Shown: positions 1 through 41,578 of the stretch, one piece after another | Position numbering within the stretch: the stretch's first letter is position 1 | Layout: each line of letters starts with the position of its first letter | Assembly (NCBI GenBank): GCA_017412045.1 | Contig: JAFQOX010000010.1 | Location: forward strand, 1 to 41,578 | Direction: 5' to 3' | Length of the DNA: 41,578 nt | Source: Clostridia bacterium | Lineage (GTDB): Bacteria; Bacillota; Clostridia; Oscillospirales; CAG-272 | The notes under the pieces: generated by a model | Databases searched by the model: none | Told to the model about the DNA's origin: nothing | What the model saw: only the letters and a program-made list of their open reading frames with translations | Translations under genes and position numbers: made by a program

Positions 1-50
1 TAAAATTGTACGCAAACAGAACTTTTTCAAAAGCCTTATTTGCACGCGGG

Positions 51-96
51 CTCCTTCCGCCTCGTAAACTCGGCACCTTCCTCCCGGAGGAAGGCT
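51..96. repeat. GC-rich double-hairpin dispersed repeat, left copy
   Basis: The segment contains the near-perfect stem CCTTCCTCC / GGAGGAAGG (76-84 / 86-94) followed by CTTTTT, so on the plus strand it would also act as a rho-independent terminator for a gene left of the window. Read on the minus strand, its architecture (a C/T-rich hairpin, then TG, a short arm, then a GGAAGGAG end) matches the element at 41486-41536, though the sequences have diverged. Such elements are common between genes in gut Clostridia; that family assignment is from memory. Confidence 0.5.
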
Positions 97-160
97 TTTT
101 AGCATCTCATCTTTTGGCGAAATTGACGAAACTGAATTTTTTAACTGACTTTTTCTACAG

Positions 161-194
161 TCAGAAGAACGCAGCTTTCACTGCGTTCTTCTGA
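161..194. terminator. Stem-loop downstream of the M23 peptidase gene
   Basis: A perfect 14-bp stem (161-174 pairs with 181-194) has a 6-nt loop and starts 8 nt beyond the peptidase stop codon. It has no good U-tract on either strand, so it may be an RNA 3'-end stabiliser rather than a classical terminator. Confidence 0.5.
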
Positions 195-201
195 AAAATA
201 C

Positions 202-894
202 TTATTGATCCTCGTAATCGGTCGCCGCGTTGATCGGGCTGACGGTGAAATGTGCGAGCGGATTTTCGCAATTGCCGTCCTTGTAAAGCTCGAAATGCAG
301 GTGCGGCTCCTCGGAGATCTCGATCAGAGCGGTGTCGCCGACAGCACCGATTTTGTCGCCTGCCTTGACCGTTGCACCCGCCTTGATGCCGTTGGGAACG
401 GCGGTCTGCATATTCTGGTAGACGGATTGATAGCCGTCGGCGTGTGTGATGACCACGGTTTGTCCCATCATGGGATGAAATTCCACCGATTCCACCGTTC
501 CGTCCGCGACCGCGTACACGGGAGTGCCTGCGGATGCGGCGACGTCAATACCCAGATGCAAACGGTAATCCTCCATGGTCGTGGAGAATACGGGCACGTC
601 GGCGGACCATTCCTTGATGACGTTGCCCGCCGTCATGGGAGCGACGAAGGACACCTTTTCCACGACGACGGAGGTGTTCGGCTTCGGATCGGTCTGCGAG
701 GTGGAGGAGGTGGTTTTGCTCGTTGACTGTGAGGTTTTTGACGTGGATTGCGAGGTTTGGGCGGGCGGCTTTTGCTTTTTCGCGGTGCCGACGGCGATCG
801 CCGTTACACATACGGCGACGACGACGATCAGGGAGAGCGTGATGGCGAGCGTGCGGTTCATTTGCAATTTCTTCAGGTTTTCATTTTGATTCAT
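202..894 (-). CDS. Membrane-anchored M23 (LytM-type) peptidase, SpoIIQ-like
   Basis: This 230-residue protein has a short cytoplasmic N-terminus and one membrane helix (about residues 14-36). A Ser/Thr/Gln-rich linker follows (about 44-75), then an extracellular LytM/M23 domain. The zinc ligands expected for an active endopeptidase are present: H113 and D117 in HLGID, and the HLH motif at H198/H200. It would therefore cleave peptidoglycan cross-bridges outside the membrane. Length and layout (one helix, linker, a single LytM domain) resemble SpoIIQ, whose clostridial versions keep these histidines, but no neighbouring sporulation gene supports that role. It is the last gene of a minus-strand run and sits 105 bp after the regulator gene. 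The start has the upstream ribosome site AGAAAGGA. Peptidase assignment is sure; a sporulation role is a guess. Confidence 0.85.
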   Translation of the reverse strand: MNQNENLKKLQMNRTLAITLSLIVVVAVCVTAIAVGTAKKQKPPAQTSQSTSKTSQSTSKTTSSTSQTDPKPNTSVVVEKVSFVAPMTAGNVIKEWSADVPVFSTTMEDYRLHLGIDVAASAGTPVYAVADGTVESVEFHPMMGQTVVITHADGYQSVYQNMQTAVPNGIKAGATVKAGDKIGAVGDTALIEISEEPHLHFELYKDGNCENPLAHFTVSPINAATDYEDQ

Positions 895-999
895 AAAAAC
901 AATCCTTTCTGCCTTTGGCGGTACGAACTGTTCTTATTGTTGCCGAAAAAACGGAAGGTATTCAATTTTTTTCAAAAAAACCGAAAAGAATGCATCGCG

Positions 1000-1644
1000 C
1001 TATTTCCGGATCGTGTATCCGCATCCGCGGACCGTGGAGATCATGCGGACGCCGAATCGGTGGTCGATCTTGGCGCGCAGATAATTGACGTATACGTCCA
1101 CCACGTTCGTGCCCGCGCCCGCATCGGAGAAGATCGCGCGGTGCGCCTCCTCTCTGGAGATCGGCGTGCCTCTGTTTTCGAAAAGGAGCGAGAGCAGGGC
1201 AAATTCCTTTTGCGTCAGCGAAATTTTCTCTCCCTTATAATAAGCGACGTGCGCGTTGACGTCCAGCGCGAGGGATTCGGAGGGACTTTTTCTTTTCGGC
1301 ACGCGGAGTCGGATCGCGCCGTTTTCATCCTCGGGAACGAGAAGGTTGGCGAAAAAATCCTCGATGGCAAAGGGGCGTACCACGCTGTAATATTTGGTCA
1401 GCTCCTGCGTGGGGATTCTGTCGAAGGTCTCTGCATATCCGAAAAGGATGATGTCATAGGGAAATTGCGGAAGCGTTCCCTCCGCGAGAAAATCGGCGTC
1501 GACCAGGGCGAGCCGGGAAAGCGGGATCGCCTCCTCCAGCTCCGCCGTCGTTTGCGCGCGCAGAACGGAAAAGCCCTTGTCCGAAAATTCAAGCGTCAGC
1601 ATACGGCAAAATATACTGTCCTTCGTTGCGATGAGAACGGTCAT
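1000..1644 (-). CDS. Atypical OmpR-family response regulator
   Basis: This 214-residue protein has a CheY-like N-terminal domain (about 1-105) and a C-terminal winged-helix DNA-binding domain (about 118-213) ending in the typical STVRGCGYTIRK wing. The receiver is degenerate. The acidic pair near the N-terminus is reduced to one Asp (ATKDS), the phospho-acceptor region reads LVDADF (D49/D51), and the nearly invariant Lys before Pro-Phe is Arg (VVRPF, R90). No histidine kinase is encoded nearby. It probably binds DNA without conventional phosphorylation. It lies 33 bp downstream of the topoisomerase A-subunit gene and 105 bp upstream of the M23 peptidase gene, so it may be co-transcribed with the topoisomerase genes. 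The family call is firm; phosphorylation independence is inferred. Confidence 0.85.
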   Translation of the reverse strand: MTVLIATKDSIFCRMLTLEFSDKGFSVLRAQTTAELEEAIPLSRLALVDADFLAEGTLPQFPYDIILFGYAETFDRIPTQELTKYYSVVRPFAIEDFFANLLVPEDENGAIRLRVPKRKSPSESLALDVNAHVAYYKGEKISLTQKEFALLSLLFENRGTPISREEAHRAIFSDAGAGTNVVDVYVNYLRAKIDHRFGVRMISTVRGCGYTIRK

Positions 1645-1677
1645 GGCGTGTTCTTTTCCTTTCTCCGTTTCGGCGCG

Positions 1678-3879
1678 TTATTTTTTCGTAACGGTAATGC
1701 CGAAATTGGGCAATTTGATGCGTTTGCATTTTTCGTAATCCTCGTAATGGACCTCGGGCGTGCGCGTGGCATCGACGATCCGCTGATTTTCCTTCAGGGA
1801 GAAGAGTGCGGCGCCCGCGGCGGTTCTCGTCGCCTTTTCGGGGATTTGCGAGGAGTGGATATAGATCGCCCTTCCCTCGTTGTTGACGAGCAGAAGATGG
1901 AAGGGCTCCGTTTCGTAAAACGCGGCGACCAGGGGAGAAGCGGCGGAATAAGCGCCCACGAGCTTCTTGCGCGAGGATTTGGTTTCGTAAGAGGAGATCG
2001 GCACGCGGATGCCGCGTCCGTTCTCGAAAATATAGACGAAATAGTGGTTTTGCTCGTACGCCGTGATGGGCTTGACCGCCATGACGCGTTCTCCGTCCGC
2101 GAAACCGAATTTGCTCGGGATATAATCCCCGAGAACCGAGGATTTTTTGGTTTCAAATTCGGATGCCTTGGCTTTGTATATCTTTTGTTGATTGGTGACG
2201 AAGAGCAGCTCGGAGACGTTTTCGGCATCCTCGATCTGGAGCACCTCGTCGCCCGGCTTCAGCGCCTGCTCGTCGCTCATGCGGAAGGAGGGAAGCGTGA
2301 TCTTTTTGAAATATCCCTCTTTGGTCAGCACGAGCTTGACGCCGTAATTTTCAATGAAGGATTCCTCGGTATATTGTTCGGCAAAGTCCTCGTAGATCAG
2401 CTTGGTCTTTCGAGGCTGACCGTAAGCGGCTTTGATCCGCTCAAGCTGCTTGACGATGCGGTTTTTCAGTTTCTTTTCGGATTCGATCAGCGCGCGGAGC
2501 TCGTCGATCTCCTTTTTGAGCGAATGGATCTCCTTCGTGCGTTGCGTGATGTACTCCTGATTCAAGTGGCGGAGCTTGATTTCCGCGATGAATTCCGCCT
2601 GGATCTCGTCGATCAGAAAGCCCTGCATGAGATTGCGGATGACGTCCTTTTCCTTCTGCGTCTCGCGGATGATGCGGATCGCCAGATCCACGTCGCCGAG
2701 GATCTTTTCGAGTCCCCGGAGTAAATGGAGCTTTTCCTCCTTTTTGCCGAGGTCGAAGGCGTATTCGCGGCGCAGACAGTCCATACGGAAGCGGATCCAT
2801 TCGTCGATGATGCCGCGCAGACCCAATTGGCGGGGGCTTCCGTCGATCAGAATGTTGAAGTTGCAGGAGAAGGAATCCTGTAGGGGCGTTTTTTTGAAAA
2901 GCTTCGCCATGAGCTTATCGGGGTCGGCGCCGCGGCGCAGATCCAGCGTGAGCTTGAAGCCGTTGAGGTCGATTTCGTCGCGCACGTCGGTGACTTCGCG
3001 GAGCGCGCCCGCCTTGATCATGTCGGTGAGCTTCTTCATGATGACCTCGATGGAGGTGGAGTAGGGGATCTCCGTGACGTCGATACAGCCCGCCTCCTTG
3101 TCGTAAACGTAGCGGGAGCGCAGGACGACGTTGCCTCTGCCCGTTTCATAGATGGCGCGCAGGGCGTTTCGGTCGTAGATCAGATTGGCGCCGCCCGAAA
3201 AATCGGGCGCCTTGATGATATCCAGAAGCTCCTCCGTCGTGGTCTCCTCGTTTTTCAGAACGGCGATCGTGCCGTCGCAGACCTCCGCGAGGTTGAAGGA
3301 GCAGATCTGGCTTGCCATACCGACGGCGATGCCCATATTGGGCGAGACCAGAATATTGGGAAACGCGGTGGGGAGCAGGACGGGCTCCTTCATCGTGTTG
3401 TCGTAGTTGTCCGTGAAATCCACGGCGTTCTTATCGATGCCGCCGAAGATCTCTGCGCTGATGGCATCCAGCTTGACCTCCGTATAACGGGAAGCGGCGA
3501 ACGCCATATCGCGGCTGTATACCTTGCCGAAGCTTCCCTTGGAGTCGATGAGCGGGTGCAGGAGCGCTTCGTTGCCGCGCGTGAGTCGGACCATCGTTTC
3601 GTAGATCGCCATGTCGCCGTGCGGATTGAGCTTCATGGTCTGTCCGACGACGTTGGCGCTTTTCGTACGGTGTCCCGTCAGAAGCCCCATCTTGTACATG
3701 GTGTAGAGGAGCTTTCTGTGCGAGGGCTTGAAGCCGTCGATTTCGGGGATCGCGCGGGAGACGATGACGCTCATGACATAGGGCATATAGTTTTTTTCTA
3801 TGGTTTCCGTGATGGGCTGCTGAGTGACCTCGGCAGGCGTGACGGGAGTTTGCGGTGCTTGCGTTTTTTTTCTTGCCAT
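1678..3879 (-). CDS. parC: Type IIA DNA topoisomerase, subunit A (ParC/GyrA-like, divergent)
   Basis: This 733-residue DNA cleavage-religation subunit works with the ATPase subunit encoded just upstream. The breakage-reunion domain starts near residue 30 (YMPYVMSVIVSRAIPEIDG). The catalytic Tyr is Y132 in AASRYTEVKL, preceded by the expected Arg. A long coiled-coil stretch spans about 400-490. The C-terminal part (about 500-730) carries degenerate propeller-blade segments. No GyrA box (QRRGGKG) is visible, and the protein is shorter than typical GyrA, which favours a topoisomerase IV-type decatenase over gyrase. The N-terminal 25 residues are Thr/Pro/Gln-rich. The gap to the upstream subunit is 21 bp. 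The family is certain; the gyrase versus topo IV choice is an inference. Confidence 0.88.
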   Translation of the reverse strand: MARKKTQAPQTPVTPAEVTQQPITETIEKNYMPYVMSVIVSRAIPEIDGFKPSHRKLLYTMYKMGLLTGHRTKSANVVGQTMKLNPHGDMAIYETMVRLTRGNEALLHPLIDSKGSFGKVYSRDMAFAASRYTEVKLDAISAEIFGGIDKNAVDFTDNYDNTMKEPVLLPTAFPNILVSPNMGIAVGMASQICSFNLAEVCDGTIAVLKNEETTTEELLDIIKAPDFSGGANLIYDRNALRAIYETGRGNVVLRSRYVYDKEAGCIDVTEIPYSTSIEVIMKKLTDMIKAGALREVTDVRDEIDLNGFKLTLDLRRGADPDKLMAKLFKKTPLQDSFSCNFNILIDGSPRQLGLRGIIDEWIRFRMDCLRREYAFDLGKKEEKLHLLRGLEKILGDVDLAIRIIRETQKEKDVIRNLMQGFLIDEIQAEFIAEIKLRHLNQEYITQRTKEIHSLKKEIDELRALIESEKKLKNRIVKQLERIKAAYGQPRKTKLIYEDFAEQYTEESFIENYGVKLVLTKEGYFKKITLPSFRMSDEQALKPGDEVLQIEDAENVSELLFVTNQQKIYKAKASEFETKKSSVLGDYIPSKFGFADGERVMAVKPITAYEQNHYFVYIFENGRGIRVPISSYETKSSRKKLVGAYSAASPLVAAFYETEPFHLLLVNNEGRAIYIHSSQIPEKATRTAAGAALFSLKENQRIVDATRTPEVHYEDYEKCKRIKLPNFGITVTKK

Positions 3880-3900
3880 GTGATGTTCCTTTCGTCATTC

Positions 3901-5895
3901 TCAGATGTCGGCGTTTGCGAGATATTGGCTGCCGTAGTTGGCGATGAAGCGCTTTCTTTCGGACAGGTCGTCGCCGAGGAGCGTTTCGAAAATATAGTCG
4001 GTTTGCGCCTTGTCCGCCTCCATGATCCGGATCAGACGGCGCGTCTGCGGATTCATGGTCGTCTGCCACATCATGTCGGGCTCGTTTTCACCGAGACCCT
4101 TGGAGCGCTGGAGGGTATACTTCGCGCCCTTGAAGCCTGCGACGATCTTTTGCTTTTCGGCTTCGTCGTAGGCGAAATAGATCTGATCCTTGCAGGTGAT
4201 TTCGTAGAGAGGGGATTCGGCGATAAAGACCTTTCCCTCTCGGATCAGTGTGGGAAGCAAACGGTAGAAGAGCGTCAGGATCAGCGTGCGGATCTGGAAG
4301 CCGTCCTCGTCGGCATCGGTGCAGATGATGATCTTATTCCATTTGAGCTGTGCCAGATCGAAAATGCTCTGGTCCTTGTGCTTACCGCTGACCTCCACGC
4401 CGCATCCGATGACCTTGAGCAGGTCGAGGATGATCTCGCTCTTGAAAATGCGGTCGTAGTCAGCCTTCAGACAGTTGAGCGTTTTTCCGCGCACGGGGAT
4501 GATCGCCTGAAAATCGGAGTTCCGTCCCAATTTGACGGAGGTCATCGCGGAGTCGCCCTCTACGATGTAGAGCTCGCGGACGTTGGGGTCCTTGGAGCGG
4601 CAGGAAACGAATTTCTCCACGCGGGAGGCAACGTCGTTCTGGGAGGTGAGCTTTTTTTTGAGATTGAGACGGGTCGCCTCAGCGTTCTCGCGGCTTCGCT
4701 TGTTGACGAGGACCTGCGCGGTGATCTTTTCCGCCTCGGCGGGATTTTCGATAAAATAATATTCGATCTGATTTTTCAGAAAGCTTGTCAGATGCTCGGC
4801 GATGAATTCATTGGAAATCGCCTTTTTCGTCTGGTTTTCGTAGGAGGTCTGCGAGGAAAAGCTGTTGATGATCAGCACGAGGCTGTCCTCGACGTCGCCG
4901 AAGGTGATCTTGCTTTCCGATTTGTTATATTTTCCGTTGCTTCGGAGATATTTGTCGATGGCGTAGACGAAGGCGTTTTTCGCCGCCTTGTCGGGCGAGC
5001 CGCCGTGCTCGAGATAGCTGGAGTTGTGATAATATTCGATCAGATTGACCGTGTTGGAAAAGCAGAAAGCGATCTCCGCCTTGAAATCGTATTCGGGCTT
5101 GTCGGCTCTGTCTCTGCCGCGCGCTTCCGTTTTGCGGAAAACGGGGGGGACGAGCGCGGTATCGCCGACGGTCTTTTCGATATGGTCGCGAATGCCGTTT
5201 TCGCAATAATATTCCAGCTCCTCAAAGGTACCGTCCTCCTTTTCGAAGCGGAGCGTGAAACGCAGCCCCGCGTTGACGATGGACTGTCTTTCCAGCATGG
5301 TTTCGAAATATTCGCGCGGAATGTCCGTCGAGGTAAAGACCTCGAGGTCGGGCTTCCAGGTGACGATCGTGCCCGTGCGCTGCCATCTTCTGTTCGTGAT
5401 CGGCGTGACGGTCAGCTCTCCCTCGGGGTAGCCCTTGCGGAAATTCATCTCGAATTTTTCGGTTTTCCGGAAGGATTGCACCTTCATGAATTCGGAGCTG
5501 CATTGGGTCGCGGCGGCGCCGAGGCCGTTGAGACCGAGCGAGTATTTGTAGTTTCCGCCTTCGCCCGCGTTGTTGGCATATTTACCGCCCGCGTAAAGCT
5601 CGCAGTAGACCAGCTCCCAATTGTATTTTCCCTCTTTTTCGTTGAAGCCGAGCGGGACGCCTCTGCCGAAGTCCTCGACGGAGATGGTGCCGTCGCGGAA
5701 TACGGTCAAGTTGATCTTGTCTCCGTAGCCCTCTCTGGCTTCGTCAACGGAGTTGGAAAGTATCTCAAATACGGAATGTTCACAGCCCTCCAGGCCGTCA
5801 GAGCCGAAAATAACCGCGGGACGCTTACGCACGCGGTCGGGACCTTTCAGCAACGTAATGCTGCTGTCGTCGTAATTCATATTCTTTTTTGGCAT
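3901..5895 (-). CDS. parE: Type IIA DNA topoisomerase, subunit B (ParE/GyrB-like, divergent)
   Basis: This ATPase subunit pairs with the cleavage subunit downstream. The GHKL ATP site is visible in order: FEILSNSVDEA (E44, N48), VEDFGRGVP, and a lid loop YSLGLNGLGAAATQ. The lid differs from the usual GLHGVGASVVNA. The TOPRIM domain has EGDSA (E446) and DADEDG (about 526), the magnesium ligands for cleavage. The C-terminus keeps the QRSKGLGE segment. At 664 residues it has normal ParE/GyrB length. I chose the ATG at 5895 because an ATG at 5907 lies directly against the AAAGGA ribosome site; the chosen spacing of about 12 nt is somewhat long, so the start is not certain. It is the first gene of a minus-strand run and is divergent from queG. 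Confidence 0.87.
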   Translation of the reverse strand: MPKKNMNYDDSSITLLKGPDRVRKRPAVIFGSDGLEGCEHSVFEILSNSVDEAREGYGDKINLTVFRDGTISVEDFGRGVPLGFNEKEGKYNWELVYCELYAGGKYANNAGEGGNYKYSLGLNGLGAAATQCSSEFMKVQSFRKTEKFEMNFRKGYPEGELTVTPITNRRWQRTGTIVTWKPDLEVFTSTDIPREYFETMLERQSIVNAGLRFTLRFEKEDGTFEELEYYCENGIRDHIEKTVGDTALVPPVFRKTEARGRDRADKPEYDFKAEIAFCFSNTVNLIEYYHNSSYLEHGGSPDKAAKNAFVYAIDKYLRSNGKYNKSESKITFGDVEDSLVLIINSFSSQTSYENQTKKAISNEFIAEHLTSFLKNQIEYYFIENPAEAEKITAQVLVNKRSRENAEATRLNLKKKLTSQNDVASRVEKFVSCRSKDPNVRELYIVEGDSAMTSVKLGRNSDFQAIIPVRGKTLNCLKADYDRIFKSEIILDLLKVIGCGVEVSGKHKDQSIFDLAQLKWNKIIICTDADEDGFQIRTLILTLFYRLLPTLIREGKVFIAESPLYEITCKDQIYFAYDEAEKQKIVAGFKGAKYTLQRSKGLGENEPDMMWQTTMNPQTRRLIRIMEADKAQTDYIFETLLGDDLSERKRFIANYGSQYLANADI

Positions 5896-5949
5896 AATAA
5901 CGTTCATTCCTTTCGCTTTGGGGTATAAAACAAATGTTTATCTATAATA

Positions 5950-5988
5950 TTTTCCGCAAAACGTGTCGGAAACGCATTTTGCGGAAAA
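5950..5988. promoter_or_regulatory. Perfect 12-bp inverted repeat in the topoisomerase/queG divergent region
   Basis: TTTTCCGCAAAA (5950-5961) and its exact complement (5977-5988) are separated by 15 bp. The dyad lies 55 bp upstream of the parE-like start and just ahead of the plus-strand promoter toward queG. It has no U-tract and is well placed to be an operator acting on either direction. The binding protein is unknown. Confidence 0.5.
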
Positions 5989-6001
5989 TTTTCGCACAAG
6001 G

Positions 6002-6029
6002 TTGATTTATTGAAATTTTCTGATATAAT
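6002..6029 (+). promoter_or_regulatory. Candidate sigma-A promoter for the queG-addB operon
   Basis: TTGATT (6002-6007) is followed by a 16-bp spacer and TATAAT (6024-6029). It would give a leader of about 160 nt before the TTG start of queG. The -10 is perfect and the -35 partial. The other part of this intergenic region (6030-6196) holds no gene I can support. Confidence 0.5.
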
Positions 6030-6196
6030 CAATATAGGCGCGTGTTTTCCGCTTCTGCGTGAAACGGACGCATTGTTATTATAGCACATATTCACCGCGG
6101 AATCAAGGAATTTTTTTGGAAATAATATTGAATTTTCGATTTATTTTTCGCGCTTTCACTATTTTTCATATAGATGCGCCAAGGGAGGACCGATGC

Positions 6197-7018
6197 TTGA
6201 AAACGGTTTTTGCAAATGAAAATATAGAATTTTACGGCGTTCTGCCTTTTTCGGAATGCCGTTGCCGCCGCGCGGATCTGATCGAGCGCAAGGGCGCGCG
6301 CGCGGAGGAGATCCGCAGCGCGGTGCTTTTTCTGATCCCTTATTACGTCGGGGACGAAAAGGGAAATATCTCGCTGTACGCGCGTGCGGGGGATTACCAT
6401 TTTTATGCCGATCGGCTTTTCGGTCGGATCCTGCCGCTTCTGCGCGAGCGGTTCGGCGGAGAATTTTACGGCTTCGCGGACAAGTCGCCGATCGAGGAGA
6501 CCGTCGCGGCGGCGAAGGCGGGGCTGGGCGTGATCGGCGACAATTATATGCTGATCAACGAAAAATACGGCTCCTTCGTCTTTATCGGCGAAATCCTCTC
6601 GACGGTCGAGCCCGAAGCGCTCGGCTTTTCCGGTGAGATTTTGCCCGCGCGGGCGTGTCTGCATTGCGGCGCCTGCAAACGCGCGTGTCCCGCGCAGAGC
6701 CACGGCGGAGAATGCCTGTCCGCGCTGACGCAGACGAAGGGCGCGCTGACGCAGGAGCAGGAGGCTTATATACGGGAGTACGGCTCTGCGTGGGGCTGTG
6801 ATCTCTGTCAGACCGCCTGTCCGCTGACGCAAAGGGCGATCGCGAGCGGGGCGCGTACGCCGATCGGATTTTTTGCGGAGAATCGGATCCCGCATCTGAC
6901 CGGGGAGATGCTGGATTCCATGAGCAAGGAGGAATTCCGCTTCCGCGCGTTTTCCTGGCGCGGAAAGCAGCCCCTGCGCCGTAACCTCGCCTTGCTTTCT
7001 CAAGAAAACGAAATATGA
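6197..7018 (+). CDS. queG: Epoxyqueuosine reductase QueG-like protein
   Basis: QueG reduces epoxyqueuosine to queuosine in the wobble base of GUN-anticodon tRNAs, using cobalamin and two [4Fe-4S] clusters. The cluster ligands are visible: C154-x2-C157-x2-C160-x3-C164P, then C173 and C201-x2-C204-x3-C208P. A DKSPIEE segment (about 96-102) matches the conserved region holding the catalytic Asp, and GLGVIGDNYMLI fits the cobalamin-binding part. The TTG start at 6197 follows GGGAGGA by 7 nt; an upstream in-frame extension to 6059 lacks family-like sequence, and an ATG at 6193 is out of frame. At 273 residues it is shorter than E. coli QueG because the C-terminal HEAT-repeat part is missing, as in many Clostridia. 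It is the first gene of a five-gene operon. Confidence 0.85.
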   Translation: MKTVFANENIEFYGVLPFSECRCRRADLIERKGARAEEIRSAVLFLIPYYVGDEKGNISLYARAGDYHFYADRLFGRILPLLRERFGGEFYGFADKSPIEETVAAAKAGLGVIGDNYMLINEKYGSFVFIGEILSTVEPEALGFSGEILPARACLHCGACKRACPAQSHGGECLSALTQTKGALTQEQEAYIREYGSAWGCDLCQTACPLTQRAIASGARTPIGFFAENRIPHLTGEMLDSMSKEEFRFRAFSWRGKQPLRRNLALLSQENEI

Positions 7019-7032
7019 TAGGAGGACGTGCT

Positions 7033-7776
7033 TTGTCAAAAAAAACAACGCGAACATCATCGAAAACGTCAAAAAAACAAAAAGAAAAAATGATCCGCGA
7101 TCTGCAACGGGAAAACCGCAGATTGCGCAGAGAAAACGAATATTTAAAGCATCTTTCCATGCAGTACGACGAGGTGCCGAAGGAGGATTCGTCGCCCGAG
7201 CAGCAAATGCTTGCGGTCGCCGTCAAGCGCACGCATACGCTGAACGCCAAAAACTACTTTTCCTATCTCGTACAACGCTTCCGTCACAGCAGACCCTTTC
7301 TGATTTTCGATAAAACGCGCTTTGCGATGAAGGGATTCAAGTTTGCGAAAAAAATGTGGGTATTTTTCGTCGGATTTTTTGCCTTTCTCGGCATCAGCGC
7401 CCAGGTCCTTCTGATCGTCGGCGCGCTGACCGTATTCGTACCCGCCGCGCTGATCGCGTCCGCTGTGATCGGCGTATACAGCTATTTCTCGCACAGAAAG
7501 CGCAATCGGATCTTGCAGCCTCTGTATTCCGAGGATTACGACGGAAAGATCTATCTGGTTTTCCTGCCGAAGGATCATACCGGCGGCTATTTCGTCCGTA
7601 CGGCTTCGGCGCTGGCGGAAAAGGGACACGTTTTTCTGGTGACTCCGTCCTTCCGCGACTGCGGAAGGAAGAGCCTTTTGCGGGTCGGAGACCGCATCTT
7701 CAAAATTCATATCAGCGCGTATTTTTCCTTTGCCAAGCGGCTCCCGCCGGAAAAAACGGTAAAGGTTTACTTGTAA
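7033..7776 (+). CDS. Uncharacterised membrane protein with basic coiled-coil N-terminus
   Basis: No named family is recognised. The 247-residue product starts with a very basic Ser/Thr/Lys stretch, then a heptad-like charged segment (about 20-48) likely to form a coiled coil. A hydrophobic block (about 110-155) would form two membrane helices. The C-terminal soluble part of about 90 residues has alternating beta-like segments. The TTG start at 7033 lies 7 nt after AGGAGGA; the ATG at 7015 overlaps the queG stop and lies upstream of that ribosome site, so it is unlikely to be used. It sits between queG and addB with gaps of 14 and 33 bp, so it is co-transcribed with them, but this gives no clear functional clue. 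Confidence 0.7.
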   Translation: MSKKTTRTSSKTSKKQKEKMIRDLQRENRRLRRENEYLKHLSMQYDEVPKEDSSPEQQMLAVAVKRTHTLNAKNYFSYLVQRFRHSRPFLIFDKTRFAMKGFKFAKKMWVFFVGFFAFLGISAQVLLIVGALTVFVPAALIASAVIGVYSYFSHRKRNRILQPLYSEDYDGKIYLVFLPKDHTGGYFVRTASALAEKGHVFLVTPSFRDCGRKSLLRVGDRIFKIHISAYFSFAKRLPPEKTVKVYL

Positions 7777-7809
7777 TTTATAAGAACTAAAAGCAAAGGA
7801 GGAAGCATC

Positions 7810-10800
7810 TTGATACACTTTATTTACGGAAAAACGGGGTCGGGAAAAACGACCGCTGTCTTTGCGGAGATGGCGCGGGCGGCTGAAAAAGGCAAGGTCT
7901 ATCTGCTCGTTCCCGACAGAGAGGCGGTCGCGGCGGAAAGCCGCGCGGCGGAGCTTGCCAACGCGCAGAATATTGACGTTCTGACGTTCGGCCGTCTGTG
8001 TAACTATATTTTCCGCCGCTGGGGCGGTCTGTGCGTGGATTATATCGGCGCGGGCGCGAAAAAGCTGATCATGCGCAACGTCATCAAAAGCCTTGCTCCT
8101 GCTCTGCGGGAATACGGAAAAACCAATCATTTCGGCGTTTTCGAGAAGCTGACGGAATTCCGCTCCGCCTGCTATCACGATAAGATTGATCCTTCCGCTC
8201 TGGTGGAAGCGAGCCGGATCATCGGAGATACGACGCCGCTCGGCGCGAAAACGGCGGATCTGGGGCTGATCTTCTCGACGTTCGACCAGGATGTATCCGC
8301 TCGCTTCGAGGACCCCGACGGTATGCTCTCGAGCGCGTACGCCCTGCTGAAGGAGCACGATTTCTTTTCGGGAACGGACGTTTTCATCGACTCCTTTTCC
8401 ACCTTCTCCATGCAGCAGTACGATATTCTGGAAAATATTTTCCGTTATGCGGATAACGTGACGTTCACCTTCCCCTTCGTCAGGGAGGACAAGAACGAGC
8501 CGTCGGTTGCCGTGCTGGCGGAAACGGAGCGCAGAGTCAGGACTACGGCGCAGAAGGCGGGCGCGGGCAGGATCGAGGAGACGGTGCTTCGGGAATCCCG
8601 CAGATACCGAAGCGAAGCCCTTCGTTTTCTCGCCGAAAACATCGAGAGAAGCAAGAGCGCGGCGTGGGACGAAGACAAGGTCCCCGCGGATATCCGCATC
8701 GTACGCGCCTCAAACTCGTTCTCCGAGGCGGAGGCGGTCGCGCAGGATATCTGCCGCGCGGTCAGAAGCGGCGTGCGTTACCGGGAGATCGCCGTGATCG
8801 TCCGTGAGACCGCGCCCTACGAGGGCATTCTGGATGCGGTTTTCCGCAAATACGAGATCCCGTATTTCCTTTCCTCCCGCAAGGAGATTTCGGAAAAGCC
8901 GCTGATCAAGCTGATCTTTTCCGCCTTTTCCATCGCGGAGCGGGGCTTCCGCGGCTCGGACGTGATCGCGTATATCAAAACGGGATACAGCGGCATCACG
9001 GCGGACGAGGTCAGCCTTTTCGAAAACTATATCGTCAAGTGGAACCTCCGCGGAAAGGCGTTTACGGACGGCGAGCCGTGGAATATGCATCCGCGCGGCT
9101 ACGGCGCGACCTTTACCGAGGAGGATACGGAGCGCCTCCGCGTGCTTTCGGAGATCCGCGAGCGCGTGATCGAGCCGCTGAAGGCGTTCTCCGCGGCGGG
9201 CAAAAGCATTTCGACGGTGCCGGAGCGCGCATCGCTGCTCTTTGAATTTCTGACGGCGCTCGGCGTGCCCGCCATGCTGGAGCAGAAGGCGGCGGAGGCT
9301 GCCGCGCGCGGACAGGCGGCGTTGGCGGCGGAGACCGTTCAGCTCTGGAAGGTATTCTGCGGCGCGCTGGATCAGATCGTTGCATCCTGCGGACAGACGG
9401 AGGCGACGGTTTCCGAGTTCTCCCAAATGCTCTCCACGGTGCTTCTGGAGACCGACATCGGCAAGATCCCGACCTCCGTTGACGAGGTGACGATCTCGGG
9501 CGCCGCGCAGAAGATTCCGGGTGAACACCGATACGTTTATATCGTCGGAGCGGAGGAGGGAAAATTCCCCATGCGCGTCGGTGAAAAGGGACTTTTCTCC
9601 GAGCACGAGAAATCTTTGCTGAAAACGCACGGCGTGGAGCTCAGCGACCGTATGGAGCGCGGGGCTTCGGAGGAGCTTTATTATTTCTACCGCGCGGCAA
9701 CGCTCGCCTCGGAGCGTCTGCATATCAGCTTCGCGCACTATAATTTCTCGGGGGACGAGCAGTTCCCCTCCGTCGGCATCAAGCGAGTCTGCGCTTTGTT
9801 CAAGGGCTTGAAGACGGAGGATTTCGAATCCTTTGACGCCGAATCGCGGATCGAGAGCAAAAAGGCATCCTTTGAGAAATCCACCTCCGTGGGCGGCAAT
9901 CTCGGCAGAGCCCTGCGCGAATATTACGAGGCGGACGAGGGCTACGCGCGGAAAATGAAATACATGAAAACGCCTCTGGGCGCGCAGGGATGTGCGCTCT
10001 CCGAGGAAAACGCGGAGCTTCTCTTCCCGGGAAGGCTTTCCGCGAGCTACTCCCGTCTGGAAAAATTCATCAAGTGCCGCTTCTCCTATTTCTGCGAATA
10101 CGAGCTGAAGCTCCGCGATTACGATCCCGCCTCGTTCGGCGCGCCCGACATCGGCAGCTTCATGCACGGCGTGCTGGAAAAAACGGTGCAGTGGATCGCG
10201 GACGGCGGAGAGGGCGACATCGGGGAAAATATCCGTCATATTGCGGGCGAATACGTTTCCGAGATCTTCCATATGCCGCCGGAGCTGGTTCCCAAGCGGC
10301 TGGCGCATCTTTTTGATTATCTTTGCCGCAGCGCGGAGGTCTTTGCGAAAAGGATCAAGGCGGAGTTTGAGGTTTCCTCCTTCCGTCCGCGCGACTTCGA
10401 ATTGACCATCGGCAGAGAGGGCGATGCCGTGGAGCCGCTCCGTCTGGAGAGCGGTGAGGTCAGCGTAGAGCTTCGCGGTAAGATCGACCGCGTGGATACC
10501 TACGAGGACGGCGACGGCAGACTTTTCGTGCGCGTCGTGGACTATAAGACGGGAACCAAGACCTTCAGTCTGGAGAACGTCAAGCTCGGTCTGGATACGC
10601 AGATGCTCCTCTATCTGTTCTCCATCTGGGAGAACGGGGAGAAGCGATACGGCGCAGATCCCGTTCCCGCGGCGGTTTTGTACGCGGGCATCAAGCCTCC
10701 GCAGGTCGATATGAAGGTCGGCGAGGATACGGCGGCGTTTGAGGGTGAGCTGGAAACGAGCGGTCTTTTCCTGAAAAACGAGGATGTTCTGCGCGCGATG

Positions 10801-11055
10801 GAGCCGATGCTGGAGGGTCGTTATATTCCCGTAAAAGAAAAGAATCTTGCCGACGGGAAGTCGGTCAGCGGCGCGGCGCTGATCGGAGAGGGTGCGTTTG
10901 CCGACCTGAAGCAGGAGGTCACGGACGTGATCCTGAAATACGCGGCGGAGCTGAAGAAAGGCGTTGCCTGCGCAAAGCCGCTGGAAAACAAAAAGATCTC
11001 TTCGCCCTGCGAATACTGTAAAATGAAGGCGGTTTGCCGTGCATCCCGCCAATGA
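7810..11055 (+). CDS. addB: ATP-dependent helicase/nuclease subunit B (AddB)
   Basis: AddB is the second subunit of AddAB, which resects double-strand breaks and loads RecA in Firmicutes. The 1081-residue length is typical. The N-terminal P-loop GKTGSGKT covers residues 7-14. The RecB-type nuclease motifs lie near the C-terminus: GSFMHGVLE, a GKIDRVD segment and VVDYKTG. The iron-sulfur staple is complete, with C756 (FIKCRFSYFC) joined to C1066, C1069 and C1075 (CEYCKMKAVC), the same Cys-x2-Cys-x5-Cys spacing as in Bacillus AddB. Start is TTG, 33 bp after the previous gene, with an AAAGGAGGAA ribosome site. Its usual partner addA is not adjacent and is absent from the window. Confidence 0.95.
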   Translation: MIHFIYGKTGSGKTTAVFAEMARAAEKGKVYLLVPDREAVAAESRAAELANAQNIDVLTFGRLCNYIFRRWGGLCVDYIGAGAKKLIMRNVIKSLAPALREYGKTNHFGVFEKLTEFRSACYHDKIDPSALVEASRIIGDTTPLGAKTADLGLIFSTFDQDVSARFEDPDGMLSSAYALLKEHDFFSGTDVFIDSFSTFSMQQYDILENIFRYADNVTFTFPFVREDKNEPSVAVLAETERRVRTTAQKAGAGRIEETVLRESRRYRSEALRFLAENIERSKSAAWDEDKVPADIRIVRASNSFSEAEAVAQDICRAVRSGVRYREIAVIVRETAPYEGILDAVFRKYEIPYFLSSRKEISEKPLIKLIFSAFSIAERGFRGSDVIAYIKTGYSGITADEVSLFENYIVKWNLRGKAFTDGEPWNMHPRGYGATFTEEDTERLRVLSEIRERVIEPLKAFSAAGKSISTVPERASLLFEFLTALGVPAMLEQKAAEAAARGQAALAAETVQLWKVFCGALDQIVASCGQTEATVSEFSQMLSTVLLETDIGKIPTSVDEVTISGAAQKIPGEHRYVYIVGAEEGKFPMRVGEKGLFSEHEKSLLKTHGVELSDRMERGASEELYYFYRAATLASERLHISFAHYNFSGDEQFPSVGIKRVCALFKGLKTEDFESFDAESRIESKKASFEKSTSVGGNLGRALREYYEADEGYARKMKYMKTPLGAQGCALSEENAELLFPGRLSASYSRLEKFIKCRFSYFCEYELKLRDYDPASFGAPDIGSFMHGVLEKTVQWIADGGEGDIGENIRHIAGEYVSEIFHMPPELVPKRLAHLFDYLCRSAEVFAKRIKAEFEVSSFRPRDFELTIGREGDAVEPLRLESGEVSVELRGKIDRVDTYEDGDGRLFVRVVDYKTGTKTFSLENVKLGLDTQMLLYLFSIWENGEKRYGADPVPAAVLYAGIKPPQVDMKVGEDTAAFEGELETSGLFLKNEDVLRAMEPMLEGRYIPVKEKNLADGKSVSGAALIGEGAFADLKQEVTDVILKYAAELKKGVACAKPLENKKISSPCEYCKMKAVCRASRQ

Positions 11056-11102
11056 TATACCGTCAAACCATAGTTTTTTGAAAGTGAAAAGGAGGTTTTT
11101 TC

Positions 11103-12950
11103 TTGAAAATACCGGAAAGAATCCTGAAAAAAGTGGAAAAGCCCGCCCGTTATACGGGTGGCGAATGGGGACAGGTGATCAAGGACAAAAACGCCGTGGA
11201 CGTGCGTTTTGCCTTTTGCTTCCCCGATACGTACGAGATCGGTATGTCGAATCTCGGACTTCGTATCCTCTATCACGTCCTGAATTCCCACGAGGACACG
11301 TGGGCGGAGCGCGCCTATGCGCCGTGGGTCGATATGGAGGCTTGCATGAGAGAGGAAAATATCCCTCTGTGGGCGCATGAAAGCGGCGATCCGCTGAAGG
11401 AATTCGACATTCTCGGTTTCTCCGTGCAGTACGAGCTTTGCTATACGAACGTGCTCAATATGCTGGAGCTCGCGGGCATTCCTCTGCTGTCGAAGGACAG
11501 GGACGAGTCCTTCCCCGTGATCATGGCGGGCGGTCCTTGCACCTATAACATCGAGCCGATCGCGGATTACTTCGACCTTTGCATGATCGGCGAGGGCGAG
11601 GAAGTGATCGAGGAGCTCGTGGAGCTTTATAAAGAACATAAGAAAAAGGGCTTCCGTAAGCAGGCGTATCTCCGCGATGCCGCGAAGATCGAAGGCGTTT
11701 ACGTGCCCGCGTTCTACGAGCCGACCTACAACGGGGACGGCACGCTTGCTTCCTTCCGTCCCATCTACGACGATGTTCCCGTCAAGATCAACAAGAGGAT
11801 CGTGAAGGATCTCAACAAATCCCCCTTCCCGACGAAGCTGGTGCTTCCCTTCATCCAGATCGTGCAGGATAAGATCACGCTGGAGGTTTACCGCGGCTGT
11901 ATCCGAGGCTGTCGCTTCTGTCAGGCGGGCATGGTCTGGAGACCCGTCCGCGAGAAAACGACGGACGTGCTCTGCGAGCAGGCAAAGGTGCTTGCCGACG
12001 CCACGGGCTACGATGAAATGACGCTCTCCTCCCTGAGCATCAGCGACTATTCCTGCATCGATAAGCTGACCGACGAGCTTTTGCAGTGGACGGACGAAAG
12101 AAAGATCTCTCTTTCCCTGCCCTCGCTCCGCGTGGACAGCTTCACGAAGGAGCTGATGGAAAAGATCTCCACCGTCCGTACGGGCTCTCTCACGTTTGCG
12201 CCCGAAGCGGGTACGCAGAGGCTCCGCGACGTCATCAACAAAAACGTCAGAAAAGAGGACCTTCTCCGCGCCTGCCGCGTTGCCTTTGAGGGCGGAAAAA
12301 CGCAGGTCAAGCTGTATTTCATGCAGGGGCTTCCCACGGAGACCTACGAGGACCTTGACGGCATCAAGGAGCTTGCGGAAAGCGTTATCGACGAATTTTA
12401 TCATACGCCCAACCGTCCCAAGAAGGCGCCCGGCGTGACGCTCTCGACGGCGTGCTTCATTCCGAAGCCCTTCACACCCTTCCAATGGGAGGCGCAGTGC
12501 GATATGGATGAGCTTCTGGCAAGACAGAAATATCTGGACGGCAAGATCAAGGACAGAAAGATCAAATACAATTACCACGATGCCAAGGTCAGCCGCATTG
12601 AGGCGGTTTTCGCAAGAGGCGACAGAAAGCTGAACGCCGCGCTCATGGAGGCGCACAAGCGAGGACTCCGCTTCGACGGCTGGGACGAGCATTTCAATTA
12701 CGAAGAATGGCTGAAGGCGTTTGAAGCCGCGGGCGTGGATCCTTCCTTCTACGCAAACCGCGCGTTCGGTGAGGACGAGCTTCTGCCCTGGGATCATATC
12801 GACATCGGCGTGACCAAGGAATTCTTTTTACGCGAGCGCCACCGCGCTTATGCGGAAACGACGACGAAAAATTGCCGCGAGACCTGCAACGGATGCGGCG
12901 CAAATCGACTGGGAGGTGAACGCTCATGTTGTCCGGGCCTCAAAAAATAA
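11103..12950 (+). CDS. B12-binding radical SAM protein, TIGR03960 family
   Basis: This 615-residue protein has an N-terminal cobalamin-binding-like domain (about 1-200) and a radical SAM core with C266-x3-C270-x2-C273 (CIRGCRFCQAG) to bind the [4Fe-4S]-SAM cluster. A Cys-rich C-terminal tail (ETCNGCGANRLGG) may hold another metal. The family nearly always sits next to a DUF2344 protein, as here, where the two reading frames overlap by 25 bp. In many Clostridia the pair precedes the RNase E/G and L21/L27 genes; here YerC and an SDR follow instead. The substrate is unknown, and an RNA or ribosome modification is only a suspicion from that neighbourhood. Start is TTG after AAAAGGAGGTTTTTTC. Confidence 0.9.
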   Translation: MKIPERILKKVEKPARYTGGEWGQVIKDKNAVDVRFAFCFPDTYEIGMSNLGLRILYHVLNSHEDTWAERAYAPWVDMEACMREENIPLWAHESGDPLKEFDILGFSVQYELCYTNVLNMLELAGIPLLSKDRDESFPVIMAGGPCTYNIEPIADYFDLCMIGEGEEVIEELVELYKEHKKKGFRKQAYLRDAAKIEGVYVPAFYEPTYNGDGTLASFRPIYDDVPVKINKRIVKDLNKSPFPTKLVLPFIQIVQDKITLEVYRGCIRGCRFCQAGMVWRPVREKTTDVLCEQAKVLADATGYDEMTLSSLSISDYSCIDKLTDELLQWTDERKISLSLPSLRVDSFTKELMEKISTVRTGSLTFAPEAGTQRLRDVINKNVRKEDLLRACRVAFEGGKTQVKLYFMQGLPTETYEDLDGIKELAESVIDEFYHTPNRPKKAPGVTLSTACFIPKPFTPFQWEAQCDMDELLARQKYLDGKIKDRKIKYNYHDAKVSRIEAVFARGDRKLNAALMEAHKRGLRFDGWDEHFNYEEWLKAFEAAGVDPSFYANRAFGEDELLPWDHIDIGVTKEFFLRERHRAYAETTTKNCRETCNGCGANRLGGERSCCPGLKK

Positions 12951-13597
12951 GAGTGAAATTTTCCAAAACGGGAAGTCTGAAATTTATTTCTCATCTGGAT
13001 CTGAACCGCACGGTCAAATCCGCATTCCTGCGCTCCAAGCTTCCGATCTGGTATACGAAGGGCTTCAACCCGCACCCGAAAACGGTCTTTTCCGTACCGC
13101 TCTCCGTCGGAACGGCGAGTCTTTGCGAATTCATGGATTTCAAGATCACGGAGGCGGTTCCCGGTGAAGTGATCTGCGCGACGCTCAATTCCGTCTTTCC
13201 CGACGGTCTGCGCGCGATCGAGGCGTACGAGCCGACCTCCAAATTCCACGACATCGGATGGGCGGATTACGAGATCCGTCTGGAGATCGCCAACGCCGAA
13301 ACGTACGTGGAGCGCGTGAAGTCCGCGCTGAACGAGCCGATCGTGATCGAAAAAACGACGAAGATCGGCACGAGAACGCTGGACGTTTCCCCCTTCGTCA
13401 AGGTCCTCTCCGTCACGGAGGAAAACGGCGAGCTCGCGCTTCGCGTGAAGCTTTGCTGTGACGACGCGAACTTCGTCAATCCCAAATACGTGATCGAATT
13501 TCTCACGGGAAAATTGGGCGTTCCGGGCGAGCGCGACGACTATTCCGTTTGCCGTACGGCGGTATACCGCGAGGACGGCGTGACACCCTTTAAATAA
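12926..13597 (+). CDS. DUF2344 / TIGR03936 radical SAM-associated protein
   Basis: This 223-residue protein starts with the family hallmark, a KIRVKFSKTGSLKFISHLDL-like segment and GFNPHPK (about 50). It contains no Cys cluster and is thought to act with the radical SAM protein encoded immediately upstream, with which it overlaps by 25 bp in another frame, implying translational coupling. In some species the two are fused. Its ATG follows GGGAGGTGAACGCTC. Molecular function is unknown. It closes the queG-addB operon. Confidence 0.88.
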   Translation: MLSGPQKIRVKFSKTGSLKFISHLDLNRTVKSAFLRSKLPIWYTKGFNPHPKTVFSVPLSVGTASLCEFMDFKITEAVPGEVICATLNSVFPDGLRAIEAYEPTSKFHDIGWADYEIRLEIANAETYVERVKSALNEPIVIEKTTKIGTRTLDVSPFVKVLSVTEENGELALRVKLCCDDANFVNPKYVIEFLTGKLGVPGERDDYSVCRTAVYREDGVTPFK

Positions 13598-13606
13598 ATG
13601 ATTTTA

Positions 13607-13656
13607 CAGCCTGCTTTTTGTTTGAATACAGACCAAAATCAAACAAAAGCAGGCTG
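13607..13656. terminator. Long dyad after the DUF2344 gene
   Basis: CAGCCTGCTTTTTGTTTGA (13607-13625) pairs with 13639-13656, with one bulged T and a 13-nt loop. It sits 9 bp after the operon's last stop codon. The U-tract is poor, so termination may be weak; a transcript-end structure is the simplest reading. Confidence 0.6.
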
Positions 13657-13690
13657 AATATCGTATAAAATTAAATTTGTTGAAAAGTCC

Positions 13691-13719
13691 TTGCATTTTT
13701 CGCTATTGTATGTTATGAT
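13691..13719 (+). promoter_or_regulatory. Promoter of the YerC-type repressor gene
   Basis: TTGCAT (13691-13696), a 17-bp spacer and TATGAT (13714-13719) lie upstream of the YerC-type gene. A 7-bp inverted repeat, TATGTTA and TAACATA (13709-13728, 6-bp spacer), covers the -10 element and would suit an autoregulatory operator. Confidence 0.6.
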
Positions 13720-13749
13720 GTTAACATATATACGAAGAAGGTGATGGTT

Positions 13750-14049
13750 ATGGGTAAAAAAGCGGCAGACGAAAAAATTGATCTCCTCTTTGAAGGGATT
13801 CTGACGCTTCGCACCAAGGAGGATTGCGAAAATTTCTTTGGTGATCTTTGTACGAAAACGGAGCTTCGCGAAATGTCAAAGCGGCTTTTCGCGGCGAAAT
13901 TGATCTCCGATGGCGCGAAATACGCGGATATTGTGGAACAGACGGGACTCAGCACCGCCACCATTACGCGCGTGAACGGTTGTCTGAGAGACGGAAACGA
14001 CGGCTACGTTCAGGTTCTCGACCGTCTTTTCGGCGCGCAGTCCGATTGA
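13750..14049 (+). CDS. yerC: YerC/YecD family TrpR-related protein
   Basis: This 99-residue protein belongs to the YerC/YecD branch of the Trp-repressor superfamily. The region LISDGAKYADIVEQTGLSTATITRVNGCLRDG (split here by domain: helix one to about residue 65, recognition helix about 66-80) fits the TrpR-type helix-turn-helix. Ligand and targets are not established for this branch, and a direct tryptophan role should not be assumed. I chose the ATG at 13750 because GAAGGTGAT lies just upstream and overlaps the two earlier in-frame starts. The gene has its own promoter with a dyad over the -10, and an SDR gene follows 24 bp downstream. Confidence 0.85.
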   Translation: MGKKAADEKIDLLFEGILTLRTKEDCENFFGDLCTKTELREMSKRLFAAKLISDGAKYADIVEQTGLSTATITRVNGCLRDGNDGYVQVLDRLFGAQSD

Positions 14050-14073
14050 TAACGTAAAGGAATGGATACGTAT

Positions 14074-14829
14074 ATGAAAAAAACAGCGATTGTAACGGGC
14101 GCTTCCAGAGGCATCGGCAGGGCGATTTCCCTGAAGCTTGCCGCAGACGGTTTTATTGTGATTGCGGCGGCGCGCGCGGATGAAGAAAAGGCGGCGGATT
14201 ATATTTCCGAGCTGAAGGCGATCTCCCCCGAGTCGGTCTACGTGCCGACGGATATTTCCTCGGATACGGCAAGAAAAAATCTCGTGGATACGGCGTTCAG
14301 ACTCTTTGGCAGATTGGATATCCTCGTCAATAATGCGGGGGTTGCACCCCTCGTTCGCCGTGATATTCTGGAAATGGACGAGGAGAGCATGGATCGGCTT
14401 CTTGACATCAATCTGAAAGGCACGTTTTTCCTGACGCAGTACGCGGCAAACAAAATGATCGAAAACCGTTGCGGTGAGGCGATCGTGAACGTGACCTCCA
14501 TGTCTGCCTATACCGCAAGCGTAAGCCGAGGCGAATACTGCATTTCCAAGGCGGGACTTGCGATGGCGACGGAGCTTTTTGCCGTCCGTCTTGCAGAATA
14601 TGGCATCAACGTTTACGAGATCCGGCCGGGCATTATCCGCACGGATATGACGGCGACCGTGACCGAAAAATATGAAAAACTGATTGCGGAAGGCTTGCTT
14701 CCGATTGCCCGTATGGGCGTTCCCGAGGATATTGCCAAGGCGGTTTGTGCGCTGGCATCGGGCGCGCTTCCTTATTCCACGGGCGAGGTCATCAATATAG
14801 ACGGCGGATTCCATATCCGTACGTTGTAA
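14074..14829 (+). CDS. SDR-family oxidoreductase (FabG-like)
   Basis: This 251-residue classical short-chain dehydrogenase/reductase has the cofactor motif TGASRGIG (residues 8-15), NNAG in the central fold, a catalytic Ser near 142, and Y155-x3-K159 (YCISK). The C-terminal INIDGGFHI is typical of FabG-like reductases, often named 3-oxoacyl-ACP or 3-ketoacyl-CoA reductases. No other fatty-acid gene is adjacent, so the substrate is open. The ATG at 14074 is preferred over the one at 14062, which abuts the AAAGGA ribosome site. A strong terminator follows. Confidence 0.85.
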   Translation: MKKTAIVTGASRGIGRAISLKLAADGFIVIAAARADEEKAADYISELKAISPESVYVPTDISSDTARKNLVDTAFRLFGRLDILVNNAGVAPLVRRDILEMDEESMDRLLDINLKGTFFLTQYAANKMIENRCGEAIVNVTSMSAYTASVSRGEYCISKAGLAMATELFAVRLAEYGINVYEIRPGIIRTDMTATVTEKYEKLIAEGLLPIARMGVPEDIAKAVCALASGALPYSTGEVINIDGGFHIRTL

Positions 14830-14843
14830 TGTACACAATCAAA

Positions 14844-14868
14844 GGCGATACTCCCGTATCGCCTTTTT
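14844..14868 (+). terminator. Rho-independent terminator after the SDR gene
   Basis: GGCGATAC (14844-14851) and GTATCGCC (14856-14863) form an 8-bp stem with a 4-nt loop, followed by TTTTT. It closes the yerC-SDR transcript. Confidence 0.85.
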
Positions 14869-14905
14869 GCGTATTTGAATACGGATTTACAGAAAAGAGG
14901 GCGTT

Positions 14906-15364
14906 ATGAAACATAAACTGTATGAATCGTTAAAAGCAAAAATACTTGAGGATTTGATGGGAATATTGCTGGCAGTTGTTCTGTGGGGGCTTGTGGCATC
15001 GGGGGTGATACCCAAGGTATTGACGGATATTACACAGTTTATGATGCCGCTGGTGGTAATTTTGGCAGTATGTCTGACCGTGAAAGCCTTGTATAGCTTT
15101 CATATCTCTATGAAAGATTATTTTGCTTATATGAAGAAAAATTCCTGTGAAACGACGACCGCCGAGGTTGTTGATATCCGGGAAAGACGCACGAAATACC
15201 GCACGTATGAATATCCCGTTGTTCGTGACGTTACGACGGGAAAAGAAGTGGTTTTGGTTCTCGCTGATATGAAGGATGTGAAAAGAGGCAGGACATATAC
15301 CTTTCTTTATCTGAAACATACAAGAATCGGTGTTATGTCTTCGGTTATTTGGGAGGAGGAATGA
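14906..15364 (+). CDS. Small membrane protein, DUF3592-like
   Basis: This 152-residue protein has two predicted membrane helices (about residues 17-36 and 42-68). A soluble C-terminal domain of about 75 residues follows, with the pattern EVVDIRERRTKYRTYEYPVV. That resembles the DUF3592 type of small beta domain that follows membrane helices, but the match is weak. Start ATG follows AAAAGAGGG. It stands alone between a terminator and the flavoprotein gene. Function unknown. Confidence 0.65.
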   Translation: MKHKLYESLKAKILEDLMGILLAVVLWGLVASGVIPKVLTDITQFMMPLVVILAVCLTVKALYSFHISMKDYFAYMKKNSCETTTAEVVDIRERRTKYRTYEYPVVRDVTTGKEVVLVLADMKDVKRGRTYTFLYLKHTRIGVMSSVIWEEE

Positions 15365-15504
15365 TTTTGATAAAAATTCAGCAGCTTTTTTGGGGGGTGA
15401 GAAAACTGTGCGGGGTTCAGTCTTGATTTGAACCGTGATCAGTCCTGAAAGACGGATATTTTCCCCGAAGTAGAAAGAAGCAAACGCTTCGGAAAGGACT
15501 TTTT
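15365..15504 (+). other. Intergenic leader before the flavoprotein gene
   Basis: This 140-bp stretch has no gene. GGTTCA and TGAACC (around 15414-15433) form a small dyad, and CCGAAG / CTTCGG (around 15463-15492) form a stem just ahead of the AAAGGA ribosome site. No known riboswitch consensus was recognised, and no promoter is convincing. Confidence 0.35.
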
Positions 15505-17451
15505 ATGAACTATATTTCTGTCGGCGGTTGGAAAATACCGCATTTTACGACCTCCGCCGCGGTCGTCGGTACGGGTGCCGCGGGCTATAATGCGGCGGAT
15601 TCTCTCTATTCTCTCGGCGTGACGGACGTGCTCATCATCACGGAGGGCAGAATGATGGGAACGTCGAGAAACACCGGCTCGGATAAGCAAACCTACTATA
15701 AGCTCAATCTTTCGGGCGGTGTGAAGGACAGCGTTTACGATATGGCGAAAGCGCTCATGCGCGGCGGCTCCATGCACGGCGATATCGCGCTGACGGATGC
15801 GGCGCTTTCCGCAAGGGGCTTTTTTAAGCTCGTCGGGCTCGGCGTTCCGTTTCCGATGAACGAATACGGCGAATACGTCGGCTATAAGACCGACCACGAC
15901 GAAACGACCAGAGCGACCTCCTGCGGTCCTCTGACGTCGAAATATATGACCGAGGCTCTGGAGCGGACGGTATTTGCCAAGGGGATTCCCGTCTATGACC
16001 GCCATCGCGTGATTCGCATATTGACGGAAAACGGCGAGGCAAAGGGCTTGCTGACGCTTTGTCCTTTGGAAGCGAACGGGGAAAACCCGATGGGGCTTTG
16101 TCTGTTTTCTGCGGGCGCTGTCGTTTACGCGGTCGGCGGACCTTCTGCGATTTACGCGGATACCGTCTATCCGCCGAGCCAGACCTGTTCCATGGGCGCG
16201 GCGTTTGCGGCGGGCGCTCTCGGCGCGAATCTGACGGAATCGCAGTACGGACTCGCCTCCGTGGATTTCCGTTGGAATCTTTCGGGAACGTATCAGCAGG
16301 TTTTGCCGCGTTATATTTCCACGGATGAAAACGGAGAGGACGAAAGGGAATTTCTTCGCGAAGCGTTTGAAAGCGATGAAGAAATGCTCCACGCGATCTT
16401 CTCCAAGGGCTACGAATGGCCCTTTGACCCGAAAAAGACCGTTGCGGGCGGTTCCTCCCGCGTGGACCTTGCCGTGTTCCGCGAAAAGCAAAGGGGCAGG
16501 CGCGTCTTTCTGGATTACCGCAGAAATCCCTCTGCCGTGGATGATAACGGCGCTCTGCGCGTCGAAAAGCTCTCTGAAAAGGCAAGAGAATATCTGACGA
16601 ATTCGAACGCGCTTCTGCCGACACCGATCGAGCGTCTGGAAAAGATGAACCGTCCCGCCATTGATCTTTACGCCTCCCACGGTATTGATCTGTATACGGA
16701 ACGATTGGAGATCGCCGTCTGTGCCCAACACTGCAACGGCGGGCTTGCCGTGAAAAACACGAGAGAGAGCGTTTCGCTGGAGAATTTCTATGCGGTCGGC
16801 GAATGCGCGGGCACCTTTGGCGTTTACCGTCCGGGCGGCTCGGCGCTCAATTCCACACAGACGGGCAGCCTGTTTGCCGCGATTGCGATTGCCAAAAAGA
16901 AAAAAGCCTTCGCTCTGCCGAGCGAGGCTGTGCTTTCCGATATTACAGATGAGATCAAAATTCTCTGCGGTATGACGGGCGGCGATCTGTCGAGAAACGA
17001 GATCCTTTCTCGCCGTGAGGAGATGGGCAAGCGGATGTCCGCGTGCGCGGCTTTCCTTCGCAATGAAGACAAGCTCCGACTTGCGTTTGACGAGTGCAGA
17101 GAGGAACTTCTGCGTTTTGAAAAGGATTACCGATTGCGGGATGCCTCTTGCATGACGGATGCCATGATCAACCGCGATATTTTGCAGACGCAGCTCGTTT
17201 ATTTCGGCGCCATCCTTGATTATATCGCCGACGGCGGCAAGAGCCGCGGCTCATATCTGCTTGTGCGGGACGGTGACGGCGATCTGCTTTCGGCAGTTCC
17301 CGAAATTGATACGGCGCACGCCGCATTCGTGCAGAATACGGCGCTCGGACATGATCTTACCGTAAAGTCGTTTTTTGAGCCTGTAAGAGCGCTTCCCGAA
17401 AGTGACCAGTGGTTTGAGAACGTGTGGAATCGGTTTCGTAAAGAAAACTAA
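15505..17451 (+). CDS. FAD-binding oxidoreductase, fumarate reductase/aspartate oxidase-like flavoprotein
   Basis: This 648-residue flavoprotein has an N-terminal dinucleotide fold G22-x-G24-x-x-G27 (VVGTGAAGYNAA). A later FAD segment near 430 reads FYAVGECAGTFGVYRPGGSALN, where GE and RPGGSA match the FAD/substrate-closing region of the succinate dehydrogenase/fumarate reductase flavoprotein family. The C-terminal helical part (about 470-610) also fits that superfamily. No iron-sulfur or membrane subunit and no nadA/nadC gene is nearby, so it is probably not a respiratory complex, and L-aspartate oxidase is not supported by context. The physiological substrate is unknown. The ATG follows GGAAAGGAC by 5 nt. 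Confidence 0.8.
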   Translation: MNYISVGGWKIPHFTTSAAVVGTGAAGYNAADSLYSLGVTDVLIITEGRMMGTSRNTGSDKQTYYKLNLSGGVKDSVYDMAKALMRGGSMHGDIALTDAALSARGFFKLVGLGVPFPMNEYGEYVGYKTDHDETTRATSCGPLTSKYMTEALERTVFAKGIPVYDRHRVIRILTENGEAKGLLTLCPLEANGENPMGLCLFSAGAVVYAVGGPSAIYADTVYPPSQTCSMGAAFAAGALGANLTESQYGLASVDFRWNLSGTYQQVLPRYISTDENGEDEREFLREAFESDEEMLHAIFSKGYEWPFDPKKTVAGGSSRVDLAVFREKQRGRRVFLDYRRNPSAVDDNGALRVEKLSEKAREYLTNSNALLPTPIERLEKMNRPAIDLYASHGIDLYTERLEIAVCAQHCNGGLAVKNTRESVSLENFYAVGECAGTFGVYRPGGSALNSTQTGSLFAAIAIAKKKKAFALPSEAVLSDITDEIKILCGMTGGDLSRNEILSRREEMGKRMSACAAFLRNEDKLRLAFDECREELLRFEKDYRLRDASCMTDAMINRDILQTQLVYFGAILDYIADGGKSRGSYLLVRDGDGDLLSAVPEIDTAHAAFVQNTALGHDLTVKSFFEPVRALPESDQWFENVWNRFRKEN

Positions 17452-17467
17452 ATCATCTGAAATATGA

Positions 17468-17516
17468 TAAAATATCCGAATCAATTGCTTGTAAAACCTT
17501 TGCTTCGGATATTTTA
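17468..17516. terminator. Bidirectional terminator between convergent genes
   Basis: TAAAATATCCGAA (17468-17480) pairs exactly with TTCGGATATTTTA (17504-17516) between the flavoprotein gene and the convergent XRE gene. The A/T-rich outer ends supply a U-rich 3' side in both directions. Confidence 0.7.
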
Positions 17517-17525
17517 TATGGAATT

Positions 17526-17822
17526 TTACGTTTGATTGATAAAGCGGTGTAAAGATTCTTGAAGTTTTGCGCTTTCCTCAATAATCTGTTTTATTAAGAA
17601 CTCTTGATCTTCTTTTATAAAAGTATTATAGTCCGTCCTTCCGACAAGGTAATCAATGGAAACCTTAAAATAATCCGCAAGCTTGATGAGCGCAAAGCTA
17701 TCGGGATAGGTTTTCCCCGTTTCATAATTTGAAATGGTTCTTTGATCGATGCCGACTGCGTTGGCAAGGTCGATTTGACGCATATCGGCGTCTTCGCGTA
17801 GATCTTTGATTCGATTTTTCAT
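17526..17822 (-). CDS. XRE-family (Cro/CI-type) transcriptional regulator
   Basis: This 98-residue protein has an N-terminal lambda-repressor-like helix-turn-helix (about residues 5-62: MRQIDLANAVGIDQRTISNY, then the YETGKTYPD and SIDYLVGRTD hallmarks). A short helical tail follows, probably for dimerisation. It is divergent from the RCC1-like gene and separated by 164 bp that contain several ATACC half-sites over a consensus promoter, so it is likely the local repressor of that operon. ATG start with a GAGGA ribosome site. Confidence 0.88.
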   Translation of the reverse strand: MKNRIKDLREDADMRQIDLANAVGIDQRTISNYETGKTYPDSFALIKLADYFKVSIDYLVGRTDYNTFIKEDQEFLIKQIIEESAKLQESLHRFINQT

Positions 17823-17887
17823 ATAACAAATCCTCGGTATGTTTTTGTTTTTTTACTATAATTTTAGTATTTTTTCGCTTGTATATC

Positions 17888-17916
17888 TTGACATACCAAA
17901 AATAATCGTATATAAT
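17888..17916 (+). promoter_or_regulatory. Full-consensus promoter of the RCC1/JAMM operon
   Basis: TTGACA (17888-17893), a 17-bp spacer and TATAAT (17911-17916) match the housekeeping consensus in all twelve positions. Such a strong promoter beside a repressor gene suggests tight repression. The leader to the ATG at 17987 is about 64 nt. Confidence 0.85.
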
Positions 17917-17939
17917 CATGATATACCAATTATATGGTA
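17890..17939. promoter_or_regulatory. Putative XRE operator half-sites
   Basis: ACATACCA lies at the start of the promoter spacer. The pair TACCA / TGGTA (about 17924-17939, 6-bp AT-rich centre) lies just downstream of the -10. A further GGTATG is found at about 17835-17840, close to the XRE start codon. Repeated ATACC units around both divergent start regions fit operators for the neighbouring regulator. Confidence 0.45.
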
Positions 17940-17986
17940 AGCAAGGGTTGTATGGTGAAAATTTAAACAAAAGGGGGACTGAAGTA

Positions 17987-20347
17987 ATGACAGAAACGCA
18001 AAGACACCATGGAAAATATGGATTCATTAGAGATAGGCTTGATTGCGGTTGGTATCACGTTGCCGGTTTGTTGGATGATGGTACTGTAAAGGCTTACGGT
18101 GGGAACAATGCAAACCAATGCGAGGTATCTGATTGGGCAGACATTATAAAAATAAAATGCGGTTCTTTTCATACTCTTGGTTTGAGAAGAGATGGAACTG
18201 CATTGGCGACGAAAGGCGAGGTTTTTGAGGACGATAAAAGGATTCCGGGCGAGGGCATCGAAAAATTCAGTGGTGTTGTTGATATTGCTTGCGGTGCATT
18301 TCACAATATAGGTTTAAGAAGCGATGGTACGGTTGTTGCATGTGGCTTTAATGATGAAGGTCAGTGTAACGTGGAAAATTGGAAGAATGTTAAAAATATA
18401 TATGCAGCTCTCTATCATACGATTGCGATATGTAACGATGGATCATTGGTTTATTGCGGCAAGAATGACGGTGGCTCCTTGAATCTGAGTAATATTTCGG
18501 GTGTTAAAAAATTGTATTGCGGAATGAATGATACTGTAATCGTCACAGAAGACGATAAAGTTTACATTACAGACTATAATCATGAAACGCCTGTTTGTAT
18601 TGATGTTATCGGTAATGAGATCATGCGGGTAGAGTTTCATGTGGAGTATTTCCTGATATTGAAAACGAATGGAACAGTAATGCATTTCGGAAGCGAAGAT
18701 CATGGTTTGGCACAGGTAAGCCAATGGAGAGGTATTCTTGATATTGTTTGCGCAAGAAAGGTTGCCAGCGGTTATACGAAAGATCGTATATATATGACAG
18801 GAGATAATGGCATTCGTACTATGGAGCCCATAAAGGATACGGTCTTGAATCTTCATTCTGAAACAATAGATGTTTTTGTCAAAAAAAACGGAGCTGTTCT
18901 TGTGTTTAATCAAAAATCAGGTGAGGTAGTCGGAACATTTAGGCTTTATGAAATGCTTCCTTATCATGTGGATATCCAACAAACTCATTTATATAAATCC
19001 GGAATCGCATGGGAATATAAAGAGAAATACGATTATTTGAAGCAAAGGGTTTCTTGCGGTTTTGGTCACGGCGCTGTCGTTATGTATGATGGAACTGTTA
19101 GGGCTTGCGGCTCAAATACATGTGGACAGTGTGATGTTGATGATTGGGTAAATATAAAATCTGTTATTTGTACTGCGGGTGCAACTCTTGGACTTTCTCA
19201 TGAGGGTGCCGTTTATTTTGCAGGTCAACTTCCTCTGTCGGATAGTTATGTTGCCGAAGGATTACATCCTTCCAAATGGCCTGATAACGTAAAATTGATT
19301 GTGAAAGCAGATAGCACGGAAGAACATGTGTTAGGACTTTTGGATAACGGACAAGTCGTTGCATACGGATGCAATGATGATGGACAATGCGAAGTTCAAA
19401 ATTGGCGGGATATTGTTGAAGTTTGCGCTCAGCGCGCTCTTAGCGCAGGCGTTCGAAAAGATGGAACGGTAGTTGTTTGCGGAAATGATACCGCAATCAA
19501 AGATATCATTTCAACGTGGACCGATATTGAGCATATTTTCAATGGTAGTAGTGCGCAATCTTTGATAGGCTTGAAAAATGACGGCACCGTTGTAACGACA
19601 GAATCGGAATTGGCATCGAAATTGTCAAATTGGAGAAATATTATTGATATTTCTGCAGAGGCACCTTGTGTTGCCGGTATTACGGGCGATGGTCATATTT
19701 ATTTTGCAGGTAAAAAAGTTTCTAAGGATATGGAATTTGAAGGTGTGGATGATGCATTATCGGTGCATGTCGGCGGTACGCCCTTTTCTATCATATCAAT
19801 AATAAAAAATAATAAAACGCTTCAACGGTTTATTATTCAGAACGGCGAAATAGAAACGGAAGATATTGACAGCGAGTTTTTGTTTGTTAAAGATGAATTT
19901 ATGCAAAAAATACATGTTTTTGCCGATGGAGAAGTATTGGTTACTGCAATGCTTGAAGATATGGACATGGGGCAAGACGATTGGGGGGACAATTGGCAAT
20001 TGATCAAACCGGAGACACCAAAATCTGCTCAAAATTCCTCTGATAACAATGAGTCTTCGGGAACACAACAATCTTCCAATGGCTGTTATGTTGCAACTTG
20101 TGTCTACGGCTCTTATGATTGTCCGCAGGTATGGGCTCTTCGCCGTTATCGGGACAACACTCTTGGCTCCACATGGTATGGCAGATCGTTTATCCGCGCG
20201 TATTATACGGTCAGCCCTACGCTTGTAAAATGGTTTGGCAATACCCATTGGTTCAAGAGTCTTTGGAGAGGTAAGCTTGACCGTATGGTTGCGAAGTTGA
20301 AAGCGGACGGCATCGAAGATACACCTTATGAAGATAAAAATTGGTAA
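17987..20347 (+). CDS. Large RCC1-like repeat protein with C-terminal CFI-box-type domain
   Basis: This 786-residue protein is made mostly of RCC1-like blade repeats of about 38 residues, with the pattern CGxxHxxGLxxDGTVxxxG-N-x-GQCxVxxWxxI. I count about 14, enough for two seven-bladed propellers, with a linker near 340-355 (HVDIQQTHLYKSGIAWEYK). An acidic/Ser-Gln linker (about 660-698) leads to an 88-residue C-terminal domain. It begins GCYVATCVYGSYDCP and continues with LRRYRDNTL and a GRSFIRAYYTVSP segment, which match the CFI-box-CTERM type domain (usual start GCFIATAAYGS). No signal peptide is seen, so it is probably cytoplasmic, perhaps a protein-binding scaffold. ATG 17987 follows AAAAGGGGGAC. 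The gene is clearly more AT-rich than the genes to its left, suggesting acquisition by transfer. Confidence 0.75.
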   Translation: MTETQRHHGKYGFIRDRLDCGWYHVAGLLDDGTVKAYGGNNANQCEVSDWADIIKIKCGSFHTLGLRRDGTALATKGEVFEDDKRIPGEGIEKFSGVVDIACGAFHNIGLRSDGTVVACGFNDEGQCNVENWKNVKNIYAALYHTIAICNDGSLVYCGKNDGGSLNLSNISGVKKLYCGMNDTVIVTEDDKVYITDYNHETPVCIDVIGNEIMRVEFHVEYFLILKTNGTVMHFGSEDHGLAQVSQWRGILDIVCARKVASGYTKDRIYMTGDNGIRTMEPIKDTVLNLHSETIDVFVKKNGAVLVFNQKSGEVVGTFRLYEMLPYHVDIQQTHLYKSGIAWEYKEKYDYLKQRVSCGFGHGAVVMYDGTVRACGSNTCGQCDVDDWVNIKSVICTAGATLGLSHEGAVYFAGQLPLSDSYVAEGLHPSKWPDNVKLIVKADSTEEHVLGLLDNGQVVAYGCNDDGQCEVQNWRDIVEVCAQRALSAGVRKDGTVVVCGNDTAIKDIISTWTDIEHIFNGSSAQSLIGLKNDGTVVTTESELASKLSNWRNIIDISAEAPCVAGITGDGHIYFAGKKVSKDMEFEGVDDALSVHVGGTPFSIISIIKNNKTLQRFIIQNGEIETEDIDSEFLFVKDEFMQKIHVFADGEVLVTAMLEDMDMGQDDWGDNWQLIKPETPKSAQNSSDNNESSGTQQSSNGCYVATCVYGSYDCPQVWALRRYRDNTLGSTWYGRSFIRAYYTVSPTLVKWFGNTHWFKSLWRGKLDRMVAKLKADGIEDTPYEDKNW

Positions 20348-20402
20348 TAATTTCATTACTGAATTTAATTTTAAAAACTATAAAAAGAAAGGACTTTTGC
20401 TT

Positions 20403-20612
20403 ATGAAAAACACAAACGAAATCAAAAACACCACCCAAAAAGCAACTCCCGTTGTAAAGCTCGTCCCCGGCAGCTTCTCCAAATGCTATTATTGCGACGT
20501 TGACAACGATCTTTGCACGAAGTACAATCTTTCCCGTTACGGTCATTTCAATTATATCGGTGAATATACCTGGGAAAATTACTGCTTGAAGAACGGCGGC
20601 TGTGACCGATAA
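20403..20612 (+). CDS. Small Cys-rich protein, unknown function
   Basis: This 69-residue protein has a Thr/Lys-rich N-terminus and a C-terminal half with five Cys: KCYYCDVDNDLC at about 33-44, then YC and GGC near the end (final residues LKNGGCDR). The C-x2-C-x7-C spacing could bind a metal. No family is recognised. The ATG at 20403 is chosen because it follows AGAAAGGA by about 10 nt; the upstream in-frame start lies inside the preceding gene. Only 2 nt separate its stop from the JAMM peptidase start, so the two are translationally coupled, and the small protein may be a substrate, partner or leader. Its GC content is higher than that of the RCC1-like gene. Confidence 0.65.
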   Translation: MKNTNEIKNTTQKATPVVKLVPGSFSKCYYCDVDNDLCTKYNLSRYGHFNYIGEYTWENYCLKNGGCDR

Positions 20613-20614
20613 GC

Positions 20615-21037
20615 ATGGTTTACATCCATCAAAACGTCTTTGATGAAATCCGCTCCGCGCTCGGCACGAGAAAGCCCGAATGCGGCGGTGTTCTGGGGGC
20701 GTGTTCGGACGGGCGGATTTCGAAATTTTATTTTGATACTTCGGGGATTTCCTCCGAGGATGCCTATACACCCGATTATGAAAAAATCAATGGGATTTTA
20801 GAAGAATGGGCAGAGGAAGGCGTTCGGATGGTCGGTATGATCCACAGTCATGGCAACGAAGGGAATTTTCCGTCTTGCGGAGATCTTTTCTATTGCGAAC
20901 AAATTCTGCGTAGTAATCCTTCGATTTCGGATTTTCTTCTGCCGATTGTGACGGTAAACCCTTTTGAAATTCATATGTACCGTGTTCGATTGGAGACCAA
21001 GCTCCGCGTATTGTCGGAACCGTATCAAATTGTTTAA
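20615..21037 (+). CDS. JAMM/MPN+ (Mov34-type) zinc metallopeptidase
   Basis: This 140-residue protein has a complete JAMM zinc signature: E22 (KPECGG), then H77-x-H79-x7-S87-x2-D90 (HSHGNEGNFPSCGD). Family members in bacteria remove C-terminal tails from ubiquitin-like proteins or act as isopeptidases; some sit with E1/E2-like or sulfur-carrier genes. None of those genes is present here. Instead the peptidase follows a 69-residue Cys-rich protein and the RCC1/CFI-box protein, and is followed by a strong terminator, so these three form the transcription unit. No clear ribosome site precedes its ATG, so it relies on coupling to the small gene. Active-site assignment is direct; the substrate is unknown. 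Confidence 0.87.
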   Translation: MVYIHQNVFDEIRSALGTRKPECGGVLGACSDGRISKFYFDTSGISSEDAYTPDYEKINGILEEWAEEGVRMVGMIHSHGNEGNFPSCGDLFYCEQILRSNPSISDFLLPIVTVNPFEIHMYRVRLETKLRVLSEPYQIV

Positions 21038-21046
21038 TCAGTGAAT

Positions 21047-21096
21047 AGGGCTTCAACAAATGCCGATTGAAAGCGTTTGTTGAAGCCCTGTCTTTT
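21047..21096 (+). terminator. Rho-independent terminator after the JAMM gene
   Basis: A 14-bp perfect stem (AGGGCTTCAACAAA at 21047-21060, complement at 21076-21089) is followed by GTCTTTTTT. It closes the island's operon. Confidence 0.9.
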
Positions 21097-21116
21097 TTGA
21101 AAAATTTTTCATACAA

Positions 21117-21158
21117 TGTGATTAAATCACAGAAACAGACACTAAAATAGTGTATACT
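21117..21158 (+). promoter_or_regulatory. Crp/Fnr box and activated promoter of the thioredoxin gene
   Basis: TGTGATTAAATCACA (21117-21131) is a perfect TGTGA-N5-TCACA palindrome. A -10 hexamer TATACT lies at 21153-21158 and no -35 hexamer is present; CAGAAA occupies that place. The box centre is about 41 bp upstream of the predicted start point, the class II activator position. Confidence 0.75.
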
Positions 21159-21197
21159 GTAAACGTAAAATAACAACACCGAAAAGGAGAGATTACA

Positions 21198-21506
21198 ATG
21201 TCAGTACAGATGATCAATAAAAATAATTTTGAAGAAGTAAAAAACAGCGATAAGCTCGTTCTGCTCGATTTCTACGCGGATTGGTGCGGTCCCTGCCGCA
21301 TGGTAGCTCCCATCCTGCACGAGATCGCGGAGGAAAGACCCGACGTGATCGTCGGCAAGATCAACGTGGACGAGGAAGAAGATCTTGCGATGAAGTTCGG
21401 CGTATACAGCATCCCGACTCTCGTTGTGATGAAGAACGGCGAAATTATCCGTCAGACCTCCGGCGCTCGCCCCAAGGCGCAGATTCTCGCGATGTTAGAG
21501 GGCTAA
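21198..21506 (+). CDS. trxA: Thioredoxin
   Basis: This 102-residue thioredoxin has the canonical active site W-C30-G-P-C33 in DFYADWCGPCRMV and the cis-Pro segment YSIPTLVVMKNGE. It reduces protein disulfides and would be recharged by the NADPH-dependent reductase encoded at 22335. Ribosome site AAAAGGAGAG. Its expression should respond to the Crp/Fnr regulator because of the box 67 bp upstream of the ATG. Its 3' end overlaps the 3' end of that regulator's gene by 12 bp on the opposite strand, so no terminator fits between them. Confidence 0.96.
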   Translation: MSVQMINKNNFEEVKNSDKLVLLDFYADWCGPCRMVAPILHEIAEERPDVIVGKINVDEEEDLAMKFGVYSIPTLVVMKNGEIIRQTSGARPKAQILAMLEG

Positions 21507-22172
21507 TTCGCGGAGCCGCTTCTTGTCGAGAATGCGGATGCCTTCCCCGCGGGAGGCGGAAATGATGCCTTCCGTGGAAAAATATTTTAACATTCTGGAA
21601 ACCACCTCACGGGCAGATCCCATATATTTGGCGATCTGCTCGTGCGTCAGTTTTACGGTATCCCTTCCCGTTTTGGCGATTTCATCCAGAAGGAAGATGG
21701 CGAGCCTTTTATCCATGCTCATAAAGAGGATTTGCTGCATTGCCCACATGATGTCGGAAAAAACGGCAAGCGCGCTTTCCAGCGTGAAGATCTTCGCCTC
21801 GGGCATACGGCGCGTGAGATCCTCGTAGGCGCATCCGCCGATGACGATGCATTCGCTGTTTTCCTCGGAGTCGATAAAAATATCAAAGGTGATCGTGCTG
21901 AACACGCAGGAGGCGGAGAGCATACAGAGATCGCCCGCGAAGATTCGCTTCAGTGTGATCTCCTTTCCGTCCTCGGAAAGCAGATAAAGACGCAGACTGC
22001 CCGATTTGACGAGGATCACGCCCGTGCATTCGTTGCCGTCGTGAATATTCGTTCCTTTGGCAAACCGCGTCTGATACGAGGAGCGAAGAAAGGTTTCCTT
22101 GTCGATGCTTGACATCTGATTCCAGAAGGGAAAGGTTTTTTCAAATAATTGAGATAATGCCGTCTGTTCCAT
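21495..22172 (-). CDS. Crp/Fnr-family transcriptional regulator
   Basis: This 225-residue regulator has an N-terminal cyclic-nucleotide-binding-like effector domain (about 15-140), a dimer helix (about 135-155) and a C-terminal winged helix (about 160-225). The recognition helix reads SAREVVSRML: R188, E189 and R193 occupy the Crp positions (RExxxR) that read TGTGA. That matches the two TGTGA-N5-TCACA boxes at trxA and the desulfoferrodoxin gene. Five Cys (C49, C83, C89, C108, C114) lie in the sensor domain, but the N-terminal Fnr cluster motif is absent. The SASCVF and TFDIFID segments recall regulators of redox or nitrosative stress in anaerobes. Redox or NO sensing is inferred. Confidence 0.92.
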   Translation of the reverse strand: MEQTALSQLFEKTFPFWNQMSSIDKETFLRSSYQTRFAKGTNIHDGNECTGVILVKSGSLRLYLLSEDGKEITLKRIFAGDLCMLSASCVFSTITFDIFIDSEENSECIVIGGCAYEDLTRRMPEAKIFTLESALAVFSDIMWAMQQILFMSMDKRLAIFLLDEIAKTGRDTVKLTHEQIAKYMGSAREVVSRMLKYFSTEGIISASRGEGIRILDKKRLRELAL

Positions 22173-22207
22173 GACGTCCTCCTTGAAAATGCTTCATTCT
22201 TATTTTT

Positions 22208-22236
22208 ATTATAATATGATTCGGGGCGGAAGTCAA
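22208..22236 (-). promoter_or_regulatory. Promoter of the Crp/Fnr regulator gene
   Basis: On the minus strand TTGACT (22231-22236), a 17-bp spacer and TATAAT (22208-22213) stand just upstream of the regulator. It has a strong -35, unlike the two boxed promoters, so the regulator itself seems constitutively expressed. Confidence 0.75.
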
Positions 22237-22305
22237 TGAGGATGAAAAAATTCAGCTTATGAGATGTGCAAGGAACGGTCGGTGAAACATACGTATTGGA
22301 TCGAT

Positions 22306-22319
22306 GCCGCTTCGGCGGC
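22306..22319 (+). promoter_or_regulatory. UUCG-capped hairpin ahead of the trxB ribosome site
   Basis: GCCGC-TTCG-GCGGC forms a very stable small hairpin 5 nt before the GGAG ribosome site of trxB. It may protect or expose the site in the leader RNA; no partner sequence is obvious. Confidence 0.4.
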
Positions 22320-22334
22320 GGAATGGAGATTATG

Positions 22335-23258
22335 ATGACACATATTTACGATATGATCGTGATCGGCGGCGGTCCCGCAGGCTATGCGGCGGCGCTTTAC
22401 GCTTCCCGCGCGGGACTCGATACGCTCGTGATCGAAAAAATGTCCGTGGGCGGTCAGATGACTCTGACGGATATCATCGACAATTACCCCGGCTTCAACG
22501 AGGGCATTGACGGCTTTACGCTCGGTATGCAGATGCAGGCGGGCGCGGAGCGCTTCGGCACGAAAACCGAATACGACGAGGTCATTTCCGTAGAGCTGAC
22601 TCCGGAGATCAAGAAAGTCGCGGGCGCGATGGGCGGAGAATATTTTGCCCGTACGATTGTCATTGCGACAGGCGCGAACCCGAGAGAGCTCGGCATTCCC
22701 GGCGAGGAAAAGCTGATCGGCAGAGGGCTTCACTACTGCGCGCATTGCGACGGCAGATTTTACAAAAATAAAACGGTCGCGGTCGTCGGCGGCGGAAACT
22801 CCGCAGTTTCGGACGCGCTCTATCTTTCCCATCTCGCCGAGAAGGTCTACGTCATCCATCGCAGAGATACGCTTCGTGCGACGAAGATCTATCACGAGCC
22901 GCTGATGAAGGCGGAAAACGTGGAATTCATCTGGGACAGCGCGGTTTCCGATTATATCGTGGACGGCAGGATCGTCGGCGCGAAAATCAAGAATTTGAAA
23001 ACGGCAGAAGAAAAGGAGCTTCGCTTGGACGGCTTGTTCGTCAGCATCGGCAGAAAGCCCGCGACGGAGCTGTTCGGAGAGCTTGCACTGGACGAAGCGG
23101 GCTACATCATTGCCGACGAAACGACGAAAACGGCGATCCCCGGCGTATTTGCCGTCGGCGACGTACGCACGAAGGAATTGCGCCAGGTCGTGACCGCGGT
23201 TTCGGACGGCGCGGTTGCCGCGCATTTTGCGGAAAAATTTTTAACAATCGGTAAATAA
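22335..23258 (+). CDS. trxB: Thioredoxin reductase (NADPH)
   Basis: This 307-residue low-molecular-weight flavoprotein passes electrons from NADPH through FAD to thioredoxin. FAD fold: IGGGPAGYAAA (about 10-20). Redox-active pair: C135-A-H-C138-D-G, with His where Ala-Thr is usual. NADPH fold GGGNSAVSDA is followed by HRRDTLRATK, the Arg-bearing motif expected for NADPH. The C-terminal GVFAVGDVR binds FAD. I chose the ATG at 22335, 6 nt after GGAG; the upstream in-frame extension has no family similarity. It is divergent from the Crp/Fnr gene, and no Crp/Fnr box is seen in front of it. Confidence 0.94.
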   Translation: MTHIYDMIVIGGGPAGYAAALYASRAGLDTLVIEKMSVGGQMTLTDIIDNYPGFNEGIDGFTLGMQMQAGAERFGTKTEYDEVISVELTPEIKKVAGAMGGEYFARTIVIATGANPRELGIPGEEKLIGRGLHYCAHCDGRFYKNKTVAVVGGGNSAVSDALYLSHLAEKVYVIHRRDTLRATKIYHEPLMKAENVEFIWDSAVSDYIVDGRIVGAKIKNLKTAEEKELRLDGLFVSIGRKPATELFGELALDEAGYIIADETTKTAIPGVFAVGDVRTKELRQVVTAVSDGAVAAHFAEKFLTIGK

Positions 23259-23299
23259 TGTGACAAAGTCACAGAACTTTTCTTAAAAAAGAGTATAAT
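23259..23299 (+). promoter_or_regulatory. Crp/Fnr box and activated promoter of the desulfoferrodoxin gene
   Basis: TGTGACAAAGTCACA (23259-23273) starts right at the trxB stop codon. The -10 TATAAT is at 23294-23299 and ACAGAA replaces a -35 element. The box centre is about 40-41 bp upstream of the predicted start point, the same geometry as at trxA. Confidence 0.75.
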
Positions 23300-23313
23300 A
23301 GAAGCATAAGAAC

Positions 23314-23330
23314 CGTGAGCGAGGCTCACG
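23314..23330 (+). promoter_or_regulatory. Hairpin at the 5' end of the desulfoferrodoxin leader
   Basis: CGTGAGC-GAG-GCTCACG gives a 7-bp perfect stem a few nucleotides after the predicted transcript start. A 5'-end stabiliser is likely. Confidence 0.45.
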
Positions 23331-23380
23331 ATCCTATAACAAATCATCAAACAATAAAATAAAAATCGGAGGATTTATAT

Positions 23381-23761
23381 ATGAGTAATCAGAAATTTTA
23401 TATTTGCGAGCATTGCGGCAATTTGATCGGTATGATCCATGATGCAGGCGTTCCCATGATGTGCTGCGGCAAGAAAATGACGAAGCTGGAGCCCGGTACG
23501 GTCGAAGCAAGCCACGAAAAGCACATTCCCGTCGTCAAGGTTGACGGCAACGTCGTAAACGTTGAGGTTGGCTCCGTGGAGCATCCCATGATCGAAGAAC
23601 ACAGCATTCTCTGGGTATATCTCCAGACGGACAAGGGCGGTCAGCGCAAGAACCTTGAAGTCGGCAAAGCGCCCGCCGTCAGCTTCGCTCTCGCAGACGA
23701 AAAGCCCCTTGCCGTATACGCTTACTGTAATCTCCACGGTCTCTGGAAGGCTGATATCTGA
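23381..23761 (+). CDS. dfx: Desulfoferrodoxin (2Fe superoxide reductase)
   Basis: This 126-residue enzyme reduces superoxide to hydrogen peroxide without making O2, protecting strict anaerobes. The N-terminal desulforedoxin domain has C9-x2-C12 and C28-C29 for the Fe(SCys)4 centre I. The catalytic centre II ligands are H48 (EKHIP), H68, H74 (EHPMIEEH), C116 and H119 (YCNLHGLW), with E46-K47 at the usual substrate-guiding position. Ribosome site CGGAGG. It is placed after trxB with its own boxed promoter, so it likely belongs to the same stress regulon as trxA. Confidence 0.97.
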   Translation: MSNQKFYICEHCGNLIGMIHDAGVPMMCCGKKMTKLEPGTVEASHEKHIPVVKVDGNVVNVEVGSVEHPMIEEHSILWVYLQTDKGGQRKNLEVGKAPAVSFALADEKPLAVYAYCNLHGLWKADI

Positions 23762-23778
23762 AAGTATATTTGAATGAA

Positions 23779-23811
23779 AACGCTCTCAAAACGTGAGAGC
23801 GTTTTTATTTT
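23779..23811 (+). terminator. Rho-independent terminator after dfx
   Basis: AACGCTCTCA (23779-23788) and TGAGAGCGTT (23794-23803) pair perfectly and are followed by a T-rich run. Confidence 0.9.
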
Positions 23812-23836
23812 AGTATGAATTTTGAAAGAAGTTTCG

Positions 23837-23845
23837 TGTTATACT
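23837..23845 (+). promoter_or_regulatory. Candidate extended -10 promoter of the recombinase gene
   Basis: TGTTATACT is an extended -10 (TG, one base, TATACT) 48 bp before the recombinase ATG. No -35 is visible. TACTACAT (23842-23849), which overlaps it, equals the outer 8 bp of the right switch site read on the other strand, hinting at self-control by the recombinase; a chance match is possible. Confidence 0.35.
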
Positions 23846-23892
23846 ACATGTTATATTATAATTATACGATTGAAATAAGGAAGGAAGATAGC

Positions 23893-24720
23893 ATGAAGGA
23901 ACAACTCGAAGCATTTCGTCAATATTTAAAAAAAGAAGAAAGGGCAGGCGCAACGATCGAAAAATATGCACGGGACGTCAGATGCTTTTTGCAATTTCTG
24001 GACGGACACGAACCGTCGAAGGAGGATGTTCTTGCATATAAGGAATATTTATGTCAACAGTACGCGCCGACAAGTGTGAATGCGGCGCTTTCTTCTTTGA
24101 ACGGTTTTTTTAAGTTTCTCGGAAGACAAGATTTGAAAGTAAAAAACTTGAAAATTCAAAAAAATATTTTTTCCTCTGAAGAAAAAGAGCTTTCCAAAAA
24201 TGAATACGAGAGGCTTGTGGAGAGTGCGATCAGAACAAAAAACGAACGGTTGTCTCTCGTTTTGCAAACGATCTGTTCTACGGGGATCCGTGTTTCTGAG
24301 CTTTCGTATATTACGGTGTCTGCCATTGGACGAGGAATTGCCGATATCGACTGCAAGGGAAAGCGCAGAAGGATTTTTTTGCCGAGTCGGCTTTGTAAGA
24401 TTTTACGAATCTATGTCAACAAGAAAAAAATAAAAAGAGGTCCCGTTTTCGTTACAAAAAACGGCAGACCTCTCGATCGATCCAATATTTGGGCAGAAAT
24501 GAAAAAGCTTTGTATCATTGCGGGCGTTCCGGAAGGGAAGGTTTTTCCGCATAATCTTCGGCATCTGTTTGCGCGCACGTATTACAAGATACAAAAGGAT
24601 ATTGTGAAGCTTGCCGACATTCTTGGGCATACCAATATCAATACAACGCGAATCTATACGATGGAAAGCGGTGAGGCACACAGACGGCAAATCGAAAAAT
24701 TGGGATTTTTACGATGCTAA
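23893..24720 (+). CDS. Tyrosine recombinase, likely invertase of the adjacent switch
   Basis: This 275-residue protein has an N-terminal SAM-like core-binding domain (about 1-85) and a C-terminal catalytic domain. The catalytic set is complete: R133 (TGIRVSEL), a Lys in the CKGKRRR hairpin, H220-x2-R223-H224 (HNLRH), H246 (LGHTN) and Y255 (TRIYT). At 275 residues it is a minimal XerC/D-like enzyme without the extra N-terminal arm-binding domain of many phage integrases. ATG 23893 follows AAGGAAGGAAG; an in-frame start at 23815 lies upstream of the likely promoter and gives a poor N-terminus. Its stop codon is 4 bp from the left inverted site of a 250-bp segment carrying a promoter, the normal layout of a site-specific DNA invertase and its switch. 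Confidence 0.9.
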   Translation: MKEQLEAFRQYLKKEERAGATIEKYARDVRCFLQFLDGHEPSKEDVLAYKEYLCQQYAPTSVNAALSSLNGFFKFLGRQDLKVKNLKIQKNIFSSEEKELSKNEYERLVESAIRTKNERLSLVLQTICSTGIRVSELSYITVSAIGRGIADIDCKGKRRRIFLPSRLCKILRIYVNKKKIKRGPVFVTKNGRPLDRSNIWAEMKKLCIIAGVPEGKVFPHNLRHLFARTYYKIQKDIVKLADILGHTNINTTRIYTMESGEAHRRQIEKLGFLRC

Positions 24721-24724
24721 CGCA

Positions 24725-24750
24725 TACCACATAATTTTGATTATGTGGTA
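24725..24750 (+). repeat. Left inverted recombination site
   Basis: The 26-bp site has 11-bp arms TACCACATAAT and ATTATGTGGTA around the asymmetric centre TTTG (core ATTTTGAT). Its reverse complement equals the right site at 25 of 26 positions, so the two sites are in inverted orientation. Confidence 0.88.
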
Positions 24751-24767
24751 AATGAAGCAACAATCGT

Positions 24768-24796
24768 ATTATAACATCGCAAATTTGAATTGTCAA
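24768..24796 (-). promoter_or_regulatory. Full-consensus promoter inside the invertible segment
   Basis: On the minus strand TTGACA (24791-24796), a 17-bp spacer and TATAAT (24768-24773) match the consensus at every position. In this orientation it reads into the 3' end of the recombinase gene as antisense and away from the lipoprotein gene. Confidence 0.9.
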
Positions 24797-24885
24797 TAGG
24801 ATGATATCGTTTTCTGAACAAGCAATACATAGAAATGAAATCATGTTTTTTCCATTGTTTGTCTACGGTTATTGTTTTTGTGCAC

Positions 24886-24905
24886 AAAAAAGCAGCGCTT
24901 TTTTT
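24886..24905. terminator. Terminator-like hairpin inside the invertible segment
   Basis: AAAAAAGC-AGC-GCTTTTTT forms an A-tract/hairpin/T-tract that can work in both directions. In the present orientation it stands between the recombinase gene and the lipoprotein gene and would block read-through. Confidence 0.5.
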
Positions 24906-24937
24906 ACAGAAAGATAAAAAATGGCGCAAAAAATGCC

Positions 24938-24946
24938 TGCTAATAT
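24938..24946 (+). promoter_or_regulatory. Weak extended -10 facing the lipoprotein gene
   Basis: TGCTAATAT has the TGn extension and a 4-5 of 6 match to TATAAT, with no -35. It might give low-level expression of the lipoprotein in the OFF orientation. Confidence 0.25.
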
Positions 24947-24948
24947 CA

Positions 24949-24974
24949 TACCACATAATCAAAATTATGTAGTA
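24949..24974 (-). repeat. Right inverted recombination site
   Basis: Arms TACCACATAAT and ATTATGTAGTA surround the centre CAAA. It equals the reverse complement of the left site except one base in the outer right arm (A for G). It ends 28 bp before the lipoprotein ATG. Confidence 0.88.
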
Positions 24975-25002
24975 AAAATAAAAACATCAAAGGAGAACAG
25001 AC

Positions 25003-27555
25003 ATGAAGAAAACACTGAAAATTTGCATTTTGCTTTGTCTTTCTGTTTTGCTCTGTCTTGCAATGGCTTCTTGTGATAATTCGACCCACAAGCACGCCTT
25101 TGGCGAATGGACAACGACGAAAGCTGCCACTTGTACTTCAGTAGGCGAACAGACAAGAACCTGCGAATGCGGAGAGACGGAAACGCAGACGATTGTAGCG
25201 AAGGGTCATACGCCCGGAGACGCGGCAACTTGTACGACAGCGCAGATCTGTACGGAATGTGATGCGGTATTGGCAGTGGCAAAGGGTCACGTGCCCGGTG
25301 CGGCTGCAACCTGTACGGCTGCTCAGACCTGCACGGTATGTAATGTAGAATTGGCGGCGGCGAAGGGTCATATCCCCGGTGCGGCTGCAACCTGCACGAC
25401 TGCGCAGAGCTGCACGGTATGTAATGCGGAATTGAAAAAGGCACTTGGTCACAAGGCTGGCGCGGCGGCAACTTGTACAACCGCCCAGAATTGTACCGTA
25501 TGTCATACAGAGCTTGTAGCGGCGATCGGTCACAAAGCGGGCGCTGCAGCAACCTGTACGACTGCACAGAACTGCACGGTATGTAACGCGGTATTGGTGG
25601 CGGCAAAGGGTCATACACCCGGCGCGGCGGCAACCTGTACCACCACGCAAAATTGTACGGTATGTAATGTGACGTTGGTCGCTGCGCTCGGTCACAAGCC
25701 CGGCGCAAACGCGACTTGCACAGAATCTTCCGATTGCACGGTTTGCGGTGAAATTTTGAAAAGCGCAAACGGACATATTCCCGGTGTGGCGGCAACTTGT
25801 ACGACTGCGCAGAATTGTGTTGTATGCAACGTAGAATTGGCAAAGGCTCTCGGTCATAAAGCAGGCGCAGCTGCGACCTGTACGACCGCGCAGAATTGTA
25901 CGGTATGCAATGCAGAATTGGCAAAAGCTCTTGGTCATAAGGCAGGGGCGGCTGCAACCTGCACAACTTCTCAGAGCTGTACGGTATGTAAGGCGGTATT
26001 GGTAAGCTCTCTCGGTCATAAGGCTGGAGCAGCGGCAACCTGTACGACCACTCAGAATTGTACGGTATGTAATGTGGTATTGGTAGCTGCAAGCGGACAT
26101 ACACCCGGCGCGGCAGCAACCTGCACGACTACGCAGAATTGTACGGTATGTAAGGCGGTATTGGCGGCGGCAAATGGACATACACCCGGCGCGGCAGCAA
26201 CCTGCACGACTACGCAGAATTGTACGGTATGTAAGGCGGTATTGGCGGCGGCAAATGGACATACACCCGGCGCGGCTCCTACCTGCACGACCACGCAGAA
26301 TTGTACGGAATGCGATGCGATATTGAAGTCCGCATTGGGTCACAAGCCCGGCGCGGTAGCTACCTGCGAGTCCGCACAGCTTTGTACGGTATGTAATGGA
26401 GAGGTGACACCTGCTTTGCCCCACACTCCCGGTGAGGAAGCGACTTGCACGGAAGATCAGATCTGTACGGTTTGCGAAAATGTAATCACTCCCGCTTTGG
26501 GACACAAATTTGAAATTGAAAATGCAATTTTCACAGCTTTGAAAGCCCCGGCGACCACGGAAAGTGCGGCTATCTATTATAAGTCCTGCGCTTGCGGTGC
26601 GGTCAGCTCGGATGACGCGGATACCTTTACCTTCGGTGATCCCATTGAAGAAACGACACTTCCTCCTGTTTTTGCCCGTTTTGACTTTGGTATGGCATCT
26701 AAGGGCGAGTCGCTCGGTATGACGTCTCACGAATATCTTGTTTATAATCTTACTTATGACGGTTCCTTTATCAGCGTTGATTATACCGCGGATTCTATTA
26801 TTGTCACTGCTCTCAAGGATCATCCCGAAATCGTTCTCGATGGGGAGAACAAAGAAACGCTGAACGGAAGTTACGCTATTAACTCCTATGCGCTTTGCTT
26901 CGAAAACCTCATCACCTACGATTTTGAGGATCAGCTCCTGAAGGATAAGGGATATATCCGATTCCGAATGAAGAATAATTCTGCCAACAATGTTATATCC
27001 TTCCGTTGGAACAAACCTGGTTCTATGTATGCGACAACGATGCTTGCTTCCGGTATGTATCTCCAGGGCGGAACGCCCACGATTGAGGATTGCAACGCAG
27101 GCAATCACAGACTTACCTGTGAAGCATCCGAGGAATACGGTGTGTATACTTACGATATACAATTCCTTGCTGCTATGGGAAGAATGAATTCTCGTGATGA
27201 TGCTAACGCGGCATCCTACGGTGCTATGCTTTCATACGTAGAAAACGGAGGCTCTATTACTTCCAACAACTGGAATTGGTTGGGAACACAAGAGGTTTCC
27301 GCGATTCAGTTCTTCGTGCTCGGTGCGTACGGCGGTTCTGCCAACAAAGCAGGCTTTGCAAACTTTGATACCCGCGCCAATATTGTTGAAGGCGCCAGCG
27401 TAGAAATCGACTACATCCTCTTCGGTGTAAGTCCCGAAGCTTTGAACGGATATACCTCTTATATTCAGGATGAATATAACGAATCCGTTTCTATTTCCAA
27501 CTCCATTTCTATTTCCGAATCTCTGGCTGCTGAGGCAACTTCTTACGCAGGCTGA
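25003..27555 (+). CDS. Repeat-rich surface lipoprotein, predicted phase-variable
   Basis: This 850-residue protein starts with a lipoprotein signal peptide (lipobox LAMASC, lipidated C24), so it is anchored on the outer face of the membrane. Residues 76-507 are sixteen 27-residue repeats, typically TCTTAQNCTVCNAEL then a GHKAGAAA segment. Each has C-x5-C-x2-C-x9-H, a plausible zinc site. Residues 508-850 form a separate beta-rich domain (FDFGMASKGESLGM onward), followed by a Ser/Ile-rich tail (VSISNSISISESL). Such GH-x-PG/TC repeats occur in large surface proteins of gut Clostridia; function is unknown, with adhesion or ligand binding likely. ATG follows AAAGGAGAAC. Expression should depend on the orientation of the switch directly upstream. 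Confidence 0.85.
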   Translation: MKKTLKICILLCLSVLLCLAMASCDNSTHKHAFGEWTTTKAATCTSVGEQTRTCECGETETQTIVAKGHTPGDAATCTTAQICTECDAVLAVAKGHVPGAAATCTAAQTCTVCNVELAAAKGHIPGAAATCTTAQSCTVCNAELKKALGHKAGAAATCTTAQNCTVCHTELVAAIGHKAGAAATCTTAQNCTVCNAVLVAAKGHTPGAAATCTTTQNCTVCNVTLVAALGHKPGANATCTESSDCTVCGEILKSANGHIPGVAATCTTAQNCVVCNVELAKALGHKAGAAATCTTAQNCTVCNAELAKALGHKAGAAATCTTSQSCTVCKAVLVSSLGHKAGAAATCTTTQNCTVCNVVLVAASGHTPGAAATCTTTQNCTVCKAVLAAANGHTPGAAATCTTTQNCTVCKAVLAAANGHTPGAAPTCTTTQNCTECDAILKSALGHKPGAVATCESAQLCTVCNGEVTPALPHTPGEEATCTEDQICTVCENVITPALGHKFEIENAIFTALKAPATTESAAIYYKSCACGAVSSDDADTFTFGDPIEETTLPPVFARFDFGMASKGESLGMTSHEYLVYNLTYDGSFISVDYTADSIIVTALKDHPEIVLDGENKETLNGSYAINSYALCFENLITYDFEDQLLKDKGYIRFRMKNNSANNVISFRWNKPGSMYATTMLASGMYLQGGTPTIEDCNAGNHRLTCEASEEYGVYTYDIQFLAAMGRMNSRDDANAASYGAMLSYVENGGSITSNNWNWLGTQEVSAIQFFVLGAYGGSANKAGFANFDTRANIVEGASVEIDYILFGVSPEALNGYTSYIQDEYNESVSISNSISISESLAAEATSYAG
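25228..26523 (+). repeat. Sixteen tandem 81-bp coding repeats
   Basis: The unit encodes 27 residues. Copies at 26119-26199 and 26200-26280 are identical except for three bases at the end, showing a recent duplication, while outer copies are more degenerate. Copy number is likely to vary between strains. Confidence 0.93.
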
Positions 27556-27575
27556 TTGCGTTTTCGAATGATATG

Positions 27576-27618
27576 AAAAATCCACTCCATGACGAAAAGT
27601 CATGGAGTGGATTTTTTT
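27576..27618. terminator. Strong bidirectional terminator
   Basis: An 18-bp perfect stem (27576-27593 with 27599-27616) has a 5-nt loop, with A-run and T-run ends. It separates the lipoprotein gene from the convergent Gfo/Idh/MocA gene and ends both transcripts. Confidence 0.93.
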
Positions 27619-27652
27619 CATTACACTGATGAATCGGATGTTGTTCTGTATG

Positions 27653-28939
27653 TTACGCGCGGAACTCCGCGAGGTCAACGGTTCTGCCTTCCTTACGCGC
27701 GGTTTCTGCGGCGTAAACGCAGAGGTGACCCTCAATGGAGTCGTCGATGGAGGTCAGGGAGAGGGAGGGAACGCCCGTGCGGAGATATTCGACGAGGTGC
27801 TTCATGATCTCGTTGTCGCCGCCGCCGTGCTTGCCGTTTTCGGCGCCTTCTTTGGTATCCACGGTTTCGGTATCGTAGAAGTAGCGTCTGCCTTCTCTGG
27901 TGAATACGCGGAGGGTGAATTCGTTATGCTCGAAAACGCCTTCGATCTCGCCGTTGGTGCCGACGATGTGAAGGAAGCGTTCTGCCTTCGCACAAGCACC
28001 GACGAGGTTCAGCGTACCCATCGCGCCGTTTTCAAAGGCAACGATGACGTTCTGGTTGTCCACGATGTCACCGCCCGTGTTGTAAGCGCATTTGCCGTAA
28101 GCGGAGCGCTTCATGTATTCGATCTTTTCTTCTCTGGTGATCGTGTCGATCGGCTTGCCGATGCCCGCCCAGGTCTGGAAGGGCATGGTATCGCGGTCGA
28201 GGTGGATCTTGACGGCGGAATAGTTGCAGGTCTTTTCGTGAGGACAGTCGAAGCAGAGCGCGGTCGCGCCTTCGGGAGCCTTGTCGAGCGTGAAGTTTTC
28301 ACGGAAGCCCATGCTCGTGACGAATTTCGGACGGGTTTCGTTGTTGAGCCAGCAGATCAGGTCCATATCGTGACAGCATTTCGCGAGAAGCAGACCGGAG
28401 CCGCACTCCTCCTCGTTGTTCCATTTGCCGCGGACGAAGGAGTCGATGAAGTGCGCCATGCCGACGTGCTCGGTCAGCATAAGGCTGCGTACTCTGCCGA
28501 TTCTGCCTTCCGCGAGAACCTTTTTCACTGCGGAATAGAAGGGGGTGTAGCGGAGAACGTGGCATACGATGACCTTGCATCCGTTGTCGTGAGCCGCCTT
28601 CTGAATGTCAAGAAGCTCCTCCTTGGTGGGGCAAACGGGCTTTTCCAGAAGAACGTTGTATTTTGCGTTCAGGAGTGCCATGGCGGTGGGATAATGCGCG
28701 CGGTCCATGGTTGCGTCGATAACGATATCGCAGACAACACCTGCTTTGATAAAGTCTTCTACGCTGTCAAACGCCATGCTTTCGGGGAGAGAATAGCGTA
28801 CGCGCGCGGTTTCCTTTTTCAGCGGAACGTTGTCAACGACGGCTACGATCTCCATGTCGTCGGGGTTGCGGAGAGAGTAGTCTGCGTAGATGCAGCCTCT
28901 GTCGCCGCAGCCAAGAAGGGCAACTTTGATCTTTTTCAT
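27653..28939 (-). CDS. Gfo/Idh/MocA-family oxidoreductase
   Basis: This 428-residue NAD(P)-dependent dehydrogenase has the N-terminal Rossmann motif GCGDRG (about 10-15) and the family hallmark EKP in LLEKPVCPTKEE (about 104). The alpha/beta C-terminal domain holds the substrate-site His/Asp segment CHDMDLICW. Family members oxidise sugars, inositols or act on glycosides. The longer-than-usual C-terminal part includes a Cys pair (CFDCPHEKTCNY) typical of a subgroup found in gut bacteria. It is the last gene of the minus-strand run, 21 bp after the Hsp33 gene. Ribosome site AGAAAGGAA. Substrate unknown. Confidence 0.88.
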   Translation of the reverse strand: MKKIKVALLGCGDRGCIYADYSLRNPDDMEIVAVVDNVPLKKETARVRYSLPESMAFDSVEDFIKAGVVCDIVIDATMDRAHYPTAMALLNAKYNVLLEKPVCPTKEELLDIQKAAHDNGCKVIVCHVLRYTPFYSAVKKVLAEGRIGRVRSLMLTEHVGMAHFIDSFVRGKWNNEEECGSGLLLAKCCHDMDLICWLNNETRPKFVTSMGFRENFTLDKAPEGATALCFDCPHEKTCNYSAVKIHLDRDTMPFQTWAGIGKPIDTITREEKIEYMKRSAYGKCAYNTGGDIVDNQNVIVAFENGAMGTLNLVGACAKAERFLHIVGTNGEIEGVFEHNEFTLRVFTREGRRYFYDTETVDTKEGAENGKHGGGDNEIMKHLVEYLRTGVPSLSLTSIDDSIEGHLCVYAAETARKEGRTVDLAEFRA

Positions 28940-28960
28940 GATGAGATTCCTTTCTGTATG

Positions 28961-29833
28961 TTATTTTCTGTTTTTTTCAATATCCTTACGGGTGAAGTAA
29001 TATTTTTTGTCACAGAAGCGGCAGCAGACCTCGATCTTTTCCAATTCGGCAAAGGTCTCGTCCAGCTCTTTATCGGAGAAGCAGGAGAGCGCATCGAGGA
29101 GTCTGCCTCTGTCGCAGTCACAGGTGTATTCCGCGAGAAAATCGTCGAAGAGGTCGTATTCGATGCCTTGCAGGATATACGCCATAACGCTTTCGGGCGT
29201 CATGCCCGCCTCAAACATGGCGGAAACGTTGGTCATGAGGGGAAGGTTCTTCTCCAGCGCGGAGATGGTCTCCTCGTCCGCGAAGGGAAGGAGCTGGATC
29301 ATGATACCGCCTGCGGCGCGGCAGGAGAGGTCGGTATCCACGAGAACGCCGAGCGAGCAAACGGTGGGGATCTGTTCGCTCTGCGCAAAGTATGCGCAGA
29401 TATCCTCGGCGATTTCGCCCGTCGTGATCTCGGCAAATCCGGATTGCGGATCGCCGATGCCCGTATCGCGGATCACGCAGAGCTCGCCCTTGCCGATGAT
29501 GCCGCCGACGTCCAGCTTGCCGTTGGGCTTCAGGGGAAGGTGCGCGTCGGGATTCTGAATATAGCCCTTGACGTTGCCCTTATAGTCGGAAACGGCAAGC
29601 ACGCTTCCCGCGATGCCGTCGCCCTTGAATTTGAGCGTAAGCTTATCATTTTTTTCTTTGAGCATGGTGCCCATGAGCGAAGCTGCCGTCATGACGCGTC
29701 CGAGCGCCGCGGAGGCGGTGGGAGCGGTATGGTGGTAGCGGATCGCGGTATTGACGATGTCGGTGGAATCCATGACGATGATGCGGGCGGCACCGTCTCT
29801 CGTCATGGCGCGAAGAACGTTGTTTTCTTTCAT
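28961..29833 (-). CDS. hslO: Hsp33 redox-regulated chaperone
   Basis: This 290-residue heat-shock protein is a holdase switched on by oxidative unfolding. The C-terminal zinc switch has C-x-C (TCDCDRG) and C-x2-C (CRFC), joined by a linker of about 30 residues. The N-terminal domain begins with the family segment RAMTRDGAARIIVMDSTDIV and contains GRVMTAASLMGTMLK. I chose the ATG at 29833, 11 nt after AAAGGAAG; the ATG at 29884 lies against its only possible ribosome site and adds a poor N-terminus. Its link to the redox module near 22 kb is thematic only. Confidence 0.93.
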   Translation of the reverse strand: MKENNVLRAMTRDGAARIIVMDSTDIVNTAIRYHHTAPTASAALGRVMTAASLMGTMLKEKNDKLTLKFKGDGIAGSVLAVSDYKGNVKGYIQNPDAHLPLKPNGKLDVGGIIGKGELCVIRDTGIGDPQSGFAEITTGEIAEDICAYFAQSEQIPTVCSLGVLVDTDLSCRAAGGIMIQLLPFADEETISALEKNLPLMTNVSAMFEAGMTPESVMAYILQGIEYDLFDDFLAEYTCDCDRGRLLDALSCFSDKELDETFAELEKIEVCCRFCDKKYYFTRKDIEKNRK

Positions 29834-29968
29834 TTCGGTTGTAACTTCCTTTGGGAATAAATTTTGTTTTGCAGACGTTGTCATCCTTCTGCGGTGAGAT
29901 CTTATGCAAACGGGATCCTCGCCGTTTTGCGCTGCTTGTTTTGGGAAAGCATCGGCAGGCGGGCGGAA

Positions 29969-30727
29969 TCAAGCGGGCGTCGCGCGCTTGCAGATGAAGA
30001 AGCAGCGGTCGGATTCGTCTGTGAGAGGGGAAAAATCCGTGTCGGAAACCGTTCTGACGACGGTGAGTCCGGCGGCGGCGAGCATTTTTTCGAGACGCTC
30101 GCGCGTATATTTACGCTGACATTGCGTTTCGTCGAAGCGTTGCCAGGTATTTTTTTCGTTTTTGATGAAGAAGGTGAGATAAAAATCGCAGAGTCCGCTC
30201 TTTTTATCGAAATAATTCTGCCACGAGAGGAAGAGATCGTCGTATTCGTAAACGAATGCGTTGTCCGCGATGATATGCTCGTACTTGTAGGGCGTGCTGA
30301 CGTCGAAGATGAAAACGCCGTTCTCGGAGAGCGCCTCGCTGACGCAGGCAAAGCAGGATTGCACGTCTCTGGCGGAGGTCAGATAGTTGATCCCGTCAAA
30401 GCTGCAGATCACGGCATCAAAGCCGTTGCCCGCCTGAAACTGCGCGATATTCTGCTCCGAAAGGCGAACCTTGACTTTTTCCCCGTCGCATTTCTCCTGC
30501 GCGAGAGAAAGCATTTCGGCGGAAAGGTCCAGACCCGTCAGCGCGTACCCTCTTTTGGCAAGCGGAACGGTGATGCTTCCCGTACCGCACGCGAGGTCGA
30601 GGATCCTTTTGGGCGCGATCCCGTTTTCGGCGAAGCACGCCTCGTAGAAGTCACACCACGCGCCGTAGTCGATGTCCTCCATGATCCGATCGTAATAAGC
30701 GGCGAGGATCGCGTACTGTTCGGTCAT
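29969..30727 (-). CDS. Class I SAM-dependent methyltransferase
   Basis: This 252-residue protein has a Rossmann-like methyltransferase fold with motif I LDLACGTGS (about 42-50), motif II LTGLDLSAEML, and an acidic loop ICSFDGINYL. It resembles small-molecule or uncharacterised methyltransferases common in Firmicutes; the substrate is unknown. The ATG (30727-30725) overlaps the stop of the upstream ene-reductase gene as ATGA, so the two are translationally coupled. An in-frame start at 30838 lies inside that gene and is rejected. Confidence 0.87.
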   Translation of the reverse strand: MTEQYAILAAYYDRIMEDIDYGAWCDFYEACFAENGIAPKRILDLACGTGSITVPLAKRGYALTGLDLSAEMLSLAQEKCDGEKVKVRLSEQNIAQFQAGNGFDAVICSFDGINYLTSARDVQSCFACVSEALSENGVFIFDVSTPYKYEHIIADNAFVYEYDDLFLSWQNYFDKKSGLCDFYLTFFIKNEKNTWQRFDETQCQRKYTRERLEKMLAAAGLTVVRTVSDTDFSPLTDESDRCFFICKRATPA

Positions 30728-32076
30728 GGGGTGTTCTTCCGTCCTTTCATGCAATGTTCTCTGTAGATGGGCAGATAGATCTCCTGGTCGCGGATCGGAC
30801 AGCCCGTATGCTGACTGAGGCGCTTGATCTCCGCGCATTTACTGCAAGCGATGCAGACCTTGGAGGGGTTGAAATTGCCTTCGATCATATCACGGGCGAA
30901 GGTGTCGTAGGCGAACGCCATTCTGCCGAAGCCGATCATGGATGCGGCGCCCTCGTGGAGCGCGCCTGCCGCGACGTAGGGAGCAAGCTCGCGCAGATAG
31001 CTGTAGCCCGTTCCGATCATCGTGATCTCGGGGAACGCGGTTTGAATCTCACGCGTTGCATCGATCAGACGCTCCAGACCGACGAGCGGATGCTCGGGCG
31101 GCTCGTAGCTTCCTCGATTGTAGGGACGGTTGATATGCGGATTGAAGTAGGGGGAGCCCATCGTCATATTGATGAGTGAGAGTCCCTTGGCTCTGAGAAT
31201 CTCGATCAGCTTTTTCGTCTCCGTCAGATCGGGACGGACGGGCTTATCCTCGCAGACGGCGAAGCCGTAGGGATATTCGATCATATCCGAGAGCGAGAGA
31301 CGGGAAGCCAGCACGGTATCGGGCTTCAGCACGGCGCGTACGGCGTCGAAGCAGTCGATCATCAAGCGCGCGCGGTTTTCAAAGGAGCCGCCGTATTTAC
31401 CCTCGCGCGTATGCGCGGAGAGAAGCTCGTCCAGCAGATATTGGTGGCACGCCTTGACGTCGATGGCATCGAAGCCTGCGTTTTCGGCGAGCTTTGCCGC
31501 CTTGGCGAATTTTTCGGGCAGGCGGTCCAGATAATCGTCCGTCACGATGGGAACGCCGACGTCCTGCGGACGCTTGGCTTCAAAGGGAAGGCTTCTCGTC
31601 GCAAAAAGCGCGTGCGGCGTGTCGCTGTTTTTGGCAAATCTTCCCGAGTGCGTGAGCTGTGCGACGGCGAATACGTCGTTCTTTTTCATATCCTCGACAA
31701 GTCCGGCGAAGGAATCTGCCGTTTGATCGTTGATCATCATCTGATGGTCGGAGGTGCGCGCCTCGGGAACGACGGAAATGGCTTCCATCCAGACGAGTCC
31801 TGCGCCCGAGCCCGAAAAACGCGCGTATCTGCGCTTGGTCAGCTCGGAGGGAGAGCCGTCGGTCTCGGCATCGCAACCCTCCATCGGGTGCGTGGCGAGC
31901 GCGTTTTTGACGGTTTTACAGGTGCCGTCCGGCGCTTGGATCAGGACCTGCTTGCCGAGGGGGGAAAGATCCTTGGAAAAGGGAATGGTATAGCCGTTGG
32001 ATTCCAGATAGAATCGGAGATGGCTGGGGGAGCTGAAGGAAAATGTATAGCTGTCTTTTTTTTCAAAGGCGTACAT
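30724..32076 (-). CDS. Old-yellow-enzyme-type NADH:flavin oxidoreductase with Fe-S motif
   Basis: This 450-residue protein is a TIM-barrel flavin enzyme (OYE family) with the substrate motif CHQYLLDELLSAHTRE near 230 and FMN-binding parts (AQLTHSGR, GTGYSYL, IGFGRMAFA). Near the C-terminus C-x2-C-x2-C (CIACSKC) and a further Cys about 12 residues on match the [4Fe-4S] motif of 2,4-dienoyl-CoA reductase and bile-acid enzymes. The second flavin/pyridine-nucleotide domain of those about 640-residue enzymes is missing, so electrons must come from another protein. It probably reduces activated C=C bonds. The N-terminus is about 70 residues longer than in a minimal barrel. Confidence 0.85.
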   Translation of the reverse strand: MYAFEKKDSYTFSFSSPSHLRFYLESNGYTIPFSKDLSPLGKQVLIQAPDGTCKTVKNALATHPMEGCDAETDGSPSELTKRRYARFSGSGAGLVWMEAISVVPEARTSDHQMMINDQTADSFAGLVEDMKKNDVFAVAQLTHSGRFAKNSDTPHALFATRSLPFEAKRPQDVGVPIVTDDYLDRLPEKFAKAAKLAENAGFDAIDVKACHQYLLDELLSAHTREGKYGGSFENRARLMIDCFDAVRAVLKPDTVLASRLSLSDMIEYPYGFAVCEDKPVRPDLTETKKLIEILRAKGLSLINMTMGSPYFNPHINRPYNRGSYEPPEHPLVGLERLIDATREIQTAFPEITMIGTGYSYLRELAPYVAAGALHEGAASMIGFGRMAFAYDTFARDMIEGNFNPSKVCIACSKCAEIKRLSQHTGCPIRDQEIYLPIYREHCMKGRKNTP

Positions 32077-32127
32077 AACGTTTCTCCTGAAATGTATATT
32101 CTTGATTGTTGGGAACGGGCGTACGGT

Positions 32128-33126
32128 TTACGCCATCGTTTCGAGCATGGCGAGGGAAACGGCGTGTCGGGGCTCTTTGCCCTGCGCGACCGCGCGGTAT
32201 TCCTCGTACATAAAGTCCGCGAGGCGGTGCGTTTCGTATCCGATGCTACCCGCGATATGGGGCGTCAGAATGACGTTGTCGAGCCCGTAAAGGGGATTGC
32301 CCTCCTTGGGCGGCTCTTCGGGATCGGTGACGTCGAGGATCGCCATGCGGTACGGATGCGCGCGCATTTCATCGACGAGCGCCGCCGTATCCACCTGCGC
32401 GCCTCTGCCCGTATTGATGAAAACGGCGTACTCGCCCATGCGGGCAAGCAGGTCGCGGCGGATGATGCCGACGGTTTCGGGCTTGTTGGCGAGATGGTTG
32501 GAGACGATATGGCAGTTTTCAAAGATCTCCTCGAGAGAAGCCTTTTTCACACCGAGTGCCTCGGCTCTTTCGTCGGAGAGGAAGGGATCGAATACGTACA
32601 GCTCCAGCTCGAAGGGGCGAAGAAGCTCGATGACTCTCGCGCCGATCATGCCCGCGCCGAGAATGCCGACCTTCGTGCCGTAGTTACCGGGATAGCGGTA
32701 TTCGGGATCGCGGTTGTCCCATTCGCTTCTGCTGCGGACGCGGCGGTGGAAGAAGCCCTTATTGGCAAGCAGGATCTCGGAAACGGTGACCTCCGCGACG
32801 GGAATGCCGTTCGCTCTCCATGCGGAGTGTACGGAAATGCCGAGCTCCAGGAACGGACGGGCGAACGCCTGCACCGTGCCTGCGGCGTAAAAGACCGATT
32901 TCAGATTCGGGAAATAGGTGAGGATCTGTTCTTTAGTCAGCGGAAGCATACCCCACGTGGAGAAGATGTAGTCAACGGTTTGCAATTCCTCTTTTCTCGC
33001 TTCCAATTCCGTTTCGGATTTGACGGGTGCGAGGAAGGTCAGCTCGCTTTTTAATTTCTCCTGTAATTCACTGCTGTAAACGGCATCGATATTGAAAAAA
33101 CGTCTGGTTACGAAAAGCGCAGTCAT
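32128..33126 (-). CDS. D-isomer-specific 2-hydroxyacid dehydrogenase family protein
   Basis: This 332-residue protein has the NAD-binding motif GILGAGMIG (about 150), the catalytic Arg in NTGRGAQVD, an acidic residue in DVTDPEEPP and the catalytic His in LTPHIAGS. Family members interconvert 2-keto acids and D-2-hydroxyacids. The N-terminal domain is divergent and the substrate is unclear. The start at 33126 is preferred because the ribosome site AAAGAGG is 7 nt away; the ATG at 33132 is only 1 nt from it. Confidence 0.86.
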   Translation of the reverse strand: MTALFVTRRFFNIDAVYSSELQEKLKSELTFLAPVKSETELEARKEELQTVDYIFSTWGMLPLTKEQILTYFPNLKSVFYAAGTVQAFARPFLELGISVHSAWRANGIPVAEVTVSEILLANKGFFHRRVRSRSEWDNRDPEYRYPGNYGTKVGILGAGMIGARVIELLRPFELELYVFDPFLSDERAEALGVKKASLEEIFENCHIVSNHLANKPETVGIIRRDLLARMGEYAVFINTGRGAQVDTAALVDEMRAHPYRMAILDVTDPEEPPKEGNPLYGLDNVILTPHIAGSIGYETHRLADFMYEEYRAVAQGKEPRHAVSLAMLETMA

Positions 33127-33171
33127 AAGCATACCTCTTTCTGAAAGAATTTCGGATGAACGGTCGTGGAA

Positions 33172-34401
33172 TCAGAAGGAAAAGTGCTTGGGAAGTCCGC
33201 CCTCGAAAACGAGCGCGGGCTCGCCGATGATGAGAGGCGCGATATAGGAGAGACATTCGTCCGTGACGTTGTTGCCTCTTTCGTTGATATAGGCGCGGGG
33301 TACGCTGCGGACGGCGTTGGCAATGCCGGAAATATCCGCAGTATCCACGCAAACCTCGTAAGGATCGTTCTTGACTCTGGTGAAGATCGCCATTTTGCCG
33401 CTTTCGCCGCGCGTTGCCTGACGGACGGCATGACTGCCGATGGCGACGGATTCGTCAAGGTCGGTTTTGGAAGAAAGGTGGGATGCACATCTCTGAGGAA
33501 GATTCAATTCGATGGAGCGGACCTTGCAGCCGAATTTTTCCTTGACGGCGATCTCCAGCGCCTTGCCCGTGCCGGAAAGATATTTATGACCGAAGGCGTC
33601 GGTTGCGCCGCTCTGCGTGCCCTCGCCGACGTAAACGCCCTCGGCGGTACGAATGCCCTCGGAAACGGCGATGACGACGTTCGGATGCGTTTCAAACGCT
33701 TTTTCCACGTCCTCGTAGAATTTTTCGTAATCAAAGGCAACCTCGGGGAGGTATACGAGGTCGGGCTTGACGTTGCAGAAAAGGGAGGGGAGCGCCGCCG
33801 CCGCGGTCAGCCAGCCGGCATCTCTGCCCATGATCTCGACGATCGTAACGGCTTTGACGGTATAGACGGCGGTGTCGCGCAGGATCTCCTGCATGGTGGT
33901 GGCGATGTATTTTGCCGCGGAGCCGTAGCCGGGAGTGTGGTCCGTTCCCGCGAGGTCGTTGTCGATGGTTTTCGGTACGCCCATGACGCGCATATCGTAG
34001 CCGATTTCCTTGGTGAAGCGGGAAAGCTTGGCGACGGTGTCCATGGAGTCGTTACCGCCGATATAGAAGAAGTAGCGAATATCGTATTCCTTGAATACCT
34101 CAATGATGTCCTCGAAGATTTTGCGGTTTTTGCCTTCAAAATCAGCGGGGAGCTTTTTACGGCAGGAGCCGAGCGCCGCCGCAGGCGTGGTTTCGAGAAG
34201 GGAAAGCTCCTCTTCCGTCATAGCGGAGAGGTCGAGCAGACGGCGGGCGAGAACGCCCTCGATGCCGTTTTGCGCGCCGTAGATTTTTGTGATGGCGTCA
34301 GATGCGAGCGCGCCCTTGATCACGCCGGAGAGCGTGGCGTTGATGGCGGCAGTCGGACCGCCGGATTGACCGACGATCGCGTTTCCAATAAGTTTTTCCA
34401 T
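33172..34401 (-). CDS. pfp: Pyrophosphate-type 6-phosphofructokinase
   Basis: This 409-residue enzyme phosphorylates fructose 6-phosphate in glycolysis, very likely with PPi. G115-G-N-D118-S replaces the GGDGS of ATP-dependent enzymes: the Asp at this place blocks ATP. K144 in PKTIDNDL is the second PPi-type residue. GQSGGPTAAIN begins the fold and EIMGRDAGWL binds the sugar phosphate. PPi use makes the step reversible and saves ATP, common in anaerobic Clostridia. Ribosome site AAAGGAGATATACG. Phosphofructokinase is certain; PPi use is inferred from the motif residues. Confidence 0.93.
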   Translation of the reverse strand: MEKLIGNAIVGQSGGPTAAINATLSGVIKGALASDAITKIYGAQNGIEGVLARRLLDLSAMTEEELSLLETTPAAALGSCRKKLPADFEGKNRKIFEDIIEVFKEYDIRYFFYIGGNDSMDTVAKLSRFTKEIGYDMRVMGVPKTIDNDLAGTDHTPGYGSAAKYIATTMQEILRDTAVYTVKAVTIVEIMGRDAGWLTAAAALPSLFCNVKPDLVYLPEVAFDYEKFYEDVEKAFETHPNVVIAVSEGIRTAEGVYVGEGTQSGATDAFGHKYLSGTGKALEIAVKEKFGCKVRSIELNLPQRCASHLSSKTDLDESVAIGSHAVRQATRGESGKMAIFTRVKNDPYEVCVDTADISGIANAVRSVPRAYINERGNNVTDECLSYIAPLIIGEPALVFEGGLPKHFSF

Positions 34402-34451
34402 AATCGTATATCTCCTTTGGTTTTGAAATTTTCAGCGTAATGATATGAGAT

Positions 34452-35411
34452 TCACAGCAGACAAACGAGCTGTGTGATTTTGATGACGAGCAGGGTGGTA
34501 AAGGGGGATAACAGTGTGCCGAGGCTGACGAGCTGTGCGGCAAAGGACGGCTTGACGTCGTACATATTGGCAAGCAGGGAGGTGAGCGCGGCAGGCGGGA
34601 GAGAGGTCATGACTGCCAGAAAAACGGTCAGATTGATGTCTCCGATCAGACGGTCCGCGCCGCAGAAATGAAGCGCGAGCGCGAAAACGAGCGGAAGCGC
34701 GAGAAGCTTGACCGCGCAGAACAAATAGAGCTTTCCGTTGGAAAAGGTTTTGCCGAGCGGGAGTGCCGCCACCAGAGAGCCCGTGACGATCAGGGAGAGC
34801 GGGGTGCAGAGATTGCCCACGTGCATGGCGGTCGTGCGCAAAAAGGCGGGAATCGGAGCCTGTAGGGCGTAGAGCAAAAATCCGAGAATGCAGGACAGCA
34901 TCCCCACGTTGAGGAATATGCTTTTGAACGTGACCGTATGCCCAGGCTTGCCCTTGGCCATGAGCAGAACGCCGTAGCTCCAGCAGCCGAGATTGTAGGT
35001 AACGACGTAGAACGCGCCGTAAAAGAGCCCGATCTCACCGAACAGCGCGCCCAGGATCGGATAGCCGATGAAGGCGCAGTTGGAGAAGATGCATCCGAAT
35101 TCATAGATCTTCTTTTCGTCGGCATCCTTCGCGCGCCAAAAGATGAGCTTGGCGAGCACCGCCATCAGAACATGCGCGAGCGTACCGAACAGCAGGATCC
35201 ACAAGCCGTTTTTCAATTTCTCCGGGGAGAAGCCGAGGCTCGTGATGGAATGGAGCATCAGACACGGCATACCCACCTTGGCGACGAGTGTGGAGAGCTT
35301 CTTTGAAAAATCTTCATCCGCGATGCCGATTTTCCGAAGAAAAAAGCCGAGCGCGATCAGCAGGAACAGCGATGCGCAGGTGGAGATCAGGGCAGAAAAA
35401 TCGATGCCCAT
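34452..35411 (-). CDS. AEC-family transporter (auxin efflux carrier-like)
   Basis: This 319-residue, very hydrophobic protein has about 10 membrane helices in two halves. The AEC-type segments include GFFLRKIGIADEDF near 23-36 and a GSLVAALPL loop near 208. Bacterial members export or import malate, lactate or other small acids. The gene begins 3 bp after the uracil-DNA glycosylase stop, in the same operon. The substrate cannot be told from the sequence. Confidence 0.9.
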   Translation of the reverse strand: MGIDFSALISTCASLFLLIALGFFLRKIGIADEDFSKKLSTLVAKVGMPCLMLHSITSLGFSPEKLKNGLWILLFGTLAHVLMAVLAKLIFWRAKDADEKKIYEFGCIFSNCAFIGYPILGALFGEIGLFYGAFYVVTYNLGCWSYGVLLMAKGKPGHTVTFKSIFLNVGMLSCILGFLLYALQAPIPAFLRTTAMHVGNLCTPLSLIVTGSLVAALPLGKTFSNGKLYLFCAVKLLALPLVFALALHFCGADRLIGDINLTVFLAVMTSLPPAALTSLLANMYDVKPSFAAQLVSLGTLLSPFTTLLVIKITQLVCLL

Positions 35412-35414
35412 GGA

Positions 35415-35978
35415 TCAGGCATCCTCGCTGTCGATGCGTTCCTTGATCGCCATCATATCCGCGAGCATTTCGTCCTTTTTGCGTGGGTCGCGCAGAAGGG
35501 CGGCGGGGTGGTAGACTGCGCATACGGAATAGCCGTTCTTATCGAACCATTTGCCGTGCTCCGCCGTGATCTTGAAATCGGGCTTGATGATGCGCATGGC
35601 GGAAATGCGTCCGAGGCAGACGATGACCTTCGGGCGGATGGCGAGCACCTGGTCGCGCAGATAGCCGATGCACATATCTTCCTCGGCGGGCAGGGGATCG
35701 CGGTTCTTCGGCGGACGGCATTTGAGGATATTGGCGATGTAGACGTCCTCGCGCTCGATGCCGACGGCATCAAGATATTTGTTCAGCAGCTTTCCTGCCG
35801 CGCCGACGAAGGGGATGCCCGATTCGTCCTCCTTCTGACCGGGCGCCTCGCCGATGAACATCAGGCGCGCGTTTTCGTTTCCCGTGCCGAAAACGATATT
35901 GGTTCTGGTTTTGCAAAGCTCGCATTTCTGACATTGCTCGCATTCGCATTTGATTTCTTCGAGTGTTTTGGTTTTCAT
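35415..35978 (-). CDS. Family 4-type uracil-DNA glycosylase
   Basis: This 187-residue enzyme removes uracil from DNA made by cytosine deamination. The catalytic/product motif GEAPG covers 43-47, and HPAALLRDP is the C-terminal DNA-minor-groove motif. The [4Fe-4S] ligands are the N-terminal C-x2-C pair (CELCKTRTN) and two Cys about 16 apart (KCRPPKNRDP ... DMC), as in family 4 enzymes. An extra Cys-rich start (KCECEQCQKC) is present. It heads an operon with its own promoter. Confidence 0.93.
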   Translation of the reverse strand: MKTKTLEEIKCECEQCQKCELCKTRTNIVFGTGNENARLMFIGEAPGQKEDESGIPFVGAAGKLLNKYLDAVGIEREDVYIANILKCRPPKNRDPLPAEEDMCIGYLRDQVLAIRPKVIVCLGRISAMRIIKPDFKITAEHGKWFDKNGYSVCAVYHPAALLRDPRKKDEMLADMMAIKERIDSEDA

Positions 35979-36034
35979 GTGTATGGTTCTCCGTGATGAT
36001 TCTTGATAAAAGCGGAATAACGCCGCTTATGATT

Positions 36035-36063
36035 ATTGTATCACAAACGGCGTTATCTTTCAA
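36035..36063 (-). promoter_or_regulatory. Promoter of the uracil-DNA glycosylase operon
   Basis: On the minus strand TTGAAA (36058-36063), a 17-bp spacer and TACAAT (36035-36040) lie about 57 bp upstream of the gene. The sequence AACGCCG...CGGCGTT (about 36018-36054) forms a dyad around the -10. Confidence 0.65.
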
Positions 36064-36135
36064 TTGTATTTTAAAATATATTTTCAGAAATTTCACGCAA
36101 CGGATTTGCGCGGAATCGCTGAAGGTCCGCTTCGT

Positions 36136-36759
36136 TCAGGCGAGCCGCGCGAGCGTTTGCACGGCGTCGTCCCTGCGGATGACGGAGGCGCGCTCGTGCA
36201 GGTAAAAGACGCTTTCGTCCGATTCCAGCCTTTCGCCGAACTCCTCGATGAACAGATTTTCTTTCAGGTATCTTGCTTTTTTGAGGGAGGCGGGGGGAGC
36301 TTCCGTGATCTGTAAAAAATAACGGATTTCCCCCTGCTCGAGCGATTCGAAAAATGCGTGGCTCTCCTCGTGATAACCGCGGTGCGCGAGACAGCGGCAG
36401 ACCCGCGTGAGGGAATCGGGATCCCTGAATTGATAGACGGCGGTCGTTTTTCCCGTCGCCGCGGAAGGTTTTGCGATGGTTTCATTCATGGGCTCTTGAG
36501 ACGGGCGATCACTGCTTGCGAGCTTGGTTATGTAAATCGCGCATCCGCCGCTTCGCTCGGGGTATACCTCGATGCGGATTTTTCCGATCGCCGCATCGAA
36601 GCCCGTTTCCCGCTTCGCAAAGTCCAGAATGCTCCAGATCGCCTTGCGCGTTTCCGTATTGTCATAATCCAGCTTTTCACAGGTCAACTCGTATTTCATC
36701 ATATCAAAGGGGGTTAAGAGGACTTTGAGCTTATCCTCGCGAATCAGATTCAATTCCAA
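36136..36759 (-). CDS. mecA: MecA-family adaptor protein for ClpC
   Basis: This 207-residue adaptor delivers substrates to the ClpCP protease in Gram-positive bacteria. The N-terminal domain (1-85) starts MELNLIREDKLKVLLTPFDM and captures substrates. A Ser/Thr/Pro linker (about 86-105) leads to the C-terminal domain, which binds ClpC (VYQFRDPDSLTRVCRCL, then LEQGEIRYFLQI). The start is TTG, 5 nt after GGTGAT. It stands alone on the minus strand, upstream of the glycosylase operon. Substrates are not predicted by context. Confidence 0.9.
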   Translation of the reverse strand: MELNLIREDKLKVLLTPFDMMKYELTCEKLDYDNTETRKAIWSILDFAKRETGFDAAIGKIRIEVYPERSGGCAIYITKLASSDRPSQEPMNETIAKPSAATGKTTAVYQFRDPDSLTRVCRCLAHRGYHEESHAFFESLEQGEIRYFLQITEAPPASLKKARYLKENLFIEEFGERLESDESVFYLHERASVIRRDDAVQTLARLA

Positions 36760-37033
36760 ATTTTATCACCGTCCGGCAACCGCGCGGATGACCGGTCCTT
36801 TCTTCTGCATGATCTCTTTGTTCCTATTATACTACGAAACCCGCAAAAAAGCCATACGAAAAATTCTGGAAACGGGCTGATCTGCGTCGGGAAACGAAGG
36901 GCGGAGCGTCTGTTTTTTGCAGAAGTGGGAAGAAATGTGACCTTGGCGGAGCTGCTTGGAGCTTTACGGTCATCGGAAGCGAAGAGGATCCGTGCTTTTT
37001 TCTGTCGAAAACCATGTTTTTTTTGCGTTTCCC
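36760..37033. other. Divergent intergenic region between mecA and trpS
   Basis: Together with the trpS promoter and leader, this stretch is 394 bp without a gene. A minus-strand TATAAT (36826-36831) with a poor -35 could serve mecA. No tRNA, T-box (no GGNACCGCG-like sequence) or open frame with a credible start was seen in 36840-37033. Confidence 0.5.
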
Positions 37034-37062
37034 TTGAACAGAAAAGAAATATGTGATATAAT
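37034..37062 (+). promoter_or_regulatory. Promoter of trpS
   Basis: TTGAAC (37034-37039), 17-bp spacer, TATAAT (37057-37062). The start point would be near 37069, giving a leader of about 85 nt. Confidence 0.8.
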
Positions 37063-37089
37063 CCATCTACAAGGACTGAAATCAGAGAA

Positions 37090-37117
37090 CGTTTTCGGAA
37101 TATCCCGTCCGAAAACG
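37090..37117 (+). promoter_or_regulatory. Strong hairpin in the trpS leader
   Basis: CGTTTTCGGA (37090-37099) and TCCGAAAACG (37108-37117) form a perfect 10-bp stem. No U-tract follows and the T-box consensus is absent, so it may act in translation control or mRNA stability. Confidence 0.5.
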
Positions 37118-37153
37118 AACGATTTCCACTATGAAAAAGGAAGGATTACATAA

Positions 37154-38173
37154 ATGGAATTTTCGAATGCGAAAAAAACGATCTTGTCTGGTGTCCAGCC
37201 GAGCGGCAACCTGACCATCGGCAACTACCTCGGCGCGATCCGCAACTGGGTCGCTCTCCAGAATGAAAAATGCGAGGAATATAATTTTCTTTACTGCGTC
37301 ATGGATATGCACGCCATCACCGTTCGTCAGACACCCGCAGAGCTCCGCCGCAGAACGATGGAGACCGTGGCGATCTATCTGGCGGCAGGCATCGATCCTG
37401 AGAAAAGTATGCTCTTCGTACAGAGCCACGTTCCCGCCCACGCACAGCTCGGATGGGTACTCGATTGCTATACCATGTTTGGCGAGCTTTCCCGCATGAC
37501 GCAATTTAAGGATAAAAGCGCGAAAAACGCGCAGAATATCAATGCGGGGCTCTTCACGTATCCCGCGCTGATGGCGGCGGACATTCTGCTGTATCAGGCT
37601 GACCTCGTTCCCGTCGGACTCGATCAGAAGCAGCATCTGGAATTGACGCGTGACGTCGCGGAGCGCTTCAATCAGATCTACGGCAATACCTTCGTCGTGC
37701 CCGAATGCTATATGACGAAATCGAGCGCGAAGATCTGCTCCCTCTCCGACCCGACCAAGAAGATGAGCAAATCCGACGAGAATCCGAACGCCTGCGTGCT
37801 GATGCTGGATTCCAAGGACGACATCATCCGCAAATTCAAGCGCGCAGTCACGGACAGCGATACCGTCGTGAAATACGCGGAGGGCAAGGACGGCATCAAT
37901 AACCTGATGTCCATCTATTCCTGCTTCACGGGTAAGAGCTTCGACGAGATCGAAAAGGAATTTGAGGGCCGCGGCTACGGCGATTTCAAGCTGGCAGTCG
38001 GGGAAGCGTGCGCGGACGGATTGGCGCCCGTGCAGGCTGAATTCAAAAGATTGATGGCGGACAAGGCTTATCTCGAAGCCATCATGCGTGAAAATGCCGA
38101 TCAGGCTTCCTACATCGCTCGTAAAACACTCTCCAAGGTTTATCGCAAGATCGGATTCCTCGCAAAACCCTGA
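37154..38173 (+). CDS. trpS: Tryptophan-tRNA ligase
   Basis: This 339-residue class I aminoacyl-tRNA synthetase charges tRNA-Trp. The HIGH-type motif reads TIGN (21-24) in GVQPSGNLTIGNYLG, and KMSKS lies at about 202-206. Length and motifs match bacterial TrpS. ATG follows AAAAAGGAAGG. It has its own promoter with a hairpin leader and is followed, 27 bp later, by a sugar-phosphate transferase gene that may share the transcript. Confidence 0.97.
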   Translation: MEFSNAKKTILSGVQPSGNLTIGNYLGAIRNWVALQNEKCEEYNFLYCVMDMHAITVRQTPAELRRRTMETVAIYLAAGIDPEKSMLFVQSHVPAHAQLGWVLDCYTMFGELSRMTQFKDKSAKNAQNINAGLFTYPALMAADILLYQADLVPVGLDQKQHLELTRDVAERFNQIYGNTFVVPECYMTKSSAKICSLSDPTKKMSKSDENPNACVLMLDSKDDIIRKFKRAVTDSDTVVKYAEGKDGINNLMSIYSCFTGKSFDEIEKEFEGRGYGDFKLAVGEACADGLAPVQAEFKRLMADKAYLEAIMRENADQASYIARKTLSKVYRKIGFLAKP

Positions 38174-38200
38174 TAATCGGATTAAAGGAATTTTATCGAT

Positions 38201-39310
38201 ATGAACAAATACAATACTGTTTTTCAAACGGGATTGTTTTTTGCGTTCGCGGCGATATTATTTTCATTCTTACTTGCGTTTCTTCTGACACCGCTCGCAA
38301 GAAAACTTGCTTTTCGTTTTCGCTGTCTGGATATGCCGGACGGAAAACGGAAAATGCACAAGGCTCCCGTCCCCTACTTCGGGGGACTCTCCATCCTCGT
38401 CGGCTTCGCGGTGTCTGCTTTGGTTTTTTCTTTTCTGACGATGGGGATGATCCCGACGGAGATTTCCGTTATTCTGACCGGCGCGGCGGCGATCTGCCTC
38501 GTCGGACTCCTCGACGACGTTTTTGACATTCGTCCGGGGTATAAATTGCTGGCGCAGCTGGCGGTGGCGTCGTTTACCGTCGGCTTCGGCGGCGGCATCG
38601 AATATACGACGGTATGGGGATTGTCCCTGCATCTCGGCGCCCTCTCCTTTCCCGTCACGGTATTCTGGATCGTGCTGATCGTCAACGCCGTGAATCTGAT
38701 CGACGGACTCGACGGTCTGGCGGGCGGGGTATGCGCCATGGAATCCTTCGCGCTACTCGTGATGTCCCTCGTGATGGGAAATCCCGTTTGCGCCATCGCG
38801 TCCGCCGCGATCTGCGGCGCTTCGCTCGGCTTTTTGCCGTATAATATCAACGGCGCGACGATTTTTATGGGAGATGCCGGCTCCATGCTGATCGGCTACG
38901 TGATGGCGTGCATCTCCGTTTTCGGGCTTTTCAAGTCGCAGGCGCTTTTTTCGATCGTCGTGCCCGCGCTGATCTTCGCTCTGCCCGTGATGGATACGGT
39001 GCTCGCCTTTTTCCGCCGTATCGTGAGCGGGAGAAATCCGTTCCGCGCGGACAAGCAGCATTTGCATCACAAATTGCTGGATAACGGCTTCTCGCCGTGT
39101 CAATCCGTGCTGGCGATCTACGTGGCTTCCGCCGTTTTTTGTATCGCCTCCGTTCTGTATATGTACCATCAGGTGATCTCCGTTTCGCTTTGCGTGATGG
39201 ATCTCGCGTATCTGGAGGCGCTGAAAAACGACCGCCTGTTTCTGCGCGGGATCAAAACGTCCGCAGATACGGCGGAGATGCTTCTTCATCCGAACGGCAA
39301 CGGAATCTGA
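38201..39310 (+). CDS. Undecaprenyl-phosphate sugar-1-phosphate transferase (WecA/TagO-type)
   Basis: This 369-residue polytopic membrane enzyme moves a GlcNAc- or related sugar-1-phosphate from a UDP-sugar to undecaprenyl phosphate, starting wall teichoic acid or other surface-glycan synthesis. Magnesium/catalytic motifs: DDVFDI (about 106), NAVNLIDGLDGLAGG (about 165-179) and FMGDAGSMLIG (about 225). The C-terminal HLHHKLLDNGFS matches the His loop of WecA/TagO rather than MraY. About 10 membrane helices are expected. The last 30 residues are a hydrophilic tail. No other glycan genes are nearby. Confidence 0.9.
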   Translation: MNKYNTVFQTGLFFAFAAILFSFLLAFLLTPLARKLAFRFRCLDMPDGKRKMHKAPVPYFGGLSILVGFAVSALVFSFLTMGMIPTEISVILTGAAAICLVGLLDDVFDIRPGYKLLAQLAVASFTVGFGGGIEYTTVWGLSLHLGALSFPVTVFWIVLIVNAVNLIDGLDGLAGGVCAMESFALLVMSLVMGNPVCAIASAAICGASLGFLPYNINGATIFMGDAGSMLIGYVMACISVFGLFKSQALFSIVVPALIFALPVMDTVLAFFRRIVSGRNPFRADKQHLHHKLLDNGFSPCQSVLAIYVASAVFCIASVLYMYHQVISVSLCVMDLAYLEALKNDRLFLRGIKTSADTAEMLLHPNGNGI

Positions 39311-39318
39311 CCGGTACG

Positions 39319-39657
39319 TTAAAGCAACAGAAGCGCGAGAATGACGGCGAGGATCGTACCCGGATCCGCGGTCTCCTCCTTCAGAAGAGAGAATACCAGG
39401 ATGAAAAGGATGATATCCTCCGCCGTGAATTTTTCAAGAAGGCTGCCGACGGCGCCCGTGACCGGCTGAACGGTCGGCTCGGCGGGCTCGGCGGTGAGAA
39501 CGGGAGCCTCCTCCTGCCCGGGAGGAGGTTCCGTTTGTTTCGCGGCTTCCCTCGTATCTCTGCCGGAAGCGTAAAGGCTTCCGTTATAATTTGCCGGAAT
39601 CGAAATGCCATCGTTTTTTCTGTCGGTCTCGATGGACCCGTAACTTCGGCTGTACAT
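39319..39657 (-). CDS. Small protein with hydrophobic C-terminus, unknown
   Basis: No family is recognised. The 112-residue product has a polar N-terminal half (SRSYGSIETDRKND), a Pro/Glu-rich middle (about 44-68) and two hydrophobic helices (about 80-92 and 100-112: DIILFILVFSLLKEE and TILAVILALLLL) that end exactly at the C-terminus. It is the third of three small minus-strand genes and probably sits in the membrane. Start ATG follows AAAGGAA. A sporulation-related role is possible but not shown. Confidence 0.55.
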   Translation of the reverse strand: MYSRSYGSIETDRKNDGISIPANYNGSLYASGRDTREAAKQTEPPPGQEEAPVLTAEPAEPTVQPVTGAVGSLLEKFTAEDIILFILVFSLLKEETADPGTILAVILALLLL

Positions 39658-39701
39658 AAAAGGATTCCTTTCGTTTTTGTTTCGGTCGTTGAAAATACGG
39701 C

Positions 39702-40070
39702 TCAGAAGAAATTTCCGAGTTGTCCCGCCATTTGCGCGAATCGGATCATGGAGAGCATTTTGTCGATCTTGTCGCGGCGGCGCTCATCCAGAAACGGCTT
39801 CAGCGCGTTGAGAAGCGCGCAGGTATTTTTCATGTTCCTTTCAAATGAGGGGGACGGCGTAAAAAAGGGCGGAACCGATATTTTTTCCTGCGCCGTATCG
39901 GTCATGCCGACGGCTTCGCTTCCCGTCGGAGAAGGGACTTCGGGGGGAGGGACGGTTTTCTCCGTCTGCATCTCCGATTCCGTCATGGTATCCGCCAACG
40001 CCTTGATCTGCGCCATCATGGCGGGGTTGGATAAAACCTGATTTAATTTCTGACTGAAATCTCCGTTCAT
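39702..40070 (-). CDS. Small hypothetical protein with helical ends
   Basis: The 122-residue product has a helical N-terminus (FSQKLNQVLSNPAMMAQIKAL), a Pro/Ser/Glu linker (about 35-75) and a helical, basic C-terminal part (LLNALKPFLDERRRDKIDKM). No domain is named. It lies 25 bp after the 79-residue gene and 44 bp before the next small gene, so the three likely form one operon. Confidence 0.55.
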   Translation of the reverse strand: MNGDFSQKLNQVLSNPAMMAQIKALADTMTESEMQTEKTVPPPEVPSPTGSEAVGMTDTAQEKISVPPFFTPSPSFERNMKNTCALLNALKPFLDERRRDKIDKMLSMIRFAQMAGQLGNFF

Positions 40071-40095
40071 AGGCGATGGTCCTTTCCGACGGCGC

Positions 40096-40335
40096 TCATT
40101 TCGATTTGTTGACGGTATTCATGATCGCCTGCGCGCTCGCGGGATCCAGCGAGGAGATCAAACGCTCCAGCTCCTTGGGATTGCTGTTTGCGATCATGCG
40201 CTTGAATCTTGCCGTATTGGCGGCGACGAGTCTTTCGTTGAGCCCGAGCGCGGCGCCGATGGTCGCAAAGGCTTGCTTCAGCTCCTCGTCGCTGAGCGAA
40301 AGAAATTGGTGAATGGTTTCCTGATTGATTTCCAT
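40096..40335 (-). CDS. Small helical hypothetical protein
   Basis: This 79-residue all-helical protein starts MEINQETIHQFLSLSDEEL and has a Lys/Arg-containing middle (LNERLVAANTARFKRMI). The ATG at 40335 follows AAAGGAG by 7 nt; the longer frame to 40410 is rejected because this site fits better. It is first of the three-gene minus-strand cluster. Function unknown. Confidence 0.6.
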   Translation of the reverse strand: MEINQETIHQFLSLSDEELKQAFATIGAALGLNERLVAANTARFKRMIANSNPKELERLISSLDPASAQAIMNTVNKSK

Positions 40336-40483
40336 TGTGTAAATCTCCTTTATCGGTGGTTTTCGGTTATGCATTCTCATTCTATGCGGCAAATATGCGT
40401 TTTGCCACATTTTCGCCGTATGAAATCATGTTTCCGTTTTGAAAAACAGAAAACGGAAAGGAAAAGAAAGGTAAGGTGTATTT

Positions 40484-41002
40484 ATGGAATACATTCCTCC
40501 GAAGGGAAAAAAGGGGAAACGGATCTCCATCGCGCTGGTCGTGATCGCCTGCATAGGATTGATCGGCGCGGCAGTCCTGAGCGTCCCCTACCGCTTGTTT
40601 TATCAGATGCTCGCCGTCGGCGTCTATATTTTCAGCTTTGAGCTTTTGAACCGATACTATCTGACGACCTTCCGCTATATGGTGACCGAGGACGATTTTA
40701 TCATCACCAAGCGTCTCGGAAAGCGCGTGCAGACCGTCTGCTGTCTTTCTCTCTCGACCATGATCGGCGTAGAGAAAACGCCGAAAACGAAGGAGGAGAA
40801 GGCGGCTTTCGTTCAGCGCTACGGGAAACCGCCCATCCGCTATAATTACTGTCAGTCGCTTTCGCCGAAGGTCTCGTACTGCATTCTCTTTGATTTCAAC
40901 GGCAGATGCGCGCAGATCGTTTTTGAAGGAAACGAGCGCATGGTAAATCATCTGCAACAGTGCGCGCGCTCAAAGAAAGAATCGGAAAACGATATTCTGT
41001 GA
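40484..41002 (+). CDS. Two-helix membrane protein, YcxB/PH-like
   Basis: The 172-residue protein has two membrane helices (about residues 9-30 and 34-54) and a C-terminal beta-rich soluble domain (YYLTTFRYMVTEDDFIITKR, then CILFDFNGRCAQIVFEGN). That resembles bacterial PH-like/YcxB domains behind a helical hairpin, though the assignment is tentative. The start follows GAAAGGTAAGG. It stands between the small minus-strand cluster and acpP. Confidence 0.6.
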   Translation: MEYIPPKGKKGKRISIALVVIACIGLIGAAVLSVPYRLFYQMLAVGVYIFSFELLNRYYLTTFRYMVTEDDFIITKRLGKRVQTVCCLSLSTMIGVEKTPKTKEEKAAFVQRYGKPPIRYNYCQSLSPKVSYCILFDFNGRCAQIVFEGNERMVNHLQQCARSKKESENDIL

Positions 41003-41072
41003 TTCATTTACATTCATCAGTTCGGCTTGATTTACGAAAAAGACGGGGACGGGAAAAAATTTTTTCAGATAC

Positions 41073-41101
41073 TTGAAAAAAATTCGGTTCTCGTATATAA
41101 T
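41073..41101 (+). promoter_or_regulatory. Promoter of acpP
   Basis: TTGAAA (41073-41078), 17-bp spacer, TATAAT (41096-41101), with the start point about 50 bp before the acpP ATG. It lies after an in-frame upstream start at 41027 and so argues against that start. Confidence 0.8.
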
Positions 41102-41158
41102 GGTTTTGACATCTATTTGACGACACTGTCGTTATATTTCAGAAAGGCGGATTTTACC

Positions 41159-41392
41159 ATGGATATGCTTGAAGTAATCAAGGAAATTCTCTCGAAGCAA
41201 TTGAAGGTAGACGTCGATACGATCGACGAAAGTACCAATATCGTCGCAGACCTCGGCGCGGACTCTCTCGACGTCGTGGAAATGCTGATGACGATCGAAG
41301 AAGAATACGGCGTCGTCGTTCCCGATGAAGCAGTGGCGGATTTCGTTACCGTCGGCGACGTAGCAAGATACGTGGAAAACAACCAGGAATAA
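41159..41392 (+). CDS. acpP: Acyl carrier protein
   Basis: This 77-residue acidic carrier holds growing fatty acids on a phosphopantetheine arm attached to S36 in GADSLD. Helical regions and the DEAVADFVTVGDVARYVE end are typical of AcpP. The ATG at 41159 follows AGAAAGGCGG and agrees with family length; a 44-residue N-terminal extension would start upstream of the promoter's -10. No other fatty-acid gene is adjacent inside the window. Confidence 0.96.
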   Translation: MDMLEVIKEILSKQLKVDVDTIDESTNIVADLGADSLDVVEMLMTIEEEYGVVVPDEAVADFVTVGDVARYVENNQE

Positions 41393-41400
41393 CAAAAGGG

Positions 41401-41422
41401 TCCGTGAAGCGTGCTTCACGGA
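41401..41422 (+). terminator. Hairpin after acpP
   Basis: TCCGTGAAGC and GCTTCACGGA (41401-41410, 41413-41422) form a strong stem; only three T residues follow, so termination efficiency is uncertain. Confidence 0.6.
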
Positions 41423-41485
41423 TTTCAGACTGTCGAGAAAGCCATGTAGAAAATTCAAAAATAAAAAGTTGCACAAAGCTGGAAA

Positions 41486-41536
41486 GGCTCCCTCTGGGAG
41501 GGAGCTGGATTTTGCGAAGCAAAAGACTGAGGGAGA
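41486..41536. repeat. GC-rich double-hairpin dispersed repeat, right copy
   Basis: GCTCCCTC / GAGGGAGC (41487-41494, 41498-41505) is followed by TTTTGC / GCAAAA (41510-41515, 41519-41524) and an ACTGAGGGAGAG end. The layout matches the left-end element read on the other strand. No open frame is present in 41393-41578. Confidence 0.6.
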
Positions 41537-41578
41537 GTGCGTGATTCAAGAATTTTGGATTGGATTTGTCTGTTTGCA

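Follow-up and report, generated by a model that had tools for sequence, protein, structure and literature searches.

Tyrosine recombinases that invert promoters are well known. The locus considered here, in which a recombinase gene is followed by a promoter enclosed between inverted repeats in front of a lipoprotein gene, raises the question of whether this arrangement is an invertible switch, which enzyme would act on it and what sets the length of the enclosed segment. The window, the whole 41,578-bp stretch of DNA that was analysed, is the entire contig C158 of its source assembly, and its features are collected in Table 1. Very probably, the promoter segment is inverted by the adjacent recombinase at two dif-like sites, and the lengths of such segments are kept in helical steps. 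Mechanistically, the tyrosine recombinase encoded upstream would invert the 198-bp segment via these sites, while selection would hold the spacing of the two sites to 10.5-bp steps.

Table 1. Features of the switch locus and its flanking genes (positions in the window)
Feature	Position	Strand	Description
Tyrosine recombinase P0001, presumed invertase	23893..24720	+	275 aa; Pfam Phage_integrase (E 8.5e-25) and SAM-like domains
Left recombination site	24725..24750	+	TACCACATAA-TTTTGA-TTATGTGGTA
Invertible segment	24751..24948		198 bp from one 26-bp site to the other; 206 bp if measured between 18-bp motif cores
Sigma-70-type promoter	24768..24796	-	TTGACA-17-TATAAT with TG
Weak hairpin, possible bidirectional terminator	24886..24904		AAAAAAGC-AGC-GCTTTTTT; about -4 kcal/mol
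Right recombination site	24949..24974	-	inverted copy; core identical, single outer mismatch
Cargo lipoprotein P0002	25003..27555	+	850 aa; lipobox (MASC); tandem Cys-rich 27-aa repeats

The geometry of the locus was confirmed as originally predicted: the two inverted sites match at 25 of 26 bases (96%), the left one lies 4 bp past the recombinase stop codon (24718-24720), and the right one ends 28 bp before the ATG at 25003. Each site consists of arms of about 10 bp around an asymmetric 6-bp core, and since the 26-bp sites are otherwise near-palindromic, their orientation is fixed by the central bases alone, in agreement with what had been proposed. The pair is the sole inverted repeat of at least 18 nt in the window (90% identity, spacing up to 1 kb, 11-nt seeds), and when the whole window was shuffled 60 times with dinucleotides preserved, comparable repeats of 18-19 nt arose three times. 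No further copy of the site was found at up to three mismatches elsewhere in the assembly, which comprises 158 contigs and 2.57 Mb and is 87.7% complete. The claim of a full-consensus promoter stood with regard to its sequence, with 12 of 12 positions matching, a 17-bp spacing and an extended TG, but had left its minus-strand direction unstated. As this promoter reads away from the lipoprotein gene, towards the 3' end of the recombinase gene, the assembled form is OFF, a term used throughout for promoters that read towards the recombinase. Inversion would place the promoter ahead of the lipoprotein ATG and drive the gene via a leader of about 65 nt.

The cargo lipoprotein P0002 matched no Pfam family and gave a single NCBIfam match far under its cut-off. 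Its 81-bp (27-aa) repeat, carrying Cys pairs, recurs with constant spacing across 25168-25989, and four more stretches similar to it occur in the same genome. A 752-aa ORF at 27602-29860 on the plus strand is probably spurious, because long minus-strand ORFs lie opposite and it has no Pfam match.

The recombinase gene, complete according to the original prediction, has an intact reading frame. A second in-frame ATG is open at 23815, and the start at 23893 is preceded by a purine-rich stretch resembling a ribosome-binding site. R133, K157, H220, R223, H246 and Y255, which we take to be the expected catalytic residues, show at least 99% conservation across 190 aligned sequences. P0001 scored under the NCBIfam cut-offs for XerA (146.2 vs 220 bits), XerD (124.3 vs 329.6 bits) and XerC (119 vs 335.15 bits). 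Xer chromosome-dimer resolution also uses a single dif site per chromosome, whereas two inverted sites are present here. At E <= 1e-20, matches are found in 89 of the 295 family genomes, its own included; at E <= 1e-60, the order has them in 110 of 394 genomes and the class in 61 of 391. Among 20 named loci, the 18 with at least 49% identity are all titled Clostridia or clostridial genera, Blautia parvula and Anaerotignum lactatifermentans being among the named relatives. No relative was confirmed in the viral contigs searched, and three phage records gave matches, each with at most 44% identity. Relatives were also seen on two large plasmid records of Monoglobus and Pusillibacter, NZ_OY725740.1 (L302) and NZ_AP023421.1 (L303), the Pusillibacter copy being followed by an S-layer homology protein.

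The recombinase-plus-switch cassette was surveyed in 99 loci of a first set, window included, and 151 of a second, all oriented by the recombinase. A site pair was accepted when two copies of ACATAA-N6-TTATGT, with at most two mismatches each, lay within 800 bp 3' of the recombinase stop codon; motif pairs were sought on the 3' side only, and counts were restricted to loci in which the sequence continues for at least 500 bp beyond the stop. Such dif-like pairs are present in 86 of 93 first-set loci (one off-target pair and one duplicate counted) and in 103 of 138 second-set loci, that is, in 189 of 231 together, leaving 42 loci that have room for a canonical pair and lack one. When the 43 loci without an accepted canonical pair were re-examined, 30 had some inverted repeat, 25 passed a looser rule, with variant arms such as ACAAAA/TTTTGT and ACAGAA/TTCTGT, and 13 had no inverted repeat under the looser search. 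First-set medians are 24 bp from stop codon to site and 234 bp for the segment. Three loci were left out of the length and promoter counts: L114 (off-target, with a core match of 1/6), L003 (identical to the window) and L098 (identical to L044). L150 was omitted from the second set as a repeat of L093, and L149 equals L040 in sequence, the two coming from different collections, so the sets are not perfectly disjoint.

A layout with the switch on the 5' side, apparent in 11 loci, was rejected, since the sites fall 3' once the loci are oriented by the recombinase. The best inverted repeat is still 5' in L085, L088, L121 and L128, none of these repeats being dif-like, and L088 and L121 also carry a 3' dif-like pair. 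Some loci (L021/L077, L043 and L041) have more than two copies of one recombination site past the recombinase, an arrangement that might permit segments of several lengths or states. L079 (contig 3 of genome G021, 6000-18000) shows nested inverted repeats of up to 74 nt with equally good promoters at both ends, and may therefore be ON whichever its orientation. In L034 and L039, the first long ORF past the switch resembles, by eye, a portion of another recombinase gene.

Recombination at the sites is indicated first by their cores. Site pairs were picked on arms and position with the cores ignored; between loci, the 6-bp cores share a mean of only 2.5 of 6 positions, whereas within a locus they agree in the inverted sense in 85 of 87 first-set pairs and in 189 of 190 over both sets. 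Counted by letter, 516 of 522 first-set core positions match, against at most 268 in 10,000 re-pairings. None of the 94 unique cores is palindromic, nor are the inner four bases of any (chance 1 in 16). Related loci offer a second line of evidence. The original prediction had proposed a comparison of related genomes, and in two pairs of relatives the whole segment is inverted in one member with respect to the other. L177 and L272 align at 89% along 922 bp of the recombinase flank; the adjoining 254 bp, spanning one site to the other, align at 79.5% on opposite strands. Similarly, in L184 and L182 a flank of 918 bp (84%) is followed by 287 bp that match at 81.5% with the strands opposed, and same-strand similarity resumes downstream (66% over 239 bp). 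Altogether, 11 pairs of relatives were compared: two are completely inverted, four give partial inverted matches of 67-117 bp, two share short end matches only, one shows none, and two have the same orientation. The partial matches are weaker evidence, because they fall in a region that often contains an inverted-symmetric hairpin and so can match on both strands, as some segments do with each other. In addition, promoter orientation differs in 25 of the 79 tree-independent pairs with calls. As read from these alignments, the relatives show inversion in the course of evolution rather than its rate within a population.

That the inverted repeats are mere hairpins, terminators or regulator sites at which nothing recombines is hardly credible: each site is indeed near-palindromic and T-run hairpins lie inside many segments, but a hairpin needs complementarity within a site, yet it is across sites that the cores match, they differ between loci, and in two pairs of relatives it is the segment between the sites that is inverted. 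The conserved layout, the core identity, the lack of palindromic cores and the inverted relatives together make an invertible promoter beside its own tyrosine recombinase well supported at the level of comparative sequence analysis. For the window, in which one orientation was assembled, we infer that the locus itself flips.

Which enzyme acts is a separate matter. The inner dyad CATAA-N6-TTATG resembles dif, and this likeness is what would favour the housekeeping XerC and XerD acting on the sites with the adjacent recombinase as a bystander. We consider this very unlikely. The site pair of this genome adjoins P0001 and none of the six other tyrosine recombinases found there, whose loci of about 3-3.5 kb hold neither an 18-nt inverted repeat nor a site pair. 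Furthermore, relatives lacking the canonical pair, most of which are less similar to P0001, carry different arms, for example ACAAAA/TTTTGT, as would be expected if enzyme and site evolve together. P0001 is presumably the acting enzyme.

The window locus would then be a further promoter inverton, most of whose named relatives belong to Clostridia. A probable counterpart has been described among invertons called from reads: inverton group 139 consists of 33 invertons, all but one from Clostridia (32), that have a tyrosine recombinase close by (invertase group 35), and this pairing is the most significant inverton-invertase link of that study, in which the repeat motif is called novel (PMC11892184). 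Group 139 agrees with the cassette described here in class and enzyme type and is probably the same family, and the portions of that paper considered here make no mention of a helical length rule. According to the sections of PMC5903667 drawn on here, the invertible segments Cdi1-Cdi7 of Clostridioides difficile measure 154-230 bp and are intergenic except Cdi7, and RecV is involved in six of the seven switches; Cdi7 is like the window locus in that a recombinase adjoins the switch, and the Cdi repeats are mutually unrelated save those of Cdi2 and Cdi5. Among the best 10 of 21 plasmid records, PsrA is the only named invertase, with 32.5% identity over 97% of P0001. As described in part of PMC7096588, streptococcal PsrA inverts pieces of hsdS at three kinds of repeat and not a promoter. 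The cargo of the window, in contrast to that substrate, is a lipoprotein, and hsdS is absent from the ten window proteins scanned. The fimS switch and its recombinase FimB involve an enzyme and repeats other than those of the window. In that Escherichia coli system, as outlined in part of PMC9993118, a 314-bp promoter segment is flipped by a tyrosine integrase.

Most segments of the family are 200-300 bp long, and bound sites would therefore have to meet by looping of the DNA between them. Their lengths are not evenly spread. In the first set (n=85), the top length period is 10.6 bp, with R 0.506 at 10.5 bp, while 1500 jittered sets peak at R 0.44 over periods 4-20. The second set (n=103) gives a top period of 10.4 bp and R 0.525 at 10.5 bp, with 1000 jittered sets reaching at most 0.36, and replicates the phase (0.24 vs 0.22 in the first set). 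Loci passing the looser rule (n=25, one with masked bases) behave similarly, with R 0.557, phase 0.30 and a broad peak at 10.3-11.2 bp. Over all 190 segments the best period is 10.50 bp, and 163 of them deviate from the peak by no more than a quarter turn. The spacing between the -10 box and the near site shows the same period, with R 0.66 in both sets and 153 of 172 promoters within a quarter turn of the peak. Control distances behave differently: stop codon to site gives R 0.10 at 10.5 bp in the first set (its own best being 0.29 at 14.4) and R 0.175, slightly above chance, in the second, and site to ATG gives R 0.05 (n=145). The length signal also depends on size, being R 0.68 below 215 bp (n=44), 0.46 at 215-240 bp (n=45), 0.64 at 240-270 bp (n=58), 0.31 at 270-300 bp (n=24, p 0.10) and, in longer segments (above 300 bp), 0.14 (n=19, p 0.67). 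Such fading above 270 bp is what DNA looping between the sites would lead one to expect.

The periodicity might also be a legacy of shared descent, without any selection on looping, and many of the loci are indeed related and some segments homologous. When the first set is reduced to coarse single-linkage clusters, little of the signal is left, with p 0.018 for 19 clusters at 65% identity and p 0.21 for nine clusters at 60%. Against this, pruning the second set of loci with at least 90, 80, 75, 70 or 65% identity to the first leaves R at 0.509, 0.502, 0.501, 0.500 and 0.445, and the 39 loci below 65% retain the same phase (0.225); in 29 of these, promoter distance gives R 0.62, with phase 0.44 instead of 0.56. 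Tree-independent pairs support the period for length (p 0.0004, n=68, differences of 5-110 bp) as well as for promoter distance (p 0.0026, n=37). The similar phase of loci with other arms, the fading of the signal with length and its near absence from the stop-to-site and site-to-ATG distances likewise argue against descent, which alone is an insufficient account of the periodicity and, as the explanation of it, seems decidedly improbable.

The simple reading of the length steps is that two bound sites meet by looping, with DNA twist mattering at such lengths, and looping would then be the cause of the quantisation. For the promoter phase, either a separate constraint between polymerase and recombinase or a by-product of one-turn insertions may be responsible. 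The length R of 0.537 exceeds the value of about 0.35 that independence of the near and far distances would give, and was not reached in any of 5000 shuffles (n=172). A comparable rule is known from Paramecium, where internal eliminated sequences show a size period of about 10.2 bp, ascribed to end-to-end looping by authors who cite helical-twist work on Hin (PMC3464196, in part). That case differs in being eukaryotic excision, probably by a domesticated transposase, with more than 90% of the sequences under 150 bp and no promoter switch. Among the titles and abstract openings listed for the open-licence literature, none reports helical quantisation of natural invertible promoters. The comparison adds a quantitative rule, namely that the DNA helix quantises how long natural invertible segments are. 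From such a rule, genomes would reveal how synapsis works mechanically in living cells, and spacing alone predicts which switches flip fast and which are stuck.

Measured against this rule, the window is an exception. Its segment (206 bp between motif cores) lies 4.1 bp from the length at which the family peaks, and 21 bp separate its promoter from the site, compared with a peak of 26 bp in the family; a single loss of about 5 bp between the promoter and the near site would account for both offsets. Being about half a turn out of step, the switch may flip slowly or be stuck, and the claim of phase variation at this very locus is lowered accordingly. A former inverton, decayed or locked OFF, would fit these spacings, for which one such loss suffices, as well as the mismatch in the arms and the assembly of OFF alone. 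Such decay is nevertheless unlikely, because the recombinase frame, the conserved residues, both cores and the 12/12 promoter are all intact, and an offset exceeding a quarter turn is shared by 26 of the other 189 segments. The preferred reading remains that the locus still flips, and the window switch is a good test case for the helical rule.

Promoter orientation across the family adds a regulatory aspect. Judged by sequence match, 54 of 85 first-set segments carry a promoter scoring at least 11.5 close to an end, compared with 0.1% of shuffles. Of the 190 segments, window included, 119 are OFF, 53 ON and 18 unclear, and with one locus per 80% cluster the figures are about 90 OFF and 46 ON, which may reflect either a prevalence of the OFF state or an effect of assembly. 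As the sites lie close behind the recombinase stop codon, an OFF promoter points antisense into the recombinase gene, and OFF-state antisense transcription could feed back on the recombinase by damping it. Many segments seem to hold an insulator too, given the frequency of T-run hairpins: in a broad scan allowing loops of up to 21 nt, hairpins reading away from the promoter end occur in 87 of 172 segments and those along the promoter direction in 77 of 172, each against 17 of 344 shuffles, with both kinds in 42. A stricter scan (loops of up to 8 nt) found them in either direction in 17 of 84 segments and one of 168 shuffles. The hairpin of the window is weak, and a terminator scan of 24600-25100, which includes it, reported none; stronger ones occur in about half of the family segments. 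A more elaborate scheme, which we offer tentatively and regard as possible but rather less than probable, is that site-to-site and promoter-to-site spacing are both fixed in 10.5-bp steps. The recombinase would join its sites through one direct loop of about 200-270 bp, free of any architectural partner able to relax the phase, and polymerase at the promoter would need a defined face relative to the recombinase at the near site, which would couple transcription to flipping. If true, this phasing, together with an OFF promoter that fires antisense into the recombinase gene, would enable a switch to sense the state it is in and to bias it.

The cargo of these switches is more varied than the single lipoprotein of the window suggests. 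Cargo ORFs, called where a stretch resembling a ribosome-binding site lies ahead and classed by location with crude rules, were obtained in 145 of 190 loci: 16 have a lipobox, 52 a hydrophobic N-terminus and 77 look cytosolic. The original proposal of an invertible promoter beside its recombinase is supported by layout, cores and the two inverted pairs; its reference to surface genes needs correction, since cargo in the family is not mainly of the surface. Scanning the first 400 aa of 141 cargo proteins matched 104 families in total, including TetR (11), Band 7 (9), BspA leucine-rich repeats (7), ResIII-type helicase (7), collagen repeats (6), GGDEF (3) and camelysin (3), a diversity implying that the cassette serves many functions. 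One cassette thus fronts regulators, helicases, secreted and surface proteins and enzymes, and phase variation in the bacteria that carry it may extend far past the cell surface. In L033, L105, L116, L122, L130 and L139, the same kind of helicase lies directly past the switch, and the seven ResIII-type cargo proteins match PADLOC models, for example PbeA and type IV restriction; these helicases are possibly phase-variable phage defence.
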